Assembly (NCBI RefSeq): GCF_033366695.1
Contig: NZ_JAOBTQ010000001.1
Coordinates: 2,542,001 to 2,606,000 of the forward strand
Direction: 5' to 3'
DNA from: Streptomyces sp. SCL15-4
GTDB lineage: Bacteria; Actinomycetota; Actinomycetes; Streptomycetales; Streptomycetaceae
Length of the DNA stretch: 64,000 bases
Part shown: piece after piece, positions 1 through 64,000 of the stretch
Numbering within the stretch: position 1 is the first letter of the stretch
Layout: each line of letters begins with the position of its first letter
Position numbers and translations under genes: made by a program
The notes under the pieces: model-generated
What the model was told of the DNA's origin: nothing
The model's input: the letters and a program-made list of their open reading frames with translations, nothing else
The model's database searches: none

Positions 1-819
1 GGTCGCGGCCCAGTCCAGGTCGGCGTCGGAGGAGAAGTCGCCGAGGACGACCGCGGCGCCGTTGCCGCCCAGCTCCAGCGTGCAGTGCTTGCGCGGCACC
101 GAGTCCATGATCGCGTAGCCGACCTTGTCGGACCCGGTGAAGGAGATGACCGGCAGGCGCTCGTCCTGGACCAGGGCGGGCATGCGGTCGTTCGGGACCG
201 GGAGGATCGACCAGGAGCCGGCCGGCAGCTCGGTCTCGGCGAGCAGGTCACCGAGGATCAGGCCGGACAGCGGGGTGGCCGGGGCCGGCTTCAGGATGAT
301 CGGGGCGCCGGCGGCGATCGCCGGGGCGACCTTGTGGGCGCACAGGTTCAGCGGGAAGTTGAACGGCGCGATGCCGAGCACGACACCCTTCGGGAAGCGG
401 CGGGTGAGCGCCAGCCGGCCCTGGCCGCCGGCGTCCGTGTCGAGCCGCTGGGCCTCGCCGCCGTTGAACCGGCGGGCCTCCTCGGCGGCGAACCGGAACA
501 CCGAGACCGCGCGGCCGACCTCGCCCCGGGCCCACTTGATCGGCTTGCCGTTCTCGGCGGAGATCAGCTGGGCGATCTCCTCGGTGCGCTCGGCCAGCCG
601 CTTGCTGACGTGGTCCAGGGCGGCGGCGCGCACGTGGGCCGGGGTGGCGGCGAACTCGTCCCGCACGGCGTACGCGGCGGCCACGGCCTCCTCGACCTGG
701 GCCTCGGACGGCACGCTGACCGTGCCGACGAGCCGGCCGTCCCACGGAGAGGTGACGTCGAAGCTGTCCTCGCCGGTGACCTGGCGGCCGGCGAGCCAGA
801 AGGCATGGGTGGAAGTCAT
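1..819 (-). CDS. NAD(P)-dependent aldehyde dehydrogenase (3' end outside window)
   Basis: The first 273 residues of an aldehyde dehydrogenase, oxidising an aldehyde to a carboxylate with NAD(P). Visible signatures are the cofactor-site FTGS motif (about residue 227) and the LELGG motif with the general-base glutamate (about residue 253). The catalytic cysteine region lies beyond base 1. The ATG at 819 opens a frame starting MTSTHAFWLAG. With a PucR regulator next door and gabT 4 kb away, succinate-semialdehyde or another amino-aldehyde is a plausible substrate, but that is inference; the sequence does not fix it. Confidence 0.9.
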   Translation of the reverse strand, partial: MTSTHAFWLAGRQVTGEDSFDVTSPWDGRLVGTVSVPSEAQVEEAVAAAYAVRDEFAATPAHVRAAALDHVSKRLAERTEEIAQLISAENGKPIKWARGEVGRAVSVFRFAAEEARRFNGGEAQRLDTDAGGQGRLALTRRFPKGVVLGIAPFNFPLNLCAHKVAPAIAAGAPIILKPAPATPLSGLILGDLLAETELPAGSWSILPVPNDRMPALVQDERLPVISFTGSDKVGYAIMDSVPRKHCTLELGGNGAAVVLGDFSSDADLDWAAT

Positions 820-1014
820 GTACGAGTCCCGGCCCTTCCGCGTTGGGGGTGTGCTTGGCTTGCGTGGTCCACGGTAGGGCGGGGGCGGCCGACGGTCGTT
901 TGTCCGAGTCGTAGCAGTCGGGACGGGGGCTGCGCCGGTTTGGCGGGGTGGACGGGCGCGAGGACGGGAGCAGCCGGCCGGCGGAAGCCCGCCCCCGCGC
1001 CCTCTCCCGCCCGG

Positions 1015-2592
1015 TCACTCCGTCGCCGTTGCCTTCAGGGCGAGCCACAGCTCCATGCGCACGTCGGGATCGTCCAGGCTGCGTCCGAGGATCTCCTCGA
1101 CCCGCCGCATCCGGTACCGCAGGGTGTGCCGGTGGACGCCCAGGTCGGCCGCGGCGGCGTCCCACTGCCCGTGCCGGGAGAGCCAGGCCCGCAGCGAGGC
1201 GACCAGGTCCCCGCGTCCGGTGGCGTCGTGCTCGTGCAGCGCGCGCAGCAACCCGCCGGCGAACGCCTTCACCGCGTCGTCGGCCAGCAGCGGCAGCACC
1301 GACCCGGCCGCCAGCTGCTCGTGCTCCACGAACACCCGGCCCCGCCGCCGCGCCACCGACAGCGCCTGTTCGGCCTGCTTGTACGCCGCGGACGCCGCCG
1401 TCGGCCCGGCGGGCGCCGAGAGGCCGACGACCAGGTCGGTCTCGTCCGCCCGCCCCTGCTCCGGCCGCGCCCGCTCGGCCTCGCGCGCGGCGGCGTACGC
1501 GGTGCACGCGGCGACCGCCGCGCCCTCGTCGGCGGCCAGCACCACCAGCCGCTCTCCTTCGGGCACGACCAGCACGGCCTCCCCGGCCCGGGCCGCGGCG
1601 GACTCCACGGTCTCCGCGAGTTCCCCGAGGCGCTCGCCCGCCGGGCCGGTGCCGGACTCGGCGACGGCCATCCGGAACGGGGCGTCCAGCAGGGCGCCGT
1701 ACAGGTCGCCGGCGACGGCCCGGGCGTGGTCCGGTTCCCCGGCCAGCAGCATGCGCAGCACCGCCGTACCCACGCGCTGCTCGGCCGCGTGCAGGGAGCG
1801 GGAGCGTTCGGTGGTGAGGGTGAGCAGGGCGATGGCGGAGTGGACGGCGTAGCGCTCGGCGGTGCCGAGGGCGGAGGCGGTGCCCACGGCGAGCGCGGCG
1901 CGGGGGCGGCGGCCGGTGCCGAGGCTGTGCAGCTCCACCCGGTCCTCGTGGTCCGGGCCGCCGACCACGGAGGAGGCGGGGGCGGGGCGCTCGCGCAGCC
2001 GCTCGACCTCGGCGGTGAGCCGGGCGGCGCGGCGGCCGGCCCAGTCCGGGGCGGCGGCGACGACGGCGCCCGAGGCGTCGTAGAGCGCCGCCCAGCCGTC
2101 GACCTGGGCGGCGAGCGCGCCGAGCACGCCTTCGGGGCCGGTGCCGAGGGCGTGCCTGGTCAGCTCGCGCTGGGCGGCGAAGCCGGCCGTGACGGCGCGG
2201 TACTGGTCGGCGGCGATGGCCGCGGAGACGGCCTTGCTGATGGCGAGGAACGGGGTGCGGCGGGGCACCTCCAGCAGCGGCAGGCCCTCCTCGGCGCAGG
2301 CGTCGACGAGCGGGCCGGGCGTCTCGTCGTAGTTCACGCCGATGGCGAACCCGAGCCCGACGACGCCGGCGCCGACCAGCCGGCGCACGTACCGCCGCAT
2401 GGCCTCAGGGTCCTCCGCGTCCAGCTTGAGCGCGGTGATCAGCAGCAGCTCGCCGCCCTCCATGTAGGGGACGGGGTCGGCCAGCTCGCTGACGTGCGCC
2501 CAGCGGACGGGCACGTCGAGACGGTCCTCGCCCGCGCGCACGGTCAGTTTGAGCGCGGAGTGCTGGACGAGCGAGGCGAGAGTCGGGGGCAT
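1015..2592 (-). CDS. PucR-family transcriptional regulator
   Basis: 525-residue DNA-binding regulator of the PucR/CdaR type. The N-terminal third is the PucR ligand-sensing domain (about 5-125), the middle resembles the GGDEF-like domain of the family, and the C-terminal 55 residues form the HTH_30 helix-turn-helix, with the signature GVHRHTLRYRMRRVEE. The start was taken at MPPTLASL because the family domain begins there; a longer in-frame start at 2649 adds an atypical basic tail. It lies upstream of the aldehyde dehydrogenase on the same strand, 195 bp apart. PucR proteins often control purine, GABA or polyamine catabolism, which suits this locus. Confidence 0.9.
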   Translation of the reverse strand: MPPTLASLVQHSALKLTVRAGEDRLDVPVRWAHVSELADPVPYMEGGELLLITALKLDAEDPEAMRRYVRRLVGAGVVGLGFAIGVNYDETPGPLVDACAEEGLPLLEVPRRTPFLAISKAVSAAIAADQYRAVTAGFAAQRELTRHALGTGPEGVLGALAAQVDGWAALYDASGAVVAAAPDWAGRRAARLTAEVERLRERPAPASSVVGGPDHEDRVELHSLGTGRRPRAALAVGTASALGTAERYAVHSAIALLTLTTERSRSLHAAEQRVGTAVLRMLLAGEPDHARAVAGDLYGALLDAPFRMAVAESGTGPAGERLGELAETVESAAARAGEAVLVVPEGERLVVLAADEGAAVAACTAYAAAREAERARPEQGRADETDLVVGLSAPAGPTAASAAYKQAEQALSVARRRGRVFVEHEQLAAGSVLPLLADDAVKAFAGGLLRALHEHDATGRGDLVASLRAWLSRHGQWDAAAADLGVHRHTLRYRMRRVEEILGRSLDDPDVRMELWLALKATATE

Positions 2593-2676
2593 GGGGCCTT
2601 CACGGTGAGGAGCCGGTGATCTTTTGGCCGAGGTGTATGAACGGCCCACCCCGATTCTGCCTCACCGTACGACCGC

Positions 2677-4872
2677 TCACCCCCGCAGATCGACCAGCAA
2701 CGGCGGCGCGTGCTCCCCCTGCACGGTGGTCAGCGACAGCACCGCGTGCCCCGGCGGCACCCCATGAGCCAACTCGGACGCGGACCACCGCTCCCGCTCG
2801 ACCTGCCGGACGGTGACGGCGCGGGCGGTGGGCGCCTGGCCGGTGATGACCCTGCGCAGCATGTGCACGGCCTTGCCGGCCGGGGTCTCGGCGATGATCT
2901 GCCGGTCGGTGACGTCCCGGGTCTCGGTCCACTCCTTGCCCCACACCTCGGCGAAGTCCTGCCCGTCCCAGGGCGTGAGCCCGGACAGCGCCATCCTGCA
3001 CCCCGTGGCGCCGAGCAGCGGGCCGCGCAGCGGCCGGGGTACGTCGTCCAGGGTGCGCAGGGTGAGCACCGTACCGGCGTTGGCGCTGCGCAGCCGCTGG
3101 ATGCCTCGAACGGCTTCCGGGGTGACGACCCCGGAGGCGTCGTCGAGCAGCAGGCACGCGAAGAGCGAGCGATCCTCCCGTACCGTCACGGAGGCGGTGA
3201 ACTGGGCGAGCACCAGCCGGGCCAGGATCCGCGAGGCGTCGGCGTGGCCGCGCTGGGGCAGGTCGATGCGGACCCGGACCGGGTGGTCGAGGGCCCTCAG
3301 CGAGAACGGCCGGCTCTGCCCGGAGGTGTCGAAGAAGGCGGCGAAGGCGGGCCGGTCGAGCAGGGCGATCCGGTCGGCGAGCACGGAGCCGACGTCACCG
3401 GGGTGGGCGAGCTGCCGCTCCCGGGCGTCGAGCTCCCGGAGCAGGGAGGCGTGTCCGGCGTCGGTCAGGGCCTTGCGCAGCGCGGCCAGCGGCCCCGGCG
3501 CCCCGTCGAGGAGCTGCCGCAGCTCCGGCACGGAGGGGAAGCGGCCGTGGACGGCGCGGAAGGGGCCGAGCAGTTGGGCGAGGACGGTGGTGGAACGGCG
3601 GCTGTCGCTGCCGGGGTGCGGATCGACGAGGTCACCGACGAGGGCCTCGGCGAGTATGGCGGCGGCCTCGTCGGGGTCGGTGGTGCCGCCGTAGAGGTCG
3701 AGGTCGTACACGGAGTCGGGGTGGCCGATGCGGATGACGACGTCGTAGGACTCCGCCGGGCCGAGTCCGGCGCCCGCCGCGCCGACCACCACGACCGACG
3801 TGCGGCCGGCCAGGGCTTGCAGGCACAGGGACTCGGCGAGCGGTCGCACCAGGGCGCCGGTCTTGCCGGAGCCGGCCGGGCCGACGGCGAGCAGGGAGGT
3901 GCCGAGCAGATCGGGGCCGAGGGCGAGGCCGGCGCCACGGTAGTGGTAGGGGTTGCGGGGGTCGTCGGCGGTGGTGCCGAGGCGGACCTGGCCGGTGAGC
4001 AGGTCGTGCCGGGCGTGCCGGGCGGGCAGGTCGCGGGCGCCCGAGGGGTGCGGGCAGGCGGCGGCGCCGTCCTTCAGCACGGCGCCGGTGAAGGTGGCGA
4101 GGCTGTGCCGGCCGGACCGTACGCCCTGCCAGGCCCGGCTGAGCCGGGCGTGGTCCACGTCCCGCATCAGCCCGGCCTTCGCCTCCACGGCCAGCCGCTC
4201 CGCAACCTCATGCGCCCCGGCCTGCCGCAACTGGGGCCACTCGGCGGGGTCCTGGTCGGGGGTGGGCGGAGAGGTGGCCACGGCGGCGGTGTCGGAACCG
4301 CTGGGCGCGGCCGAGCGTACGGCCTTCACGGCGGCACGCAGGACAGGAGCGCCATAGCGCCGCCAAAGCTCACCCCAGTGCCCGATTTTTCCGAACACCG
4401 CGAAGATCGCACCGAACACCAGCCACTGGTAGAGCCAAGAGGCCGTCCCGCCCACACGGCTGACCTGGCCATGATCGCCGTACACCCAGGAATCCGGCGC
4501 CAGCACGACCCACGGCCACTGCCAGAAGTCGCCGAGGTAGCCGTTCCACAGGAGAGAGCAGAGCAGCCATCCGCACAGCAGCGCGATCGCCGCTCCAGAC
4601 AGCAATTGCCGTGTGGGGGTCTCTTGGGGCTCCACCTGCGGTCGCGGGCGGTAGTGAAACCGCCAGATTCCTGGGGCCGCCTGCGGCCTGGGGGCCCGCA
4701 GCCACGCCAGGAAAGCCGCTCCGTCTGGCCTCGGTGGCACGTTGGGCACGGGGGGCACCATCCCCGGCGGTGCCGTCGGCCGTGGTACCGGGGGTGTGGG
4801 CGTCTCGCGTGCGTCCCGTGTGCCGTCGGTGTCCATCGACCCTGCCCCCTGACCAGCCGTTCCGTCCGCCAT
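2677..4872 (-). CDS. Membrane-associated P-loop ATP/GTP-binding protein
   Basis: 731-residue protein with a Pro-rich cytoplasmic N-terminus, two hydrophobic segments (about residues 90-110 and 145-165) and a large ATPase domain with Walker A GPAGSGKTGAL at about 310-320. The layout resembles the VirD4/TraG-like ATPases conserved in Streptomyces chromosomes and annotated only as ATP/GTP-binding proteins; the function is unknown. It is divergent from gabT across a 265-bp gap that must hold both promoters. It sits in host DNA, outside the prophage, and is unrelated to the prophage translocase at 38.1 kb. Confidence 0.75.
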   Translation of the reverse strand: MADGTAGQGAGSMDTDGTRDARETPTPPVPRPTAPPGMVPPVPNVPPRPDGAAFLAWLRAPRPQAAPGIWRFHYRPRPQVEPQETPTRQLLSGAAIALLCGWLLCSLLWNGYLGDFWQWPWVVLAPDSWVYGDHGQVSRVGGTASWLYQWLVFGAIFAVFGKIGHWGELWRRYGAPVLRAAVKAVRSAAPSGSDTAAVATSPPTPDQDPAEWPQLRQAGAHEVAERLAVEAKAGLMRDVDHARLSRAWQGVRSGRHSLATFTGAVLKDGAAACPHPSGARDLPARHARHDLLTGQVRLGTTADDPRNPYHYRGAGLALGPDLLGTSLLAVGPAGSGKTGALVRPLAESLCLQALAGRTSVVVVGAAGAGLGPAESYDVVIRIGHPDSVYDLDLYGGTTDPDEAAAILAEALVGDLVDPHPGSDSRRSTTVLAQLLGPFRAVHGRFPSVPELRQLLDGAPGPLAALRKALTDAGHASLLRELDARERQLAHPGDVGSVLADRIALLDRPAFAAFFDTSGQSRPFSLRALDHPVRVRIDLPQRGHADASRILARLVLAQFTASVTVREDRSLFACLLLDDASGVVTPEAVRGIQRLRSANAGTVLTLRTLDDVPRPLRGPLLGATGCRMALSGLTPWDGQDFAEVWGKEWTETRDVTDRQIIAETPAGKAVHMLRRVITGQAPTARAVTVRQVERERWSASELAHGVPPGHAVLSLTTVQGEHAPPLLVDLRG

Positions 4873-5137
4873 CGTGTCCCCGTCGCGTCCACTGTCAGCG
4901 AGCCAATCTAACGCCCCGGCAAGGGGAGTTCACCGCTTACGCGGCCGAAGCGGGAAAGGCCCGTCCGAGCGGGCTATGTCCACCGCGGACAAGGGAGCGC
5001 GCCGACAACGCCCACATGGAGCATGCCCACCCCCCGGAACCGGTCTTAGCCTGCGAGAAAAGAAGGTATGCGTCCGTAAACGCACCGCCCGGAACCGCCC
5101 GGGACCGCCCGGTACGCAAGATCATCAGGGAGCCCCC

Positions 5138-6472
5138 ATGACCGCACTTCCGCAGGAGCGCCGCGTCGTCACCGCCATCCCCGGCCCGAAGTCGCAGGAG
5201 CTTCAGGCCCGCCGTACCGCCGTGGTCGCCCAGGGCGTGGGCTCCACGCTGCCGGTCTTCGTCACCCGCGCCGGCGGCGGCGTCATCGAGGACGTGGACG
5301 GCAACAGCCTCATCGACTTCGGTTCCGGTATCGCCGTGACCTCCGTCGGCGCCTCCGCCGAGGCCGTGGTGCGCCGCGCGAGCGCCCAGCTCGCCGACTT
5401 CACCCACACCTGTTTCATGGTCACCCCGTACGAGGGCTACGTCGCGGTCGCGGAGGCGCTCGCCGAGCTGACCCCGGGCGACCACGCCAAGAAGTCCGCG
5501 CTGTTCAACTCCGGCGCCGAGGCCGTCGAGAACGCCGTCAAGATCGCGCGTGCGTACACCAAGCGGCAGGCCGTCGTCGTGTTCGACCACGGCTACCACG
5601 GCCGCACCAACCTGACCATGGCGCTGACCGCGAAGAACATGCCGTACAAGCACGGCTTCGGTCCGTTCGCCCCGGAGGTCTACCGCGTGCCGGTGGCGTA
5701 CGGCTACCGCTGGCCGACCGGCTCGGAGAACGCGGGCCCGGAGGCCGCCAAGCAGGCCATCGAGCAGATCACCAAGCAGGTCGGCCCGGACAACGTCGCC
5801 GCGATCATCATCGAGCCGGTGCTGGGCGAGGGCGGCTTCATCGAGCCCGCCAAGGGCTTCCTGCCCGCGATCCGCCAGTTCGCCGCCGACAACGGGATCG
5901 TCTTCGTCGCGGACGAGATCCAGTCCGGTTTCTGCCGGACCGGGCAGTGGTTCGCGTGCGAGGACGAGGGGATCGTCCCGGACCTGATCACGACCGCCAA
6001 GGGCATCGCCGGCGGTCTGCCGCTGGCCGCGGTGACCGGGCGCGCGGAGATCATGGACGCCGCGCACGCCGGCGGTCTCGGTGGCACCTACGGCGGCAAC
6101 CCCGTCGCCTGCGCCGGTGCGCTCGGCGCCATCGAGACGATGAAGGAGCTGGACCTCAACGGCAGGGCCAAGCGCATCGAGGAGGTCATGAAGGGCCGCC
6201 TCACCGCCATGGCCGAGAAGTTCGACATCATCGGCGACGTGCGCGGCCGCGGCGCGATGATCGCCATCGAGCTGGTCAAGGACCGGGCCACCAAGGAGCC
6301 GAACCCGGAGGCCACCGCCGCGCTCGCCAAGGCCTGCCACGCCGAGGGCCTGCTGGTCCTGACCTGTGGCACCTACGGCAACGTGCTCCGCTTCCTGCCT
6401 CCGCTGGTCATCGGCGAGGACCTGCTGAACGAGGGTCTGGACATCATCGAGCAGGCGTTCGCGCGCGTCTGA
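5138..6472 (+). CDS. gabT: 4-aminobutyrate aminotransferase
   Basis: 444-residue class III PLP-dependent aminotransferase, converting GABA and 2-oxoglutarate to succinate semialdehyde and glutamate in the cytosol. Seen: FNSGAEAVENAVK near residue 122, the ADEIQSG motif with the PLP-pairing Asp259, and the Schiff-base lysine Lys288 in TTAKGIAGG. The start MTALPQERR follows AGGGAG at 5127-5132; the longer in-frame extension upstream is rejected. Proximity to a PucR regulator and an aldehyde dehydrogenase suggests a GABA/polyamine nitrogen-salvage region. Confidence 0.95.
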   Translation: MTALPQERRVVTAIPGPKSQELQARRTAVVAQGVGSTLPVFVTRAGGGVIEDVDGNSLIDFGSGIAVTSVGASAEAVVRRASAQLADFTHTCFMVTPYEGYVAVAEALAELTPGDHAKKSALFNSGAEAVENAVKIARAYTKRQAVVVFDHGYHGRTNLTMALTAKNMPYKHGFGPFAPEVYRVPVAYGYRWPTGSENAGPEAAKQAIEQITKQVGPDNVAAIIIEPVLGEGGFIEPAKGFLPAIRQFAADNGIVFVADEIQSGFCRTGQWFACEDEGIVPDLITTAKGIAGGLPLAAVTGRAEIMDAAHAGGLGGTYGGNPVACAGALGAIETMKELDLNGRAKRIEEVMKGRLTAMAEKFDIIGDVRGRGAMIAIELVKDRATKEPNPEATAALAKACHAEGLLVLTCGTYGNVLRFLPPLVIGEDLLNEGLDIIEQAFARV

Positions 6473-6893
6473 GCCCGCGCGCCGGACCGACAGGTCCGTA
6501 CCTGTGAAGGTGCCTGCGGCAGGCCGTGTGAAGAACGTGTGCGGGGTGGATGACGGGAAGGGGATCCGTCTGCCCAACCGCCCCGGCCTGCCGTAGGTTC
6601 TGTCCGGATGAGAGATACACCCCGTCCACGGGGGACCGTGGACGGATCCGGGACGAGGCCTCCCCAGCTTCGATCCGGTCGTGCCCTCGCGCACACAACC
6701 GGCGCCTCGCGGCTCCGGGATCTCCTCACCGATCGGACGGTCGCCGCCCCAAACCCCCCGGGGCGCGCGGCATTCCGGTCCGGACGGCCGCCTCGGAACC
6801 ACCCCCCCTGTTCCGGGGCGGCCGACCTCCTTCCCGGCCCTCCACGAGCGGACCGCAGGCCTGCCGCGAGCGTGGACCTGCGAAGCTGGGCGC
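6473..6893 (+). other. Intergenic region without a gene
   Basis: 421 bp between gabT and the PAP2 gene. The open frames here give low-complexity Arg/Pro-rich translations and look like noise from high GC. No clear terminator or RNA gene was seen. It presumably carries the promoter of the downstream phosphatase gene. Confidence 0.6.
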
Positions 6894-7565
6894 ATGCTTC
6901 TCCTGGTCCTCCCGGTGGTCGTCCTCGCCGTTCTCACCTGGCAGGTCGTCACCGACGGGCCGCTGCTGCGGCCGGACGCGGAGGTGAGCCGGGCCCTGGT
7001 CCATCCGGACGGCTTCTCCCAGTTCCTCTCCGACCTCGGCAACATCCAGGTCGCCGTCCCGGTGCTGGTCCTCGCGCTCGCCGCCGCCCTGTGGCGCGGC
7101 CGGGCCGAAGGCGTCCCGCGCTGGTGGCTGCCGCCGCTGACCGCCGCCGCGCTGATGGCGCTGGTCCCGGCGGTCGTCGTACCGCTGAAGGAGTGGACCG
7201 ACCGGCCGGGGACACCGGCGGTGCCCCCGGCGACGGGCTACTTCCCGTCCGGCCATACGGCGACGGCGGTGGTCGCCTACGGCTCGGCGGCCCTGCTCCT
7301 GCTCCCCCGGCTCCGCTCCCCCGCCGCCCGCCGCGCACTGGCGGCCGGCTGCGGGGTCCTGGTCCTCGGGGTGTCCTACGGCCTGGTCCGCCACGGCTAC
7401 CACTGGCCGCTGGACGTGGTGGCCGGCTGGTGCGCGGGCGCCGTGCCGCTGGCCGTCCTCGCCCGGGTGGTCAGCCGAAGTACGCGTCGAAGTTCTTCTG
7501 GAACTCCCAGTTCGCGTAGCGGTCTATCTCGCGACCATGCGGTTCATCGTCGACAAGGCACTTGA
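6894..7565 (+). CDS. PAP2-family membrane phosphatase, C-terminus reaching the insertion point
   Basis: 223-residue integral membrane protein with five or six hydrophobic segments and the three acid-phosphatase motifs of PAP2 enzymes: KEWTDRP (about residue 99), PSGHTAT (about 118) and VRHGYHWPLD (about 163). Such enzymes dephosphorylate lipid phosphates such as undecaprenyl pyrophosphate or phosphatidate at the membrane face. The start MLLLVLPVV was chosen because membrane helix 1 begins there. The last 30 or so residues (SRSTRRSSSGTPSS onward) are antisense to the neighbouring gene fragment and the stop lies at the probable att site, so this tail is unlikely to match relatives. Confidence 0.85.
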   Translation: MLLLVLPVVVLAVLTWQVVTDGPLLRPDAEVSRALVHPDGFSQFLSDLGNIQVAVPVLVLALAAALWRGRAEGVPRWWLPPLTAAALMALVPAVVVPLKEWTDRPGTPAVPPATGYFPSGHTATAVVAYGSAALLLLPRLRSPAARRALAAGCGVLVLGVSYGLVRHGYHWPLDVVAGWCAGAVPLAVLARVVSRSTRRSSSGTPSSRSGLSRDHAVHRRQGT

Positions 7566-7581
7566 CCTGCCCAAACCCTGT
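7471..7581 (-). pseudogene. 3' remnant of an interrupted host gene
   Basis: Reading from the TGA at 7471-7473 back on the minus strand gives a clean coding tail ending with YANWEFQKNFDAYFG, preceded by VDDEPHGREIDR. Upstream of about 7575 the frame runs into low-complexity CA/TG sequence with no plausible start. I read this as the C-terminal end of a host gene cut by prophage integration, its 5' part now lying beyond the right end of the element. I do not recognise the family. Confidence 0.6.
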
Positions 7582-7590
7582 TTGGTGGCA
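7535..7590. other. Probable left attachment site (attL) region
   Basis: This is where host-like coding sequence of the interrupted gene gives way to non-coding DNA. Two small dyads lie here: CAAG-GCA-CTTG at 7553-7563 and CCAAAC-CCT-GTTTGG at 7571-7585, the latter a 6-bp perfect inverted repeat with a 3-nt centre, the kind of arrangement tyrosine recombinases use. The exact core cannot be fixed without the other junction, which lies outside the window. Confidence 0.45.
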
Positions 7591-7681
7591 TGCATGTGTG
7601 TGCGTGTGTACGCACGCGACGGCAAGATATTTTCCCGCTTGTTTCCCAGTGGCACACTGGGCGCAGGTGACGACCTAAAGC

Positions 7682-7740
7682 GCCGGGCCCGACACCCAAG
7701 GGAACGCCGTCCTCAGAGGCGATGGGATGTCGGGCCCGGC
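7682..7740 (+). terminator. Long stem-loop (terminator or small structured RNA)
   Basis: A 13-bp perfect inverted repeat, GCCGGGCCCGACA at 7682-7694 and its complement at 7728-7740, preceded by AAAG and followed by TTTC. The 33-nt interior can pair further (CCCA/TGGG and CGCC/GGCG), giving an extended hairpin. It could end transcription coming from the host gene side or be a small RNA. Confidence 0.5.
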
Positions 7741-7946
7741 TTTCACCGAGTGCGCGCAGACTTGCACTTCGCTCACTCGTTCGAGTGAATGTACCGCGCA
7801 TGCAGCCAGCACAGTCACTCGGGACCACCGCAAGAGCGCGGGGACACGCGCTCGCGCAGTGGATCCATCGGCGCCGACGGAAACCTGAACCCCGCGGAGC
7901 CGAACTCTGTTCATCTGTCAACGGCCCACCAACGCCCGGATACCCA

Positions 7947-7960
7947 CTGGATATATCCAG
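7947..7960. promoter_or_regulatory. 14-bp perfect palindrome, putative GntR operator
   Basis: CTGGATATATCCAG is a perfect palindrome 55 bp before the GntR start codon. GntR proteins bind short palindromes and often autoregulate, so this is the best candidate operator; the link is inferred from position only. Confidence 0.5.
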
Positions 7961-8015
7961 CAAGCGGAGCACTCCGTAGCGTCTGATCCCTATCCAAGAT
8001 CGACTAGGGGTTCGG

Positions 8016-8678
8016 GTGCCAGAAGCCCGCTACCGACGGATCGCCAGCGAGATCCGCCGCCGCATCGCCGCCGGGGAATGGCGCTCCGGGGAGCCCCTAC
8101 CCTCCCGCACCGAGCTGGCTACAGAGCTGGGCGTGCATCCTCAGACAGTCCGCCTCGCCTACGTCTCACTCCGGCGTGCCGGCGTACTCGAAGGCGAGGA
8201 GCGCAAAGCTGTCTACGTGGCACATCCTCCTGCCATGCGCACTCTCACCGACCCTGATGCACCCTGGCCGCACAACGTCGAGACGACCGACGTCAGACCG
8301 CGTCCAGCGACCGCCGAACTTGCGAACCGCCTCGGAGTCCGTCCGGGGATCATGCTTCGACATGCAACCGTGGAATGCCTCGACCCAGGCGGCAGGTCGG
8401 CGATGCTCATCGCCTCCTGGTGGAGGGGTCACCGTCGACCGCACGCCTCGTACACTGCGGAGTTGGGCTGCGTTGAGCTGCCAGAGGATCAGGCGCATGC
8501 TCTGGGCCTGCTGGTGGACACCGTTGCGTACCGCGTGGTGCGAACTCGTCTCGACCAAGATGGCCGCCCCCTGGAGACTGCTGATCTCGTCTTACCCATG
8601 GATCGCTGGCTGGTCCGGTTGGCGCCGACACAGCCACGAGTACATGCCAGCGACGTATCCGCCGTGACACATGACTGA
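8016..8678 (+). CDS. GntR-family transcriptional regulator (prophage, KorSA-like position)
   Basis: 220 residues. Residues 3-68 are a GntR winged helix (ASEIRRRIAAGEW, PSRTELATELGVHPQTVRLAY); the remainder resembles a UTRA-type effector domain (residues 85-210), placing it in the HutC-like branch. GTG start with AGGGG 5 nt upstream. GntR regulators of this branch (KorSA and relatives) repress transfer genes in Streptomyces conjugative elements; a similar role for this prophage is possible but unproven. The Shine-Dalgarno makes it differ from the leaderless accessory genes next to it. Confidence 0.85.
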   Translation: MPEARYRRIASEIRRRIAAGEWRSGEPLPSRTELATELGVHPQTVRLAYVSLRRAGVLEGEERKAVYVAHPPAMRTLTDPDAPWPHNVETTDVRPRPATAELANRLGVRPGIMLRHATVECLDPGGRSAMLIASWWRGHRRPHASYTAELGCVELPEDQAHALGLLVDTVAYRVVRTRLDQDGRPLETADLVLPMDRWLVRLAPTQPRVHASDVSAVTHD

Positions 8679-8847
8679 TAGTCAATCGCTAAACGGCCGA
8701 TATGGGAAGCGTGAAGCCTGCATTTATCTACACCGACCTCCTGATCGAGGAGTGAATGTAACTGAAGGTTCATACATGGCCAGAACAATTTTCCCTTGAG
8801 CGGAACTTATCGGACAGCTCGCCCTGCCCGCTGTCAGACCCCGCGGC

Positions 8848-8853
8848 TACGCT
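8848..8853 (+). promoter_or_regulatory. -10 box for a leaderless transcript
   Basis: TACGCT lies 7 nt before the ATG at 8861 and there is no Shine-Dalgarno sequence. This is the TANNNT-N7-ATG spacing of actinobacterial leaderless mRNAs. Confidence 0.5.
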
Positions 8854-8860
8854 GACCGCC

Positions 8861-9040
8861 ATGTCCACGACTCCCCCACCGGAAGGTGCGCCGCGGCCGG
8901 CCGAGATTGTGCAGGCGGAGATCCGCGCGCTGATGCAGGAGACGGGCGGCTGGCTGTGGGGGCCGACCCGGGCCCGGTACGAGCAGCTGCGAGACGAGTG
9001 GGTGGCGACGGTCCGCGGGGACGTGGCGACCGCCGCGTAG
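8861..9040 (+). CDS. Small hypothetical protein, 59 aa
   Basis: MSTTPPPEGAPRPAEIVQ start; a largely helical acidic protein ending in WVATVRGDVATAA. Coding-like third positions throughout. Probably translated from a leaderless mRNA (TACGCT box 7 nt upstream). It lies just after the GntR gene and 11 bp before the next small gene. No family recognised. Confidence 0.6.
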   Translation: MSTTPPPEGAPRPAEIVQAEIRALMQETGGWLWGPTRARYEQLRDEWVATVRGDVATAA

Positions 9041-9043
9041 GAT
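9038..9043 (+). promoter_or_regulatory. -10 box for a leaderless transcript, overlapping a stop codon
   Basis: TAGGAT shares its first three bases with the TAG stop of the preceding gene and sits 8 nt before the GTG at 9052; no Shine-Dalgarno is present. Confidence 0.55.
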
Positions 9044-9051
9044 CCGCACTC

Positions 9052-9255
9052 GTGAGCGACATCGACTTCCCCGCCGACCTGATCAGCCTGGAGACCGCAG
9101 CCTGGGAGGCGGCGCAGCGGGGTGAGCTCACCGCCGAGCAGGCTGCCGAGGTGCAGGCCGGGATCACCGCGCACGCCGAGGCGACGGGGCTGGACCGGTA
9201 CACGGTGGAGATGGAGCTCAAGAAGCTCGTCCGGCACGCGGGCTCGGGCGTCTGA
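9052..9255 (+). CDS. Small hypothetical protein, 67 aa
   Basis: Starts VSDIDFPADLISLE and ends KKLVRHAGSGV. Entirely helical in character, with the heptad-like stretch AQRGELTAEQAAEVQAGI. GTG start placed immediately after a TAGGAT -10 box, so probably leaderless. Resembles small conserved Streptomyces proteins of unknown role; no domain can be named. Confidence 0.65.
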   Translation: MSDIDFPADLISLETAAWEAAQRGELTAEQAAEVQAGITAHAEATGLDRYTVEMELKKLVRHAGSGV

Positions 9256-9329
9256 CAGCAGACCGCCCCGGCTGCATCACGGCCGGGGCGGCACCAGCAC
9301 CAGAGCATGGGCTGATAGATACGACCAGC

Positions 9330-9551
9330 CTACGACCCGCCACCGACAACGGGGCCGCGCGTGGACATCACGTACAGGCCAGGCTGCGCCTCAGGCATAC
9401 GGGCGGCGAGCACCTGGAAGGACTGGCCCGGGAAGTCGTACTCCTCGGCAAGGCTGCCGGTCTCGGTGACCCAGCGGCGGGCGATGACTCGCTCCTTGCG
9501 GGCCAGCTGCTTCAGTGCGCGATCGCGGTTCGGGTGCGGGCGATATCCCAT
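9330..9551 (-). CDS. Small hypothetical protein, 73 aa
   Basis: MGYRPHPNRDRALKQ start, preceded by a strong GGAGGGG ribosome-binding site, which decides against the longer frame. A basic N-terminus (RALKQLARKERVIARRW) is followed by a small strand-rich domain. Reads against its left neighbours. Function unknown. Confidence 0.6.
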   Translation of the reverse strand: MGYRPHPNRDRALKQLARKERVIARRWVTETGSLAEEYDFPGQSFQVLAARMPEAQPGLYVMSTRGPVVGGGS

Positions 9552-9586
9552 GACCCCTCCTTCGTCGCCGCCAGGATGGCAGACGC

Positions 9587-9793
9587 TCACGCCTCCTCGG
9601 GCCAGGCCGTCAAGGTCTCGCCGGTCTCATCGTCAGTGAGGACGATGCGCGCGCCGGGCCTGCCCCAGTCGCCGATCCAGCGCTTGAATTTCCGCCGGGC
9701 GGTCGCCTCGGCATCCCACCAGCCATGCTGGACCGGCCGGCCGCCGACGGTGAGCAGCAGATGGTAGCGGCCGGGGCTCGGGTTGCTCGTCAC
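9587..9793 (-). CDS. Small conserved hypothetical protein, 68 aa
   Basis: Starts VTSNPSPGRYHLLL; motifs GRPVQHGWWDAEATARRKFKRW and VLTDDETGETL. The GTG at 9793 was chosen because TAGGAT (minus strand, 9806-9801) lies exactly 7 nt upstream, the leaderless spacing; an ATG two codons earlier (9799) is the alternative and would leave no room for a leader. Divergent from the gene at 9818 with only 24 bp between starts. No known activity. Confidence 0.65.
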   Translation of the reverse strand: MTSNPSPGRYHLLLTVGGRPVQHGWWDAEATARRKFKRWIGDWGRPGARIVLTDDETGETLTAWPEEA

Positions 9794-9800
9794 GACCATC

Positions 9801-9810
9801 ATCCTATTAT
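9801..9810. promoter_or_regulatory. Overlapping divergent -10 boxes
   Basis: Minus-strand TAGGAT (9806-9801) and plus-strand TATTAT (9805-9810) share two base pairs. Each sits exactly 7 nt from the start codon of its gene (9793 and 9818). TTGCTC at 9783-9788 is a possible -35 for the plus promoter (16-bp spacer). RNA polymerase cannot occupy both at once. Confidence 0.6.
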
Positions 9811-9817
9811 CGAACAC

Positions 9818-10156
9818 GTGAACGATCTGCCGCCTGACCTGCCCCGTCTCCGCACCCTGGAGACGTGGCTCGCCGTGAGCCTCGACCGGGTCCGGCAGCA
9901 GATCGCGGCGGCCGAGCGGCAGCAGCAGGAGCAGCAGCGCGGCGAGCAGGCCCGGCCGCCGGCCCCGGACTGGCTGCTGGAACTGGGCATCGGCCGGGAC
10001 ACGCCCGCCGTGTACGTCCACGAGGGTGGCTGCTGGAATGCGGGCAAGCGGTCGAAGGGTGTCGACCGCAGCACCGCGCTCCGGGCCCTCGTCGAAGGCG
10101 TCGCAGCCTGTCCGCATTGCCGGCCGGACTCGGCGCTCGGCTACCTGGAGGGATGA
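9818..10156 (+). CDS. DUF6233-like protein, 112 aa
   Basis: GTG start 7 nt after TATTAT, so probably leaderless. Begins VNDLPPDLPRLRTLETWLAVSL and carries a coiled-coil Gln/Glu-rich stretch, PDWLLELGIG, and a C-terminal CPHCRPD cysteine motif. This pattern matches the DUF6233 family common in Streptomyces, often near mobile DNA. Function unknown. Confidence 0.75.
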   Translation: MNDLPPDLPRLRTLETWLAVSLDRVRQQIAAAERQQQEQQRGEQARPPAPDWLLELGIGRDTPAVYVHEGGCWNAGKRSKGVDRSTALRALVEGVAACPHCRPDSALGYLEG

Positions 10157-10334
10157 CAGCCGCGAAGCCTCCCGTGGGGAGCCGGGAGGTGCGGCGGGCC
10201 CCGCCGTCCGCGGCAGACGGCAGGGCCCGAGAGGGGAGCCACCTGGGGGCTGGGGGCGTCCCGTGCGGACCACCATGCATCACAAACAAGCCAGAGCGAA
10301 AGAGATCGGCCACGGGAATCTGCTGCACACGACA

Positions 10335-10368
10335 GCGCCCGCCTCGACGGGGGGGGCGAGGCGGGCGC
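10335..10368. terminator. 12-bp stem terminator-like hairpin
   Basis: GCGCCCGCCTCG at 10335-10346 pairs perfectly with 10357-10368 around a 10-nt loop. It lies between convergent genes; a clear U-tract is absent, as is common in Streptomyces. Confidence 0.55.
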
Positions 10369-10421
10369 CGTCGCCACTGTGGCACGGGGGTGTCCGCTGA
10401 AGTCACCGAAACGCCTGCGGG

Positions 10422-10520
10422 TTACCGCAGATAGCGGCACATTATCTGCGGTAATCCTGGCGGTGACCTGCGGAAACAGCGGTCCGGGAGAGTGCCGACT
10501 CCGGAAACTATCTGCGGTAG
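10422..10520. repeat. Inverted 12-9-12 repeat plus extra copies next to int
   Basis: TTACCGCAGATA (10422-10433) and TATCTGCGGTAA (10443-10454) are perfect inverses around a 9-nt centre. A third copy, CTATCTGCGGTAG, lies at 10508-10520, 8 bp from the int stop codon, and CTGCGG recurs at about 10415 and 10468. The geometry resembles a tyrosine-recombinase core (two 11-13 bp arms around 6-9 bp) or arm-type integrase sites; it could also be a regulator's operator array. Confidence 0.6.
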
Positions 10521-10527
10521 GCAGCTG

Positions 10528-11547
10528 CTACAGCCCGATGTCCTCGGAAGCGGCGTCGGTCCACTTGTCGGCTTCGCGGATGTACCCCCAGAAGGCGGGG
10601 CTGTTCTCGGCGTGGCCGGACTGTTCGCGGATCTTCTCCTCGCGCTTCCCTGCTCGGCGGCTGGTGGTGATGAACCCTGCCCGCATGCTGTGGCCAGTGA
10701 GCCGGACGGAGAGGCCGGCGCGTTCGGCGTTGCGGGCGATGATTTCGCGGACGGCTTCCGCGGAGAGTGCGCGGTCGCCGAGGCGGCCGTGGACGGTGAT
10801 GGGCAGGAAGGCGGGCCCGGTGGTGATGCCTGCGGCGGTGCGCCAGGTGAGCCAGGCGCGGACGGGGCAGGTGTCGGGGTTTTTGCCGTAGTGGACGACG
10901 ACGTCGCGGGGCGGGCGGCCTTTCACGGCGGGGACGTGGACTTCGAGTCCTTGGCTGACGTGGACGACGGTGTCGGCGCGGAGGGCGGCGACTTCGGCGG
11001 AGCGTCCGGCGATGGCGAAGGCCATGAGCCAGAGGGCGCGGTCGCGGAGTCCGGTGAGTCCGTCGGCGACGGCCGCGTTCATCTGCCGGAGCTGCTCGGG
11101 GGTGGCTGCGGCAGCCTTGCCCCTGCCGCGCGCCATGCGTTCGGGGTCGTTCTTCAGCGGCTTGAGGGCCTGCCGCGCGGCGACGGTGACGGCCTTCGGC
11201 ACCTCGATGCCGCGGCCGCGCAGAGTGACGGTGGCGCCGGTGATTCGCCGGTCGATCGAGTTGGGTGCGGCGAGCTTGACGGTGTCGAGCCAGACGACGA
11301 AGCCGACGAACGTGCCCTTGGTGACGACGGTCAACGGCAGTGGCTGACCGGTGCGTTCGGCGAGCCAGTCGTGGAACTCCTCCCACAAGGCCCAGTCGTT
11401 GGCGTAGCCGCGCTTCGTGTTGTGGGGGCGGATGGCGTCGAGGTGCTTCTCGGCTGCCTCTTCCATGGCGTGCAGAACGGCAAGCGTCGCAGCGTCGTAG
11501 ACGGCGGGGGTGGAGTCTGGCTGCTGCGGAACGAGAGTGCTGCTCAC
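10528..11547 (-). CDS. int: Tyrosine-recombinase phage integrase
   Basis: 339-residue site-specific recombinase catalysing integration and excision. The N-terminal SAM-like core-binding domain spans about 30-130; the catalytic domain carries Arg182 (GRSAEVAAL), Lys209, His286 and Arg289 (GHSMRAGF), His312 (SGHAENSPAFW) and the nucleophile Tyr322 (FWGYIRE). All catalytic residues are present. Its start overlaps the stop of the upstream 71-aa gene (ATGA), so the two are translationally coupled. Family members integrate by short att cores; the probable attL lies about 3 kb away. Confidence 0.95.
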   Translation of the reverse strand: MSSTLVPQQPDSTPAVYDAATLAVLHAMEEAAEKHLDAIRPHNTKRGYANDWALWEEFHDWLAERTGQPLPLTVVTKGTFVGFVVWLDTVKLAAPNSIDRRITGATVTLRGRGIEVPKAVTVAARQALKPLKNDPERMARGRGKAAAATPEQLRQMNAAVADGLTGLRDRALWLMAFAIAGRSAEVAALRADTVVHVSQGLEVHVPAVKGRPPRDVVVHYGKNPDTCPVRAWLTWRTAAGITTGPAFLPITVHGRLGDRALSAEAVREIIARNAERAGLSVRLTGHSMRAGFITTSRRAGKREEKIREQSGHAENSPAFWGYIREADKWTDAASEDIGL

Positions 11548-11759
11548 GATCGTCCGTACCGCGAGTCATTCAACTCGGCTTCCTCAGCCGCCTGTAGCAG
11601 CTCAATGGACAGGCGACGGGCCAACTGGGGCGACAGGTCTCGAATGAGTCCCCCATGTCGCGCTTCCTCCGGATAGATGGCGCACGTCAGTCGCACGGCA
11701 CCAACCTGGAGTGGGGCGATCTTGATGATGGAGGGATGTTCCTCGGAGTATTCCGGCAT
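11544..11759 (-). CDS. Small protein co-transcribed with integrase, 71 aa
   Basis: MPEYSEEHPSIIKIAPLQVGAVRL start, ending ELLQAAEEAELNDSRYGRS. It overlaps int by 4 bp. The minus-strand box TACAAT (11770-11765) lies 5 nt before the ATG, suggesting a leaderless transcript for this two-gene operon. Its position suggests an integrase partner such as a directionality factor, but no HTH is visible; function unknown. Confidence 0.65.
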   Translation of the reverse strand: MPEYSEEHPSIIKIAPLQVGAVRLTCAIYPEEARHGGLIRDLSPQLARRLSIELLQAAEEAELNDSRYGRS

Positions 11760-11764
11760 GGCTA

Positions 11765-11770
11765 ATTGTA
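11765..11770 (-). promoter_or_regulatory. -10 box of the integrase operon
   Basis: TACAAT on the minus strand, 5 nt from the ATG at 11759; very close to the consensus TATAAT and without a Shine-Dalgarno after it. Confidence 0.55.
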
Positions 11771-11870
11771 CCGTTTTTGCGCCCGCGATATGGCATGTTA
11801 TCGAGAGTGCAGGCCAGTCAACTCAGCCGTCTTCGCGGCCGATTAGGCTCACCTTGCTTGACGTGCTGGC

Positions 11871-11876
11871 TAGCCT
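11871..11876 (+). promoter_or_regulatory. -10 box for a leaderless transcript
   Basis: TAGCCT lies 6 nt before the ATG at 11883, with no ribosome-binding site. Confidence 0.5.
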
Positions 11877-11882
11877 CCGAGC

Positions 11883-12164
11883 ATGAACAATCACCTTGGT
11901 GACGCGGTCCTCTGCTTGGACGATGGCCGCCTATTGAGCGTGAACGCTGACCTCAGCAAGGACGGCTCCGGGACGTGGGGTGGAACTCTCTTCGCCACGA
12001 TCGGTGCTGCTGCGACTTCCGACCTGGCCAACCTCACCGAGGGCACGCTCCTGATCGGCAATCGCACTGGCGCGTTCGTTCGTCGGGACACCTCAGACTG
12101 GATCGACTCCCCCGATGGGGAGTTCCGGCTCTGCATCGAGGGCAATGGCGACGCCCCGTTCTGA
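11883..12164 (+). CDS. Hypothetical protein, 93 aa (plus-strand accessory gene)
   Basis: MNNHLGDAVLCLDDGRLLSV start; strand-rich, acidic, ending LCIEGNGDAPF. Transcribed against the surrounding phage operons from its own leaderless-type promoter and followed by a strong terminator, the usual layout of a moron expressed in the lysogen. Function unknown. Confidence 0.65.
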   Translation: MNNHLGDAVLCLDDGRLLSVNADLSKDGSGTWGGTLFATIGAAATSDLANLTEGTLLIGNRTGAFVRRDTSDWIDSPDGEFRLCIEGNGDAPF

Positions 12165-12173
12165 CACGACGAA

Positions 12174-12213
12174 GCGCCCCCACTCCCCCGCGACGGCGGG
12201 ATGGTGGGGGCGC
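12174..12213 (+). terminator. Stem-loop terminator
   Basis: GCGCCCCCAC (12174-12183) pairs with GTGGGGGCGC (12204-12213). It separates the plus-strand accessory gene from the minus-strand lysis region and may work in both directions. Confidence 0.65.
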
Positions 12214-12217
12214 GCGG

Positions 12218-12370
12218 TCAGGCCGGGCTGTCGAGTTCGTACACCGGCGGCGGGGGCGGCTCCGGGTCGGCAACGGGCTGCTCCGGGATGACCCCCATCT
12301 CCTCGAGGGTCGCCGCGTCCGCGGCGGTCGGGTCCGGTTGCGGCTGGACAGGGACGGGTTCGGGCGTGGG
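12218..12370 (-). other. Coding-like in-frame extension beyond a TGA stop
   Basis: Directly after the TGA of the 109-aa gene (12373-12371) the same frame stays open for 50 codons to a TGA at 12220-12218. It encodes a Pro/Glu/Asp-rich tail (PTPEPVPVQPQPDPTA... ending YELDSPA) with nearly all third positions G or C. There is no start codon near its beginning, so it cannot be an ordinary separate gene of this length. The stop context is TGA-C, known as leaky. Confidence 0.55.
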
Positions 12371-12700
12371 TCACACTCCAGTTCGGTTGTACTCGTCCAC
12401 CAAGGGATGTGGCGGCTCTGGGTCTATGCCGGCCTGATGCATCTGGCGGGCCCACCGGTCCATCGTCCACGTACACGCACGCACCAGGGCCTCCAGCCTG
12501 GACTGGCGACCCCGCAGCTCCTTGTTCTCCCGGTCCACCCGCGTCACCGTCGCCTGCAGAACCGCGAACTGCTGCGCTTCCTCCTGCGGGCCGGCTTGGA
12601 TTGCCGCGGCGGTACGCGTCCCCCGGTAGGTGAAGAACCCTGTCGTGATCACGCCGACGACCGTGATGGTCGCCCCGACCAGTCCCCAGATTCCGTTCAC
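12371..12700 (-). CDS. Membrane-anchored coiled-coil protein in the lysis region, 109 aa
   Basis: One N-terminal transmembrane helix (about residues 5-25, GLVGATITVVGVITTGFFTY) followed by a coiled coil rich in Gln, Glu and Arg (35-75). This size and topology are common for the small protein next to actinophage holins, possibly a lysis accessory protein. Start overlaps the upstream gene's stop. Odd: the frame continues as coding-like sequence past its TGA, so a 160-aa readthrough form is possible. Confidence 0.65.
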   Translation of the reverse strand: MNGIWGLVGATITVVGVITTGFFTYRGTRTAAAIQAGPQEEAQQFAVLQATVTRVDRENKELRGRQSRLEALVRACTWTMDRWARQMHQAGIDPEPPHPLVDEYNRTGV

Positions 12701-13143
12701 CCGGGTCTCCCCTCAGCCGCCTGGCCGAGGTTCCGGGGTGATCCGGCATCAGGCGGGACTCGTGACGCGCACCAGATCACCCCACAGTGCGATGTGATGT
12801 ACCAGCCGAACAGGAACAGGCCGCGCGGGTAGTCGCCGAGCAGGCCGGCCCAGCCGTAGGTGAACGCCCACACGGCGGGCGGGATGCTCGCGGCGACGAA
12901 GCCCCAGCCGTCCTGGCCGAACTGGATCCATGCGCAGATGAACGTGGCTGTCCCGGCGATGATCCATACCCACGCCCAGCAGTGCAGTGGGGCGAAGCGC
13001 AGCAGCATGCTGAGGCCGTCCTGCGCCCACGGCGGGGTGAAGATGAAGGAGAAGCCGAAGCAGGTCTTCCCGACCCCCATGAAGACGAGGAACGGCCCGC
13101 GCGCGCCGAGGCGTCCGCTGAGCCAGCGAACCACCCGGCGCAC
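12697..13143 (-). CDS. Polytopic membrane protein near holin, 148 aa
   Basis: Four hydrophobic segments (about residues 16-34, 48-68, 78-98, 104-125) after a short basic N-terminus MRRVVRWLSGRL. Lies 3 bp downstream of the holin gene and overlaps the next gene by 4 bp. Probably a second holin, antiholin or other lysis membrane factor; no family can be named. Confidence 0.6.
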   Translation of the reverse strand: MRRVVRWLSGRLGARGPFLVFMGVGKTCFGFSFIFTPPWAQDGLSMLLRFAPLHCWAWVWIIAGTATFICAWIQFGQDGWGFVAASIPPAVWAFTYGWAGLLGDYPRGLFLFGWYITSHCGVIWCASRVPPDAGSPRNLGQAAEGRPG

Positions 13144-13146
13144 TCT

Positions 13147-13503
13147 TCAGGCTCCCCGCGGCCCGGTTGGCGCGGCGGGCCTGGACGGCGTCACCTGCAC
13201 GCGGGTCAACAGGGTGAGGCCGGCGAGGACGACGGTGTTGATGGCGCCGACGGTGGCCTGTGAGACGTCGTAGCCGAACGCGGCGACGAGGACCGCGCCG
13301 GCCGCGACGACCGCAGTGAACGCCTGCGGGGCGACCGGCCTCGTCATCGCGGCGGCGATCGCGCCGAGGATCGCTGACACCGCGGCCACGATCGCGCCGG
13401 CCTGGTCCGCGGTGAGCCCGGTGAAGCCGAGCGACACGATGAGGCCGAGCACGGCGGACAGCGCGTTGAGGACGACCACCGGTTCGCGTCCGAAGATTCT
13501 CAT
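13147..13503 (-). CDS. Holin
   Basis: 118 residues with three closely spaced hydrophobic helices (VVVLNALSAVLGLIVSLGF, AIVAAVSAILGAIAAAM and FTAVVAAGAVLVAAFG) and a short polar C-terminus. Size, topology and position just after the endolysin genes fit a phage holin, which opens the membrane to release the endolysin. ATG start at 13503. Confidence 0.75.
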   Translation of the reverse strand: MRIFGREPVVVLNALSAVLGLIVSLGFTGLTADQAGAIVAAVSAILGAIAAAMTRPVAPQAFTAVVAAGAVLVAAFGYDVSQATVGAINTVVLAGLTLLTRVQVTPSRPAAPTGPRGA

Positions 13504-13518
13504 AAGGGAGCTCGATTC

Positions 13519-13860
13519 TCAGACGGGCTGTGCGAGGGAGCGACAGCCGATGACGGTTCCGGAGCTGTTCCGGACCTCGCGATAGGGCACGAGCAGGTCG
13601 TCGCGTCGGTCGGCGAGAGCGAGTGCCACGACGAGGGAGACGATGTACTGATAGCCGTCCCGCTTGGGCGGCAGGTTCTGGGCGTGACCGAACTCGACCA
13701 GTTCGAAGGTGATGCCACCGCCCAGCTCGATCGTCGCCAGCCGGGCAGGAATCGGCTCCGGCGGGATGACCTCACGCAGGTGCGACTCCAAGTCGTCGCT
13801 GCCGTCCTCGCGCTCGGCGGAGTACAGGCGGATCGGGTGCGGGGTCAGGTTGAGGATCAA
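13519..13860 (-). CDS. Conserved phage protein between endolysin and holin, 113 aa
   Basis: Frame starting at TTG 13860 reads LILNLTPHPIRLYSAE and ends GTVIGCRSLAQPV. The xNLTPHPxRxY opening is a pattern I recognise from Streptomyces phage proteins. The TTG is chosen because the conserved motif begins there, 3 bp after the endolysin stop; AAAGAG just upstream can serve as a weak ribosome-binding site. Function unknown. Confidence 0.65.
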   Translation of the reverse strand: MILNLTPHPIRLYSAEREDGSDDLESHLREVIPPEPIPARLATIELGGGITFELVEFGHAQNLPPKRDGYQYIVSLVVALALADRRDDLLVPYREVRNSSGTVIGCRSLAQPV

Positions 13861-13862
13861 CG

Positions 13863-14624
13863 TCAGCTCTTTGTCTGGCTGGCGATGAGACGGTCGACGG
13901 CCCTCTGCAGTGCGCGGACGCGGGTGGTGACGTCCTGGATGTGGGACTGCCAGGTCCAGGACTTGTTGGTCTTGTAGTCGGTGGCCTCGGCCGGCGCGTC
14001 GAGGACGCCGTCCGTCTTCAGCAGCTTGGTGTAGACCGCGTCGGCGATCCGCTTGATGTCGGCGTCGGAGAGCACGTCGTCCTCCTGGGTGGTCTTGCCG
14101 GTGGCCCGGGCGATGATGCCCGGCATGATCACGTCGTGGAACTGCTTTATGCGCGCGTCGCCTGGGCAGCTGTGCGCGTCGGGGTTCCACTCCTTGAAGA
14201 GGCGGTGGTAGCCGAAGCCGGGATCACTGGCGGTGCGGCAGGCCCGCAGCGGGATGCCGTGCTTCTCGTGCAGCCACACGCCGAGCTTGATAATCGACTC
14301 GACCTGCGCGGCCGTCCACGGATCCGACGCCGAAGTATTCGACGCGGACTCCAACGACACCGCGCCGGTCCCGTCAGCCCGACGGTTCGCCGCACCGGTC
14401 GCGTCCGCGCGCGTCTCCGTGCCGATGAACTGCGCGAGGCTGCCGTCGTAGCCGAGCCCGAAGTGCGACTCCAGGTTCGTGCTGTCCCGCCAGTACTCGT
14501 AGGTACGCTCGGGCGTCCACGGGGCGACGATGCTGTGCAGGATGAACTGCGTCGGCTTGATGGCCGGCTGCGCGTCCGACTCCGGCTGCAGCTCCATCCT
14601 CTTGGCGCCGGGATACCAGGCCAT
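13863..14624 (-). CDS. Endolysin, N-acetylmuramoyl-L-alanine amidase
   Basis: 253-residue amidase_2/PGRP-type enzyme that cleaves the lactyl-amide bond of peptidoglycan at lysis. Zn-site candidates: His30 in FILHSIV and the late HSCPGDARI motif (about 151-159). Residues 195-253 form a likely cell-wall-targeting or oligomerising tail. No signal peptide, so it depends on the holin downstream. Starts 17 bp after a terminator-like hairpin. Confidence 0.9.
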   Translation of the reverse strand: MAWYPGAKRMELQPESDAQPAIKPTQFILHSIVAPWTPERTYEYWRDSTNLESHFGLGYDGSLAQFIGTETRADATGAANRRADGTGAVSLESASNTSASDPWTAAQVESIIKLGVWLHEKHGIPLRACRTASDPGFGYHRLFKEWNPDAHSCPGDARIKQFHDVIMPGIIARATGKTTQEDDVLSDADIKRIADAVYTKLLKTDGVLDAPAEATDYKTNKSWTWQSHIQDVTTRVRALQRAVDRLIASQTKS

Positions 14625-14644
14625 GCGGCCCTCCTTCTGGGCAT

Positions 14645-14669
14645 GAAAAAGGCGCCCAGTCCGGGGCGC
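14645..14669 (-). terminator. Terminator between tail and lysis genes
   Basis: On the minus strand GCGCCC-CGGACT-GGGCGC is followed by CTTTTTC, a good intrinsic terminator, then CATGCCC and the endolysin ribosome-binding site. One of four related terminator/leader elements in this prophage. Confidence 0.65.
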
Positions 14670-14687
14670 AGGCGGGGGTGGTGCGGG

Positions 14688-14894
14688 TTAGGACAGCTCG
14701 GGCTGAGGGTCCAGCAATGTCGCGGAGGTGATGGTCATGTTGTGCTTGCACAGGCCGCACTGGACGTAGCAGTTGGTGCCGGCGTTCGAGTAGAACGGGT
14801 TGACGTCGAACGTCTTCCCGAAGTTCGCGCATGCCTCGTTGTCGTCCTGTGCTGTGACGGAGTACCACAGCGCCGGTTCGAAGGTCACACTCAT
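14688..14894 (-). CDS. Small cysteine-rich phage protein, 68 aa
   Basis: MSVTFEPALWYSVTAQDDN start; contains CYVQCGLCKHNM, a likely metal-binding cluster. ATG overlaps the stop of the upstream tail gene (ATGA), so it belongs to the tail operon. Last gene before the terminator. Function unknown. Confidence 0.65.
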   Translation of the reverse strand: MSVTFEPALWYSVTAQDDNEACANFGKTFDVNPFYSNAGTNCYVQCGLCKHNMTITSATLLDPQPELS

Positions 14895-15691
14895 ATCCCG
14901 ATCACCATCCAGTTCACGTTCGTAGCAGTTGTAGTGGTGCGCGTAGCCCAGATGGTCATCCCGTTGGAGCTGGCGTTGGATACGCCGACGCCGGTGACCT
15001 GGCTCCCGGGCACGACGGTGTTGGCGGTGGCCAGCCCGTAGAAGGTGGTCCCCTTCAGCCCCAGGCCGGTGACGGTCACAGATGTGGGCGTGTTTGCTGC
15101 GCTGGGCGTGATGCTGACTTGGCCGTAGGCGATGTTCGATGCGGTGAGGACGCCGAGGATGTCCAGGTTGCACTGGGTGCTGTTCTCGCCCTGGACGTAC
15201 ACGTAGGGGCTGCCGCCCTCGAACGTGCTCTCCAGCGTCATGATGGCCCGGTGCGCGGTGGGCGCGACGTTCCCCGAGGTCAGGATCAGGTCGGTGTACT
15301 GGTAGGCGTCGGAGTCGTAGGTGATGCCTGCGGGTACGGCGACCAGGCCCTGTTCCGCCGGCTGGAACTGGAGCTGCCCGGAGGTCAGGGAGGCGGCGAT
15401 GTTGTTCGGCGTCTGGAGGCCGCGGGTCCACAGTCCGCCGCCGCCGGTCTCTTCGGGCCCGAGTTCGGCCAGCAGCGTCTCGCCGTCCTGGGCGTAGATC
15501 TGGACGGCCTGGCTCTCCTGGCTGATCTCGACACGGGACCCGGTCGTGGCGGTGCGCATCGTGCCAATGGTCGCCGCGGTGAGCCGCCGGGCCGCCCGCA
15601 GTTCCTTCACCTGGCGTTCCAGTTCGGCGACCTTGCGGGCGAGGGTCGTCGCGTCGGGCGGTAGCTGGTCGAGCTGGCGCACTGCGCTCAT
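14891..15691 (-). CDS. Minor tail / tail-fibre-like protein
   Basis: 266 residues. N-terminal coiled coil (about 15-40, LARKVAELERQVKELRAARR) followed by Gly/Ser/Thr-rich strand repeats, the organisation of short fibre or tail-tip proteins that touch the host surface. It lies in the tail-tip cluster, 4 bp after the baseplate-like gene. Host-binding role is inferred from position and composition. Confidence 0.65.
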   Translation of the reverse strand: MSAVRQLDQLPPDATTLARKVAELERQVKELRAARRLTAATIGTMRTATTGSRVEISQESQAVQIYAQDGETLLAELGPEETGGGGLWTRGLQTPNNIAASLTSGQLQFQPAEQGLVAVPAGITYDSDAYQYTDLILTSGNVAPTAHRAIMTLESTFEGGSPYVYVQGENSTQCNLDILGVLTASNIAYGQVSITPSAANTPTSVTVTGLGLKGTTFYGLATANTVVPGSQVTGVGVSNASSNGMTIWATRTTTTATNVNWMVIGI

Positions 15692-15695
15692 CGGC

Positions 15696-16778
15696 TCACT
15701 CCTGTACGAGGATCGGGCGGACGCGGTCGGCGCCGGGCTCCAGCTCCCAGGACCAGCAGCGGGCGACGACGTCCGCGCCCTTGGGGTGCCGGCGCGACGT
15801 CTCGACGGCGAGGCGGACGGTGTCGCCCAGCCCCCAGTCCGTGCCGAGGCGCGGGGCCTGGGAGGCGATGGCCTGCATGGTCCATACCTGGGCGCCCTCG
15901 GCCATCAGTCCAACGGACTTGATCGCGTGGGCGTTCAGTTGGTTGGGGTCGGTGACTCCCGTGGCCGGGGTGTAGCGGTATTCCCAGACGGGCCAGCCGT
16001 TGGCCAGCTGCGCGGTGGCGTCCTGCGCTGCCGACGTCAGCCGGGATGACCCCTCACCCTCGCCGCGGGCCCGGACCCGGGTAGCGCCCTTGTCCTTCTC
16101 GTAGGACTCGCTGAAGAGGTAGTCCGAGACGCAGCCCGGGAAGTCGAAGACGGCCTCGGGCGTGGCGTCCTGCAGACCGACCTGCTTGCGGATCCGCAGG
16201 GGAAACTGGAAGCCGTTGTGCCCGGCGTTCCAGACCACGTCAATGGTCCACTCGGGTCCGCCGTCCAGGCCCATGATCTCGGTCAGGCAGGACAGGATCG
16301 TCTTGTCGTCGCCGTCGTCGGTCAGGTAGTCCATGGTCGTGCCGGTCGCGACCGCGTCGATGACGAACGGTGGGCCGCCGGTCAGGGCCGGGGTTACGAG
16401 GGCGGAAACGACGCTTGCCTGGTCGGTGTGGAGCAGCGTCTGGGTGCCTGGATAGCGGCAGTCCAGGTACGCCTCCAGGGTGGCGGCGCCGAGCTGCACC
16501 GTGTCCGCGCTGCCACCGTCGCGCGGGAGGACGGCGCCGGCCCACAGCGGGGTGTCGGTGGTGGTGTCGACCGCGACCAGCAGTGATCGGCCCGGGGCGG
16601 TGGCCGACTCCCATTCGGCGGGTGCGCCGTCCAGGCTCAGCTCGACCTGCAGCGTGGTGGACGCGCCCATCCGCCGGGTCAGGGCGCCGGACGGCTTCAG
16701 GGAGGGGAGATCCTCCACGATGCCGCCGGTGCTCATGTCGACGCCGTACCAGGCGAGCTGGTAGGGGCCGCCGGTCAT
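15696..16778 (-). CDS. Minor tail protein (Gp37-like, tail-tip)
   Basis: 360 residues beginning MTGGPYQLAWYGVDMSTGG. Strand-rich throughout and similar in layout to actinophage minor tail proteins of the ReqiPepy6 Gp37 type, thought to form the tail-tip hub. ATGA overlap with the upstream gene decides the start; the long upward extension of the frame is a shadow. It sits between Dit/minor tail and fibre genes. Confidence 0.7.
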   Translation of the reverse strand: MTGGPYQLAWYGVDMSTGGIVEDLPSLKPSGALTRRMGASTTLQVELSLDGAPAEWESATAPGRSLLVAVDTTTDTPLWAGAVLPRDGGSADTVQLGAATLEAYLDCRYPGTQTLLHTDQASVVSALVTPALTGGPPFVIDAVATGTTMDYLTDDGDDKTILSCLTEIMGLDGGPEWTIDVVWNAGHNGFQFPLRIRKQVGLQDATPEAVFDFPGCVSDYLFSESYEKDKGATRVRARGEGEGSSRLTSAAQDATAQLANGWPVWEYRYTPATGVTDPNQLNAHAIKSVGLMAEGAQVWTMQAIASQAPRLGTDWGLGDTVRLAVETSRRHPKGADVVARCWSWELEPGADRVRPILVQE

Positions 16779-17833
16779 GTCGTGGACTCGTACTGTCCGA
16801 CGATCGTGAGCCGGTTCCCGGACACCCAGGTCCACGGGGAGAGGCTGTCGACGACACCGGCGGCCACCGTGCTCCCGTTCACGGCCCCGGAATCGATGTG
16901 GATCATGATGGAGGTGCCGTCGGTGTTGGTCTGCGCGAGCCCGGACACGCCCCGGGAAGCACCCGGCTCCATCGAGGCCTTGCCGATCGGGTAGTTCGTC
17001 GCGGCGGCCGTGACCGGCAGGGAGAACGTCCAGTTGTCGGCGGCGACCACACCGGAGCCGAAGTTCGTTGAGGTCCCGAAGGCGATGTTCATGCTGTAGA
17101 TCACCAGTCGGCCGAGTTTGGTGTAGCGGCAGTCGACCGTGGCGTTTCCCCAGCTCGGCGTGTGCGCGCCCGTGGACGTGGTCCAGGTCGGCGTCCAGGC
17201 TGTCCAGGCCCCGGGCATTTTCTGGTAGGTGTCCCAGGCGCTGCCGTTCCAGATCAGCAGGTTGCCGCCCGAGTAATAGGCCTGTCCGGTGTACGGGCCG
17301 GCCGGGGCCGCGCTCGACGGCAGGATGCCGCCCGGTGCCACGGTGTACGGGCGGATGGTCTGGCTCACCGAGGGCGAGCCGCCGCCGGCCGCCGGCACGC
17401 TGATGGTGGCCAGCTCCACCCCGGTCTGTCCCGCGGGGATCGTCGGGGCGACCGGCGTGGCCGCGGCCGTCCCGGCCAGGTACACCGGCTCGGACTTGCG
17501 CAGGCCCGTGCCGTCCAGGTCGGTATCCCACACCCGCAGATACACCAGGTCGATCCGGGGCAGAGTGGCGTGCGCCGCGGTGAGCGTCAGGGTGAACGAC
17601 GCGTCCAGGGGGCAGATGTACACGCCCTCGCCGGACGGGCCGGACACGGCCATCACGCCGGGCGTGACGGTGATGGTGGTCCCGGAGACGGAGACGTCGT
17701 AGCCGCCGGACCCGGGCCGGATCCCGGAGCGGCCGCCGCGAGCGGTGCCGTTCGTCATGACCTGCATCGCGGTCGCGCGTCGCAGTTCCTGCGCGTCGTA
17801 GGTGGTGCTGTTCGTCCACAGTGCGTCAGGCAT
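16775..17833 (-). CDS. Minor tail protein, 352 aa
   Basis: Begins MPDALWTNSTTYDAQELRR. The N-terminal 160 residues (VTPGVMAVSGPSGEGVYICP, LPRIDLVYLRVWD) match the tail-associated module in which a strand-rich domain reports bound ligands; the C-terminal half is a Thr/Ser-rich beta region (WTAWTPTWTTSTG) like receptor-binding tips. Probably a tail-tip or baseplate component. Confidence 0.7.
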   Translation of the reverse strand: MPDALWTNSTTYDAQELRRATAMQVMTNGTARGGRSGIRPGSGGYDVSVSGTTITVTPGVMAVSGPSGEGVYICPLDASFTLTLTAAHATLPRIDLVYLRVWDTDLDGTGLRKSEPVYLAGTAAATPVAPTIPAGQTGVELATISVPAAGGGSPSVSQTIRPYTVAPGGILPSSAAPAGPYTGQAYYSGGNLLIWNGSAWDTYQKMPGAWTAWTPTWTTSTGAHTPSWGNATVDCRYTKLGRLVIYSMNIAFGTSTNFGSGVVAADNWTFSLPVTAAATNYPIGKASMEPGASRGVSGLAQTNTDGTSIMIHIDSGAVNGSTVAAGVVDSLSPWTWVSGNRLTIVGQYESTT

Positions 17834-17845
17834 GGGGGCCCTTCC

Positions 17846-18712
17846 TCACATCCATGCGGGCCGCCACTGCGCGGTGAGCGTGGCAGACGAGTTGTAGATG
17901 GCCGCGCGGAACTCGATCCGGACGGTGCCGCTGGCGGGGATCTCGGGCCACGTGGTGACCGTGAGGTAGCGGCGCCGGCTCGCGGTGCCGTTGAGCATGA
18001 CGGTCCGGGCGGCGCAGTCGATGACGAGGCTTTCGCCGCTGATCAGGGTCTGGCTGTACGACAGGGAGATCGGCTCGCCGCCGCCGTCATCCACGACGAC
18101 CTTCGGACTCTGAACGGGGCCGGCGACCGTGAAAACGGGCCGGGTGGCGAAGGTGCCCGGGTTCGTCGCGGTGATGGCGCCCGTGACGGTCGTGGCCGAC
18201 ACCGTCCAGGGCGTGGCCGCCGGCAGGGTCAGCCCACCTGTGGTGGACGGCAGAGCCGTCGTCCCGGTCTGCAACGTGATGCTGTACCGGCGGGGGTCCG
18301 CCGCGGTCACCATCACGCTGTACGTCGCCGTGTTGGCGCTGACGTATTGGATGAGAGGCTTCCCGCTGCGCCTGACCACGGCCTGTTTGGGAATGGTCTC
18401 CTGCACCACCAGCAGCGTGTCGGTGAGCGAGGCCGCCGCTCGCAGCCGGTCCATGGCCAGGTCCAGGTCCTCCCGGGAGGGAGCGACGATGGTGCCGCCC
18501 AGGGTGAGCGGCCGGGCCCCGAGATAGGCCGGTGACGCCCAGCTCCCGTGGTCTCCCTCACGGTCGGTGTACGACGACCGGAGATCGGGGGAATCCCAGC
18601 CCTCCAGGGTCTGGAGGTACCAGGCCACGCCAGCGGAGTCGACGCCCCCCAGGGTGAGATCCCCCAGGCTTGCCTGGAGGCCGTCCAGGGTGGCACCCGG
18701 CGTGTACGGCAT
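17846..18712 (-). CDS. Distal tail protein (Dit-like)
   Basis: 288 residues, MPYTPGATLDGLQASLGDL start. Contains the siphophage tail-component pattern (PLTLGGTIVAPSREDLDLAMDRLR, residues 65-90) then a galectin-like beta domain (150-280). Immediately downstream of the tape measure gene, where Dit is expected. Forms the ring joining tail tube and tip. Confidence 0.75.
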   Translation of the reverse strand: MPYTPGATLDGLQASLGDLTLGGVDSAGVAWYLQTLEGWDSPDLRSSYTDREGDHGSWASPAYLGARPLTLGGTIVAPSREDLDLAMDRLRAAASLTDTLLVVQETIPKQAVVRRSGKPLIQYVSANTATYSVMVTAADPRRYSITLQTGTTALPSTTGGLTLPAATPWTVSATTVTGAITATNPGTFATRPVFTVAGPVQSPKVVVDDGGGEPISLSYSQTLISGESLVIDCAARTVMLNGTASRRRYLTVTTWPEIPASGTVRIEFRAAIYNSSATLTAQWRPAWM

Positions 18713-18726
18713 CCGCGCCCCCTTCC

Positions 18727-21700
18727 TCAGCCCACGAAGTTGATGACGCGGGCGATGTCGTGCGCCTGCTCGGCGGCGGTCTGGCGGGCGCCGTAGAGGT
18801 TGATGGTGATCTGCCGCTGGACCTCGCGGGCGATGGCAGTGGCCGCCATGGCACCGCCGCCGTACCGGCCAGCAGGCACCAGCTGGTAGCCCATCGCAGC
18901 CGCCGACTTCGCCAGCAGGGCACGCGACCGTTCGGAGTTGTTCCAGGGGATCCACGACTCCGGGACGCTAGCCTCTCCGCCCAGCACCATCGTGGGGCGG
19001 GTGAGGATGCCGCCGGCGGCCATCGCCTTGCCGCCCTGCTGCGTCCACTGCCGGATGAACTCGTCCCGATTGGCGGGTGGCAGGGCCTTGATCTGGGCGG
19101 TCATCTTCGGGACCAGGGCACGGATGGTGGCGACGTCCAGGCCGGCGGAGATGAGGTCCCCGAACCCGCGGCCCGGGCCGCCCCGGAGCGTCGACAGCAG
19201 GACCAGACTGTTGGTGAGATCCTCGCCGCTCAGCGAGTTCTGGGCGTTCTTCACCGAGTCGTTCGCCGACCGGGCCGCCTTGCTGTCGCCGGCCGCCTGG
19301 TGGGCCAGCTCCATCGCGGAGGCGTCGCCCTGGGCGGCCAGCGCCTGGGCGAGGTCCCCGAACCCGGAGGCGGCCAGCTTCTGGAGGTCGGCGGCGAACT
19401 GCTGGGACTCCTTGGTGGAGCTGTTGAGCTGCTTGGTGAAGTCGCCCAGGGTCGCCTTGGCGAGATCACCGGTCTTCTTCAACTTCTCGGTGATCCGCTT
19501 GAACTCCTTGTCGGAGGCGCCGGCCAGGGCGTTGACCAGGTCGTATCCGCCCTCACCCATGCCCTCCAGCATCTTCTGGAGTTCGGCCCCGCCTCGCGCA
19601 CCGACCTTGTTCAGGCTCTTCCGCCATCTCTCGGTGGAGGCGACGCTCTCGTTCAGCTGGGTCTCGTAGGCCTTGAGGTTGAACGCGCCCGGCGCCTTCT
19701 GGCCGTGCTTCAGCCCCAGTTCCTCGTCGGCCTCGTTGACCTTCTTGCGCTTGGCCCGGACCGTGCTGTCGGCGGACCGCTTTTCTTTCCGGGCCTTGCC
19801 TACCCGGTCTTCCGCGGCCTCCAGCTGCGCCTTGGTGTGCTTGCGGTGCCGGACCTTGTTCAGGTTGGCCTCGGCCGACTTGAGGTTGTCGGCGGCCTTC
19901 TTCTGTTCCTTCAGCGCCTTGGTCAGGTCGTCCCATGCCTGCTTCAGGTCGTCGATCTCTTTGTCGTAGCGCTGCTTGGCGTCCGTCGGGCCGCCGAGCA
20001 CCGGCGTGCCGGTCGGGGTGTAGGTGAAGCCGGGGATGCCGCCGCCCGCCAGGCCGCCAGCGGCGAAGCCGGGGATGCGGTTGGCGTTGATCGCCGTCAG
20101 CAGTGGCAGGTACCTCTTGGTCGACGCGGCGTTGACGACGAACTCCGTGTTCGCGATCCGGCCGACGGCGCCGCTGGCGAAGAACGCCAGGATGCTGTCC
20201 GACCGCCCGGTCCCAGGACCGTGGATCAGTCCGTTCGGACCGATCTGGACGCCACCGCCCTCGGCATAACCGGGGACGAGTCCGCCGCGTGCGCTGCCTG
20301 GCATACCGGGCAGCTGCGGCCCGGAGTGCGCCCCGCCCTGCTGGACCGTCTTGTAGTAGTGGGTGGTGTAGACGCCGATGCCGACGTCCTTGCCGTGCAC
20401 GTCGTTGATGTAGCCCTGGATGATTGAGGCGGCCGCCCGCGGCCCGCCGGTGGGCAGGGTGATCTCGACTGTCTTGCCGTGCGTGTCTCGGATCTTGAAG
20501 CCGAGGGCTTCCAGGGCCTTGCGGGCGTCGCCGGTCAGGGCGCCCATCGTGACCGTCTTGCCCTTGGTGTGCTCCACCTTGTCCTTGACGGCCTGAAGAT
20601 CACGCATCGCCGACTCGGTCTTGGCGGTCACCGCGGTGGTCTTCGACGCGGGCAGCTGGGCGTAGGCGGCGGTGAGCTTGTTGATCGCGTCGGCCGAGAA
20701 GCCGGCGGCTTCCATCTGCTTGCGCAACAGGCCGATGTCCTTGTCGAGCACCTTCTGGCCGGCTTCCTGGCTGTTCTTCTGCTCGGCCACCGCCTGGGCG
20801 TGGTCCATGGCTGCCTTGGCGGCGTCCAGGAACGCGCCCTTCACCGCGCGGCCCTTCTCCGTAGTGACGTCCAAGGAGTGGCCGTTGTCCTTCACGGCCT
20901 CGGTGAGGTCGGCGAGGGACTGGCGGAAGCTGATCTCGCGCTCGGCGGTGCTGATCGCCGTACCGTTCAGGTCGTTGAGAGCGTCGGCCAGCTTCTCGGC
21001 CTCGGTCTTCTGGTCCTGCAACGAGTCGGCGGTCACCTTGGCAACGTCCGCGAGGTTCTTCTGCCCGCCGGCCGTGGTTCGGGTCTGCGTGTCGGCGTCG
21101 GCGAGGGCGTCGGTGTAGCCGGGCAGCAGGGACTTGAACTTCTCCAGCGACGTGCCGTCGAGCCCCTTGGACAGCTCCTTGAACGTCTTGTTCGCCTTCT
21201 CGGCGGCGCCTGACTGCACCATCTGGGCCAGGGCCTGGTCGAGGGCCTGCACCTTCGTCTTGGCGTCGTCGAGCTTCATGGATCCGCCGCCGAGAACGTC
21301 GTCGTCGGTGATCAGCTCCATGGACTCTCGCCAGTGCCGGATCCGGTCCTCCATCGACGGGTGCGCGATCTGCTTGACTGCCTCGTTGAGCTGGTCAAGA
21401 TCCGCACCGAACGCCTTGGCCGCCTCCCCCGAGACCTTTCCGGTGTCGGCGAAGTCCAGGAGGCTGTTCGTGAGCTTGCTGGTGCTGGGCGGGGCGTCTC
21501 GCATCTCCTTCTTCAGCTCGTTGACGCCGTAGGTGATAGCGGCCAGGACGCCGACGACAGAGCCGAGGGTGCCCAGGCCGGCGACCGCGGTCCGCGCCCG
21601 CGCTGCGGTGACCCCCATGGAGGCCAGCGCGGTACGTGTGGCCGCGATCCTCGGCAGCAGCAGAAGGATCCCGGCCGCAGCGAGGGACGCAGCGCCCCCG

Positions 21701-22830
21701 ACTCCGGTGAACAGGGTCACGGCGTGCTGCACGCCGGGCGGCAGGCTGTTGTAGGCGTCCACGACGCGGGTGACCCACTGGACCATGTCGCGCAGGGCGC
21801 CGTTGGCACTGCTGCCGCCCTCGATGAGGGCGGTCTCGATGGCGCCGCGCAGGCGCTCCATGTCGCCGGCCAGGTTGTCCGTCTGGACCGCCGCGACCCG
21901 GGCCGCGGCCCCGTTGTCGTTGACCGCCCGCGTGTACTTCTGGACCCCGCCCGCACCCAGCTCGTACAGGATCGTCGCCGCGCGCACGGCATCCGACCCG
22001 AAGATCGTGGCAAAGGCCGCGTTGCGGGCCTCGGGGGTGAGGGTGCCGAACGACGACTGGAGGTTGCCGGCCATCTTCGCGAGGCCCACGAACTTGCCCT
22101 GGCTGTCATAGGCGGTGAAGCCCAGCTTGTCCATCATCTGGCGGGCCTCATCCGACTGCGGGGTGAGCCGCTGGAGCATCGTCTTCAAGCTCGTGCCGGC
22201 GTCCGAACCCACCAACGCGTGGTCGGCGAACGCGGCCAGGGCTCCCACCGTGTCCTCAAGGCCGAGCCCGGTCTGGTGGGCGAGCAAGCCGCCCTGCCGC
22301 AGAGCCATGCCCAGACCGCTGATGTCCGCGGCAGACTTGTTCGCGCCGGCCGACAGGACGTCGGCGATATGCCCAACGTCCTTGCCCTTCAGGCCGAACG
22401 TGTTCATGGCCTGAGCACTGATGATCGCCGCGTCCGCCAGATCCATCTGCCCGGCCGCCGCCAGCGCCAGCGAGCCCTTCAGGGCGCCGCCGGTGATGTC
22501 CGCGACGGAGACGCCGGCGCGCGCCAGCTCGGCTTCGGCGTCCGCCGCCTGCGTGGCGGAGTACTGGGTGGACTTCCCCGCCTCCAGGGCCGCAGCGCGC
22601 AGCTGGGCCAGCTGCTTCGTGTTCGCGTTCGTCACGGCGCGCACGTTCGACATGGCCTTGTCGAACTTGGCCGCCGAGGCTGCGGCCACGGCGAAGCCGG
22701 TGAGCATCGCCGTACCCACGGTGGCGCCCGCGCCGGCGAGCCGGGAGGTGTTGTCGGCGGCCTGCCGCAGGCCGCGGGTGTACTGGCTGATGTCCGCGCG
22801 CAGCCGGACGGTGACGGTGCGAGTGGCCAC
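18727..22830 (-). CDS. Tail tape measure protein
   Basis: 1,367 residues, the longest gene in the window, sitting between tail chaperones and Dit. N-terminal TP901-type core (residues 1-330, with DISQYTRGLRQAADNTSRL), a hydrophobic stretch near 345-400, then long coiled-coil and Ala/Lys-rich repeats (450-700 and 950-1150). It sets tail length; at roughly 0.15 nm per residue the tail would be near 200 nm, which fits a siphovirus. GTG start after GGGAGGTGACCT. Confidence 0.95.
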   Translation of the reverse strand: MATRTVTVRLRADISQYTRGLRQAADNTSRLAGAGATVGTAMLTGFAVAAASAAKFDKAMSNVRAVTNANTKQLAQLRAAALEAGKSTQYSATQAADAEAELARAGVSVADITGGALKGSLALAAAGQMDLADAAIISAQAMNTFGLKGKDVGHIADVLSAGANKSAADISGLGMALRQGGLLAHQTGLGLEDTVGALAAFADHALVGSDAGTSLKTMLQRLTPQSDEARQMMDKLGFTAYDSQGKFVGLAKMAGNLQSSFGTLTPEARNAAFATIFGSDAVRAATILYELGAGGVQKYTRAVNDNGAAARVAAVQTDNLAGDMERLRGAIETALIEGGSSANGALRDMVQWVTRVVDAYNSLPPGVQHAVTLFTGVGGAASLAAAGILLLLPRIAATRTALASMGVTAARARTAVAGLGTLGSVVGVLAAITYGVNELKKEMRDAPPSTSKLTNSLLDFADTGKVSGEAAKAFGADLDQLNEAVKQIAHPSMEDRIRHWRESMELITDDDVLGGGSMKLDDAKTKVQALDQALAQMVQSGAAEKANKTFKELSKGLDGTSLEKFKSLLPGYTDALADADTQTRTTAGGQKNLADVAKVTADSLQDQKTEAEKLADALNDLNGTAISTAEREISFRQSLADLTEAVKDNGHSLDVTTEKGRAVKGAFLDAAKAAMDHAQAVAEQKNSQEAGQKVLDKDIGLLRKQMEAAGFSADAINKLTAAYAQLPASKTTAVTAKTESAMRDLQAVKDKVEHTKGKTVTMGALTGDARKALEALGFKIRDTHGKTVEITLPTGGPRAAASIIQGYINDVHGKDVGIGVYTTHYYKTVQQGGAHSGPQLPGMPGSARGGLVPGYAEGGGVQIGPNGLIHGPGTGRSDSILAFFASGAVGRIANTEFVVNAASTKRYLPLLTAINANRIPGFAAGGLAGGGIPGFTYTPTGTPVLGGPTDAKQRYDKEIDDLKQAWDDLTKALKEQKKAADNLKSAEANLNKVRHRKHTKAQLEAAEDRVGKARKEKRSADSTVRAKRKKVNEADEELGLKHGQKAPGAFNLKAYETQLNESVASTERWRKSLNKVGARGGAELQKMLEGMGEGGYDLVNALAGASDKEFKRITEKLKKTGDLAKATLGDFTKQLNSSTKESQQFAADLQKLAASGFGDLAQALAAQGDASAMELAHQAAGDSKAARSANDSVKNAQNSLSGEDLTNSLVLLSTLRGGPGRGFGDLISAGLDVATIRALVPKMTAQIKALPPANRDEFIRQWTQQGGKAMAAGGILTRPTMVLGGEASVPESWIPWNNSERSRALLAKSAAAMGYQLVPAGRYGGGAMAATAIAREVQRQITINLYGARQTAAEQAHDIARVINFVG

Positions 22831-22833
22831 AGG

Positions 22834-23193
22834 TCACCTCCCGGTAGGGCGCTCGATCTGGACGTGCACGCCGTGCGTGGAGCCGTTCTTGTCCTGGTAC
22901 GCCTGGACGGCCTTGGCGGACGCGGTGCACGCGTGGCAGCGGATCAGGTGGGCTCTGAACTCGAACTCGTTGGCCTTGTCGGTGGCGACGTCCCAGGGCT
23001 GTCCGCAGTCGGGGCAGGCGTTGGCCTCGGCCTCGAGCAGGGCGAGCGCCCAGGCCCGGTCCTCGTCGAGCCACAGCGGTTCGCCCTGCTCCACAACGCG
23101 GCCGAGGAACACCGACCGGGGGACGCCCCAGGCGCGGGCCGCCTCTACTTCACGTCGAAGACGCGTTCCAGGAGTGCGGAGGCGGCGAGCGAG
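22834..23193 (-). CDS. Tail assembly chaperone, frameshift extension (T part)
   Basis: The frame opens without a credible start; its only early start (GTG 23112) lacks a ribosome-binding site. Read from the CCCTTTC slip site it continues RLRREVEAARAWGVPRSVFLG... and ends EIERPTGR-like, with a CPDCG...CHAC zinc motif. By analogy with lambda G/GT, a -1 slip would fuse it to the upstream gene, giving a product of about 276 residues (157 + 119). Confidence 0.7.
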   Translation of the reverse strand, partial: LARRLRTPGTRLRREVEAARAWGVPRSVFLGRVVEQGEPLWLDEDRAWALALLEAEANACPDCGQPWDVATDKANEFEFRAHLIRCHACTASAKAVQAYQDKNGSTHGVHVQIERPTGR

Positions 23194-23663
23194 AAAGGGG
23201 CGATGTCCACGGAGGTGTGGACGTCCCAGGCGGCGTTCGCCAGCTTGTCGATCTCGCCCTGGTTCAGGACCTCGAACAGTTCGGCGGCCTCTTCCGCGGT
23301 CATCACCGGGTCTACGCAGGACGCCACGATCAGCGCCCGGGGGAAGGTCTGGGCGTCGAACAGCTGCCCTTCGTCCTGCGACGGGTGCGCGGCCAGCAGG
23401 TCGCTGTACGCCTTGTCCCCGATGTACCGCAGGGTGAAGGGGACCTCTGCTGCCTTCGCTTCCTCCCGGACTTCCTTCAGCCGGGCGGCCAGGGCCCGGG
23501 CCGGGTGCTCTTCGGTGAGGTCGGACGGCTCCCAGTCCGAGGAGACCTTGCTGATCTCCTCGGTGAGGCGCTCGACCTCGCCGGCCAGGTCGCCGCGGAT
23601 GCAGATCGGGACCGTGCGTTCCCGGGGCTTGGCCTGCTTCAGGATGTCGCTGATGCTGGTCAT
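23145..23663 (-). CDS. Tail assembly chaperone (G part)
   Basis: 172 residues, helical and acidic, MTSISDILKQAKPRERTVP start, ending LERVFDVK. Lies between the tail tube and tape measure genes, the usual place of gpG. It coats the tape measure during tail assembly. Start overlaps the stop of the tube gene. Contains the slip heptamer CCCTTTC 48 bp before its stop. Confidence 0.75.
   Translation of the reverse strand: MTSISDILKQAKPRERTVPICIRGDLAGEVERLTEEISKVSSDWEPSDLTEEHPARALAARLKEVREEAKAAEVPFTLRYIGDKAYSDLLAAHPSQDEGQLFDAQTFPRALIVASCVDPVMTAEEAAELFEVLNQGEIDKLANAAWDVHTSVDIAPFSLAASALLERVFDVK
23193..23199 (-). promoter_or_regulatory. Programmed -1 ribosomal frameshift site CCCTTTC
   Basis: On the minus strand C-CCT-TTC fits the X-XXY-YYZ heptamer in the zero frame of the G gene. 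A -1 shift enters a frame open to 22834 with no intervening stop. Confidence 0.7.
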
Positions 23664-24142
23664 CAGGCCACCGTCGCGGCGGTCGCCGGCGCGTCCGTCA
23701 CCTTCATCGGGGACACGAACTTCATGACCTCGTTGGCGGCCGGGCTGGAGTTCTGCGGCTCTCCGCAGGTGATCGGGTAGACCTCCACCTTCTGCCCGCT
23801 GGCCCACGCGGTGTTGTAAGCCAGGCCGCGCCGGACCACGAGGAAGCCGGACACGCCGTACTTCAGGGTCGTGTAGGGGGCGTCGTCGCCGACGGTGTCG
23901 CCGCGCTTGAACGTCAGCTCGACGTCGAAGCCGACGCGGCCGACCGTCTTGGTGTCGAAAGTGGAGGCGAGGGAGCCGGTGTCGACATCCGCGGTGCTGG
24001 GGTCGAGCTTGAGGCCGTCGGGGGTGATGCGCTTGGTGTAGTCGGCGCCGGCGGTCAGCTCCGTGACCGTCGGGGCGTTGATGTTGGCGACGGTCGACAG
24101 CCACGCCACGCGGGTCTTGCCATCGCTGATGAGGTCAGCCAT
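23663..24142 (-). CDS. Major tail (tube) protein
   Basis: 159 residues, MADLISDGKTRVAWLSTVANINAP start; beta-rich with Thr/Asp loops, typical of actinophage tail tube subunits that polymerise around the tape measure. Position between connectors and chaperones supports it. Start lies just after a terminator/leader element. Confidence 0.8.
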   Translation of the reverse strand: MADLISDGKTRVAWLSTVANINAPTVTELTAGADYTKRITPDGLKLDPSTADVDTGSLASTFDTKTVGRVGFDVELTFKRGDTVGDDAPYTTLKYGVSGFLVVRRGLAYNTAWASGQKVEVYPITCGEPQNSSPAANEVMKFVSPMKVTDAPATAATVA

Positions 24143-24160
24143 TGGGCCCTCCAGGGCATG

Positions 24161-24182
24161 AGAAAGGCCCTGGCCAGAGGGC
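24161..24182 (-). terminator. Terminator/leader element before the tail tube gene
   Basis: Minus strand GCCCT-CTGGCC-AGGGC followed by CTTTCTCATGCCC and then the tube gene's ribosome-binding site; similar to elements at 14645, 34928 and 48269. Confidence 0.55.
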
Positions 24183-24217
24183 GCAGGGCTTCAGAGGTGG
24201 TGGGTGAAGGGCGGCGG

Positions 24218-24547
24218 TCAGATCCGCAGCGCCGCGACGGTCACGGAGGCGGCGGCGCTGTAGCCGATGGCGCACAGGCCGTCCGACGCGTTCTGGAGGA
24301 GATCGGCGCTGAGCGGGCCGATCATCCGCTCACCGCTCGCCGGCACGCTGACGGTGACGTTGGAGACGGCCTGCCCGCGCAGGGAGGCGGTCGCGGTGAG
24401 CGTGACGGTGATGGGCGAGCCCCCGCCGTTCTTCACGTGCAAGAAAATCCTGTCGCCCACCTCACACTTGTCGCCGCCACCGGTCGCGGCGCCATAGGTG
24501 GGGTTCAGGCCGGCCAGGGCGATGACCTGGGTGGCGAGTGTTGCCAT
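24218..24547 (-). CDS. Virion-associated small protein, 109 aa
   Basis: MATLATQVIALAGLNPTYGAATG start. One strand-rich domain with SPITVTLTATASL and SVTVAALRI, reminiscent of head or tail decoration proteins. Located in the connector-tail region. No family assigned. Confidence 0.6.
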   Translation of the reverse strand: MATLATQVIALAGLNPTYGAATGGGDKCEVGDRIFLHVKNGGGSPITVTLTATASLRGQAVSNVTVSVPASGERMIGPLSADLLQNASDGLCAIGYSAAASVTVAALRI

Positions 24548-24560
24548 GGGGTGCCCTCCA

Positions 24561-24983
24561 TCAGGCAGGTGTGGAGCAGATGCGGTACTGGACGGGGACG
24601 TAGTAGAGCGGCGGGGTGACGTCGTCGTCCCGGGCCACAGGAGGGCCGCCCCGATCCTCAGGCGGCCAGCAGGTGCGCCCCGGGACGGCGAGTGGCGTCG
24701 CGAGCGCCCTGCGGACGCGGTCGGCCACCCACAGGGCACGATCGACGTCTCCGCCCACGCACGTGATCTGAATGGTGGAGTCGAACTCGGTGCGCTCGTC
24801 CGCGAGCGATTCACGCACAGCCATGCCCGGGTCGGGGTAGAGCACGGCGAACTTGTCCGGCGGCGTCCAGGCGCTCGAGGTGGGGGCTCCGCCCACGTAG
24901 ACCGTCAGGCCGGCCGCCTCCAAGGCGGCCTTCACCGCATCCAGATGCGGCAGTATCTGGGGCTGGGCAGCCGAGGGCATCAT
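24561..24983 (-). CDS. Tail terminator-like protein, 140 aa
   Basis: MMPSAAQPQILPHLDAVKAALEAAGLTVYVGG start; alpha/beta domain like gpU/DUF3168 minor tail proteins that cap the tail and join it to the head. It overlaps the HK97-gp10-like gene by 4 bp, the usual order. Confidence 0.65.
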   Translation of the reverse strand: MMPSAAQPQILPHLDAVKAALEAAGLTVYVGGAPTSSAWTPPDKFAVLYPDPGMAVRESLADERTEFDSTIQITCVGGDVDRALWVADRVRRALATPLAVPGRTCWPPEDRGGPPVARDDDVTPPLYYVPVQYRICSTPA

Positions 24984-25381
24984 GCCCCCCAGGTCAGGCC
25001 GCGGTCGGCGAGCAGTGCGATCTGGGCCTCGAAGCGGGGCTCTTCGACGTCTGCGGCGCGGCCGCCGTCGCGGTGCGGAGGGTTCTTCACCGAGCCGTAC
25101 TCCAGCAGGTTGCCGAGGGCTCCCTGCGGGGCTCCCTTGTCCGGGCCGATGATGGCCATGAAGATGTCCGGCCCGTATGCGGCCAAGTCGAAGCCGATCG
25201 AGTTCGGGTAGGCCGGCGCGTGACGGCCCGAGGACTGCCGGGCGTTGGCCTGCCAGTCCCGCTTGATGTTCACGGCGCCGCGCATCGTGACCTGCCGGAC
25301 TTCCTGGCGCAGCCGGGGAATCGCGCGGGCCAGCTGCCGCTCGAGGCGGCGGACGTCGCTCATGTCGAAGCGTGCGCTCAT
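24980..25381 (-). CDS. HK97 gp10-like head-tail joining protein
   Basis: 133 residues, MSARFDMSDVRRLERQLARAI start; pattern RQVTMRGAVNIKRDWQANA... LEYGSVKNPPH matches HK97 gp10-type proteins (tail component linking neck and tail). ATGA overlaps on both sides. Confidence 0.8.
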   Translation of the reverse strand: MSARFDMSDVRRLERQLARAIPRLRQEVRQVTMRGAVNIKRDWQANARQSSGRHAPAYPNSIGFDLAAYGPDIFMAIIGPDKGAPQGALGNLLEYGSVKNPPHRDGGRAADVEEPRFEAQIALLADRGLTWGA

Positions 25382-25788
25382 GACCGGTCCTCCGTTCTGA
25401 TCCGCCACGCCGTCGACTGATCGGAGAATGTCGCGCCGGCCACCCAGAGGATCAGTCCGACCATGCGGGCGTCCGGTGAGGATGTGACCTCGATACGCAT
25501 GCCCGGCATGATCCGCGTGCCGGCCGGCAAGGAAGCGGCCCAAGGTAGCTGCACCTCGTACTCGCGCAGCACAACCTCGCGTTCGCCTGCCTCGGTCTCT
25601 TCCCCCGTCGATGCGGCGATGGCCTTCACCCGGGCCTTGCCGCTGTAGAGGGTCGTCTGCTCGCCCGGGACCGTGTTACCGGAACCCCGGTCGAAGACGT
25701 CCGGTGCCTGCGCATACAGGCGGACCGTGTCGCGCATCCGGGCTTCGGCCGCCCGGCGGCCTGCCGCAAGGACTGCATCCAGGCTCAT
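25378..25788 (-). CDS. Head-tail connector (DUF6093-like), 136 aa
   Basis: MSLDAVLAAGRRAAEARMRDTVRLY start; beta-rich body with GEREVVLREYEVQLPW and ITS-type loops. This matches the DUF6093 stopper-type connector found in Streptomyces phages between gp6-like and gp10-like proteins. Confidence 0.7.
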   Translation of the reverse strand: MSLDAVLAAGRRAAEARMRDTVRLYAQAPDVFDRGSGNTVPGEQTTLYSGKARVKAIAASTGEETEAGEREVVLREYEVQLPWAASLPAGTRIMPGMRIEVTSSPDARMVGLILWVAGATFSDQSTAWRIRTEDRS

Positions 25789-26354
25789 CGCAGCCTCATC
25801 GTGCCGATGCGGCGGCGGTAGTCGCCCAGCATCGTCTTGTGGGCGTCGGAGAGGCCGCCCAAGCCCAGCGATTCCGCGGCGAACGTCCGCGTGTAGTCGT
25901 CGATAGCCTCTTGGCGGAGCATCGACGGGTTGGCCAGCGTGGACGCGGCAAGATCCAGACACACGGCGCGGACGTCGTCCGGCACTTCCTCGTAGCCGTG
26001 CGTGTAGGTCACCTGAACGATGCCAGGGTCCGGATAGGAAGCGGTGCCCGGAAGATACCGCCAGCCGCCCGTGCGCAGCAGCCGGTCCCCCGACAGCACC
26101 CAGTCGGCGAGCACCAGAGCCTGGACCCGCACTTCGGACACCGAGATGACCGGCCGCTGCGGCAAGACGAGCTCCGCAACGTCGATGACCCGTAGCTGCA
26201 CAACGTCGTCGACGACCTTCGTGATCGTCTGCCGCGTCCATTTGCGGATCACAGCCGATGCAGACGCCAACGCCAGCTCGGCGGCGGCCGGATCGACCGG
26301 AGTCTGCATCACTGTCGACAGTTCGGCCGCCGTAGCGAACGGGGGAAGAGCCAC
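25785..26354 (-). CDS. Head-tail connector gp6-like (adaptor)
   Basis: 189 residues, GTG start, MALPPFATAAELSTVM. Helical N-terminus and a characteristic middle (VPQRPVISVSEVRV, GIVQVTYTHGYEEVPDDVRAVC) of the gp6/YqbG-like adaptors that bind the portal. Order portal-scaffold-capsid-adaptor-stopper is as expected. Confidence 0.8.
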   Translation of the reverse strand: MALPPFATAAELSTVMQTPVDPAAAELALASASAVIRKWTRQTITKVVDDVVQLRVIDVAELVLPQRPVISVSEVRVQALVLADWVLSGDRLLRTGGWRYLPGTASYPDPGIVQVTYTHGYEEVPDDVRAVCLDLAASTLANPSMLRQEAIDDYTRTFAAESLGLGGLSDAHKTMLGDYRRRIGTMRLR

Positions 26355-26369
26355 GGCGACCTCCCTGTG

Positions 26370-26630
26370 TCAATTCTTGCGCGCGTCGTCGTCGAGCTTC
26401 TGCCGGACCTCGCGGGCGTGGTCCACGTCCGTCTCGGGTGTCGGCTTGCCGGCTGTGACGCCTGCCACGGTGTAGTGCTCGCTCGGGGTCGGGTCCGTTG
26501 CGACACCGTAGAAGCCCTGCTCCTGCGCCCTGTCGGTGGCGTGCTGCACGGCCTTCGCCACGTCGTCGCCCTCAGGCACGGGCTGGTTCTCCGGCTCGCC
26601 GGCCGGCTTGTTCGATCGCGATGCGGCCAT
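26370..26630 (-). CDS. Small protein after capsid gene, 86 aa
   Basis: MAASRSNKPAGEPENQPVPEGDDV start; hydrophilic, Pro/Glu/Asp-rich, without a fold-like core. Many actinophages have such a short protein just behind the capsid gene. Function unknown. Confidence 0.6.
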   Translation of the reverse strand: MAASRSNKPAGEPENQPVPEGDDVAKAVQHATDRAQEQGFYGVATDPTPSEHYTVAGVTAGKPTPETDVDHAREVRQKLDDDARKN

Positions 26631-26662
26631 GACAGGCCTCCTTGGTTCCGGAAGAGTGCGGA

Positions 26663-27625
26663 TTAGGCGCCGACGGTCTTCAGAACGCCGACCGGATAGC
26701 GGGACGCCTCGGTGGGCTGCTCGTTGTTGATGCGGTTGGAGACCTGCCAGCCGACGCGGAACGTCAGGCGGACGGCGGTCATGTCCTGTTGGGCCAAGTT
26801 GTAGATGATCGCGCCCGTGTTGTCCTGGATGACCGCCTGGTCGAGGATCTTCATCGAGATGTCGGAACGCACACCGATCACGAACTCGTCCCAGTCACCG
26901 GCGAACAGGCGCACACCGTCCACGCCAGCGCCACCCGCGAGGGGGAACATGCCCTTCATCGCGTACTGGATCGGGTAGCCGTCGAGGGTGCGCATGTCGC
27001 CGGAGATACGGGATTCGTCGAGCTTGCGGCCCTGGGTGTCGCGGGCCCGGCGCAGCTTGCTCTTGGCAGAGGTTGCGGCGACGAAGCCGTTGACCTCGAA
27101 ACCGTCGGCCTCGACCTTCTCGTACACGTTGTCGATGTCGCCGAAGAAGCCACCCTGCGCGGCGGTGGCGCCCTCGTTCACGCTGTTCCCGGCCGCGGTG
27201 GCGGCCGAGAGGATGTTCGTGGGAAAGCTGGAGGGCGCGTTCGTCCCAAAGAAGATCGTCGAGTCGAGCAGGCGCCCGAACGCCTCCCGGACCAGCGGCT
27301 CCGCCTCGTCCCACAGGTCCGCGTCGGTGTCGGCGAGGACGTTGTCCGGGAACGGGACGATCGTCGCCATCTCCTCGACGTTGAGGAACTTGTTCGCCCA
27401 GTTCACCTCCGTGGTCTGCTTCAGGCCCGTGTCGCCGGCGACCCAGTAGGCAACCGGCAGAGCGGACAGGATCGGCAGCCGGACCTGGCCGCGGGCCACC
27501 GGGATCCGCTTGAACATGCTCAGCGCGGCCGAGTCTTCGACGGCCTTGCCGAGCATCTCCTTGGAGACTTCCTCGGGGATGAGAGCCGCGGCGTCGGTCC
27601 GCGACGTGATGTTGTTGTAGGCCAC
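26663..27625 (-). CDS. Major capsid protein
   Basis: 320 residues, GTG start, AYNNITSRTDAAALIPEEVSKEML. HK97-fold features: N-arm, long spine-helix segment (residues 45-75), P-domain and an A-domain ending VSNRINNEQPTEASRYPVGVLK. Flanked by scaffold and connector genes. Assembles the icosahedral head. Confidence 0.9.
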   Translation of the reverse strand: MAYNNITSRTDAAALIPEEVSKEMLGKAVEDSAALSMFKRIPVARGQVRLPILSALPVAYWVAGDTGLKQTTEVNWANKFLNVEEMATIVPFPDNVLADTDADLWDEAEPLVREAFGRLLDSTIFFGTNAPSSFPTNILSAATAAGNSVNEGATAAQGGFFGDIDNVYEKVEADGFEVNGFVAATSAKSKLRRARDTQGRKLDESRISGDMRTLDGYPIQYAMKGMFPLAGGAGVDGVRLFAGDWDEFVIGVRSDISMKILDQAVIQDNTGAIIYNLAQQDMTAVRLTFRVGWQVSNRINNEQPTEASRYPVGVLKTVGA

Positions 27626-27682
27626 GGCTGATGCCTGCCTTTCGCGAGAATGGCCGGCCGGATCAGACCGGGCCGGACGTGG

Positions 27683-28234
27683 TTAGCTCGCACCCGCCTG
27701 CTGGCGGATGAGATCGTTCATGGAGGTCGGCTTCGCCGCCGTGGTGCGCGCACCGCCGTCGAACGAAGGCGGCGCCTCCTTCGCCAAGTGCGGCTTGCGC
27801 TTGAGGAGATCGGCGAGGGCCTTCTCGATGCCCTTGCTGTCGATCTCGCCGTCGTCGTCGACGAAGTCCGCCAGGTTGAGGAAGGCTGCGGCGTCGGAGG
27901 GATCGGCGAAGGTGGCCGCCGCGAGCGCCCTCACTTCGGCGCGGGTTGCGCGCTCCACCATTGCGGTGGCGCGCTGCTCGGCCTTCGTCATGCGCTCGGT
28001 GGCCTTCTGGAGTTCCGACTTGTCTCGGTCGTCGATCTCCTGCAGACGGGCGGCGTGCTCCTTCGCAGTCTTCTCGGCTGCCTTGGCGCGGCGCTTCCAC
28101 TCGTCGAGCGCCTTCTCCCCCGCCGGGCCGAGCGGCGCGCTGGCCGTCGGCTCCGGCGCCCCGGCCGGCTCCTCTGCCGGCTCGGCGCCCTCGCTTCCCT
28201 GCGGAGCGGTGGATTCGGTTGTGGTCTCGGACAT
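27683..28234 (-). CDS. Scaffolding protein
   Basis: 183 residues, strongly acidic/basic coiled-coil with a Pro/Ala/Glu-rich N-terminus and EWKRRAKAAEKTAKEHAARLQE onward, ending DLIRQQAGAS. Position between MuF-like and capsid genes is standard for siphophage scaffold proteins. Confidence 0.8.
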   Translation of the reverse strand: MSETTTESTAPQGSEGAEPAEEPAGAPEPTASAPLGPAGEKALDEWKRRAKAAEKTAKEHAARLQEIDDRDKSELQKATERMTKAEQRATAMVERATRAEVRALAAATFADPSDAAAFLNLADFVDDDGEIDSKGIEKALADLLKRKPHLAKEAPPSFDGGARTTAAKPTSMNDLIRQQAGAS

Positions 28235-28275
28235 GCGTGCTCCCGTTGCGGGATCAGGCCGCGCGTTGCGCGCGG

Positions 28276-29307
28276 TCAGGACAAATAGCCGAAGCGACGG
28301 AGCATCGCGATCGCCTCGTCGCGTGATTCGGCAAGCTCGAAGATCTGCTCGGGCATGAGCCGGGGCGTGCGCAGGTGGAAGCCACGGCCGCTCGGTGGGA
28401 CCAGTCCGCGGTCGACCGCGCGGCGCCGCTCCAGACGGTAGAAGTGACCGCGGCGCGTGGCGCCCTCGCGGGTCGCGCTCAGGACACGGCCGTAGGCGGT
28501 CGTGGTGTACATGCCGCGCCGGGCATTCACCACCTGCGCCATGTCGGCGCCCTCACGGATGGCCCGGGCGCCGGCCTCACCGAAGGTGCGTTCCTGCTCG
28601 GCTCTGGACAGGCTGTCGAAGTAACCACGCGGGTCCATGAACCCGCGGCCGCCCGTGTCGTCGGCGCCTTGGCCGCGGTGCTGGTTGCGGGCGATCAGCG
28701 TGGTCGGCAAGTGGATGCAGTCGCAGCGAGGATGCCGCTGGAAGCCCTTGTTCCAGCCGAACTCCTTGCCGGCCAAGACGATGCACCGCGCGCACGCGGG
28801 CGGCTGAACCACGCGCACGTAGCCCTGGATGGTGCGCTTGCCGGCCATCGACGCCCCGACGGCACTCCGACCGGCCTGGGCCACCTCCGAGCCGGACAAG
28901 GCCAACGCCTGTCGCAGGCCTCGCATCAGCGCATCCTGCGCGGCCAGCCCGGCCCCGATGCCCTGCTTTGTCGTGATGACCGGCAGGTACATCAACGAGT
29001 CCAAGGTGCGTCCGTCGGCGGCGACCCCAGCGAACGCACTCGGCCGCACAGCGCCCAGCCGCTCTGGGTCGGCGCCCTCCGCGGCCACGACCTCGTCCAC
29101 GTAGTCGTCGGCGAGACGCGCCGAGGCCAGCTGGCCCGCGGTGACCGTCTGGACCACCCTTCGGCCGATGCCCGCGTTCCACGAGCCGGTGAGGTCGCCG
29201 ATGTCGATCAGCCGCCACAGTTCCTGGACCTGGTTCGCGGTGAGCCGGGTGATCCGCTGCTGCTGCCGGTAGTGCCGCAGCGCGATCCGCCGGACGCCGA
29301 CGGTCAC
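28276..29307 (-). CDS. MuF-like / capsid-associated protein (VG15 type)
   Basis: 343 residues, GTG start after AGGGGTAGGG. Cysteine motifs PPACARCIVLAGKEFGW and HPRCDCIHLP (residues 170-205) are characteristic of the Streptomyces phage MuF-like proteins beside the portal. Such minor head proteins enter the capsid with DNA; in some prophages the family carries toxin or protease C-termini, but nothing of that kind is recognisable here. Confidence 0.75.
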   Translation of the reverse strand: MTVGVRRIALRHYRQQQRITRLTANQVQELWRLIDIGDLTGSWNAGIGRRVVQTVTAGQLASARLADDYVDEVVAAEGADPERLGAVRPSAFAGVAADGRTLDSLMYLPVITTKQGIGAGLAAQDALMRGLRQALALSGSEVAQAGRSAVGASMAGKRTIQGYVRVVQPPACARCIVLAGKEFGWNKGFQRHPRCDCIHLPTTLIARNQHRGQGADDTGGRGFMDPRGYFDSLSRAEQERTFGEAGARAIREGADMAQVVNARRGMYTTTAYGRVLSATREGATRRGHFYRLERRRAVDRGLVPPSGRGFHLRTPRLMPEQIFELAESRDEAIAMLRRFGYLS

Positions 29308-29309
29308 CC

Positions 29310-30689
29310 CTACCCCTCAAGGCCAGCTTGCAAAGGATCGGCCTCCGCAGACGGCTTGGGCCCGTACTCGGCCGCCATGTCGCCCGCCATTGCCCGGTCG
29401 AGAGCGTCCTCGTTAAGGCGACGCCACCGCTCGATCTCCTGCGGTGTAGCGCCCCAGCGCTCCCACAGCACCTCACGCGGTACGCCGAGCGTGCCCATCT
29501 TCACCAGTGCGTCGACCAGCTCGCCTTCCGTCCGCCACTCCGGGGACTTCCACACGATCCGGGCCTGCAAGGAGGCGAACCCGGCCAGGCGCATCGTGCG
29601 CTCCAGGCCCTCCTCCAGGAACCGGCGCCGCTGATAGATCTTGTGGATGAGGCCCGCCTCGGCCGCCTTCAGAGCCTCCGCAGACAGGTTCGTCAACGCC
29701 CCCAGCAGGTAGTGCGGCGGCGTGGAGGTGATGGCCGCGATGTCGCGGACGTCCTCCTCCTTGGCCTTCAGGTAGCCCGTAAGGTCCGCGGCAGCGAACT
29801 GCCCGAACTTGGCGTTATCGCCCTCGGCGACCAGGATCTTGTTCACCGCCACGTCGAACGGCTCGATCTCCTGACCGTTGTCATCAACCGGGATGTCCAT
29901 CCCCGTCGCCCACTTCTGTGGGAACGCCGCCGCTTCCTGCGTCATCATCCGGTCCGCGATCGTCTTGTTGATCCGGTCCTGGATCCCGGTCACCGACCGC
30001 AGCTCCGAGGCCCCCGGCTTCAGCATCCGGGGCCGGTTCGCCAGCTCACCGAACGGCACCTCGCCCAAGACGTTGCGGCCACCCCACTTCTCGCCGGCCA
30101 CCTCCCGCCGCACCCACTGTGGCTTGCCGCCCGTCTTCGGCTCCGGCGCCTCGAACTTGTAAATGCGGTCCGGGAGGTAGAGGGTGCAGCACAGCCGAGC
30201 CGTCCAGTCATCCAGCCACAGCTTCAAAGCTGCTGCCGGGACACCGGGAGCGTCCGGGCGATAGGCCAGGATGACCTGCGTCGGGTGCTCCGGTGTGACC
30301 CGGAAGCCCCCATCCCGTACCGGCGACACCATCAGGTACGCAGTGCCGTGGATCGCGGCCTCCAGAAAGGCGAGCTGAGAACCGCCGTCCAGGTTGTTCT
30401 CCTGCCACAGCTCCCACGCCGCCTCGTCCGCGGCGCCCTCGATGTCCGACTGGAAGCCGGCCACCTCCAGCCGCCCCACGAAAGCGTCCACCACCAGCTC
30501 GCAGTAGTTCGCCCGCGACATCTTCAGCAACCGGCGGAACGGAGCCCGGGCCCTCTCGTGCAGATGCGGCAGCGGATGCTCGCACTCGTAGTAGTCGTCG
30601 TAGACCTTCGTCTCCGCCGACCGCTTGGACAGAGCCTGGTACAGGCGGTCACGCCACCACTCCGGGGACTGGACAGTAGGCTCAGGCAT
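29310..30689 (-). CDS. Portal protein (Gp6/SPP1 family)
   Basis: 459 residues with the family opening WWRDRLYQALSKRSAETKVYDDYYEC and an Asp/Glu-rich middle. The dodecameric portal forms the DNA entry channel. Located directly downstream of TerL, 15 bp apart. Confidence 0.9.
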   Translation of the reverse strand: MPEPTVQSPEWWRDRLYQALSKRSAETKVYDDYYECEHPLPHLHERARAPFRRLLKMSRANYCELVVDAFVGRLEVAGFQSDIEGAADEAAWELWQENNLDGGSQLAFLEAAIHGTAYLMVSPVRDGGFRVTPEHPTQVILAYRPDAPGVPAAALKLWLDDWTARLCCTLYLPDRIYKFEAPEPKTGGKPQWVRREVAGEKWGGRNVLGEVPFGELANRPRMLKPGASELRSVTGIQDRINKTIADRMMTQEAAAFPQKWATGMDIPVDDNGQEIEPFDVAVNKILVAEGDNAKFGQFAAADLTGYLKAKEEDVRDIAAITSTPPHYLLGALTNLSAEALKAAEAGLIHKIYQRRRFLEEGLERTMRLAGFASLQARIVWKSPEWRTEGELVDALVKMGTLGVPREVLWERWGATPQEIERWRRLNEDALDRAMAGDMAAEYGPKPSAEADPLQAGLEG

Positions 30690-30704
30690 CCGGCCCCCTC
30701 TCGG

Positions 30705-32276
30705 TCAGAATCCACGCGCCCTGCGCCTCTTCGGCTTGGCCAGACCCGCGGCGACCGCATCCCCGGCCGCCTCGTGGGCGAGGATCGAGCACATGGCGAT
30801 GTCGATCTTCTGCGACTCGGACGCCTTCTTCAGCAAGTACCGGCCCGCCGGCCGAGCCGCCTTCCGCGCATTGCGGATGTGCTGCCCGGCCCACGTACAG
30901 CCGTCGTGCCGGAAGGTCGAGTCCTTCTTCGTCACGTCCGTCGCCAGCCGCTCGGCCGCGCCGTGCATCTGCGCGATCCGATTCGTGTACCAGCGGGTGA
31001 CGGTCTTCTCTCCGTACCGCTCGGCGAGCGTGTCGCACTCGGACTCCCAGAACGGCGGGTCGAGATAGGCGCGCACCACCCGGTAAGTAGAGAACACCTC
31101 GTCGAAGGCGGTCATCACCTCAAGCCGCGGCACCTGCCCGCTCCACTCGGCCGGGTTCCAGACCGTCGGCCGGGAATCAGGCCCGTAGGTCGGGGTGAAC
31201 TGGTAGCCGTCCAGGGTCTCCAGGCGGATGCCCGTCCAGTCGTCGATGTCAGAGCCGTCGAAGCCCAGTGTCACCGCAGTGCCCGGCTCTACCTCGCGCG
31301 GCTCGCGGCGCAGATCCCAGCGGTCGCCATCGATGTACGCCCCCGTACCGGCGACGATCCGGTTCAGGTAGAACCGCTCGGCCTGGGCCGGGTCCTTCTC
31401 GGCGATCTCAACCAGTTCGCCGTCGATCCGGTCCAGGTCAACCCAGCCGCCGGCGAGAACGGAGGAATCGCCGTAGGCGACGCGCAGCGCCTTGTGCCGC
31501 TCCCGCTTGTTCGCCAGCGACGCCGGCGCCGGAATCCGGTGGTCGCGGTACACGTCCTTCACGGATGCCTCCGCAGTGCGCTGGGCCACGGACTGCTCCG
31601 ACGGATCCCAGGCATTCGTCGTCTCTACCGCGCGGCCGCCCGTGCCTGACAGATTCCTGCGCTGAGTCTCGGCGAGCTTCCAACCGCCGTTCGCCTCCAG
31701 CCAGCTGTGTGTCTCGTCCTGCACCGCGAACGTGATCCGCTGACCGAGTCGGGCCCGGCCCGAGCTGGTGACCGGCTCGATGCGGCCACCGCCCGGGACA
31801 TTGATGCGGGTCTCGCCCGTGTCCGGGATGAAATCCGCCAGCGGCCCCTCGTCAATCATCGGGACGAGCGCGCGATAGACGTTATCCGTCTGGTCCTCGG
31901 ACGTGGCCGCGATCTGGATCCACGGCGTCTCCCACGCCCGTCCCACCGGCTCGCCGCCCGAGTCCCAGCCGGCGAACCTGACCGGGCCGGCCGCCTCGGC
32001 GCACACCATCGCGCAGGTCAGTGGACCCTTGCCCCACTTCTGCGGACGCACCAGCTGGCTGCGGCGGTAGTGCCAGGCCGACCGCCAGCCGTCCTCCGTG
32101 GCGTCCGGTCGGAGCCGGTAGTGCCATGCGAGGAACGTCCACATCTCGTCCGTGAGCAGGTACGGATTGCCGATGTCGTCGCCGTCCGGAATGACGCAGT
32201 GGGCCTCGATCCACTCCCCCACCAGCCAGCCCAGAGTGGGGAATTCACCCGGATGGTCAGGTCCCCGCCACGGCAT
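30705..32276 (-). CDS. terL: Terminase large subunit
   Basis: 523 residues. ATPase with Walker A-like RPQKWGKGP (about residues 78-86) and Walker B ITFAVQDETHSW (about 178-189); the nuclease domain carries GFDGSDIDDWTGI (about 335). Drives genome packaging and cuts DNA at the ends. It overlaps the upstream 63-aa gene by 20 bp. Confidence 0.95.
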   Translation of the reverse strand: MPWRGPDHPGEFPTLGWLVGEWIEAHCVIPDGDDIGNPYLLTDEMWTFLAWHYRLRPDATEDGWRSAWHYRRSQLVRPQKWGKGPLTCAMVCAEAAGPVRFAGWDSGGEPVGRAWETPWIQIAATSEDQTDNVYRALVPMIDEGPLADFIPDTGETRINVPGGGRIEPVTSSGRARLGQRITFAVQDETHSWLEANGGWKLAETQRRNLSGTGGRAVETTNAWDPSEQSVAQRTAEASVKDVYRDHRIPAPASLANKRERHKALRVAYGDSSVLAGGWVDLDRIDGELVEIAEKDPAQAERFYLNRIVAGTGAYIDGDRWDLRREPREVEPGTAVTLGFDGSDIDDWTGIRLETLDGYQFTPTYGPDSRPTVWNPAEWSGQVPRLEVMTAFDEVFSTYRVVRAYLDPPFWESECDTLAERYGEKTVTRWYTNRIAQMHGAAERLATDVTKKDSTFRHDGCTWAGQHIRNARKAARPAGRYLLKKASESQKIDIAMCSILAHEAAGDAVAAGLAKPKRRRARGF

Positions 32277-32448
32277 CCGAGGACACCTTGCTCAGGTCGA
32301 CGCCACCCTCGAAGAGGAGCACGTGCTCGATACCCAGTTCCCTCATCGTGCGGGCGAAGCGCTCGACGGCCTCATCGTCCGTGAAGGCGTCGCCGACATT
32401 GCCGAGGACGAGGACGTCGCCCGGTTCCAGCTTCACCAGTTGGGCCAT
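32257..32448 (-). CDS. Small protein between terminase subunits, 63 aa
   Basis: MAQLVKLEPGDVLVLGNVGDAF start; alpha/beta, ending LSKVSSDAVAGT. Overlaps both neighbours (1 and 20 bp), so translationally coupled within the packaging operon. Function unknown. Confidence 0.65.
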   Translation of the reverse strand: MAQLVKLEPGDVLVLGNVGDAFTDDEAVERFARTMRELGIEHVLLFEGGVDLSKVSSDAVAGT

Positions 32449-33065
32449 TACGATCCTCCAGCCGCTTCCGAGTCGACCACCCGCAGCCTCTGCCGGGCCG
32501 TCTTCTTGCGGACCTGCGCCGTGCGCTCCTGTCGCTGCTCGGCCACCTCGTCGGCGGCCACCTCCCAGCGGAGCCGCAGCATCGCCAGCGGCGTCAGCCC
32601 CAGCCGGTCACCCAGTTGGCGGGCCTCCTTCGAGGCGTCCAAGTCGCCGAGTTCCGCCTTCACCTTCCAGCGGACGTACTGGGCGACCTCGCGAGTCCAG
32701 CCGAGCCGCTCCCAGGCAACCGACTGCGGCGTCGCCCACAAGTCCGACCACAGCTCCGCTTCCAGGGCCGCTGTCGCCTCGATCTGCTTGTCCAACACGG
32801 TCGCTGCCGACTGCGCGGCGTCCAGCTTCCGCTGCACCGCGGCCCGCTGCCGGCCCTGCAAGTCCGGCTCCATCAGCTGGAGCTCGTACTCGTCGGCTTG
32901 GCGGCGGGCCATGTCCCGCTGCGTGGTAGCAACGACGTCGTCAATGAGCGGCCACTTGGGTGGTTCTCCCTGTCGGCCACCCGCCGGCAGTCGGGTCATC
33001 GCAACCGTGGCGTTGCGCCGACGTCGCTCCCCGGCTGGCTTGGGAGGCGGTCCCATACCTGCCAT
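32448..33065 (-). CDS. terS: Terminase small subunit
   Basis: 205 residues. Basic opening MAGMGPPPKPAGERRRRNATVAM and a long helical body (EYELQLMEPDLQGRQRAAVQRKL...) that matches actinophage TerS. Recognises the packaging site and recruits TerL. Starts 235 bp after the preceding gene, leaving room for cos/pac. Confidence 0.8.
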   Translation of the reverse strand: MAGMGPPPKPAGERRRRNATVAMTRLPAGGRQGEPPKWPLIDDVVATTQRDMARRQADEYELQLMEPDLQGRQRAAVQRKLDAAQSAATVLDKQIEATAALEAELWSDLWATPQSVAWERLGWTREVAQYVRWKVKAELGDLDASKEARQLGDRLGLTPLAMLRLRWEVAADEVAEQRQERTAQVRKKTARQRLRVVDSEAAGGS

Positions 33066-33300
33066 GACTGATCAACTCCTCGTGCCGTTGCGGCACGTCG
33101 GCGCCCGCCGTTGCGGCCAGCGCAGGGTCACACTGAGTCATCACGGACTTCGATCTTGCACCGCCCAGACCCGTACAGACGGACAGCCACCTCCCCGGCG
33201 GTCCCCCGGCAATTCCGGGACGGGGGGTCCCCCCACCCCGACCGTTACAGAAGGTGACGACAGTCCGGCCACCGGGACCAGCGGGGGTGACCCGGGGTGG
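33066..33300. other. Gap between HNH and terS genes, candidate cos/pac region
   Basis: 235 bp with no gene. Rich in G runs, including GGGACGGGGGGTCCCC, and short inverted repeats. In HNH-encoding phages the packaging site lies beside the HNH/terminase genes, so cos is most likely here. I cannot fix the cut sites. Confidence 0.4.
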
Positions 33301-33525
33301 TCAGGCCCAGACGTAGAGGGTGCCGTCGTGCACCACTCGGTGCGGGTGCAGGGCCGCCCGGGAGCCTCCAGGGCCGTCATGACCAGCCGGCTCAGAGCAG
33401 TGCAGGTGCGCCAGGAGGGCGAGTTGGTGAGGGGCTCCGCACCTGGGCTCCTCATCCTGCGGTGCTTCGATGGGCATCGGCTCAGCCGCCTGCTCTTTGA
33501 CCGTCACCTTGGGCTTCGCGGTCAT
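33301..33525 (-). CDS. Small protein upstream of terminase, 74 aa
   Basis: MTAKPKVTVKEQAAEPMPIEAP start, ending HRVVHDGTLYVWA. Cys/His pairs (CGAPHQ, HLHCSEPAGH) suggest a metal site. Overlaps the HNH stop by 4 bp. Unknown function. Confidence 0.6.
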   Translation of the reverse strand: MTAKPKVTVKEQAAEPMPIEAPQDEEPRCGAPHQLALLAHLHCSEPAGHDGPGGSRAALHPHRVVHDGTLYVWA

Positions 33526-33905
33526 CGGTTCCAGCCTCCAGGCTGCTCGCGCGCTGTGCTGCTGCTGTGGCAGGGACCGCACAGGCCGCGGCCGTGCCGT
33601 GGGTCGTCGGGGTCCAGGCCGCGGGCCACGAGCTCGCGCCGGCTGAGCGGCCAGTGGTCGGCGTGCACGCTCGGCTGCCCGCACGGCTGCCCGTGTCCGT
33701 GCTCCTCGTCGGTGCACACGCACCGCGGGTCGCGGGCGAGGACGGCCGGCCGGAACCGGGTCTCATGCTGCCAGCCGTAGCCCCGCTGCCTCGCCGAACC
33801 GCGCCGCTTCTCTGCCTCACGCCGGTGCTGCTCGCACCTGCCGCCCTCGGTGTACTCGGGGCACCCGGGGACGGTGCACACCCGGTAACCTCCGCGTTTG
33901 GGCAT
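33522..33905 (-). CDS. HNH endonuclease next to terminase
   Basis: 127 residues; N-terminal zinc motif CTVPGCPEYTEGGRCEQH and the HNH core HADHWPLSRRELVARGLDPDD...GRGLCGPCHSSST. HNH enzymes beside terS are needed for cos cleavage in many HK97-like phages. Good GGAGAGG ribosome-binding site. A 17-bp dyad (33934-33950) lies just upstream. Confidence 0.85.
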   Translation of the reverse strand: MPKRGGYRVCTVPGCPEYTEGGRCEQHRREAEKRRGSARQRGYGWQHETRFRPAVLARDPRCVCTDEEHGHGQPCGQPSVHADHWPLSRRELVARGLDPDDPRHGRGLCGPCHSSSTAREQPGGWNR

Positions 33906-33933
33906 CGCTGACCTCTCCGGGGTCGTACCGTAT

Positions 33934-33950
33934 CCCTCACGCATTGAGGG
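33934..33950. promoter_or_regulatory. Dyad between divergent HNH and lipoprotein genes
   Basis: CCCTCA-CGCAT-TGAGGG is a perfect 6-bp inverted repeat in the 50-bp gap between divergent starts; its right arm is also the ribosome-binding site of the plus-strand gene. Possible operator. Confidence 0.4.
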
Positions 33951-33955
33951 GGATC

Positions 33956-34387
33956 ATGGCTGACAGACACAGCGGACAGCGCCCATTCAGTAGCGGCGAA
34001 AAGATCACGGTTGCGGTTTTCGCCTGCATCATCGGGTTTGCGTGCTTACAGAGTTGCGGCAGCGACGATGACGAGTCGACGAGCAGCAAAGATCGCTCGG
34101 CATCGACAGTGACTGGCTCAGACCGTGGAGATACACACACGCTCCCGGTGACATCAGCCCGCTTCACCGAGTGGCCCTTCACGGTTTCGGCTGGCACTCT
34201 CCGCTGCCGTCCAGGCGACGAGGTGACATTCACTGCCCCCAACGGCACTGAGTACGCGGTGAACGGTACTGCAAAGGGTGCTGGCTATCCGTCGATCGAA
34301 CCGATCTGGGCCGACGACGAGAATCTTGGGCATGGCTTAAAGGTCGACATCTCCGAAGTGCTCGCGAAAGGCCGGTCTCTCTGTTGA
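33956..34387 (+). CDS. DUF2511-like secreted lipoprotein (moron)
   Basis: 143 residues on the plus strand inside the minus-strand phage. A hydrophobic segment (residues 18-31, TVAVFACIIGFACL) is followed by a lipobox-like LQSC at 34; the mature part has RCRPGDEVTFTAPNGTEYAVNGTA and GLKVDISEVL...LC, the pattern of DUF2511. Own gene, own terminator, so expressed in the lysogen. Exported cell-surface protein; possible role in superinfection exclusion is conjecture. Confidence 0.75.
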   Translation: MADRHSGQRPFSSGEKITVAVFACIIGFACLQSCGSDDDESTSSKDRSASTVTGSDRGDTHTLPVTSARFTEWPFTVSAGTLRCRPGDEVTFTAPNGTEYAVNGTAKGAGYPSIEPIWADDENLGHGLKVDISEVLAKGRSLC

Positions 34388-34406
34388 CCAAGCCCCTGAG
34401 GATGGG

Positions 34407-34443
34407 GTCCCGCCGCCCGGGGACGGTGGGCAGACGGCGGGAC
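34407..34443. terminator. Stem-loop between convergent genes
   Basis: GTCCCGCCG (34407-34415) pairs with CGGCGGGAC (34435-34443), separating the lipoprotein gene from the minus-strand genes. Confidence 0.6.
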
Positions 34444-34445
34444 GA

Positions 34446-34649
34446 TCAGGCGGCGGACTTGCCGCACCATGTGCAGTGGCGGGCCCTGATCGCCGGCACG
34501 TATTGGTAGTCGTGCAGACCGAGGAGGTGGCGCAGCCGCCGCGTCCGCGTGTACAGCCAGAACCAGGCCGCATAACTGCGCGGCACCGGATCGTACTCGT
34601 CACCGGACCAGGGGCACGGGATCAGCAGCGCTGTCGGTGTGCGAGGCAT
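34446..34649 (-). CDS. Small protein, 67 aa
   Basis: MPRTPTALLIPCPWSGDEYDPVPRSYAAWFWLYTRTRR start, ending CTWCGKSAA (Zn-type CxxC). AGGGGG ribosome-binding site. Hypothetical, with Trp/Tyr-rich centre. Confidence 0.6.
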   Translation of the reverse strand: MPRTPTALLIPCPWSGDEYDPVPRSYAAWFWLYTRTRRLRHLLGLHDYQYVPAIRARHCTWCGKSAA

Positions 34650-34661
34650 CGTGACCCCCTT

Positions 34662-34904
34662 TCAGGCGGCGCGGCGGGCGCGCTGCGGCATCGGCCGGTA
34701 GGTGCGGGCCCGGGCCTGTATCTCGGGCAGGGCGTACATGGTCTTGTACTCGTGGCCTTGCCCGGTGAGCCGGCCGTCGCCCTCGAAGCGGCGGATCTTC
34801 CCGCGGCGCGCCCACTGCCGGATCACGGGGCCAGGGACGCCGGTCGCCGCGGTCGCCTCGTGCTCGTAGACGAGGTCGTCGGGGTACAGCTCGGTGACGT
34901 CCAC
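34662..34904 (-). CDS. Helix-turn-helix (MerR/excisionase-like) protein, 80 aa
   Basis: GTG start after GGGGAGG. Sequence DDLVYEHEATAATGVPGPVIRQWARRGKIRRFEGD resembles MerR-type or excisionase-type winged HTH heads, followed by a short basic tail. Could be the excisionase/directionality partner of the tyrosine integrase or a DNA-binding helper; it lies far from int, so this is uncertain. Confidence 0.7.
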   Translation of the reverse strand: MDVTELYPDDLVYEHEATAATGVPGPVIRQWARRGKIRRFEGDGRLTGQGHEYKTMYALPEIQARARTYRPMPQRARRAA

Positions 34905-34927
34905 AGCGGCCTCCCCGGGGCATGCGA

Positions 34928-34955
34928 AAGGCCCCCGGCAGCAGCTGGGGGCCTT
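34928..34955 (-). terminator. Terminator/leader element before the HTH gene
   Basis: Minus strand AGGCCCCC-AGCTGCTGCC-GGGGGCCT followed by TTCGCATGCCCC and the GGGGAGG ribosome-binding site of the gene at 34904. Confidence 0.6.
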
Positions 34956-35055
34956 GAGGATTGCGGGCATACGTGTCCTGCCCTGAGGGCACTGTGACAT
35001 ACCGGTGATCGGCAGGTCAAGCAAGACGCTTGCAGGCCTCCGTCACTCGCGCCTC

Positions 35056-35166
35056 CTACTCCTCGTCGTAGCCGGGGTAGTCGTCGGGGTTGTCGGCAAT
35101 CCGGCAGTCTTCGCTGCAGTATGGGTAGCCGCCGGGGGCGCCGCAGAGTTGGCACTCGCGGGGCAT
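35056..35166 (-). CDS. Micro-protein with zinc-like motif, 36 aa
   Basis: MPRECQLCGAPGGYPYCSEDCRIADNPDD start; four cysteines in CQLC and CSEDC. Very short, but codon pattern and position in the operon support translation. Confidence 0.45.
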   Translation of the reverse strand: MPRECQLCGAPGGYPYCSEDCRIADNPDDYPGYDEE

Positions 35167-35168
35167 GG

Positions 35169-35360
35169 TCAGTCCTGCGGCGCGTAATCGAGGGACCGGC
35201 CGAGGATGGCCATGGCCACGCGCTGGCGGTCCGAGCCGGCGCGGTCGCAGAGTTGGTTGGCGAGCGTGTCGTTGCCGGCGGCGAGCGCCTTGGCGGCGAC
35301 GTCGATCTCTGCACCGGTGGCGATGACGGTCGGGGCGGGCTTGCGGCTGAACAGTCCCAT
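35169..35360 (-). CDS. Small protein, 63 aa
   Basis: MGLFSRKPAPTVIATGAEIDVAAKALAAGNDTLANQL start; amphipathic helices. AGGGGG lies 7 nt before this ATG; a GTG two codons earlier is the alternative. Unknown function. Confidence 0.55.
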   Translation of the reverse strand: MGLFSRKPAPTVIATGAEIDVAAKALAAGNDTLANQLCDRAGSDRQRVAMAILGRSLDYAPQD

Positions 35361-35362
35361 GG

Positions 35363-35584
35363 TCACACCCCCTTGGCGAGGTGCTTGAACCGCTTCGGCA
35401 GCCGCTTGCCGGCGTCGATGACGGCCTGGTTGAGGCGCTGGTATTCGGGCGTCTCGTGGATGACGCCGGCGGCGGCTTCGCGGGCGGTGTGCTCGTACAG
35501 GTCGGCCTGTGCTCGCCGGTACGCGGCGATGCGCTCGTTCTCGTCGGCGTACACGTCGAGTTCGTGCTGGCTGGGCTTGGACAT
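35363..35584 (-). CDS. Small helical protein, 73 aa
   Basis: MSKPSQHELDVYADENERIAAYRRAQADLYEHTAREAAAG start, basic tail ending KRFKHLAKGV. Strong helix and charge periodicity suggest nucleic-acid or protein binding. Unknown. Confidence 0.55.
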   Translation of the reverse strand: MSKPSQHELDVYADENERIAAYRRAQADLYEHTAREAAAGVIHETPEYQRLNQAVIDAGKRLPKRFKHLAKGV

Positions 35585-35594
35585 GAGGTTCTCC

Positions 35595-36089
35595 TTAGAG
35601 GTTGTGGTTGTGGGCGTGGTCGGCGGCGCGGCTGAGGGCGAGGAGCACGGGCCGCGGGCTGGTCTGTGCGTCGTTCCAGCTTGGAACGGTGTCGCCGCCG
35701 AACCCGCGGCGGACGATGTCGAGGAGGAGCGCGGACGCGTCGTCGGCCTGGCCGGGGCTGTCGGCCTCGGCCCGGATGGCGCCGATCGCGCACCGTCGGC
35801 CGTCCTCGTCGCGGCAGGCCCCGCGCGCCCACCCGTCGGTCTCGATCCGCACCCGGGCCCGGTGCAGGAGCGCGGCGAGCGGGGTCCGGTACGGGGTGGG
35901 GGCCGCGGCCGGCGGCAGCGGGATGGTGATCTGGGGCAGCGGATCGACCGGGATGTGGGCGGTGTTGACGTCGACGGCCAGGGCCGCGGTCGCGAGCCGG
36001 TCGTCCATGGCGAGGCTGGCGAGGGCGAGCCGCTCGTCGAGGGTGAGGGCGGGCGGCCGGGTTGCGGGCGCCGCGGTGGTCGTGGTCAT
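35595..36089 (-). CDS. DUF6197-like protein, 164 aa
   Basis: N-terminal Ala/Pro-rich region, then RVRIETDGWARGACRDEDGRRCAIGAIRAEA, the GWxxGxxxDxxGRxCxxGAI pattern of DUF6197. This domain recurs in Streptomyces phages and integrative elements. Function unknown; a second possible relative is at 42,846. Confidence 0.75.
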   Translation of the reverse strand: MTTTTAAPATRPPALTLDERLALASLAMDDRLATAALAVDVNTAHIPVDPLPQITIPLPPAAAPTPYRTPLAALLHRARVRIETDGWARGACRDEDGRRCAIGAIRAEADSPGQADDASALLLDIVRRGFGGDTVPSWNDAQTSPRPVLLALSRAADHAHNHNL

Positions 36090-36177
36090 GTGGGGCTGCT
36101 CTCTGCGCGGTGACGTGTGGATGGGTGGCGGGGCGCCCCTGGGTTGCTGGCAGGCGTCGAGGGGCGCCCCGGCGAAG

Positions 36178-36369
36178 TCAGTCGGCGATGTTGAACACCA
36201 GGCCATTGGGGTCGAGCGTGACGACGGCGCCACAGGCCCCGCACGTGTAGTCGAGGTAGCCCGCGCTGTGGTCCTGGCCGGTCATGTCGCTGTCACAGCA
36301 GACCGGGGTGTCGTCGCGGTCGGTGTGGTCTCCGATGGCCAGCGCGTGGCCGTAGCTGGTGGTCGGCAT
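36178..36369 (-). CDS. Small Cys-rich protein, 63 aa
   Basis: MPTTSYGHALAIGDHTDRDDTPVCCDSD start; CC and CGAC pairs make a zinc-ribbon likely. Ends LVFNIAD. Confidence 0.55.
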   Translation of the reverse strand: MPTTSYGHALAIGDHTDRDDTPVCCDSDMTGQDHSAGYLDYTCGACGAVVTLDPNGLVFNIAD

Positions 36370-36370
36370 G

Positions 36371-36538
36371 TCAGTCCTCCAGGTAGGCGGTGAGGCCGCG
36401 GCGCTGTTCCCACTCGCGGATGCAGCTCTGCACGATCTGCTTGATGACCGGGTCGGCGCTGTTCTCGTGCTGCTCGATCGCGGTGGCCAGCTCGTCGTCG
36501 GTGAAGTCCGCGACCGGCTTGTTCGGCCAGTTCGGCAT
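36371..36538 (-). CDS. Small protein, 55 aa
   Basis: MPNWPNKPVADFTDDELATAIEQHENSADPVIKQ start, ending LTAYLED. A helical, coding-like frame that fills a gap in the operon. Unknown. Confidence 0.55.
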   Translation of the reverse strand: MPNWPNKPVADFTDDELATAIEQHENSADPVIKQIVQSCIREWEQRRGLTAYLED

Positions 36539-36579
36539 CGGTGGTCTCCAGTCGGTTCTGGTGGGTGGGACGTGCGGGG

Positions 36580-36756
36580 CTATCGGCGGTGGCTACGGCA
36601 GTGCTGGACGTCCTCGACCTGGAAGTCCTCGACGTACACGTGGCAGCCGCAGCGCTGGCACTCATAGATGCCGCTTTCGACACCCCGCATCGGCTGGCCG
36701 CAGCACTTCAGGTCGCCCGCAGGCTGGCCGGGTGCGGCGGTGTAGTAGGCGCTCAT
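36580..36756 (-). CDS. Zinc-ribbon micro-protein, 58 aa
   Basis: MSAYYTAAPGQPAGDLKCCGQPM start with CC...CQRCGCHVYVED, a treble-clef-like arrangement. Ends QHCRSHRR. Lies 30 bp before the next gene in the operon. DNA-binding is possible; function unknown. Confidence 0.55.
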   Translation of the reverse strand: MSAYYTAAPGQPAGDLKCCGQPMRGVESGIYECQRCGCHVYVEDFQVEDVQHCRSHRR

Positions 36757-36786
36757 CGGTGATCTCCTTCTTGTTGGTGGTGGGTT

Positions 36787-37179
36787 TCAGCAGGTCCAGC
36801 GCCGGTGCTTCGGGTTGGGCAGGTCGGCGAGCTGCTTCTCTAAGCCGCGGAGTTCGGCCTCGTCGAGGAAGCCTTCGTAGTTGTCGCCGAGGGGTGCGCC
36901 GACGCTGGCAGCAACGTCGGCGATGTTGCGCATGCGGCGGGGCGGGGTGTCGTGGATGGGGCCGTGCCCGCGGAGGATGGTGGCAGCGTCGGAGCCGTAC
37001 TCCGTGCAGGGGGTGTTGGTGAACGGCAGTCGGCTCGTGAAGCGGATCTCGGAGTAGAGCTCCGCGTCCTCCCACGGCGCCAGGTTCTGGGCGATCTTGT
37101 AGACGATGTAGTACGGCTTGCCGAGCTGGATGTCGCGGACGAAGCGTTTCTCGTCGCCCGGCTGCCAGGTCTTTGCCAT
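36787..37179 (-). CDS. Hypothetical protein, 130 aa
   Basis: MAKTWQPGDEKRFVRDIQLGKPYYIVYKIAQNLAPWEDAE start, ending PNPKHRRWTC. Mixed alpha/beta composition, no recognised domain. Last gene before the GIY-YIG gene. Confidence 0.6.
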   Translation of the reverse strand: MAKTWQPGDEKRFVRDIQLGKPYYIVYKIAQNLAPWEDAELYSEIRFTSRLPFTNTPCTEYGSDAATILRGHGPIHDTPPRRMRNIADVAASVGAPLGDNYEGFLDEAELRGLEKQLADLPNPKHRRWTC

Positions 37180-37211
37180 GAGTGGTCTCCTTGTGGTCTG
37201 AGGTGGTTTGT

Positions 37212-37955
37212 TCAGTAGGAGCTGGCCATCGGCCACGCGGTGCGGACGGGCTGGCGTCGCTCGAACTTGGCGACCAGTGCGGATCGCAGGGCTTCGAGTC
37301 GGTAGCCGTTGCCCCGCGTACCGTCGACTGCCGGGACCTTGGTGACCTTCACGGAGACGCCTTCGGATCGCAGCGCAGCAGCAAGGCGTTTGCCGACGCG
37401 CGAGCGGTACTGCTCTTCGCTCTCGTCGCTGCCGCGCGTGAACTCGGGGTCGACCGTGGCGAGGTAGGCGAACGCCTCGGCGTTGGTTACTGCGCCACGT
37501 CCGGTTGCGGATGCCGCGTTGATCAGGTGCCCTACCACGTTGGGCGCGTCGGCGGTCAGCGTCGAGTGAACAACTTGCAGACGGCTCTCTGTGGATACGC
37601 GCTGGGGATGCGCGGGGCTACCCATGATCACCGCAGCGGTCGCTACGAGGGCAGCAGGGTTCTCATCTCCGAAGTCGAACCACTCCCCGTGGATGCGATA
37701 CGGGGCGAAGTACTCATGGAGGCCGCTCTCCAGCGCCCTGCCTCCGCGTGTCTTCCAGATCAGGTGAAGCGGGACTGGGGAGCCGACGCGGAGGTCGTCG
37801 AGGCGCGCGGCGACGTTCTTCGTGACCCCGATCTTGACAGGCCTGGTGAGTGTTGACCCGATGAGGTACACCCATCGGCTCGCGGTGTCGTCCACTGTGT
37901 CCTTCTTCCTGTTCTGCTGGGGCCGCTCGGTCCGCTGCTTGCGCCGGAAGCGCAC
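37212..37955 (-). CDS. T5orf172-type GIY-YIG protein with C-terminal helical domain
   Basis: 247 residues, GTG start. Residues 27-95 carry WVYLIGSTLTRPVKIGVTKNVAARL...SGLHEYFAPYRIHGEWFDF, the T5orf172/MUG113 branch of GIY-YIG nucleases (VYLI as GIY-equivalent, VKIGVT as YIG-equivalent, catalytic Arg in the RL motif). The C-terminal part is a helical RSRVGKRLAAALRSEGVSV domain. Sits directly downstream of the translocase gene, beyond the palindromic region. Possibly a DNA nickase; not proven. Confidence 0.75.
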   Translation of the reverse strand: MRFRRKQRTERPQQNRKKDTVDDTASRWVYLIGSTLTRPVKIGVTKNVAARLDDLRVGSPVPLHLIWKTRGGRALESGLHEYFAPYRIHGEWFDFGDENPAALVATAAVIMGSPAHPQRVSTESRLQVVHSTLTADAPNVVGHLINAASATGRGAVTNAEAFAYLATVDPEFTRGSDESEEQYRSRVGKRLAAALRSEGVSVKVTKVPAVDGTRGNGYRLEALRSALVAKFERRQPVRTAWPMASSY

Positions 37956-37984
37956 CTGGCAGGGTGGATATGTTCACTTCTGAT

Positions 37985-38100
37985 ACGTCTTGCCGGATGG
38001 ATAGTCGATCTTCGAGGCTGGCTTCCAGCCGGATTCGATCCACCCGCCATCCGGCCCGCAAGACGCCGCAAATGCACACGTATCCACCCGACAAGACGTG
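37985..38100. repeat. Long imperfect palindromic region downstream of the translocase gene
   Basis: Three copies of a CGTCTTG-CGG-type motif (37986, inverted at about 38055-38064 and 38090-38098), including ACGTCTTG (37985) with its perfect inverse CAAGACGT (38091-38099). A large dyad (about 37989-38061) reads CTTGC, CGGATGG, ..., GCTGG-CTT-CCAGC, ..., CCATCCG, GCAAG. It could be an origin of transfer, a translocase-loading (clt-like) site, or the operator of the GIY-YIG gene. Confidence 0.55.
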
Positions 38101-38113
38101 ACATAACGGGCGA

Positions 38114-40336
38114 CTACTCGCCGAGCAGCAGGTCCAGCGCGTCCTTGATGTCATCTCGCCGGTAGCCGCGGACTTGGCCCTCACGACCCGGAATCGTGAT
38201 CTTCACGGTGCCACCCGCGCCCGCCGCGCGCAGCAGCTCCCCGAGCCCGGTCTCGGTCATGCTGCCGCCGATGAGTTCGGCCATCTCCCGCAGCTGCGCC
38301 ACGTCACGGCCGAGCGACTCCATCGCCTTCAGTGCGCCGCGGCAGGCCTCGATCTGCATGCGCTGCTCCGGCGTGCGGGCGATGACGCTGCGCCCCGGCG
38401 CACCGTCCCGCTTCGGGCCGCCGGCCGCCGACGACAACCCGGTGGCGTTGAGGAGGTGCCGCTCGATCGGGTCGTCCCACTGACCGGCCAGCCGCCCCGC
38501 CCGCTCGCGGATCTTCGCGGCCTTCTCCAGCAGCATGCTGATCTCACCACGCTCGTCCTCGTCCAGGTCGAAGCTCCGCGCGAGGTCGGTGACGCCGGCG
38601 AACGGGTTAACCAGCCAGCCGAACCCGGGGCGCGGCGGGTCGAACTTCGAGGCGTCGCGGCCCGCGCCGGCCTGGCCGGCGCCGAGGATAGCGTTCGACT
38701 GGGTGGCGTTCTCCACCCGCATCGCCCACCTGGCGCCGCAGTTCATCGCGAGCGCCTGCGGAATGACGTCGACTTCCGGGTACTGGGTGATGAGCACCAT
38801 GAGGATGCCCGCGCCCGCGGCCACGGCTGACAGCTCGATCAGCGCCTCAAGGATCTCGTCCCGCAAAGGCTTGCCCGGGCGCGTGTAGGTGGCGACCTCG
38901 TCGATGACGAGGAGTTCCATGCCGCCGATCTGCTCGATGACGGCCGGGACCATCTTGCTCTTGCCGAGCTTGCCGAGGTCGCGCTCGCGCCGGTCCTTGT
39001 CAGCGAGGAGGGCCTTCAGGAGGGCGAGCAGGCGCTCCGGGCTGGGCTTGAAGTAGGTGCTGGCGGCCCCTGTCTTGGCGTATGGGTCCCACTCGCCGTT
39101 GTTCTTGCCGGCCACGATCCGCAGGTTGATGCGGGGGTCGAAGGCGACACCGACGGAGAGGTTGGAGGCGCCGACGCCCTTGCCGGACCGGGTCATCCCG
39201 GCGATCACATAGGACTGGTTGTTGATGGCCAGCCGGATGGTGATCCCCCGCTTGTTCCAGGCGACGGGCACCCCATCCTTCCACGCGTCAAGCTGAGTCG
39301 GCCGCTTGAGGAGCGGGGAAGGGCGGGTGTCGGCGAAGGCGTCCTTGTCGGCGAGCCACAGCGAGGTGCGGACCTCCGTGCCGGCTTTCTCGATGTCGAC
39401 CATGGACACGTCGCGGCCGAGCGCGCCGGCCAGCTTGGGCAGCTTCTTCTTCAGCTCGGCGACGGTGGTCCGCGGCGGCAGGTCGAAGACGACCGTGGTG
39501 TTGCCGTCCGTATCGCGTTGCGGCACGGCCAGGATCTGGATCTTCTCCTCCCCGCGCACCTCGCCGATGGCGCGCAGCGCGGATTCGAGTTCTCCGACGG
39601 TGAGCGCGGGCGGCGGCGGGGCGTCAAACTCCCGCGGCTTCGGGGACGGTTCGGGCTTGGCCAGGTCGACCGTGTTCGTGTCCTGTACGGGGGTGGCCAG
39701 CGGCTGCACCGGCATCACTGCCTGCTCCGGCATGGTCGGGGCAGGTGCAGGCTGGCCGGCGACGAAAGGGCGTGACACGAGGTACCAGCCGTAGCCGGCC
39801 GCGGTGCCGAGCGCGGCGAGGACGATGGGCTGCCCGTGGGCGGTCATCTCGACCGCGGTCCCGAGCGCGGGCAGGGAGGCGAAGCCGCCGCCGAAGAGCG
39901 CCGCCGCCCGGCCGGCCTTCTTGGTCTGCCGCAAGCTGGCGATCTCCCGGTCATTCGGGGGCAGCACCGGCTCGGCCTGGATCGCCTCCAGTCGGGCCTC
40001 GGCTTCGGCGACCTGCCCGGCCAAGGCCGGGAGGCCGGCGACCTTGACGCCCTCCTCGCTCTGGGCCTTGGCCATGTGGAGACGCGCGTGCAGCTGGGCG
40101 ACACGACGCTGCTGCTGGGCGATCCGCTCGGCCTGGCGGCGCTGCTTGCGGTCGGTGGCGGCCTGGATGACGTCGACCTGGTCCAGGTCGACGCCGGCCA
40201 GCCAGTCCTTCGTGCGGGCCGCGGCGTTGCGACGCTGCTCGGCGAACGCCGCCTTGATGCGGTCGCCGCGAGTGGGTTCGGCCGCCTCCTCGATGGCCTG
40301 CTGCTCTGTCTGCTCGGGCTCGGCTTCGGTTGCCAC
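38114..40336 (-). CDS. FtsK/SpoIIIE-type (TraB-like) DNA translocase
   Basis: 740 residues, GTG start. Charged coiled-coil N-terminus (20-130), a pair of membrane segments (about 142-187), a Pro-rich linker, and an FtsK-like motor with Walker A GMTRSGKGV (380-388) and Walker B LLVIDE (475-480). The last 100 residues form a probable DNA-recognition winged helix (about 640-740). This matches TraB/TraSA-type translocases, which move dsDNA between Streptomyces mycelia. In a phage genome this is unusual. It is followed by a palindromic DNA region. Confidence 0.85.
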   Translation of the reverse strand: MATEAEPEQTEQQAIEEAAEPTRGDRIKAAFAEQRRNAAARTKDWLAGVDLDQVDVIQAATDRKQRRQAERIAQQQRRVAQLHARLHMAKAQSEEGVKVAGLPALAGQVAEAEARLEAIQAEPVLPPNDREIASLRQTKKAGRAAALFGGGFASLPALGTAVEMTAHGQPIVLAALGTAAGYGWYLVSRPFVAGQPAPAPTMPEQAVMPVQPLATPVQDTNTVDLAKPEPSPKPREFDAPPPPALTVGELESALRAIGEVRGEEKIQILAVPQRDTDGNTTVVFDLPPRTTVAELKKKLPKLAGALGRDVSMVDIEKAGTEVRTSLWLADKDAFADTRPSPLLKRPTQLDAWKDGVPVAWNKRGITIRLAINNQSYVIAGMTRSGKGVGASNLSVGVAFDPRINLRIVAGKNNGEWDPYAKTGAASTYFKPSPERLLALLKALLADKDRRERDLGKLGKSKMVPAVIEQIGGMELLVIDEVATYTRPGKPLRDEILEALIELSAVAAGAGILMVLITQYPEVDVIPQALAMNCGARWAMRVENATQSNAILGAGQAGAGRDASKFDPPRPGFGWLVNPFAGVTDLARSFDLDEDERGEISMLLEKAAKIRERAGRLAGQWDDPIERHLLNATGLSSAAGGPKRDGAPGRSVIARTPEQRMQIEACRGALKAMESLGRDVAQLREMAELIGGSMTETGLGELLRAAGAGGTVKITIPGREGQVRGYRRDDIKDALDLLLGE

Positions 40337-40396
40337 GGATGCGTTCCTTCCTGCTGTCGGCGCGGGGCCCGGTGTGGGCCCCGCGGGGTGGGATGG

Positions 40397-40987
40397 CTAG
40401 CCGAGACCGCCGAGCATCGTGCCGAGTGAACCGACGAGGCTGTTGGTGAGCTGGGAGCCCATGGCGCCGATGACCGTGCCGGACAGGGCGATCCCGAAGA
40501 GGCCCCCGAGGACCGCGTCGGCAACCTTCAACCCGCCGTGCTTGACCTTGTAGAACACGACGATCGCCAGAACGAGGATGGTGACGATGCCGACGCCGAT
40601 CGCACCGCCCCCCGCGGCCTGCGTGGTGATCTGCTGGTTCACCCCGGCCGGCTGCTGCGGGGTGTTCATCGGGTTCTCCAACCGCGTCACTCCGTTGTCC
40701 GGGGTCACGCCGGTGGTGTAGTTCGGGCTGCCGTCCTCCCGGTAGGCGACCGCGGACACCGTGGTGATGTGGCCGGGCGTGGCGTCGTGGCCGTAGCCGC
40801 CCATACCGGTGACCCGCAGGGTGCGGCCGTCGGGCAGCCGCACGGGGGCGGTGACGGTGCGCTCGGCGATGTGCTGGGTGACGGCGGACGCGGGCTCCCC
40901 GGCGGCCACGGTGATCGCGGCGACGCCTCCGAGGAGGGCCACGGCCGCGCCGCCCGAGACGGCGATCTGACGGAAGCTGATGCTCAT
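40397..40987 (-). CDS. Spd-like secreted/membrane protein, 196 aa
   Basis: N-terminal signal-like helix (residues 8-29, IAVSGGAAVALLGGVAAITVA), an extracytoplasmic stretch ending near residue 125, two further hydrophobic segments (about 127-148 and 155-180) and a Gly-rich end. It lies between the translocase and a four-TM protein, the order seen in AICE/plasmid spread (Spd) modules that help plasmid movement along hyphae. The role is inferred from context. Confidence 0.65.
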   Translation of the reverse strand: MSISFRQIAVSGGAAVALLGGVAAITVAAGEPASAVTQHIAERTVTAPVRLPDGRTLRVTGMGGYGHDATPGHITTVSAVAYREDGSPNYTTGVTPDNGVTRLENPMNTPQQPAGVNQQITTQAAGGGAIGVGIVTILVLAIVVFYKVKHGGLKVADAVLGGLFGIALSGTVIGAMGSQLTNSLVGSLGTMLGGLG

Positions 40988-41000
40988 GTTCGGACTCCTC

Positions 41001-42341
41001 TTAGGCGTTGACTTCGGGGGTGTTCTTCACGTGGTTGCGGAGCCGGACGGCGTACTCGTTGGAACCGCCGCCGATCACCTCGCGGACCTTGCGGGCGGAG
41101 AGCCGGTCGACGTCTCCGAGGGCTTCGGCGAGCTTCCGGACCTTCTCGATGTGGGCCGGGTCGAGGGGCCGCTCGGGCGTCTTGGCCGAGGTGCGGCCAG
41201 AGGGCTGCTTCCCTTTACGCCCAAGGGGTTCCGGCCCCTCCGGAGCCTTCCGGGAGCGGGCCCGTGACCCTCCCCCTGTAGGCCCGTTGGAGCGGCCCTC
41301 AGCGGGCGCTCCGGACGATCCGTCGTCGCCTCGGTTCGGGTTGAACGTGTGCGCGAGGAACAGGTCCACGGCGACGCTCTCGGGGCTGCGGCCGGCGTCC
41401 GCGAGGAGGGTCTCGACCGCGGTCCGCGCAACCTCCCGGGCGGCCATACTTCCGGCCGTCACCGCGAGGGGAAGGGCATGCATCGTGTCCCACGCCCGCT
41501 CCCACGCGGCCTCCCGGCTGATGCCTCCCGTCGGGTACGCGGCCGTGACCCGCTCGAACTCTGCGAACACGTCGGGGAACAGCTTCCGCCGCCGCTCGTC
41601 CTCGCTCTTCTCGACCGCCTTGCGCTTCTCCTCGGCCCTCGCCTGCTCGCGGGCGGCACGCCTGTCACGCGCCCGCTGCTTCAGATCCCGGCCGTCCTCC
41701 GCGGCCTTCGACTCCAGGTACTGGCGGACCTCCGCCAGTAGCGGGCCGATCACCGAAGTAGCGGCGAGCGCCCACCCGGCGACTGGGCCGTACTCGGTGC
41801 GGCCGTGGGCCAGGTTGATGTAGCCGGCGATCGACCCCAGCGCCGCGGTGAGGATCCAGAACGGCCACCGGGGCAGGCCCTTACGGTGCGCCCACCGGGT
41901 GCCCATGACGCCGACCCAGGCCAGCAGTTCGAGGAAGAACGGGATCGGGGCGAGTGTCCAGGCCGGACCAGAGGTCGTGTCGCCGTTGCGGTGCAGGCTC
42001 AGGAAGTAGCTGATCTGCGCGGGAAGGGCGGCGAGCAGGCCGAGGGCCATCACGGCGTTGACGAGGATCTTGAAGGTGGTGCCGTTCTCGTCGCGCTGCT
42101 CGCGCCGACGGTCCCTACGCTCGGCCTGGTCGTCCTTGGCGGACTCGGTCACGGCCTTCAACTGGTTCGCCAGCTTGGCCTGCTTCACCTGCTCCGCGAG
42201 CAGTGTGGTCTGCGTCTGCGCGGCCCCGGCGACGGCGGCCTGCTTCACCTGCTCGGCCTCGGCCTTGGTCTTGTCGGCCTTGGCGCTGGTCAGTGCGGCG
42301 TCGGCGTCACGCTCCTTCCAGGAACGGTATTCGCTGCTCAT
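41001..42341 (-). CDS. DUF2637/SpdB-like membrane coiled-coil protein
   Basis: 446 residues. Start at ATG 42341 (MSSEYRSWKERDADAA) because GGAAGGACAG precedes it; the longer frame is unsupported. An Ala/Lys/Gln coiled coil (10-95), four hydrophobic helices (about 97-200), a second charged coiled coil (205-250) and a basic C-terminus ending in a possible HTH (about 380-440, SARKVREVIGGGSNEYAVRLRNH). Four-TM DUF2637-type proteins accompany TraB in Streptomyces conjugative elements. Confidence 0.7.
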   Translation of the reverse strand: MSSEYRSWKERDADAALTSAKADKTKAEAEQVKQAAVAGAAQTQTTLLAEQVKQAKLANQLKAVTESAKDDQAERRDRRREQRDENGTTFKILVNAVMALGLLAALPAQISYFLSLHRNGDTTSGPAWTLAPIPFFLELLAWVGVMGTRWAHRKGLPRWPFWILTAALGSIAGYINLAHGRTEYGPVAGWALAATSVIGPLLAEVRQYLESKAAEDGRDLKQRARDRRAAREQARAEEKRKAVEKSEDERRRKLFPDVFAEFERVTAAYPTGGISREAAWERAWDTMHALPLAVTAGSMAAREVARTAVETLLADAGRSPESVAVDLFLAHTFNPNRGDDGSSGAPAEGRSNGPTGGGSRARSRKAPEGPEPLGRKGKQPSGRTSAKTPERPLDPAHIEKVRKLAEALGDVDRLSARKVREVIGGGSNEYAVRLRNHVKNTPEVNA

Positions 42342-42442
42342 AGCTGTCCTTCCAGGACTCGTGGGGGTGGTCACTGCGTGCTGCTGGTCGGATCTCCAGG
42401 GCCCGCGCCCAGTGGCGTGGGCCGAGGGCTACCGGCCGGCAG

Positions 42443-42637
42443 CTATTCGATGGGCGCGCAGTTCGGGCAGCTGGGGTCGTCGCAGAGTTCGATACGGCCG
42501 CAGCCGATCGCCTCCGACACCCGGTTCGCGACCCGGCCTCCGCGCTCACCGGCCACGGTGCGGCCGATCTGCTGGAGACGCCGGGCGGTCAGCTCTCGGG
42601 TGCTCATGACCTCGGCGGTTCGGTTACGTCGGGACAT
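42443..42637 (-). CDS. Small Cys-containing protein, 64 aa
   Basis: MSRRNRTAEVMSTRELTARRLQQIGRTV start, GAGAGGA ribosome-binding site; ends CDDPSCPNCAPIE (a CxxC site). Basic helix plus metal motif suggest a small DNA-associated protein. Confidence 0.6.
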   Translation of the reverse strand: MSRRNRTAEVMSTRELTARRLQQIGRTVAGERGGRVANRVSEAIGCGRIELCDDPSCPNCAPIE

Positions 42638-42669
42638 GACGGTCCTCTCAGGGTTGGCTGTGCAGTCGG

Positions 42670-42846
42670 TCAGCGTCGGGGGGCGGTTTGCCGGAGGATG
42701 GCCTCGGCCTCTCGCCTGTCGGCCGGGCTCAGCCGGGCGAGGTTGTCCTCCGCGGCTTTACGGGCCGCGGCCGAGTCGAGGACACCGGCTGACACCTGGC
42801 CGGCGAGCTGCTGGATCTGGTGCGCGACGATCTGTCCGAAGCCCAT
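42670..42846 (-). CDS. Small helical protein, 58 aa
   Basis: MGFGQIVAHQIQQLAGQVSAGVLDSAAARKAAED start. Overlaps the upstream gene's stop by 1 bp. Helix-rich; unknown. Confidence 0.55.
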   Translation of the reverse strand: MGFGQIVAHQIQQLAGQVSAGVLDSAAARKAAEDNLARLSPADRREAEAILRQTAPRR

Positions 42847-43388
42847 CAGCTCTCCTGGCCGTAGGTCTCGGACAAGGCGGCCGGCCCGTGGGCGCGGGCG
42901 AAGTCGGCGCCGGCCGCCAGCAGGTCCCGGACCTCGCCCCAGGTGCGGCCCCGGCGAACAACCCAGGCAGTGGCGATGGCGGAACTCGTGCCGGTGAGGC
43001 CCGCGACGAGCGCGTTCAACACCCGGTCGCCGACAGCGGCGGCACCCCCGGAATCCACCCTGAGCTGGGCGGTGATGAGGGTGAGCGGCCCGCGGTCCGG
43101 CCCCAGGGCCTCCCGGACGTACCGCCACGCGCTCACGATCATGGCCTTCAGCGACATGGACTCGTCGATCTCGGGGATCTCCGGGTCGTCCTGCTGGTAG
43201 GTGCGGGTCCACCCGTGCTGCTCCAGCAGCCCACGGAGGGCGTCCAGGTAGTCGGCGACCTCGGCGCCGGGGATGGTCTCCCCGGAGTAGCCGACCCAGA
43301 AGCGGTCGCGCCTCCGGGCCTCGGCCAGGGCCGCCTCGGTCACGGCGTCGGCGGCGAACGGGCTGGCGAGGGTGGGGGTGTCGATCAT
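42846..43388 (-). CDS. DUF6197-like protein, 180 aa
   Basis: MIDTPTLASPFAADAVTEAALAEARRRDRFW start; ALRGLLEQHGWTRTYQQ, MIVSAWRYVREALG and LITAQLRVDSGGAA are in line with a DUF6197-type fold, although the Cys signature is degenerate. Part of the small-gene run downstream of the divergent promoter. Confidence 0.55.
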   Translation of the reverse strand: MIDTPTLASPFAADAVTEAALAEARRRDRFWVGYSGETIPGAEVADYLDALRGLLEQHGWTRTYQQDDPEIPEIDESMSLKAMIVSAWRYVREALGPDRGPLTLITAQLRVDSGGAAAVGDRVLNALVAGLTGTSSAIATAWVVRRGRTWGEVRDLLAAGADFARAHGPAALSETYGQES

Positions 43389-43411
43389 GACTGTCCTCTC
43401 GGAGTGGGGGG

Positions 43412-43636
43412 TCAGGCGGCGGCCGGCAGGTGCAGGCCGCGGATCTCGTCCATCAGCGGCGGCTCCCCGGGATTCGCCGCGTCGTACAAGGCGACCTCGT
43501 AGGCGATGTGCGCCCGGTCGATCAGGTTGGTGGCGGCCAGGTAGTCGGCGATGAACCCGGCCCGGACATCGGCGTGCGCGGCCTCGGTGAGCTGCTCGAA
43601 CGGGTCGCCGGCGGAGATCAGGGTGAAGGTGGGCAT
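43412..43636 (-). CDS. Small protein, 74 aa
   Basis: MPTFTLISAGDPFEQLTEAAHADVRAGFIADYLAATNL start; acidic, helical, ends LHLPAAA. Operon gene of unknown function. Confidence 0.55.
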   Translation of the reverse strand: MPTFTLISAGDPFEQLTEAAHADVRAGFIADYLAATNLIDRAHIAYEVALYDAANPGEPPLMDEIRGLHLPAAA

Positions 43637-43671
43637 GACAGTGCTCCTCAGGAAGTGTGGGATGGGACGGG

Positions 43672-43917
43672 TCAGGCGGTGGGGCGGGGCAGGGCACGGC
43701 ACTTCTCGGCGTGGGCCTGGGCCCACCTGCGAGCGACGTCGATGTGGCTGGAGCCGTAGCCGTCGGTGTAGGGCGTGCCAGCGCATCCGCCACAGACACC
43801 CTTGGTGTCGTAGCCCTCCCCAGTGAGGTCGACGGTGGCGCCGACGACGGTGAGGTAGCGGGCGATGACGCCCTCCGGCCAGACGGTCGCGTGGTCGGTC
43901 TGGATGGAAGCGGGCAT
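43672..43917 (-). CDS. Small protein, 81 aa, two CxxC
   Basis: MPASIQTDHATVWPEGVIARYLTVVGATVDL start; GVCGGCAGTPYTDGYGSSHIDVARRW looks like a zinc-binding mini-domain known from Streptomyces phage proteins. Unknown function. Confidence 0.55.
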   Translation of the reverse strand: MPASIQTDHATVWPEGVIARYLTVVGATVDLTGEGYDTKGVCGGCAGTPYTDGYGSSHIDVARRWAQAHAEKCRALPRPTA

Positions 43918-44018
43918 GACGAATCTCCTCAGCTGGTCAGGCAGGGAATGGGGCGGGGTGGGGGGCCGCGGCCGGCAAGGCGAGGGGATGGGTGCCGGCC
44001 GCGGCCGATCAGAGGCCC

Positions 44019-44096
44019 CTACTGGGGGCGGTTGTTGCTCCACCAGTTCCGGGCGTGGAGCTTCTTCAGCAAGGCGTCGCGCTCGGCGGCGCTCAT
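44019..44096 (-). CDS. Micro-protein, 25 aa
   Basis: MSAAERDALLKKLHARNWWSNNRPQ. Included because its ATG overlaps the stop of the preceding micro-ORF and its codons fit the operon; support is weak. Confidence 0.3.
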   Translation of the reverse strand: MSAAERDALLKKLHARNWWSNNRPQ

Positions 44097-44167
44097 CACA
44101 CGGCCTGCGGGTGACCGCCGCGGGGGCGGGTCGGCAAGGCGTCCTTCGTGCGCTCGTGGCCGGCCAT
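44096..44167 (-). CDS. Micro-protein, 23 aa
   Basis: MAGHERTKDALPTRPRGGHPQAV. ATG at 44167 overlaps the stop of the 110-aa gene, and its own stop overlaps the next ATG, a chain of coupled overlaps. May be a leader-type ORF only. Confidence 0.3.
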   Translation of the reverse strand: MAGHERTKDALPTRPRGGHPQAV

Positions 44168-44499
44168 CACGCGTCGCCGTCCAGCGGCGGGTAGAGCGTC
44201 GCCCGGATCGCACCGAGCACACCGCCCTTCCCCGAGAACTGCGCGTACAGGTGAGTGACGCCGCTCGAGTCGACCCGCTCCGGGCTCACCCGGGCGCCCA
44301 GGTGCCGGGCCCACGCCTCGAACACCGCCCGCTGCTCCGACACGGGCGCCGTCATCAGCGAATCCACGGTCCCGACCAGCGCACCCGACACCGACAGCGT
44401 CCACGACACCGCCGGCAGATCCGCCGCCAGGAACTCACCCAGCGCCTCGAACGCGGCCCGCTGCCAACGACGCCTGTACTTCTGCGAGTCCACGGTCAC
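44167..44499 (-). CDS. Hypothetical protein, 110 aa
   Basis: GTG start in a GTGA overlap with the previous stop. Reads VTVDSQKYRRRWQRAAFEALGEFLAADLPAVSW, then an alpha/beta domain ending RATLYPPLDGDA. Conserved-looking but unassigned. Confidence 0.6.
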   Translation of the reverse strand: MTVDSQKYRRRWQRAAFEALGEFLAADLPAVSWTLSVSGALVGTVDSLMTAPVSEQRAVFEAWARHLGARVSPERVDSSGVTHLYAQFSGKGGVLGAIRATLYPPLDGDA

Positions 44500-44672
44500 C
44501 ACCCCCGCAGCTGCATCACGCGGCGACGCTCGGCCGGCTCCGTGGGCAGCGGCGGCAGATCCGGTGTCGGCTCCACGGCGCGGACGAAGCTCGCCAGCTC
44601 GTGCGCGAGACGGTCGGCCTCGCTGAGGCCCGGCTGCGTCGGCGCCGGACGAGACTCGACGGGGGCAGTCAC
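44496..44672 (-). CDS. Small protein, 58 aa
   Basis: GTG start overlapping the stop of the DUF6907-like gene (GTGA). VTAPVESRPAPTQPGLSEADRLAHELASFVRAV..., Pro/Glu-rich and helical, ending RRVMQLRGW. Unknown. Confidence 0.55.
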   Translation of the reverse strand: MTAPVESRPAPTQPGLSEADRLAHELASFVRAVEPTPDLPPLPTEPAERRRVMQLRGW

Positions 44673-45163
44673 GCCGCACCCCCACGGGCCCGACGCAGCG
44701 CCTCGTCCATGTCCGGGTCGCTGTCGCCGACCGCCCCGTTGTGCGCCCGGGCGGTGGCCGCCAGGTCGCGCAACTGGAGGGCGAAGCGGATGAGGTCGTC
44801 GGCGAACCGGTCGGCCATCTCCGGCGTGTGATAATCCGGCAGGCCGTCCGTCTCGATCCCGATGTGCGCCCGGCGCAGCCGCGGGTCCGACGACGTCGGG
44901 TCCACCTGCAGCATCGCGTACATCAACAGCGAGCCGTCCTGCTTCAGGAAGGACGAGATGCCGACATTCTCGGACTTCGAGGTGTGGACGATGTCCTCGA
45001 ACGGCATCGGCTCCTGGTCGTGCCGCTCGACACACCACGACGGGCACTCGATCGCGGTGACGTGCGCGGACTTCCGGGTGCCGATCAGCGCCGGGACCAG
45101 GCGGTGACCCGGCGCCGGGGCCGGGAGGGTGGTGGTGCTCTCGTGAGGTACGGTAAGGCTCAC
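44669..45163 (-). CDS. DUF6907-like protein, 164 aa, first gene of the leftward operon
   Basis: MSLTVPHESTTTLPAPAPGHRLVPALIGTRK start; CPSWCVERHDQEPMPF and DLIRFALQLRDLAAT match the DUF6907 family of Streptomyces mobile elements. AAGGAG ribosome-binding site after a roughly 100-nt leader containing two hairpins. First gene after the divergent regulatory region, so directly under its control. Confidence 0.75.
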   Translation of the reverse strand: MSLTVPHESTTTLPAPAPGHRLVPALIGTRKSAHVTAIECPSWCVERHDQEPMPFEDIVHTSKSENVGISSFLKQDGSLLMYAMLQVDPTSSDPRLRRAHIGIETDGLPDYHTPEMADRFADDLIRFALQLRDLAATARAHNGAVGDSDPDMDEALRRARGGAA

Positions 45164-45253
45164 GGTTCGGTCTCCTTGCTAGGGAAGGGCGGACCCAGGC
45201 CCCGTTTTGGTGTTGGCGCACCTGACGGGGCTGCTTCGTTTTCCGAAGCGGCC

Positions 45254-45356
45254 TTGTGGCTACAAACATAGCGCCTCGTAGCCACAAAGCAAGCGGTCCG
45301 CCGAGATTTTTGTAGCCACGAACGTCTGTCTGGTTCCTTGCTGTTCGTAGCCACGA
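45254..45356. promoter_or_regulatory. Four-copy operator array (core GTAGCCAC)
   Basis: Cores at 45256-45263 (inverted), 45278-45285, 45312-45319 and 45347-45354; consensus TYGTAGCCACRA. Copies 1 and 2 form an 11-bp inverted pair around a 14-nt spacer. Core centres are about 22, 34 and 35 bp apart. Two copies sit inside promoter spacers (see next entries). Confidence 0.7.
45265..45292 (-). promoter_or_regulatory. Leftward promoter of the DUF6907-FtsK operon
   Basis: Minus strand -35 TTGCTT (45292-45287) and -10 TATGTT (45270-45265) with a 16-bp spacer that contains operator copy 2. The -10 abuts operator copy 1. A roughly 100-nt leader follows. Confidence 0.6.
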
Positions 45357-45367
45357 GCGTCTAACCT
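45338..45367 (+). promoter_or_regulatory. Rightward leaderless promoter of the RHH-like gene
   Basis: -35 TTGCTG (45338-45343), 18-bp spacer containing operator copy 4, -10 TAACCT (45362-45367), then 6 nt and the ATG at 45374: a leaderless start. Confidence 0.65.
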
Positions 45368-45373
45368 CGTGCT

Positions 45374-45613
45374 ATGAGCCCCGATGCCGAGTACGACACC
45401 CCCAGACGCTTCCGGGCCTCGGATGACGAATGGAAGTCCTTCGAGGCGGCAGCACGGGCGGTGCACCCCGACGGACGGAGTCCTCGGGGGCAGGTGCTGC
45501 GCGAATTCATGCGCTGGTACATGCGACGGCCGGGGTCGAGACTGCCCGAGCGCCCTCCCGCCGGGCCGTGGTCAAGTCCGGCACCGGCGGCTGCGCAACC
45601 GCCGGACAAGTGA
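45374..45613 (+). CDS. Ribbon-helix-helix-like regulator, 79 aa
   Basis: MSPDAEYDTPRRFRASDDEWKSFEAAARAVHPDGRSPRGQVLREFMRWYMRRPG: a short strand followed by two helices, the RHH (CopG/MetJ-like) pattern, then a Pro-rich tail. Leaderless. Its promoter spacer contains one operator copy, so it is the best candidate repressor of the array and hence of both divergent operons. Confidence 0.7.
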   Translation: MSPDAEYDTPRRFRASDDEWKSFEAAARAVHPDGRSPRGQVLREFMRWYMRRPGSRLPERPPAGPWSSPAPAAAQPPDK

Positions 45614-45758
45614 CGGCTCCTAGGAGCCTCCTGTCGCTCTGAGCAGGTCGTCTTCATGTGCTCAAGTCAACGCAGGTTGAGGGCAACTAGCGACGATCCA
45701 GCAATGCAGGTGACAGGACAGCCGCAGTGCAAGTGCGCGCGAGAGGCCGGGGGCCGGT

Positions 45759-46394
45759 ATGGACGTGATCGAGACATGGAAAGGCCAGCACGCGGTGGCG
45801 CTACAAGCCGCCATGCGGGCCACCAACGAGGAGTTCGCGCGCCAACTCGGTGTGGCTGTCCGAACCGTCGCGGCGTGGCACGCGACGCCAGCCACTGTGC
45901 CGCGCCGGGAGATGCAGCGTGCGCTCGACACCCTGCTTGACCGGGCAACTCCCGCTGAGCGCCGCCGGTTCGCCACCCTGCTTCACCCCGACGGCGCGGC
46001 TCAGGCGCAGGCTCTGCGCGTGGCCATCGCGGTGGTCGTCCGGGATCGTGAGGTGCTGCTGGTCTGTCGCCGCGGCGAGGACGCCCTGGCGTGGCAGTTT
46101 CCGGCTGGCGTGGTGAAGCCGGGCGGCAGCGCCAGTGCAGTTGCAGTGCAGGAGACCCTCGCCGAGACGGCAGTTCACTGCACCGTGCGGGAGCATCTTG
46201 GCACCCGGGTCCACCCCGTGACTGGGGTGCTGGCCAGCTACGAATTCTGTGAGTACTTGGCTGGCGAGGCACGGAACGTCGACACCGTCGAGAACCTCGA
46301 CACAGCGTGGGTGCCGATCACCAGCTTGACCAAGTTCATTCCGACCGAGCGGATCTATCCGCCCGTCCTGAAAGCTCTGGAGGCTCTGGCATGA
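45759..46394 (+). CDS. HTH-NUDIX fusion with degenerate Nudix box
   Basis: 211 residues. The N-terminal 60 residues have a helix-turn-helix (EEFARQLGVAVRTVAAWHATP). The C-terminal part (65-210) has a NUDIX fold, but the box reads PGGSASAVAVQETLAET: the usual Glu, Arg and first catalytic Glu are replaced by Gly/Gln/Ala. Probably a ligand-sensing regulator more than a hydrolase. GAGAGG precedes ATG 45759. Overlaps the next NUDIX gene by 4 bp. Confidence 0.75.
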   Translation: MDVIETWKGQHAVALQAAMRATNEEFARQLGVAVRTVAAWHATPATVPRREMQRALDTLLDRATPAERRRFATLLHPDGAAQAQALRVAIAVVVRDREVLLVCRRGEDALAWQFPAGVVKPGGSASAVAVQETLAETAVHCTVREHLGTRVHPVTGVLASYEFCEYLAGEARNVDTVENLDTAWVPITSLTKFIPTERIYPPVLKALEALA

Positions 46395-46813
46395 CCGAGA
46401 CGACGACGAAGCCGGGGATCTCCGCGGCGATCATCACGAGCGGGGACCGCGTGCTCATGGTCCGGCGCCGCGTGAAGGAAGGCGAGCTCAGCTGGCAGTT
46501 CCCGGCCGGCGGCATCGAGGAAGGCGAGACGCCCGAGGAGGCCGCAGTCCGCGAGACGCTGGAGGAGACCGGGCTCAAGGTCGAAGCCGTGTCGCTGATC
46601 GGCCAGCGCGTGCACCCGAAGACCGGCCGCGAGATGTCGTACACCGCGTGTCGGGTCATCGACGGTGAGGCCCACGTCGCGGACGAGGACGAGCTGGATT
46701 CCGTCGCCTGGGTGACGCTCGCCGAGATCCCGGGTCTGGTCCCCTACGGGCTGTACGAGCCCGTCCAGAAGTACCTCGACAGTGAACTCACCCACGCCAA
46801 GGAGGCGCATTGA
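46391..46813 (+). CDS. NUDIX hydrolase (Pif-like)
   Basis: 140 residues with an intact Nudix box GGIEEGETPEEAAVRETLEETGL (split: Gly, Glu, Arg-Glu and Glu-Glu all present). It should hydrolyse a nucleoside diphosphate linked to another moiety. NUDIX proteins of this kind occur in actinomycete AICEs; Pif of pSAM2 blocks redundant transfer, so a recipient-exclusion role is plausible here. Confidence 0.85.
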   Translation: MTETTTKPGISAAIITSGDRVLMVRRRVKEGELSWQFPAGGIEEGETPEEAAVRETLEETGLKVEAVSLIGQRVHPKTGREMSYTACRVIDGEAHVADEDELDSVAWVTLAEIPGLVPYGLYEPVQKYLDSELTHAKEAH

Positions 46814-47346
46814 CCAAGCATTTGGAAGTCGTGCCCGATTTCCAGGACACCTTTGAGCGTCCAGCCTGGTGGCACAGGCAGCAGTGGCTCTCGTCGCGTC
46901 CCGCCGCTTCAGCACCCCGGCTGCCCATGAGCGAGAAGATGCGGCGGCGAGCATACGAGCGAGAAGGCATTCCGTACCCCGGGCCGGAGCGGTCCGGCAC
47001 CGTGCAGTCGGATCCTCAGCCTGTCCGGTCCGCCACCCCTCCTCATCGATCACCAAAGTGGAAAGCCGCCAACGGCAAACCGCACACGTACTTGGTCACG
47101 GCCGAGGGCACGCATCTGGTGAAGATCGGCATCGCGAAGGATCCGAGGCGCAGGCTGAAGGAACTTCAGACGGGCCAGCCCATGGATCTCTTCCTGATGT
47201 GGGCCGTCGAGGGCGACTACGAGCAGGCCCTGCACGACCTGTTCGCCGCGTACCGCCACCGCGGCGAGTGGTTCGACCTGCGCGAGCTGGGCGACCCGGT
47301 GGCCGTCGTGACCGACGCCATGAACGAGATCAAGGGAAACGAGTAA
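46810..47346 (+). CDS. T5orf172-type GIY-YIG protein, second copy
   Basis: 178 residues, TTG start overlapping the NUDIX stop. Disordered N-terminus; residues 90-155 hold HTYLVTAEGTHLVKIGIAKD, RRLKELQTGQPMDLFLMW, ALHDLFAAYRHRGEWFDL, the T5orf172 domain also present at 37.2 kb. Probably a nuclease or DNA-binding relative. The two copies bracket the transfer-like block. Confidence 0.75.
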   Translation: MTKHLEVVPDFQDTFERPAWWHRQQWLSSRPAASAPRLPMSEKMRRRAYEREGIPYPGPERSGTVQSDPQPVRSATPPHRSPKWKAANGKPHTYLVTAEGTHLVKIGIAKDPRRRLKELQTGQPMDLFLMWAVEGDYEQALHDLFAAYRHRGEWFDLRELGDPVAVVTDAMNEIKGNE

Positions 47347-47359
47347 ACCGCCCGCCTCC

Positions 47360-47383
47360 GCCCCCGGCTTGCCGGGGGCTTTC
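47360..47383 (+). terminator. Intrinsic terminator
   Basis: GCCCCCGGC-TT-GCCGGGGGC followed by TTT, just after the GIY-YIG gene; ends the rightward operon. Confidence 0.75.
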
Positions 47384-47513
47384 CCGTGCGCCGCCTGGTG
47401 CCACTGTTACTGCCGATTTGTGGCGCGCGCCACAACCGGCGAGTACCGGTTGCTGGCCGACTCCCCGGGGCGCCACGCTGCCGTCAACTGGGCCTAGTAC
47501 TGCGGAGGTTGCG

Positions 47514-47834
47514 TTGCTCGTCTGCCCGTCACCGAAGTGTGGTAGCCCGAACGTCGCGGATCTCCCGCACTACTGGGCGTCCTTGCCGGCGGAGTCGCCG
47601 TTGAAGGGCCGGTACGCCCCGCCGGCGAAGTTCGAGGCGACGTACTGGGCGGCGCTGGCGGCGGTGGTGTTGGGGATCGCGGTGACGGTGTCGGGCTCGT
47701 TGTTCGGGCTGCTCATCGCGGCGGGTGGGCTGGGCTGGGGTGCGGTGGTGCGCTCCCGGCTGGCGGAGGCGGAGGCTCGGTTGGCGGACTGGAATAGCTC
47801 GCGGGTGTGTCTGGCCTGCACTGGCACGTTCTGA
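47514..47834 (+). CDS. Membrane protein with terminal zinc motifs, 106 aa
   Basis: TTG start with GGAGG 5 nt upstream, which decides it. Starts LLVCPSPKCGSPNV (CxxxxC), has a hydrophobic pair of helices (about 45-78, AALAAVVLGIAVTV and LFGLLIAAGGLGWG) and ends VCLACTGTF. Conserved-looking Streptomyces membrane protein of unknown role, the last rightward gene of the block. Confidence 0.6.
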   Translation: MLVCPSPKCGSPNVADLPHYWASLPAESPLKGRYAPPAKFEATYWAALAAVVLGIAVTVSGSLFGLLIAAGGLGWGAVVRSRLAEAEARLADWNSSRVCLACTGTF

Positions 47835-47848
47835 CAGGGCACGCGAGG

Positions 47849-47881
47849 AGGCCCCGCCCGGGTGCACTGGGCGGGGCCTTT
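47849..47881. terminator. Bidirectional terminator
   Basis: AGGCCCCGCCC (47849-47859) pairs with GGGCGGGGCCT (47869-47879) around a 9-nt loop, between convergent genes at 47834 and 47886. Confidence 0.75.
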
Positions 47882-47885
47882 GTCG

Positions 47886-48233
47886 TCATCGTCGGCCGGC
47901 GATGCGGTTGAGGTCGGCGTCGAGGACGGCGAGGTCGGGGTGGTTGCGGAGTTCCTGCTCTTGGGCCCAGGCGGCGAGGTCTTCCCGGTGGGCGGCGAGG
48001 ACTTCGTCGATGGTGGTGTTGGTGAGGTCGGCGATTTCGGCTGCTTGTAGGTCGTCGAGGCCGTTGTACCGGTTGTCGGGGGCGCAGCTGATGGCGATGT
48101 CGTCGGCGTACTTGGCGCCGGCCTCTTTCAGTTTGCGGTAGATCCATAGCCGGAATGGGGTGTCGTTGTGTTTCCAGGCTGGGTCCCAGTTGTCGTATTC
48201 GCGGTCGTCGGGGCCTGGTCCGATGATGGGCAT
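47886..48233 (-). CDS. Hypothetical protein, 115 aa
   Basis: MPIIGPGPDDREYDNWDPAWKHNDTPFRLWIYRKLKEAG start; DLTNTTIDEVLAAHREDLAAWAQEQE, acidic and helical, ending LNRIAGRR. Preceded by a terminator/leader element. Unknown function. Confidence 0.6.
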   Translation of the reverse strand: MPIIGPGPDDREYDNWDPAWKHNDTPFRLWIYRKLKEAGAKYADDIAISCAPDNRYNGLDDLQAAEIADLTNTTIDEVLAAHREDLAAWAQEQELRNHPDLAVLDADLNRIAGRR

Positions 48234-48268
48234 GGCGGTCTCGTTTCTGGTGCGGGTGGCATGCGAAA

Positions 48269-48292
48269 GGCCCCGCCCATCCGGGCGGGGCC
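48269..48292 (-). terminator. Terminator/leader element before the 115-aa gene
   Basis: Minus strand GGCCCCGCCC-GGAT-GGGCGGGGCC followed by TTTCGCATGCC. Shares a 15-bp core with the element at 34,921. Confidence 0.65.
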
Positions 48293-48301
48293 TGCTGGTG
48301 T

Positions 48302-48541
48302 TCAGCGTCTGTACTCGATGTCGTAGATGCGTACCGTCTTCGCTTCTCGGTTGACGGTGAGGAGCACGGTGACGAGGGGTTTGACGATCTGCCGGTGGAT
48401 GCCGTCGTCGATGCCCCAGGGCTCGGCGGCGTCGGGGTCATCGCAGACCTCGGCGAGGGCGAGGGTTAGCTGCTCGCTGGCGTCGTTGGGGAGAGAGTCC
48501 CAGACGACCATGAGGGTCGCGTCACAGAGGAGCCGGTACAC
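48302..48541 (-). CDS. RelE/ParE-like protein (probable toxin), 79 aa
   Basis: GTG start; MYRLLCDATLMVVWDSLPNDASEQLTLALAEVCDDPDAAEPW then VLLTVNREAKTVRIYDIEYRR, the compact RelE/ParE toxin fold. Located directly downstream of a 94-aa partner, the antitoxin-first order. As a type II module it would stabilise the prophage or act on rival phages. Confidence 0.6.
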   Translation of the reverse strand: MYRLLCDATLMVVWDSLPNDASEQLTLALAEVCDDPDAAEPWGIDDGIHRQIVKPLVTVLLTVNREAKTVRIYDIEYRR

Positions 48542-48558
48542 GGCTCCACTTTGTCAGG

Positions 48559-48843
48559 TCAGGCGGCGCCTCGTGACCGGATTCGCTCAGCATCTCGGAG
48601 AACACGGTCGGTGACGTCGATCCACTGGCCGGGCGGTTCTTCGCCGCGGGCTTCGGCGGCTGCGGCCTCGCGGCCTCGCTGGACGGCGTCGAGGGTGCGT
48701 TGTGCGATGCCCTGCCACTTGGCGAAGATGGCGAGCAGTTCGTGTGCCGGCGCGCGGTTGATCTCGCCGAGGAAGCGTTGGGCGAGGGTGGGGTTGCCGA
48801 GGGCGTCACGGATGGACTCGATGGTCCATGTCTGTTCGCTCAT
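48559..48843 (-). CDS. Putative antitoxin partner, 94 aa
   Basis: MSEQTWTIESIRDALGNPTLAQRFLGEINRAPAHELLAIF start, GGAGG ribosome-binding site, helical and ending RVLRDAERIRSRGAA. Pairs with the ParE-like gene 17 bp downstream, and a 23-bp palindrome lies upstream. No antitoxin family is recognised, so the assignment rests on context. Confidence 0.5.
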   Translation of the reverse strand: MSEQTWTIESIRDALGNPTLAQRFLGEINRAPAHELLAIFAKWQGIAQRTLDAVQRGREAAAAEARGEEPPGQWIDVTDRVLRDAERIRSRGAA

Positions 48844-48893
48844 CGCCGCCTCCGAGGGAGAAAATGTCACCACCGATTGCAGCGTATCGGCTC

Positions 48894-48916
48894 GGCGGTA
48901 TCAGGCTGATACCGCC
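48894..48916. promoter_or_regulatory. 23-bp perfect palindrome upstream of the toxin-antitoxin pair
   Basis: GGCGGTATCAG-G-CTGATACCGCC: 11-bp arms with a one-base centre, about 50 bp before the antitoxin start. The usual autoregulatory operator position in such modules. Confidence 0.65.
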
Positions 48917-48975
48917 AGCCGAAATTCACCATCTGTGATTGCTCACGCACTCATTGGCATATGCCAGAGGCGACC

Positions 48976-49455
48976 TTACCGGCGACGGGGCGGCCCGTAG
49001 GGGGACTGCCATGCGGGCCTGTCGGTGCGGCGGCCGGGCGGGGTGGACGGACGTTGGACGGCCTGGGTGAGCGTCTCCATCGCGCGGCCCGCTTCTTGGG
49101 CGGCGGGGCGCATCGCCTCCATGGCTCGCCCGATCGCTGCCAGCGCCTCCCGGGCACGCCGAACCCGCTCAGCTTCCATGTGGGCGTACCACTGCCGCAG
49201 GTTGTCCCAGGTCACTGCGGGTTGGTGCACGATCCCGGCCGGGTCGATAGTGGCCGGGTCGATGGTCACGTCGAGGGCGTCGTTGAGCGCTACCCAGCCG
49301 CCAGAGTCGGGATCGTCAACGGTGGACATGATCCAAATCTTGGGTCCGACGTGCTGCTCGCCTTCGGCCGCGGGCCGGCTGCGCATGGCGTCGTCGCTGA
49401 CGGTGTAGTCGTGGAGGGCGGTGTCGATCTGGTCGAGGATGTCGTCGCTGCGCAC
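48976..49455 (-). CDS. Hypothetical protein, 159 aa
   Basis: GTG start; MRSDDILDQIDTALHDYTVSDDAMRSRP, then YAHMEAERVRRAREALAAIGRAMEAM (coiled coil) and a Pro/Arg-rich tail RPAWQSPYGPPRRR. Streptomyces-phage type accessory protein of unknown function; RNA/DNA contact by the tail is possible. Confidence 0.6.
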   Translation of the reverse strand: MRSDDILDQIDTALHDYTVSDDAMRSRPAAEGEQHVGPKIWIMSTVDDPDSGGWVALNDALDVTIDPATIDPAGIVHQPAVTWDNLRQWYAHMEAERVRRAREALAAIGRAMEAMRPAAQEAGRAMETLTQAVQRPSTPPGRRTDRPAWQSPYGPPRRR

Positions 49456-49519
49456 GGGCGGGGCTCCTTGGTTGGATCGGCCAACCTCATGGTGGCCCTG
49501 GCGGGGGGGTGTGGGTCGT

Positions 49520-49609
49520 TCAGTGAGTGAGCCACCACAGGAGGTCGGCGAGGAGGACGCCGGCCGCGTAACCGATGGGTGCGGCGACGAGGCAGAGGAA
49601 GAGAGTCAT
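49520..49609 (-). CDS. Micro membrane protein, 29 aa
   Basis: Single hydrophobic helix MTLFLCLVAAPIGYAAGVLL, then ADLLWWLTH. Too short for most gene finders, but it fits exactly between coupled genes. A small membrane regulator is possible. Confidence 0.45.
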   Translation of the reverse strand: MTLFLCLVAAPIGYAAGVLLADLLWWLTH

Positions 49610-49614
49610 GGCGC

Positions 49615-49797
49615 TCACAGCCACCTCCACTGCTCCGGCTCCAGGCTGTCGTCGTCGTCAGCGTTGTCGAGCCAGGCGTCGAGGCAGTCTTGGCAGAGGA
49701 GGGTGGTGTAGCCGTGCCAGTGGGTCCAGCGGGCAACTGCGGGGCGTGTGCGCCGCCTCCCTTTCACGACGATCATCGTGCAGCACTGGCAGGTCAT
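49615..49797 (-). CDS. Cys-rich small protein, 60 aa
   Basis: MTCQCCTMIVVKGRRRTRPAVARWTHWHGYTTLLCQDCLDAW: CxCC and CxxC metal sites flank a basic loop. Overlaps the upstream gene's stop by 4 bp. Unknown. Confidence 0.6.
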   Translation of the reverse strand: MTCQCCTMIVVKGRRRTRPAVARWTHWHGYTTLLCQDCLDAWLDNADDDDSLEPEQWRWL

Positions 49798-50411
49798 GCG
49801 GCGACCCTCCTTGCGGGTGTGAGCTTGAGCATTTCGGCGTGCCCGTATTCGGCTCGGCAGTGGCGGCATTCGATGCCGTCCATGTCGAGGGAGATGCGGA
49901 GTATCTGGCCGCAGCGGCAGGCGACGGGGACCTTCACCGGGGGCTTCTCTTCGCCGGCCGCGGTGCGGCAGCGGCGGGTGATGGTCCACAGTTCGTCGGC
50001 GAAGTCGGCGAAGGCGGGGTGCTGGCCGGCGGCCCAGGCGAGGTTGAACCGGAGGGTGCCGACGGCGTGGTCGAGGCGCTGTTGGAGGGTGCCGGCTTCG
50101 TCGACGGTGGCCCGCCCGTACTGCTCCCAGTCGCGGACCCAGCCTTCGAGGGGGCCGAGGACGGGGCCGCGCTCGGTCATGGCGTTGAGTACCTCCAGGC
50201 GGACCGGGAGGGGGGCTGTGCGGCTTCCGGAGACCGCGGGCCCGCCGGTGCGGCTGCCGGGGTGCAGTGAGGCGCTGAGGCGGGCGTACAGCCCTTCGGG
50301 TCCGGCGAGCGCGGTGAGGTTGGCGGCGACCCTCTCGGTGCAGGGCCGGCAGGTCTGCTGTTCGGTGTCGTACAGGCCGGTTGAGCAGACGGCGCAGACG
50401 GCGGAGTCCAT
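49794..50411 (-). CDS. Zinc-motif protein, 205 aa
   Basis: MDSAVCAVCSTGLYDTEQQTCRPCTERV at the start and CRCGQILRISLDMDGIECRHCRAEYGHAEM near the end: two zinc ribbons around a helical middle. A phage-encoded DNA- or RNA-binding adaptor is plausible; no family name. Confidence 0.6.
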   Translation of the reverse strand: MDSAVCAVCSTGLYDTEQQTCRPCTERVAANLTALAGPEGLYARLSASLHPGSRTGGPAVSGSRTAPLPVRLEVLNAMTERGPVLGPLEGWVRDWEQYGRATVDEAGTLQQRLDHAVGTLRFNLAWAAGQHPAFADFADELWTITRRCRTAAGEEKPPVKVPVACRCGQILRISLDMDGIECRHCRAEYGHAEMLKLTPARRVAA

Positions 50412-50442
50412 GGCGTGCTCCTTGGTGCGGGCGTGCGGTGGG

Positions 50443-50631
50443 TCAGGCGGGGAGGTGCTGGCCGAGGTGGTCGAGGTAGGCGGCGAGTGCGCGGCCGATG
50501 AGGGTGCCCCAGCCGTCGGGGTCGGCGGGCCGGCCGGCGGTGTCCCATTCCTCGCCGAGGTCTTGGAGGACGTTCCAGTAGGCGCGGCAGGAGTCGCACC
50601 TGCTGGTGGACTCCTGCCGCTGCCAGGTCAC
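50443..50631 (-). CDS. Small protein, 62 aa
   Basis: GTG start overlapping the upstream stop; VTWQRQESTSRCDSCRAYWNVLQDLGEEWD, with CDSC and an acidic helical tail. Operon gene of unknown role. Confidence 0.55.
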   Translation of the reverse strand: MTWQRQESTSRCDSCRAYWNVLQDLGEEWDTAGRPADPDGWGTLIGRALAAYLDHLGQHLPA

Positions 50632-50795
50632 TTGCCCTCCTTCTCCAGCGGCCAGCGCCGGTCGTTGGCTGCGCATTCGGGGACGGTCGGCCCGGCTGCG
50701 GGGTCGTCGGCGAGGGGGCAGTCCGGGTGGTGGCCGCGCTGCCGCATGAAGGAGCGCGGGCAGGTGCAGCTCGTTGCGGCGGGCTGCTCGTTCAT
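50628..50795 (-). CDS. Small Cys-containing protein, 55 aa
   Basis: MNEQPAATSCTCPRSFMRQRGHHPDCPLADDP start, ending RRWPLEKEGK. CTC...CP...C...C cysteines suggest metal binding. GTGA overlaps on both sides. Confidence 0.55.
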   Translation of the reverse strand: MNEQPAATSCTCPRSFMRQRGHHPDCPLADDPAAGPTVPECAANDRRWPLEKEGK

Positions 50796-51121
50796 GCGGT
50801 CCGTCCTTTCGGGAAGTGGTCGTCGAGGGCGTCGAGGGTGGGGCAGGGCCAGGGGGTGACGAGGCCGGTGCAGTGGCGGCCGTTCCAGCCGGAGCATTCG
50901 GCGCAGGCGGCGATGGAGCCGCGCTGGACGGGGTAGTGCAGGTCGGCGAGTTTCCGGCGGAGGGCGGCGGCCCGGGCACCCCAGGCGGCTGCGTGGTTGG
51001 TGCGACGCTGACTGAGGCGGGTGATGCCTTCGCGGAGGCGGGCGACTTCGACGGGGCGGAGGGGGCCGCGGTCTGCGCGGTCGGCGATGTTGAGGAGTTG
51101 GGCGACGGTCGGGCGGGTCAC
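50792..51121 (-). CDS. Phage protein with PCPT zinc module, 109 aa
   Basis: GTG start; a helical N-terminus (VAQLLNIADRADRGPLRPVEVARLREGI, LRRKLADLHYP) and C-terminal CAECSGWNGRHCTGLVTPWPCPTLDALDDHF. The CxxC...WPCPTxxAL module recurs in the large protein at 52.9 kb and in Streptomyces phage accessory proteins. Confidence 0.6.
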   Translation of the reverse strand: MTRPTVAQLLNIADRADRGPLRPVEVARLREGITRLSQRRTNHAAAWGARAAALRRKLADLHYPVQRGSIAACAECSGWNGRHCTGLVTPWPCPTLDALDDHFPKGRTA

Positions 51122-51306
51122 AGGTACCTCCGATCGGGGGTGATGGTCCGGATGCGCTGGAGCTGCACCGCGGTGAGTCCTTGTCCGCGGAGGTCGCGGG
51201 GCTGACGTTCGGCCGGCTCATACAACGCGTCGGCGCCGAGGTCGCAGAGTTGGTCGAGGGCGTCGGGGTCGTCGCGCCATGTCGGGCCGGTGGGCTGGTC
51301 ACGCAT
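51118..51306 (-). CDS. Small protein, 62 aa
   Basis: MRDQPTGPTWRDDPDALDQLCDLGADALYEPAERQ start; helical, ends RTITPDRRYL. Coupled to both neighbours. Unknown. Confidence 0.55.
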   Translation of the reverse strand: MRDQPTGPTWRDDPDALDQLCDLGADALYEPAERQPRDLRGQGLTAVQLQRIRTITPDRRYL

Positions 51307-51646
51307 CGGGCTGCTCCTGCGGGCCGGCCGGGGTCGCTGTCGCCGGCGCGGGCTGGTTGAGGGCGGCGTGGACCGCGTTGAGTGCGGCGTTCCATCCGGC
51401 CTGCATGCCCCGGCTGCGGTCACCGTGGACGGGCTTCTGGTAGGGCGGGACGGCGCGGACGCGTGCGATGGCGGCCTCGTAGTCGGCAAGCCGGTCCAGC
51501 TCGGGCTTGAGTGCGGCTAGGACGGCTTGGGCGATGGTTGCGGCTTCCTCGGTGGAGACGGGTTCGATGTAGGCGATGTCGTACTTGATCGGCACGAGGC
51601 GGACTGTGTCGGCGATGCGCTGCTGGAGCGGGTGGGTGTCGGTCAC
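51299..51646 (-). CDS. Hypothetical protein, 115 aa
   Basis: GTG start; VTDTHPLQQRIADTVRLVPIKYDIAYIEPV, then helices (EEAATIAQAVLAALKPELDRLADYEAAIARVR) and a Pro/Ala-rich tail. Overlaps both neighbours. No domain recognised. Confidence 0.55.
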   Translation of the reverse strand: MTDTHPLQQRIADTVRLVPIKYDIAYIEPVSTEEAATIAQAVLAALKPELDRLADYEAAIARVRAVPPYQKPVHGDRSRGMQAGWNAALNAVHAALNQPAPATATPAGPQEQPDA

Positions 51647-51849
51647 TGCTGCTCACCGCCGTGCTCTTCGGCAACGTGCCGGTCGCGGGCGCGCTCCGCG
51701 GACTGCTGGCTGCTGTGGTCGAGGGAGAGCCAGCCGTCGCAGGTGTCGGTGCCCCAGCAGCGGAACACCCAGGCGTGGTCGCCTCGGTCGGTGCGGTAGG
51801 GCTGGACGACGAGGTCGGTGGTGATGGCAGGGGTCGGGCTGTCGGTCAC
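51643..51849 (-). CDS. Small protein, 68 aa
   Basis: GTG 51849 is favoured since AGGAG precedes it by 5 nt; a GTG two codons earlier lies inside that signal. VTDSPTPAITTDLVVQPYRTDRGDHAWVFRC... ends HVAEEHGGEQQ. Unknown. Confidence 0.55.
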   Translation of the reverse strand: MTDSPTPAITTDLVVQPYRTDRGDHAWVFRCWGTDTCDGWLSLDHSSQQSAERARDRHVAEEHGGEQQ

Positions 51850-51904
51850 TGTCACTCCTGATGGAGGCCCGCCCGGGTGTGCCGGGCGGACGGCGGGCGG
51901 CGGG

Positions 51905-52294
51905 CTACGGCTGGGAGTTGAGGGCGCGGGCTACGGCGAGGGCCCACGGGTTGACCACGCCCTCGTCGTCGCCGTCGGCGAGGTCGTCAAGGAGATCGGC
52001 GAGGGCGAGACCGACGGTGGGGTCCATGGCGGCGGCGTAGTCGGCGTGCTGGCCGTGCATGTACGACGGCCGCTGGGGTGAGCCTCCACGGTTCAGGAGG
52101 GGCCAGGAGATGGTGCGGCCGTCGTCGCGGGTGAGGTGGTCGCCGTAGAGGTACCGGGGGCCGTTGCCGTCGTTGGGCCAGCAGGGCTTGGTGTGCCAGT
52201 GCGCGGTGGGGGTTCTGTCGGTGTCGGTGCTGGCGGCTGTGGCGAGGGTGCGGAGCCGCTGGGCGGCGGTGCGGATCTCTTCGGCGGGGGTCAC
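51905..52294 (-). CDS. DUF6221-like protein, 129 aa
   Basis: GTG start; VTPAEEIRTAAQRLRTLATAASTDTDR, HGQHADYAAAMDPTVGLALADLLDDLADG. Pattern of the DUF6221 family, where a His-rich centre meets a long C-terminal helix. Role unknown. A similar family member may be at 55.4 kb. Confidence 0.6.
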   Translation of the reverse strand: MTPAEEIRTAAQRLRTLATAASTDTDRTPTAHWHTKPCWPNDGNGPRYLYGDHLTRDDGRTISWPLLNRGGSPQRPSYMHGQHADYAAAMDPTVGLALADLLDDLADGDDEGVVNPWALAVARALNSQP

Positions 52295-52536
52295 GGGGTC
52301 TCCAGGGCGTATCCGGTGCGGCGGGGTTGGCCGTCGCGGGTGAGTGGGCTGGCGTGGAGTTGGGTGGTCTCGATGGCGCGCTGCCGGATGCCGCGTCCGT
52401 CGGAGAGGACGGTCTCGACCGTGGTCTTGGACCAGCCCCAAGCGGGGAAGCTGGGGCCGTCTCCGACGACGCGGATGCGGAGGCCGCTGCCGTCGCAGGT
52501 GCGGTAGGTCTGGCCGGGCTGGATGCGGTGGGTCAT
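52291..52536 (-). CDS. Small beta-domain protein, 81 aa
   Basis: MTHRIQPGQTYRTCDGSGLRIRVVGDGP start; a strand-rich fold with xGxxYxxxDxRGxxRRIRI-type spacing shared with its upstream neighbour. DUF6354-like; function unknown. Confidence 0.6.
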   Translation of the reverse strand: MTHRIQPGQTYRTCDGSGLRIRVVGDGPSFPAWGWSKTTVETVLSDGRGIRQRAIETTQLHASPLTRDGQPRRTGYALETP

Positions 52537-52766
52537 CGGGTCTCACCTCCGCTGATGTACCGGTAGCCGGTGCTGGTGGGGCGGAAGCGGTCGAGGCGGA
52601 TGCGGGTGCGGCGGCCGGGACTGGCTGATGCGTGGTCGCGGCCGATCACCTGCTCGACGTGAGCGTGCGTCGCGTCGGTGGCGATGATGCGGATCCTGCG
52701 GCCGTAGCCGCGGGGGTCGTTGTCCTGCCAGATCTGGCCGGGGGCGGGAGTCGGAGTGTCGGTCAC
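52533..52766 (-). CDS. Small beta-domain protein, 77 aa (paralog of the next gene)
   Basis: GTG start; VTDTPTPAPGQIWQDNDPRGYGRRIRIIATDATHAHVEQV... TRIRLDRFRPTSTGYRYI. DUF6354-like. Adjacent to its paralog at 52,291, suggesting tandem duplication and divergence. Confidence 0.6.
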   Translation of the reverse strand: MTDTPTPAPGQIWQDNDPRGYGRRIRIIATDATHAHVEQVIGRDHASASPGRRTRIRLDRFRPTSTGYRYISGGETR

Positions 52767-52886
52767 GGGTGTCTCCTCGGGGTGTGAGGCTCTGTGCGCC
52801 TGTCTGCGGCGCGTTGACGGTGTCGAGCGAAGCGAGGGGCAGGGCTGGCCTGTTAGTGGCTCACAGGCCCGTCCAGCCCCTCTGTG

Positions 52887-52912
52887 GGGGCCGCGTAGTC
52901 TCACGCGGCCCC
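52887..52912 (-). terminator. Intrinsic-type terminator
   Basis: GGGGCCGCG (52887-52895) pairs with CGCGGCCCC (52904-52912), directly after the 450-aa gene on the minus strand. Confidence 0.7.
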
Positions 52913-52919
52913 AGCAGGC

Positions 52920-54272
52920 TCAGTCCGTCTCGGGCTGCCCGAACCTCGCCACGGCGGCGGGCTGCTCCAGCACGGTGGTCGCGGCGTCGGGCTCGGGGCA
53001 CTCGTGATTGCTGCACGTGGGGTAGCCGCCGGTACCGAGGAACAGGCTGGCCCGGCGGCATGCGGGGCAGTTGCCCTTGACGAGTGGCAGCCCGGAGGCG
53101 AGCGGCGCGGTCGACGGCGGTACCGCCTCGTCGTCCTGTGTCGGGTCCTGCTGCGCCTCGCGGGCGAGTTCGGCGAGCCGGTCCCGGATGTAGACGGCGG
53201 CCTCGGCTGAGGGTGGCGTGGCGAGGACCCGCGCGTACTCGGCGGCCTCCCGCGCCTCGTCGCCCTGCGCCGGGTCGTGCGACGTCCGGTAGTCGTGGTG
53301 GGCTTCGTCCTCCGGGCAGAGCGTGCAGGTGCCGGGGGTGACCGGGTCGTCGCCCTCCTCGTGGCCGGCGGCAGGGTGGCCGCACTCCCCACACGGGGGC
53401 TGCTGCGCCTCGCGGGCGGGCTGGCCGTCGTCGAAGCATCGGCAGTCGGGTCCGCCCCAGCGGCCGGGGCAGGCGTGGAGGGTGTCGTCGGGCGCCTCGT
53501 CCTGCTGCGCCTCGCCAGCCAGACGACGCAGCCCGGTCGCCCGCTCGCCGTCCAACGCCTGAACCGTCGGGCACGGCCACGGGATCCAGCCGCCGCTGAT
53601 CTGGTTGCAGTGCGCGCAGTAGTCGGTGGTGTCGTCACCGGCGAACCGGTACTGCTGGTGCAGGGCGCGCACCCGCGCGGCGGCGGTCTGCTGGTCGGGC
53701 GCGGGCAGCACGGCGGCCAGATGCTCGGCGATGGCCTGCCGGGTACCGGCCGGCAGGTGGTGCGGTCCGCCCTGGAGTCCGGCGAGAGCGTCGTAGATGA
53801 CGGCCACGCGGGCGGCCCGGTCGGTGGCGGGCGTCGGGCCGGCAGGAGTGGCGGCGAGGACCTCGGCCCGGTCCGGACGGTTGGCCTGCTGCAACTCGGC
53901 ATCGGCCAGCGCCACGGCGGCCTCCGCAGCTCGTGCGATCAGAGCCTGGAACGCAGGCTCCTGGTCCACGAGGGAGAGGTCGGTCTCCATCGCGTCGTGG
54001 ATGGCGGTGGCGTACCGGTCGGCCCGGTCTGCGGGCGGTGACACGACGACGGCTTCGGCGGGCTGCTGCCCGGCTGCGCGCACAATCCCGGCCGCCAGCG
54101 TAGGCGCGTCACTGGCCCGGACGTGGACCGACTGCGGTTCGTCGCTGCCCTCGATGGTGATGGACAGCGTCTCGGTGACGCCACCGGTGTTGAGGTCGAT
54201 CAGAAGCCGAGCGGACAGGCAAAAGCCGTCGCCGTCGACGTAGCGGTACAACTCGGGGTCGGGCTGGGTCAC
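52920..54272 (-). CDS. Large mosaic zinc-module protein, 450 aa
   Basis: GTG at 54272 chosen because AGGAG sits 5 nt upstream. N-terminal part (1-110) is strand-rich (LSITIEGSDEPQSVHV); the middle is a long helical region; then CAHCNQISGGWIPWPCPTVQALD, CPGRWGGPDCRC, CGECGHPAAGH, CTLCPEDEAHHD and CPACRRASLFLGTGGYPTCSNHECP, a chain of Cys/His modules joined by Ala/Gln/Asp linkers. No single family; it appears to be a patchwork of short domains also found as separate small genes here. Confidence 0.6.
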   Translation of the reverse strand: MTQPDPELYRYVDGDGFCLSARLLIDLNTGGVTETLSITIEGSDEPQSVHVRASDAPTLAAGIVRAAGQQPAEAVVVSPPADRADRYATAIHDAMETDLSLVDQEPAFQALIARAAEAAVALADAELQQANRPDRAEVLAATPAGPTPATDRAARVAVIYDALAGLQGGPHHLPAGTRQAIAEHLAAVLPAPDQQTAAARVRALHQQYRFAGDDTTDYCAHCNQISGGWIPWPCPTVQALDGERATGLRRLAGEAQQDEAPDDTLHACPGRWGGPDCRCFDDGQPAREAQQPPCGECGHPAAGHEEGDDPVTPGTCTLCPEDEAHHDYRTSHDPAQGDEAREAAEYARVLATPPSAEAAVYIRDRLAELAREAQQDPTQDDEAVPPSTAPLASGLPLVKGNCPACRRASLFLGTGGYPTCSNHECPEPDAATTVLEQPAAVARFGQPETD

Positions 54273-54372
54273 GGTCACTCCTGATGGCTGATACGGGCAG
54301 TCGGGGTGTGGGAGGCTGGAGCCGGCCCCGCGGTGGTACCGACACCGCGGGGCCGCCTTGCGTGCGGGATGG

Positions 54373-55404
54373 TCATGCGGCGCCGTCGAAGTCGAGGACA
54401 CCTTGGGCGAACCGGTCCTTGGCGAGGTCGTGGTAGGCCGGGTTGAGGTCGATGCCGACGTACTTCCGGCCTAGCTGGCGTGCTGCGGCGCCCGTGGTAC
54501 CCGAGCCGCTGAACGGGTCGAGGACGGTCCCGCCCGGGCGGCATCCGGCGTTGATGCAGCGCAGCGGCAGGTCGATCGGGAACACCGCGAAGTGCGCGGC
54601 CGGGTAGGGCCTCGTCGGTATGGCCCAGACGTCGCCGGGATTCCTCCCGAGCGGGTGACCGTCCACTCCGACCTCATTGCGCGTAGCCGTCGACCAGGTC
54701 TGCTTGGGCTGCCCCGGCCGGGGGATCTTGTCGACGGGACGCCCGGAGGGCCTGCGCTGGGGTCGCATCGCGTGCGGCTCGCGGATCGGGTCAAGGTCGA
54801 ACCAGTACCGCTCCGCCTTGGAGAACAGGAACAGGTGCTCGTACCGGTTCGACAGCCGGTCGTTCACGGAGGACGGCATGGCGTTCGTCTTGTGCCACAC
54901 GATCTTGTTGCGGAGGATCCAGCCGTCGTCCTGGAGCGCCATCGCTACCCGCTCGGGGATCATCAGCAGGTTCTTCGGCGGCAGGCCCGTCACGGCGCGG
55001 CGCGCGGCCGCCACCTCGGCGCCGTCACGACGACGGGACGGCCGACCCTTCTCCTGCTTTCGCTGGCCGCTGCTGCCCTCGCCGTGCCACCGCTCATTGA
55101 AGTCGGTGTTCAGCGCACCTTGGCCGCTGCTGTAGCTGTCACCGAGGTTCAGCCACAGCGTCCCGTCGTCGGCGAGCACACGCCGCGCCTCGGCGAACAG
55201 GGCGCGCATCGTCTCCACGTACTCGGCCGGCGTTGCCTCCAACCCGTACTGACCCTCGGCGCCGTAGTCGCGGAGCCCGTAGTAGGGCGGGCTGGTGACG
55301 ATGCAGTCCACGGAGCTGTCAGGCAGGGTGCGCAGTTGGTCGAGCGCGTCACCGAGGAGCAGGGTGATCTGCTCGTCGCGGTAATAGGGCTGCCAGTCGT
55401 TCAC
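54373..55404 (-). CDS. DNA methyltransferase, N4-cytosine/N6-adenine type
   Basis: 343 residues, GTG start after AGGAG. Catalytic motif TSPPYYGLRDY (37-47) comes first and the AdoMet motif DPFSGSGTTG (296-305) last, the beta-class order. SPPY favours N4-cytosine methylation but does not settle it. Probably self-protection against host restriction; there is no matching nuclease beside it. Confidence 0.9.
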   Translation of the reverse strand: MNDWQPYYRDEQITLLLGDALDQLRTLPDSSVDCIVTSPPYYGLRDYGAEGQYGLEATPAEYVETMRALFAEARRVLADDGTLWLNLGDSYSSGQGALNTDFNERWHGEGSSGQRKQEKGRPSRRRDGAEVAAARRAVTGLPPKNLLMIPERVAMALQDDGWILRNKIVWHKTNAMPSSVNDRLSNRYEHLFLFSKAERYWFDLDPIREPHAMRPQRRPSGRPVDKIPRPGQPKQTWSTATRNEVGVDGHPLGRNPGDVWAIPTRPYPAAHFAVFPIDLPLRCINAGCRPGGTVLDPFSGSGTTGAAARQLGRKYVGIDLNPAYHDLAKDRFAQGVLDFDGAA

Positions 55405-55435
55405 GTGCTGCTCCTGGTGGTTGGTGTGGGTGTGG

Positions 55436-55813
55436 TCACGGCCGGGCGGCGCGCTGGTGCCCGATCTGGCCGGACGGTTCGAGGTAGGCGAGACCGTCGG
55501 TGGCGGTGAAGATCTCGCCGACGGCGCCGCAGTCGTTGCACTGGACGCGGCGGGCGAGTTCGGCACGGAGGCGGCGGATCTCGGCGGCCATGGCGTCGAT
55601 GTCCTCACGGGCGTGCTTCACGAACTCCCGGTCGGCTTCGGCGTCCTCGCCGTCACCGAAGTTGAGGGTGCCGACACCGCGGAGGTACGGGCCGCCGAGG
55701 TAGGCGTAGAAGTGCGGGCCGTACTGCGGGTGCTCCTCCCACGGTCCGGGGGTGGCGGCGTTGGCGCGGGTTTCGATGGCGTCGAGGTCGAGGGGCTGCG
55801 GGTCGTGTGGCAT
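55436..55813 (-). CDS. Hypothetical phage protein, 125 aa
   Basis: MPHDPQPLDLDAIETRANAATPGPWEEHPQYGPHFYAYLGGPYLRG start; ATPGPW motif is typical of a widespread phage accessory family. Helical centre AEIRRLRAELARRV and CNDCGAVGEIF zinc ribbon. Unknown. Confidence 0.65.
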   Translation of the reverse strand: MPHDPQPLDLDAIETRANAATPGPWEEHPQYGPHFYAYLGGPYLRGVGTLNFGDGEDAEADREFVKHAREDIDAMAAEIRRLRAELARRVQCNDCGAVGEIFTATDGLAYLEPSGQIGHQRAARP

Positions 55814-55841
55814 CAGGTCTCCAGGGGTGATCGGTGGGCGG

Positions 55842-56057
55842 TCAGGCATCGTCGCGGGCCGGCTTGGGCCAGCGCTTCCGGCAGGCGGCCTTGTTCGCGC
55901 AAACGGTGATGCTGATGCGGTGCTCGGCGTTGGTGAAGGTGGTGAAGCCGCGGACTCCGAGGCGACCGCATTGGGCGCATCGCTGGAGTTCGGGTCCGTT
56001 GCCGGTGAAGGTGAGCGGGGGGCCTTCGAGGGCGTTCATATGACCGTTAGTAGTCAT
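55842..56057 (-). CDS. Small zinc-type protein, 71 aa
   Basis: MTTNGHMNALEGPPLTFTGNGPELQRCAQCGRLGVRGF start; CAQC and CANKAAC give a four-Cys site. Unknown. Confidence 0.55.
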   Translation of the reverse strand: MTTNGHMNALEGPPLTFTGNGPELQRCAQCGRLGVRGFTTFTNAEHRISITVCANKAACRKRWPKPARDDA

Positions 56058-56098
56058 GTGGGTCTCCAAGGGTGTGAGGTGGGTGGTCAGGCGGTGGA

Positions 56099-56476
56099 CT
56101 ACTCGCTCCAGCCGATGAGGCGGAACTGGGTGCCCTCGGCCTCCATCTCCGCCTTCGAGCTGCACTGCTCCGAGGCCCAGACGAGGCGGAGGATGGCGTC
56201 GCCGTGGGAGGGCGGGCTGGTCTGGTACTCGCCCCAGAGCTGGCCATAGTTGTCGAGGAGGACGGCGTCGTGGTCGTCGGTGGGGCGTTCGGCGGACGGC
56301 GCGATGCCGGCGGCGATGGCGGCACGGAGCCAGGCGGCGGCCTCGCCGAGCATGATGCGCTGCGCTCCCTTGGACAGGCCCGCCCATTGCGGAACGGCAC
56401 CGTTTGTGTTGCCGTGCGTCACCTGCTGGCGGGCTTCGGCGAGCTGCTGGATGCGCGGGTCGGGCGTGTGGTTCAC
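56099..56476 (-). CDS. Hypothetical protein, 125 aa
   Basis: GTG start after AAGGAG; VNHTPDPRIQQLAEARQQVTHGNTNGAV, MLGEAAAWLRAAIAAGIAP, ending TQFRLIGWSE. Mixed fold, conserved-looking, unassigned. Confidence 0.6.
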   Translation of the reverse strand: MNHTPDPRIQQLAEARQQVTHGNTNGAVPQWAGLSKGAQRIMLGEAAAWLRAAIAAGIAPSAERPTDDHDAVLLDNYGQLWGEYQTSPPSHGDAILRLVWASEQCSSKAEMEAEGTQFRLIGWSE

Positions 56477-56515
56477 GGCGTGCTCCTTGGTGGTTGGGGT
56501 TGCGGTGTGCGGGGG

Positions 56516-56785
56516 TTAGGCGGCGGTGCGGAGTGCGGCGAGGAGCCGCTCCCGGTTGGCCTGCTGTTGGGCGGGGCTGATCGGCATCCGCTCGGGCCGG
56601 TAGGCCTTGACGCGGCCGGTGGGTAGGGCTTCGGCGTAGAGCCGGCCGAGCTTGTCGGCGGGCGGCAGCCGGAGTGCGTGTCGGGCGCGGGCGACGGTGC
56701 TCGGGTCGCAGTGGAGGCGGCGGGCGATGGACGCGTTGGTGTGGCCCTCGCGGATGAGGTGGGCGATGTCGGCGCGGACCTTCAT
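56516..56785 (-). CDS. Helix-turn-helix protein, 89 aa
   Basis: MKVRADIAHLIREGHTNASIARRLHCDPSTVARARHALRLPP: a recombinase/resolvase-like HTH at residues 8-38, then a basic tail. Probably an early regulator or DNA-binding helper. Confidence 0.7.
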   Translation of the reverse strand: MKVRADIAHLIREGHTNASIARRLHCDPSTVARARHALRLPPADKLGRLYAEALPTGRVKAYRPERMPISPAQQQANRERLLAALRTAA

Positions 56786-57087
56786 GCGGCGGTGGCCTCG
56801 GCTTCCTGGTAGCGGCGGTCGTGGACGGTGTGGCGTGCGCGGCCTTCCTCGTGGCACGGGGTGGTCGGCTCGACCTGGCACTGCGGGCAGCAGGCCACGG
56901 TTTGCGCCCAGTTCGACCGGCGCTGCGGGTGCGGGTCGGTGAGGATGCGGCGCTTCGAGGGGGTGGTGCAGGGGCGGTGCGGGAGGGCGCCGCAGTGGGG
57001 GCAGTCGACGGCGCGGGCCGGGTCCTTTTTGGCGCGGAGGATGTGGCGGATCGAGTCGGGCATCGGGGCGGCGGGCGGTCGGTTCAT
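56782..57087 (-). CDS. Double zinc-motif protein, 101 aa
   Basis: Contains CPHCGALPHRPC and CPQCQVEPTTPC, each CxxC...PxxPC, plus basic linkers. The same module occurs as CPACGAAIGKPC in the gene at 57.4 kb. Likely a nucleic-acid or protein contact module of the replication region. Confidence 0.65.
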   Translation of the reverse strand: MNRPPAAPMPDSIRHILRAKKDPARAVDCPHCGALPHRPCTTPSKRRILTDPHPQRRSNWAQTVACCPQCQVEPTTPCHEEGRARHTVHDRRYQEAEATAA

Positions 57088-57401
57088 CGGGTCTCCTCGG
57101 GCGGGCAGTCGCCGCAGTCGCAGGGCTGGTCGGGTCGGTTGATCTCGTTGCTGTGGTGGCGGGTGGCTCGGCGCCAGACGTCGGCGGGGATGTCCCATTC
57201 GGGTGGGGGCCCGGGCGGGTGGGTGCCGACCGGCCAGGCGCCGGGCCGGTGGCCGGGGGGCTTGGGCGCGGCCGGCTTGGGCTTGTTGTCGCGCCGCTGT
57301 TTGCCGTTGGTGATCTGCTGGCGCATGTAGCGGCGCCAGCCGTCGGGGTCCTGGCTGCGCATCTCGGCGACGTCTTCGGGGTCGAGTTCGGGCCCGTTCA
57401 C
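57084..57401 (-). CDS. Hypothetical protein, 105 aa
   Basis: GTG start; VNGPELDPEDVAEMRSQDPDGWRRYMRQQITNGK, Pro-rich middle, C-terminal CDCGDCPPEETR. Coupled with both neighbours. Unknown. Confidence 0.55.
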   Translation of the reverse strand: MNGPELDPEDVAEMRSQDPDGWRRYMRQQITNGKQRRDNKPKPAAPKPPGHRPGAWPVGTHPPGPPPEWDIPADVWRRATRHHSNEINRPDQPCDCGDCPPEETR

Positions 57402-58150
57402 GCGGCACCTTCTTCGTCGACGATCTCGGCGTCGGGGATGTCTTCTGCCTTGGCCTTCAGGCGTGCCAGGTGCTGGGCGGACATCTCCCTGATCCGCCGT
57501 TCCTGCGCGGCGCGGTCTTCGGGGGTCTGCTCTGCCTGTCCGTTGGCGGCCCGCAGGCGGGCGCTGTGGGGCTTCTGGCGGGGCTTGCCGAGTGGCTGCT
57601 TGTCGGTGCCGCCCGGCGTCTTGCAGGGCTTGCCTATGGCCGCTCCGCAGGCGGGGCAGTCGACGCCGAGCGGCCCGGACCGACGGACGCTGTCGACGAC
57701 ATCGGCCTCGGGCTCGTCGACGGCGCGGTTGCCCTGCCAGCCGCGGGCCTCCAGCTCGGCCATGAACTCGCGGCTCGGGCCGCCCTCAAGCGCCAGCCGG
57801 CCGGTGGGGGCAGCGATGCGGCCGGAGGCGATGGCTTGGACTTGGCCGCGGTAGCGGGCGAGGTACTCGGCAGTGGTCTCGTTGGGGAGGGGCTCGTACT
57901 GGAAGTTCTCCAGCCGGGCCGACCGGATCTTCGAGCGGAGGGTGCGGACGTGGTGCGGGAGGATCCAGAGTTTCGCGTCGGGGTCCTTCGGCGGGGTCGT
58001 GTAGTAGGCGGCGACGGCGGACTTCGTGTCGGCGTCGAGGGGGATGTCGTGGAGTGCGGAGGCCCATGCGACGGCGGCGGCGACGGAGGGTTGGCGGTTG
58101 TCGAAGCCGGAGCAGTGGGCGAGGAGTTCGGCGGCTTCTTCGGCGTTCAT
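57398..58150 (-). CDS. Replication-region protein with zinc motif, 250 aa
   Basis: MNAEEAAELLAHCSGFDNRQPSVAAAVAWASALHDIPLDADTKSAVAAYYTTPPKDPD: an N-terminal helical domain seen in Streptomyces phage replication genes; residues 158-175 are a CPACGAAIGKPC zinc module; the rest is charged coiled coil. Probably a helicase loader or replication accessory, from position only. Confidence 0.65.
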   Translation of the reverse strand: MNAEEAAELLAHCSGFDNRQPSVAAAVAWASALHDIPLDADTKSAVAAYYTTPPKDPDAKLWILPHHVRTLRSKIRSARLENFQYEPLPNETTAEYLARYRGQVQAIASGRIAAPTGRLALEGGPSREFMAELEARGWQGNRAVDEPEADVVDSVRRSGPLGVDCPACGAAIGKPCKTPGGTDKQPLGKPRQKPHSARLRAANGQAEQTPEDRAAQERRIREMSAQHLARLKAKAEDIPDAEIVDEEGAA

Positions 58151-59301
58151 GCTGAGTCTCCTTCCTGACGGAGTTGGGCGGCGATGGCCATCCAGCCGGC
58201 GACCTTGGCGTCGGTGCCGGTGAGAGGCTGACCGGGCAGGGCGATGACGTTGCTGGGGGGCTTGCGAAGTTCGGAGAACGCGAACTGGAGGGTTCCGGCG
58301 CTGACGGGCTTCGAGAGGGAGCCGAGGCGCTCAAGGGCGTTCCAGAGCTCGCCGGGTGCGGTGCCGTTGGCGAGAGCGTCAGCGATGACCTTGCGTACCT
58401 GTCGCTGGCTGTAGGCGTTGCCGGACCGGTAGCGGTCGAGGAAGGCGGCGGTCATCCGGTCTTCGATGGCCCTCTCGCCCGTCTGCACGACGGTGGGAGA
58501 GCTGGTCTCCGACGGGGGTTGGGGGGTTCCCTTCCCTTCCCTGTTCCCTTCCTTTCCCTTCCTTTCCATCAGTGAATGATTCAGTGAAGAAATTTCACTG
58601 TGTGTATCTGTCTCAGGCTCGAAGTTCACGTTTGCGTGAGATTCATTCACTGAATCGTTCACTGAACCGCTCCCTGAACGGTTCAGTGCGTCGTTCAGTG
58701 AATCCTCAAGTCCGGCGAGGCTGCGGGGCGGAACGAACTCCTCTCCGTCTGGGGTGGCGCGCCGGCTCTGGTTGCACGCCTGGTGCGCAGCCCGGACATT
58801 CGACGGGTGGTCGGTGCCACCCGCGGAGACCGGCCGCCTGTGGTCGATGGACAGGTTGTGCGCATCATTGGCCATCGGCAGCCGAGGGATCTCGTTGCCA
58901 CACAGCTGGCAGATCCATCCGTCCCGGCGGGCGTACATCTCACGGACTTTGTAGTTGCCGAGGGAGGGCGGCGGCAGCTTGCTCTTCTGCGGCCGGTTGA
59001 TCCGCTGGTGCTTGCGGAAGTTCACGACCACGGCCATCTGCTGCCGCGCCACTCCCCCGATGTAGGGGAAGACAAGGCCCGTGTCGGTGAGGCACTGCAT
59101 GAGCTTTCCGACGCCAGCGATCGTCAGGTCGTCGTCATACATGAAGGCCTGGGCCTTGATGTAGGCCGGCGTCCACCGCAGCAGCCCCTCGTCGTCCGCC
59201 ATGTTGAACGTGGCGATGAAGAGCAGCCGGGCGTCGCGCGGCATGACGCCGAGGAGTTCGTCCTCCCAGAACTCCGGTTTCACTGTGCGGATGCGAGGCA
59301 T
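58147..59301 (-). CDS. Phage replication protein with inserted HNH domain
   Basis: 384 residues. RIRTVKPEFWEDELLG opens the replisome-organiser (DnaD-like) N-domain (1-110). Residues 128-182 (WICQLCGNEIP...DHRRPVSAGGTDHPSN...HQACN) form an HNH nuclease insert. A Ser/Asn-rich linker with repeated SVNDSVNES-like units (205-270) and a helical C-terminus with VRKVIADALANGT follow. Likely initiates replication; the nuclease insert is unusual. Confidence 0.8.
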   Translation of the reverse strand: MPRIRTVKPEFWEDELLGVMPRDARLLFIATFNMADDEGLLRWTPAYIKAQAFMYDDDLTIAGVGKLMQCLTDTGLVFPYIGGVARQQMAVVVNFRKHQRINRPQKSKLPPPSLGNYKVREMYARRDGWICQLCGNEIPRLPMANDAHNLSIDHRRPVSAGGTDHPSNVRAAHQACNQSRRATPDGEEFVPPRSLAGLEDSLNDALNRSGSGSVNDSVNESHANVNFEPETDTHSEISSLNHSLMERKGKEGNREGKGTPQPPSETSSPTVVQTGERAIEDRMTAAFLDRYRSGNAYSQRQVRKVIADALANGTAPGELWNALERLGSLSKPVSAGTLQFAFSELRKPPSNVIALPGQPLTGTDAKVAGWMAIAAQLRQEGDSA

Positions 59302-59381
59302 ACGACGTTCTCATTCCTGGCTGTTGCGGATGGGTGGGGTGTGTGCCGGCTAGGGCCGGTCGCGCGGCCGGCGGCCCGCGG

Positions 59382-61061
59382 TCACGCGGCGAGCGCCTTC
59401 TCGGGCCTGGCATACCGGTCGATTTCCTCGCCGCTGATCGCCTCCACCAGGGCGGCGACGATGACCTCGGCGCAGTTCGGGGTGACGGCGTTGCCGTACT
59501 GGCGGACCCGCTCGCGCTTGCTGCCGAGGACGATGTACTGGTCGGCGAAGGACATCGCCCGGCCGATCTCGTGGGGTTCGAGCATCCGGAACCGGACGTC
59601 GTCGAGGTCGACCTCGCCCTGGACGAGGGCGTAGCGGTCGCGGGTGGAGAGAGTGCCGACCGGTTCCCGGACGGTGCGGGCGGTGCCGTTGCCGTAGTAC
59701 GGCACCAGCAGGGACTCCCACGTGACGAGGGACTGATGGCCGGCGGCCGTGAGAGTGCGCGCCGGTTCACCGACCGGCGTGCACATCTGAGCCGGGTTGC
59801 CGCGCGCCGTGTTGTTCCGCATCACGAATGCGGGCAGATTCGGGGTGACGAGCCCGTGGTGGTTCCCGGACGCGGTGACCGTGGCGAGTGACTCGGTGGC
59901 CGACCGGGCGATACTGCCGCCACCGCGGAGTTCGGCGATGAACGGCAGCCATGCCAGGCCGGTCTCGTTGCGGGCGGTCTGGGTGCGCAGTGGCAGGTTC
60001 GCCGAGTTCGGTTCCTTGCCATCGCGGCCCTCGACGGGGATGAGGAGCGGCGGGATGGCGAGGCCGTCGTTCTCCCGTGTCGTCCTGGCCGGCAGCGCCT
60101 CGTCGACCGGGACCGCTTCCGTGCGCCAGGTACCGCCCGCGGGGACCATGACGGGCCGGGCGAACTTGTCGAGGCCGGCGCGGATCCGGGCGAGGGTCTT
60201 CTCGGCGAGCGGCTTGGTGCGGTCACCGATCCGCTGCCCGGGCAGGCTCCAGTCGATGGCCACGGCCGCGGGCAGGGTCTCCGGCTCGACGACCTGGTTG
60301 CGGCACTTCGCGTTCGGGCAGCGGTAGACGTACTGCTGGCGGTAACGGCCCATGTCGCGGCCCGGGTCCTTGAACCGCTGCACGGCCTGCACCCAGGTCT
60401 CGCAGCCCGAGCACCAGGCGCGCGGGCGGAGCCACTTGTCCCAGTCCGGCGTCCGGCCCAGGCTCTCGTGCCAGTAGGCGACGTACAGCCGGTCGCGGGA
60501 CTGCGGGGCCTTGTGCACGGTGCGCGGGTCTGCGTGCATGCTGTTCAGGGCGATGACCCGGGTCTTGTAGCCGAGCTTGCGGATCTCGCCGATCCAGCGG
60601 TCCCACTGGTCCCAGGCGCGGACGTCGACGACGTTCTCGATGACGCCCGCCTTGACCAGGCCGCCGCGCTCCTGCACGCCGCGCAGGTACATGGGCACCT
60701 CTTCCATCAGCGCCCGTGACCGCTCGACCTCCTCGGACGGGCCGAAGCCGTCGAACAGGTCGCCCTGCATGGAGAGGTCGAAGTCACGCTTCTTCCCGCG
60801 GGCGTTCGACCACTGCGGGCACTCGGGGCTGGCCCAGAAGATGTCGGTGACGGGCCACTTTTCGACCGGGGCCTCGCGGATGTCGCCGCGGTAGTGGTCG
60901 ACCTCGGGGAAGTTCGCGGCGTGGGACTCGATCGCCCGCTCCCAGTGGTTCGCGGCGCGGGCCATGCGGACGCCGGGCAGGGAGTGCATGCCCTGGGAGG
61001 ATCCGCCGGCCCCGCAGAACCAGTCCATGACGGTCAGCTCGTTGTCGTGGCGGTACATCAT
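59382..61061 (-). CDS. DNA (cytosine-5) methyltransferase
   Basis: 559 residues. Motif I FCGAGGSSQG (15-24), motif IV SPECPQW with catalytic Cys81 and motif VI-like ENVVDV; residues 225-260 insert a zinc-like CSGCETW...CPNAKC; motifs VIII-X are near the C-terminus (RVRQYGNAVTPN). The longer-than-usual central region may hold the target domain. Protects phage DNA against restriction; overlaps the upstream gene (ATGA). Confidence 0.9.
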   Translation of the reverse strand: MMYRHDNELTVMDWFCGAGGSSQGMHSLPGVRMARAANHWERAIESHAANFPEVDHYRGDIREAPVEKWPVTDIFWASPECPQWSNARGKKRDFDLSMQGDLFDGFGPSEEVERSRALMEEVPMYLRGVQERGGLVKAGVIENVVDVRAWDQWDRWIGEIRKLGYKTRVIALNSMHADPRTVHKAPQSRDRLYVAYWHESLGRTPDWDKWLRPRAWCSGCETWVQAVQRFKDPGRDMGRYRQQYVYRCPNAKCRNQVVEPETLPAAVAIDWSLPGQRIGDRTKPLAEKTLARIRAGLDKFARPVMVPAGGTWRTEAVPVDEALPARTTRENDGLAIPPLLIPVEGRDGKEPNSANLPLRTQTARNETGLAWLPFIAELRGGGSIARSATESLATVTASGNHHGLVTPNLPAFVMRNNTARGNPAQMCTPVGEPARTLTAAGHQSLVTWESLLVPYYGNGTARTVREPVGTLSTRDRYALVQGEVDLDDVRFRMLEPHEIGRAMSFADQYIVLGSKRERVRQYGNAVTPNCAEVIVAALVEAISGEEIDRYARPEKALAA

Positions 61062-61897
61062 GCGGCGATCTCCATCTCTTCGGCGCGGCGGCGGGCGCGG
61101 ACGATGCTTCGCGGGTGGCAGCCGATCTCGGCGGCGATCTCCTCGGCGCTGCGGCCCTGCGCGGTGCGGGCGGTGACCAGCTCTAGGTCGATGACGGCCT
61201 TGTGGCGTCGCTCGCGGTCGACGCTCCCGACGGTCTCCGGCTCGCACGCGGGGTCGTCGATGGCGTCCCAGGCGAGCGGGCCGTGCCAGCCCTTCTTGCG
61301 CGCGTCCGTTGCCGCCCTTCGGCTGGGGCCAGGCGCCTGCACCAGCTCCCGGTAAAGCCGGGCGATCTGGCGGGCCTCGCCGGCCCGGACGACATCGACC
61401 ACGCCGCGGGCGATGCAGCTGATGCGGTCGTCGGTCATGCCGACCCGCCGCCCCTGGTAGGTGAGGCTGTAGCCCATCCAGGCGAGGGCGCGGACCCGGC
61501 GGGTCGTTCCGGTGGCGTCGGACACCTTGGCCGGCTCGGCGGGCGCGGGCCCGATGGGGATGGACAGGATGGCGAGGACGTTGCGCTTGCTCGTCGTCTC
61601 CTGCCCGTTGACAATGACGGTGACCGTGGACTTGGCGATCCCCGCGGCGGCGGCGATCTGCCGGTGCTTCCAGCCGTGGGCCTTGAGCCGGTGGATGTGG
61701 ACGCGAGCCTGGGTGGCGTCGGTCCTGCGGCTGTAGCCGTGCGCCTGTTCGTAGGCGAGCTGCTTGGCGTAGCGCCGGCCGGCCGTGAGGCAGCCGGACT
61801 CCTTGCAGCCGTGCTTGTAGCAGGAGACGGACGGTTCGTGAGTGGCGGCGGGCACGGCTTCTCCTTCCGGCTGCTGGCGGGTGGGGGTGTGGGGCAT
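61058..61897 (-). CDS. Multi-HTH DNA-binding protein, 279 aa
   Basis: Starts MPHTPTRQQPEGEAVPAATHEPS. Cys motif CYKHGCKESGC (32-42), a helix-turn-helix HGWKHRQIAAAAGIAKSTVTVIVNG (about 77-101), a second near GMTDDRISCIARGV (165-180) and a third RSAEEIAAEIGCHPRSIVRARR (about 247-270). Multiple DNA-binding modules suggest a regulator of early genes. ATGA overlaps on both sides. Confidence 0.7.
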   Translation of the reverse strand: MPHTPTRQQPEGEAVPAATHEPSVSCYKHGCKESGCLTAGRRYAKQLAYEQAHGYSRRTDATQARVHIHRLKAHGWKHRQIAAAAGIAKSTVTVIVNGQETTSKRNVLAILSIPIGPAPAEPAKVSDATGTTRRVRALAWMGYSLTYQGRRVGMTDDRISCIARGVVDVVRAGEARQIARLYRELVQAPGPSRRAATDARKKGWHGPLAWDAIDDPACEPETVGSVDRERRHKAVIDLELVTARTAQGRSAEEIAAEIGCHPRSIVRARRRAEEMEIAA

Positions 61898-62271
61898 CAC
61901 GCGGCCTGCCCCTGCTGCTTGGCGCGGGCGGCTCGGCGGGCGGCTATGGCCCGCCCCTTGTCGGTGAGGGCCCAGACAGCGATGCGGTGCGCGTGCGTGT
62001 TGGCCTGGGTGGACGGCACCATGCGGCCGGTGTGGGCGATGATTCCGCCGGTGCGGAGGGCGTTGATCGCGGCGCCGAGGTATCCGTGCCCCAGCTCGGG
62101 CAGCACGTCCCGGAGGTCGTTGCAGGAGAAGTCGTCGTAACGCTGGCCGAAGTGGAGGACGGCCTGCTCGACGAGAAACCGGTCCCACTCGGAGTGTTTG
62201 GCGATGTCGGCGAGGAGGGCGTCCTTCTCGATGGACGCAAGGCGCTCGGCGACAGACAGGCGACGGGTCAT
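61897..62271 (-). CDS. Winged-helix protein, 124 aa
   Basis: MTRRLSVAERLASIEKDALLADIAKHSEWDRFLV start; DFSCNDLRDVLPELGHGYLGAAINALRTGGIIAHTGRM resembles a winged helix; basic tail ARAKQQGQAA. Starts 97 bp after the RecT gene behind a hairpin. Possible early regulator. Confidence 0.65.
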   Translation of the reverse strand: MTRRLSVAERLASIEKDALLADIAKHSEWDRFLVEQAVLHFGQRYDDFSCNDLRDVLPELGHGYLGAAINALRTGGIIAHTGRMVPSTQANTHAHRIAVWALTDKGRAIAARRAARAKQQGQAA

Positions 62272-62296
62272 GGTGGTTTCCTTGGTGGGGTGTGGG

Positions 62297-62323
62297 GCCA
62301 CCCGCAGTTGCGGTGCGGGTGGC
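62297..62323 (-). terminator. Terminator-like hairpin after recT
   Basis: GCCACCCGCA (62297-62306) pairs with TGCGGGTGGC (62314-62323) in the gap between recT and the winged-helix gene. Confidence 0.55.
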
Positions 62324-62368
62324 TGTACACAGGGGTTATGGGGGAATCCGGCCCGGATGTTTGAGTCG

Positions 62369-63184
62369 CTAGTCGACGAGTTCACCCTCGACGGGCTCGT
62401 CGTAGTCGTCGTCGACCGTCCCGGGCGCGGGCGCGGGGACGCTGGCCGGCAGGGGTTCGGGCCGCTGCTCGCTGTCGACGACGGCCTGGGCCCGGAGCTG
62501 CTCGCGCATGTACTCGGCGGAGGTCGGGACCCACTTGGCGAGGCGGTGGGCTGCGGTCTTCAGCCACATGGCTTCCTCGTCGGTGTTCCACGGCGACCAG
62601 TCCTTGTCGGCGCTGTCCGACTTGGCGCGCGCCTTCGCGATGTGGCCGCGGTTGAGGACGACGACCTTTGAGGTGGCCCCGTCCTTCATGATCGCGTAGG
62701 CGTAGACGAGTCGGAGTTCGCCGCGATCGGCGGCGTCCCAGTCGATGTCGTGGACGGGACGCTCGTCGCGGCCGGGCCGGAACTGGAAGACGTCCTTGCT
62801 GTAGACGACTTCGACGATTACGGAGGACACGGCGCCAGCGCGGTACATCAGCTCGATCTCTCCCTGGTAGCCGCGGACACCGGTGACCTCGGTGCACTTC
62901 TTCTTGTTGTTCCAGCGCGGGACTAGGTAGTACTGCTCGGTGCCGGGCTCCAGGCCGAGGCGGCCGGCGTCCATGAGGACGGCGATGAACTGGCCGATGT
63001 CGTTCTGTGCGGCCTTCATCAGCTTCTCGTCGCGGCGCAGCAGGCCCTGCGTATTGCGGATCCAGGCGCCGACGCGCTGTTGAAGGTGGCTGGGCATGAC
63101 GAGGGCGAGGGATTCGCGGTACTGCTCGACGACGGCGGCCGGCCCCTGGTCGCGCTTCTCGATGGCGTTGCTGATCTGGCTCAT
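62369..63184 (-). CDS. recT: RecT-family single-strand annealing protein
   Basis: 271 residues, MSQISNAIEKRDQGPAAVVEQYRESL start. RecT hallmarks: GRLGLEPGTEQYYLVPRWN near 75-95, TGVRGYQGEIELMYRAGAVSSV (about 100-125), HDIDW and AMWLKTAAHRLAKWVP. Anneals single strands made by the exonuclease gene with which it overlaps by 4 bp (Red-like recombination). Confidence 0.95.
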   Translation of the reverse strand: MSQISNAIEKRDQGPAAVVEQYRESLALVMPSHLQQRVGAWIRNTQGLLRRDEKLMKAAQNDIGQFIAVLMDAGRLGLEPGTEQYYLVPRWNNKKKCTEVTGVRGYQGEIELMYRAGAVSSVIVEVVYSKDVFQFRPGRDERPVHDIDWDAADRGELRLVYAYAIMKDGATSKVVVLNRGHIAKARAKSDSADKDWSPWNTDEEAMWLKTAAHRLAKWVPTSAEYMREQLRAQAVVDSEQRPEPLPASVPAPAPGTVDDDYDEPVEGELVD

Positions 63185-64000
63185 GCTGCGTCCTCGCGGA
63201 TCGGGTACGGGTTGAGGGAGTGGGTGTGGCCGTCGCGGACGGTGCGGTAGGCGATGCGGCGGCCTTCGCAGACCGCGCGGCGGGCGTTGCCGATGAGGTC
63301 GAGGACTTCGCCGCGGATCTGGGTGAGGTCGGCGGAGGCGCGGGCGACGTCGGCGTAGGCGGCGTCCCAGCGGGCGACGAGCTCAGCGGGGATCTCGACG
63401 TCGCGGTCTTCGAGGCCGTCGGCCTGGACGCGGATGGTCTGGTAGGTGGCGGTGTCACCGTCGATGTCGGGCCGGATGCCGAGGCGGACGTCGTCGAGGA
63501 ACCGCCAGGCTGCCTCGCGCAGGATCCGGGCCTCGTCCAGGTCGTACTCGACGGTGTACTCGCGGTAGTCGTGGCCCGAGATGAGAACGGCGAAGTGGGT
63601 GCGGTGCAGGCCAAGGGTGTCCATCTGCCACATGACCTGGCAGCGGTAGTGGATCGGCACCCCGTCGTCGGCGCCGGACGGACCCCACTCGTCGCCGAAC
63701 GGGGACGTCTTCACCTCCAGCAGGGCAGTGGCCGTGTCGGGGATCTCGAACTCGTTGGCGGGCTGCGGGTAGATGAGCCGGTCGGGCGTGGCCCGCTGCC
63801 AGTGCCGCGTCCGGTGCCGCCACGTGCCGGCTGGGGCGGCGAGCAGGCCGGGGTGGTCGTCCTCCCACTTCTGCGCGACGGCATCTTCGAGCCGGTTGCC
63901 CCATTCGACGGCCGGGTTCATTTCGAACGGCGGGGTGGGCAGGCCGGCCTTCTTGTGCCACAGGCTGAACCGGGACTGCCAGGGGCTGAGGCCGACGACT
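63181..64000 (-). CDS. YqaJ-type recombination exonuclease (5' end outside window)
   Basis: Frame open to the window edge; VVGLSPWQSRFSLW at the edge is the usual YqaJ opening, so only a few residues are missing. PD-(D/E)XK nuclease residues: GNRLEDAV (about 35), Asp in ATPDRL (about 71) and LLEVKTSPFG (about 93-102). Pairs with RecT to process double-strand ends in replication/recombination of the phage. Confidence 0.9.
   Translation of the reverse strand, partial: VVGLSPWQSRFSLWHKKAGLPTPPFEMNPAVEWGNRLEDAVAQKWEDDHPGLLAAPAGTWRHRTRHWQRATPDRLIYPQPANEFEIPDTATALLEVKTSPFGDEWGPSGADDGVPIHYRCQVMWQMDTLGLHRTHFAVLISGHDYREYTVEYDLDEARILREAAWRFLDDVRLGIRPDIDGDTATYQTIRVQADGLEDRDVEIPAELVARWDAAYADVARASADLTQIRGEVLDLIGNARRAVCEGRRIAYRTVRDGHTHSLNPYPIREDAA

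Follow-up and report, generated by a model that had tools for sequence, protein, structure and literature searches.

The clt of plasmid pSVH1 is the site bound by TraB (PMC3583192, PMC4487206), and clt repeats are described as bound by the winged helix of this protein (PMC3583192). Conjugation has been reported for pZL12 and pWTY27 (PMC3583192). AICEs are defined by int, rep, and tra, with a Tra protein containing an FtsK/SpoIIIE domain, and the NUDIX protein Pif of the AICE pSAM2 acts against redundant transfer (PMC3218068). Here we analyzed a 64,000-nucleotide stretch of Streptomyces sp. SCL15-4 (the window). It contains an integrated siphophage with a TraB cassette of the plasmid kind which, judging from its gene content, probably transfers its double-stranded DNA between hyphae without particles. 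The element is likely able to travel in particles and also as naked DNA, because it combines virion genes, relatives of the pump and of a spread protein, and a repeat site at the matching place. The hybrid of virus and conjugative element proposed in the initial annotation is the best reading of the prophage.

The prophage is 63.2 kb long (7486-70759) and lies in a Streptomyces-type chromosome (Table 1). Its ends are marked by two copies of a 39-bp att core with one mismatch, the second at 70721-70759. When joined, the flanks form a sequence that is continuous in relatives (in G111, for example, 337 of 339 bases were matched at 90%) and that the strain's own genome matches in two halves. The full set of siphophage gene classes was present, and the TraB-type block lies inside this prophage. 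Two further genes (54373-55404 and 59382-61061) encode DNA methyltransferases according to PHROGs. The integrase-like protein gave a match to an integrase N-terminal domain below the cut-off and shared 58% identity with the corresponding G321 protein; its gene serves the whole prophage, not the transfer block. Among the prophage proteins scanned, no match to ParA/ParB and no Pfam family of RepSA, RepAM, or Prim-Pol was detected. To our knowledge, there is no Pfam model for RepSA.

Table 1. Features of the prophage and its transfer cassette (window coordinates)
Feature	Position	Strand	Basis
Prophage	7486..64000 in window, on to 70759 outside	.	att core repeats, joined flanks in relatives
attL core	7486..7524	.	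att repeat, empty-site comparison
Virion and lysis genes	13863..32222	-	PHROGs
Endolysin	13863-14624	-	PHROGs
Minor/distal tail	17846-18712	-	PHROGs
Tape measure	18727-22830	-	PHROGs
Major tail	23663-24142	-	PHROGs
Adaptor	25785-26354	-	PHROGs
Major head	26663-27625	-	PHROGs
Scaffold	27683-28234	-	PHROGs
Protease	28276-29307	-	PHROGs
Portal	29310-30689	-	PHROGs
terL	30705-32222	-	PHROGs
Predicted clt (repeat array, 158-bp gap after traB)	37956..38113	-	pSVH1 clt at same place
TraB-like translocase, 740 aa	38114..40336	-	pSVH1 TraB homology, structure model
Non-canonical P-loop GMTRSGKG	39176..39199	-	residues 380-387 in alignment
196-aa membrane protein, between SpdB2-like gene and traB	40397..40987	-	three hydrophobic stretches
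SpdB2-like membrane protein	41001..42341	-	hhalign 99.6% to pSVH1 SpdB2
Small cassette genes	42846..45163	-
DUF6197 gene	42846-43388	-
Two small genes, relatives in CP042280	43412-43636, 43672-43917	-
Small gene, relatives in two sister prophages	44167-44502	-
DUF6907 gene	44669-45163	-
Divergent NUDIX pair, presumed cassette regulator	45759..46813	+
First NUDIX gene, weak HTH signal	45759-46394	+
Second NUDIX gene	46391-46813	+
Integrase-like gene	69367-70644		outside window, inside prophage

The cassette lies upstream of terL and has the gene order of pSVH1 (NC_007431): a divergent regulator (represented by a pair of NUDIX genes), a set of small genes, an SpdB2-like gene, a membrane protein gene, and the gene for a TraB-like translocase, directly followed by repeats. 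The predicted SpdB2-like protein places a Spd protein beside traB, as in pSVH1-type systems. All cassette frames were open and full-length. By hhalign, with window-type profiles that include plasmid pZL1, the TraB profile matched that of pSVH1 at 99.9% and the SpdB2 profile at 99.6%, whereas three control pairs gave 0.2-0.3%. The B-type SpdB2 matched SpdB2 of pSVH1 by hmmsearch (E 1e-18, against one sequence) but not by hhalign; neither the G321-type SpdB2 nor pZL12 73c matched it. Unlike the prophage, pSVH1 is a plasmid of 12.7 kb that has a Rep gene and GntR but no virion genes, and it also differs in its canonical P-loop (GKS), repeat sequence, and C-terminal domain. The assignment of the 196-aa membrane protein is based only on position and hydropathy. 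Several relatives have a similarly sized gene at this place, and the dN/dS of the protein (0.55-1.1, five comparisons) indicated weak or no constraint. For the SpdB2-like protein, four of six dN/dS comparisons were near saturation. Among viral loci whose upstream sequence extends 8.5 kb or more, 18 of 37 had an upstream NUDIX pair on the opposite strand.

The translocase consists of an FtsK-type motor (~residues 240-630) and a predicted C-terminal winged helix (~656-737), in a structure model of medium quality (pLDDT 68, pTM 0.48). This architecture identifies it as TraB-type. PF01580 (FtsK/SpoIIIE) scored below its cut-off (E 0.011), and the protein is nonetheless related to pSVH1 TraB. Its P-loop lacks Ser/Thr, and the same GKG loop was present in 22 of 22 relatives. 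The motor was 90-91% identical to those of four relatives (L059, L060, L061, and L065), and dN/dS of the translocase against the same four was 0.25-0.31. The last 40 residues were 92% identical to those of another relative, L068, and the two elements have the repeat in common.

The gap after traB contains exact copies of GGGTGGAT at 38082-38089 and 38038-38045, an exact facing copy at 37962-37969, and variants at 38049-38056 and 37995-38002. Of 60 dinucleotide shuffles, one reached this count, and the array had the highest z (5.1) of the 21 prophage gaps of at least 110 bp, followed by 2.1. The array is new here, and its position is that of clt in pSVH1; by this analogy, we infer that it is a predicted clt and a candidate TraB-binding site. 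In 34 of the 38 gaps tested, which excluded L078 (broken frame), L093 (truncated translocase, dropped from all module counts), and the type without a gap, at most 1 of 60 shuffles reached the array count. The arrays emerged only when the gap after traB was searched with one mismatch allowed: an exact 8-mer search (four copies in 200 bp) found nothing in the window; its hits were the pSVH1 clt, two clusters in G321, and one in L059 that lies outside the gap. A GGTGGAT-like count of 4 was also reached in a 161-bp stretch near 57029 (among 1706 stretches). No array was found in the 8-25 bp gaps of the G321 type and 13 viral relatives, and those of L059 and L065, the closest motors, were not significant (50 and 23 of 60 shuffles reached the count). 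The array offsets were kept in L067 and L068. The array can also form a hairpin in RNA (z -3.2) and is therefore possibly a terminator; a scan of the gap, which requires a T tail, detected no T-tailed terminator.

Across 36 elements, the array sequence tracks the C-terminal recognition domain and not the motor. The repeats differ between elements, being CCCGGAC in L060 and CTGCTCA in L080. With the motor controlled, array similarity correlated with that of the last 95 residues (partial r 0.52, 0 of 999 permutations; n=36, statistics that ignore kinship), whereas with these residues controlled, there was no correlation with the motor (partial r -0.01, n=36). Plain linkage could explain this covariation because domain and array are adjacent.

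Among known phage-plasmids, pZL12 (phage ZL12, GQ919031) comes close. It reportedly forms particles and plaques. Like the prophage, it combines virion genes with a tra locus, and a GntR gene, a membrane gene, and an FtsK-like gene lie directly upstream of its terminase. It differs in being a circular 90-kb record with ParA/ParB genes, its terminase belongs to another family (phrog_38), no array was found in the gap after the FtsK-like gene (71c), and the FtsK-like protein is nearest to the S. resistomycificus type (96.7%), not to that of the window. CP042280, a 92.6-kb circular plasmid of Streptomyces sp. WAC08241, gave the closest plasmid match to the window translocase (64.4% over 51%) and likewise has an SpdB2-like gene and a downstream terminase, but this terminase is of phrog_38 and the translocase is read as two frames. 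The phage-plasmid proposal in the initial annotation stands as to the virion genes with a transfer locus, but not as to a plasmid state: the copy is chromosomally integrated, and ParA/ParB were not matched among the proteins scanned.

The proposed kinship with AICEs such as pSAM2 extends to TraB-type transfer and, for pSAM2, a NUDIX protein, but the window holds a prophage equipped with virion genes, the block itself lacks an integrase, and no AICE replication family was found among the proteins scanned. Moreover, three prophages from Streptomyces that belong to this terL lineage carry equivalent cassettes in the same place, with three other translocase types and with a GntR gene where the window has the NUDIX pair. 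AICE membership was therefore not supported, and insertion of an AICE into a phage was rejected in favor of a resident phage cassette. Such a cassette is not a standard slot throughout the lineage. Of 24 terL relatives, the 16 whose sequence reaches 9.2 kb or more beyond terL on the upstream side were counted (G076, terL 71%, has 3.3 kb), and ~10 kb was searched for four translocase types and the pZL12 type. Three carried a translocase (L107, L108, and L113, which are the three prophages named above), and 13 did not, namely two other Streptomyces loci (L114 and L115) and 11 loci from other genera or MAGs.

Dozens of other viral sequences contain related cassettes, and of the 48 viral contigs that encode such translocases, 41 also have a terminase or portal gene. 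Since the same translocase type adjoins terminases of at least three families, the cassette may move among unrelated virion lineages and plasmids. The concern that homologues might reside mainly in lytic phages did not apply to the window type, found in 2 of 50,697 phage records (weak matches, both Staphylococcus) versus 56 of 72,556 plasmid records. It applied in part to other types: the S. luteolifulvus type occurred in 89 records of isolated Streptomyces phages, the S. resistomycificus type in 76 phage records, mostly Bacillus (22-27% identity among the matches listed). The pZL12 type occurs in phages Hiyaa, Galactica, Spocter, Keanu, and P1312. These plaque-forming phages suggest another role, as FtsK-like proteins of isolated phages may act within their own cell, transporting DNA of phage or host through septa, during replication, or ahead of packaging, with nothing sent to other cells; the gene of phage Evy, without annotated partners or a following gap, would fit this. 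We regard this role as unlikely for the window, where the translocase is accompanied by an SpdB2 relative and an array at the clt place, and where its type had no Streptomyces phage match at E 1e-5 but did match the plasmid records.

The likely reading is transfer between hyphae. After excision, the winged-helix domain of TraB would bind the circle at the array, and a TraB hexamer would pump this circle, still unprocessed, into a neighboring hypha in contact with the donor. Spread across septa may be assisted by the SpdB2-like protein and the small membrane protein, and the recipient would become a lysogen through the integrase. The NUDIX pair would silence the cassette during lysogeny and, like Pif of pSAM2, may prevent repeated transfer. 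Counting against this prediction are the P-loop without Ser/Thr, the weaker constraint on the membrane proteins, the relatives without a translocase near terL, the closest motors without a significant array, the possible terminator role of the array, and the translocase relatives in plaque-forming phages. PMC6722414 describes mobilization of chromosomal markers by TraB in trans, and PMC9513070 assigns Spd proteins a role in spreading within the mycelium of the recipient. The cassette might mainly mobilize chromosomal markers or distribute the prophage within one mycelium, with little transfer between strains; this is improbable, since the array sits on the phage itself, which favors transfer in cis. 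Least probable of all is that the cassette was picked up transiently from a plasmid and has no function today. The odd P-loop, the weakly constrained membrane protein, and the 13 relatives without a translocase near terL would suit this reading, but it is opposed by the full-length frames, the dN/dS of the translocase, the kept array offsets, and the GKG loop common to all relatives.

A wider reading falls a little short of even chances, lowered by those 13 relatives: a class of Streptomyces temperate phages may be dual-mode viruses, with a place upstream of the terminase for a complete plasmid-type cassette of regulator, SpdB2, TraB, and its own clt, exchange of whole cassettes and of clt together with the recognition domain, and spread as both particles and naked circles. 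If the cassette works, contact could suffice for a lysogen to pass on its prophage, with no need for lysis and regardless of phage resistance that acts through receptors, and the boundary between virus and conjugative element would blur in mycelial bacteria. The need for traB and the array in transfer of a prophage unable to make particles becomes testable, and the covariation of array and C-terminal domain provides natural variants for studying site recognition by TraB. A search of titles and abstract openings, with most subscription journals outside its range, found no description of TraB/clt cassettes in chromosomal Streptomyces prophages. Phage-borne FtsK-family translocases are shared with the Evy group, Hiyaa, and P1312, but theirs are of other types, and Evy and Hiyaa have no gap after the gene. 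In P1312, a 134-bp gap follows the translocase gene.

A blind repeat scan returned four copies of GACCCGGA, which we take to be the clt repeat of pSVH1, directly after traB of this conjugative Streptomyces plasmid. The gap at the corresponding place in the window contained GGGTGGAT as two exact forward copies, one exact facing copy, and variants, at offsets 27, 60, 71, 114, and 147; repeats at these five offsets were also kept in the viral loci L067 and L068. We compared 38 gaps (the window, pSVH1, pZL1, S. luteolifulvus, S. resistomycificus, and 33 viral loci) with 60 dinucleotide shuffles each. The array was matched by at most one shuffle in 34 gaps, and by more in pZL1 (2), L059 (50), L065 (23), and L073 (5). 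Neighbouring copies in the arrays tested were often spaced by 10–12, 21–23, or 33 bp, and many arrays had a forward half and a facing half. Among the 21 prophage gaps of at least 110 bp, the gap after traB gave the highest z score (5.1; runner-up, 2.1). An earlier report describes the pWTY27 clt as 16 bp of traA plus the adjoining 159 bp, with direct and inverted repeats, and the winged helix of pSVH1 TraB as reported to bind 8-bp repeats (PMC3583192). No array was found after the translocase of the Streptomyces sp. H27-H1 type. The L053 locus contained five copies of CTGTACCG within 140 bp, ~14 kb from a translocase of this array-less type; these repeats may be a clt or replication iterons.

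Coordinates of the prophage and related features (window numbering, continued past 64000, unless another record is named)
Feature	Position	Strand	Remark
Prophage	7486-70759		right end beyond window
Integrase-like gene	69367-70644		in prophage right end, outside window
Second integrase-like gene	10528-11547	-	near left end; Pfam Phage_integrase, E 1.4e-7
Gap with array	37956-38113		158 bp; predicted clt
TraB-like translocase	38114-40336	-	
Translocase P-loop	39176-39199		GxxRxGKG
NUDIX pair	45759-46813	+	adjacent genes; first with weak HTH signal only
DNA methyltransferase gene	54373-55404	-	early region
DNA methyltransferase gene	59382-61061	-	early region
Weak DNA polymerase III beta clamp match	64246-65424 (= L008:2246-3424)		E 0.0027, below cut-off
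Repeats in L053	G321:C77:106972-107111		
Split translocase, CP042280 (L011)	37483-39542		two overlapping frames

Furthermore, we related the arrays to the putative C-terminal recognition domain of the translocase in 36 elements (the window, S. luteolifulvus, pSVH1, pZL1, and 32 viral loci). Once the motor was corrected for, elements with similar arrays were also similar in the last 95 residues (correlation, 0.52; 0 of 999 permutations; ancestry beyond the motor uncorrected); once those residues were corrected for, array similarity did not correlate with the motor (−0.01). L074 and L075 combine a window-type motor with a C-terminal domain clustering with the S. luteolifulvus type, and their repeats are CTGCTCA-like, as in that type. 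The window motor was 90–91% identical to those of L059, L060, L061, and L065, whereas its last 40 residues were 92% identical to those of L068 (motor, 80%); the array repeat is also common to the window and L068. A counter-pattern was observed at residues 90 to 40 from the C-terminal end, with 59% identity to L068 versus 69–71% to the other four. Because the region encoding the C-terminal domain and the array adjoin each other, this covariation could stem from recombination linkage instead of selection for a domain-array match.

Scanning 2.9 million contigs selected as viral by IMG/VR with four translocase types yielded 20, 13, 2, and 13 loci per type (48 contigs). A terminase or portal was present in 41 of the 48: phrog_9 terL in 30, phrog_2 terL in 4 more, portal phrog_104 in a further 6, and a phrog_38 terminase in CP042280. 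In 24 of the 34 contigs with a phrog_9 or phrog_2 terL, terL lay 3.3–20.8 kb downstream of the translocase on the same strand; in the remaining 10 it was upstream on the same strand as the record is laid out (four) or on the opposite strand (six). A gene of 330–540 aa preceded the translocase in 44/47 loci, the other three lying at contig ends. Where at least 8.5 kb of upstream sequence was available (37 loci), GntR was found in 13, NUDIX in 21, and either in 31, and 18 had an opposite-strand NUDIX pair as in the window, an arrangement that looks like an alternative to GntR. A Streptomyces ICE gene combining HTH and NUDIX domains is mentioned in PMC9513070. We also drew 199 genomes of the same genus without selection; 8 of them, counting the window's own, had the window translocase type (E 1e-40). 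Within the 10–20 kb examined around the seven other loci, virion genes were seen in G174 (terminase, portal, and capsid) and G157 (terL 8 kb downstream) and not in the other five genomes. In an AICE survey, fragments with two or fewer AICE components were left out as likely remnants, prophages, or others (PMC3218068).

In three prophages whose terL is 93, 83, and 68% identical to that of the window, the region upstream of terL held a further three translocase types, one in each. In each, a membrane gene precedes the translocase and a GntR-like gene lies farther upstream (divergent in S. luteolifulvus and Streptomyces sp. H27-H1; same strand in S. resistomycificus). Sixteen terL relatives had 9.2 kb or more of upstream sequence, and only these three showed a translocase in it; the 13 negatives comprised two further Streptomyces loci and 11 from other genera. 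No translocase is annotated in the isolated phage Kromp (terL 63%). The window translocase type itself adjoins three terminase families: phrog_9 in the window, phrog_2 in G174, and phrog_38 in the 92.6-kb Streptomyces plasmid CP042280, 4 kb downstream of the translocase. The split translocase in this unannotated record reflects a frameshift or a sequencing error.

In the 8.4-Mb host genome, the two copies of the 39-bp att core differ by a single mismatch, and the right one falls within the 3′ end of a gene whose product looks by eye like a secreted chitinase. A search of 246 genomes with the joined host flanks gave matches in 174 (E ≤ 1e-20; own genome counted; many matches partial), at near-full length in several (e.g., 337/339 bases, 90%, in G111), and in the own genome as two halves, with the att copies 63.2 kb apart. 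PHROGs hits to terminase, portal, protease, scaffold, major head, adaptor, major tail, tape measure, minor/distal tail, and endolysin were all on the minus strand; RecT and RecE-like genes were on the far side. The second integrase-like gene had no counterpart in seven sequences compared.

Judging from sequence, we favor with moderate confidence a mechanism in which prophage DNA would be transferred by the TraB-type cassette. Translocase dN/dS was 0.25–0.31. Weighing against this mechanism are the GKG P-loop, lacking Ser/Thr in all 22 translocases of the window type, the small membrane protein, which is weakly constrained, and SpdB2 comparisons near saturation. So do L059, L065, and the H27-H1 type, which are without an array, the RNA hairpin folding of the window gap (better than 199 of 200 shuffles), and the FtsK-like proteins of isolated phages, which have no evident partners there.

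The plasmid-phage pZL12 is reported as conjugative (PMC3583192), and its map order is GntR, membrane gene, large protein, FtsK-like protein, and then terminase. A relative, pSLE1, has two putative integrases (PMC4487206). In principle, therefore, conjugative elements of phage type have a precedent. New here are the pSVH1-type cassette with its array in integrated prophages, cassette exchange in one place, and domain/array exchange. Among isolated phages, Hiyaa encodes an FtsK-like translocase close to a protein annotated as membrane-bound, and in Thermobifida phage P1312 one follows a large unknown protein; both loci may be distant cassettes of this kind.
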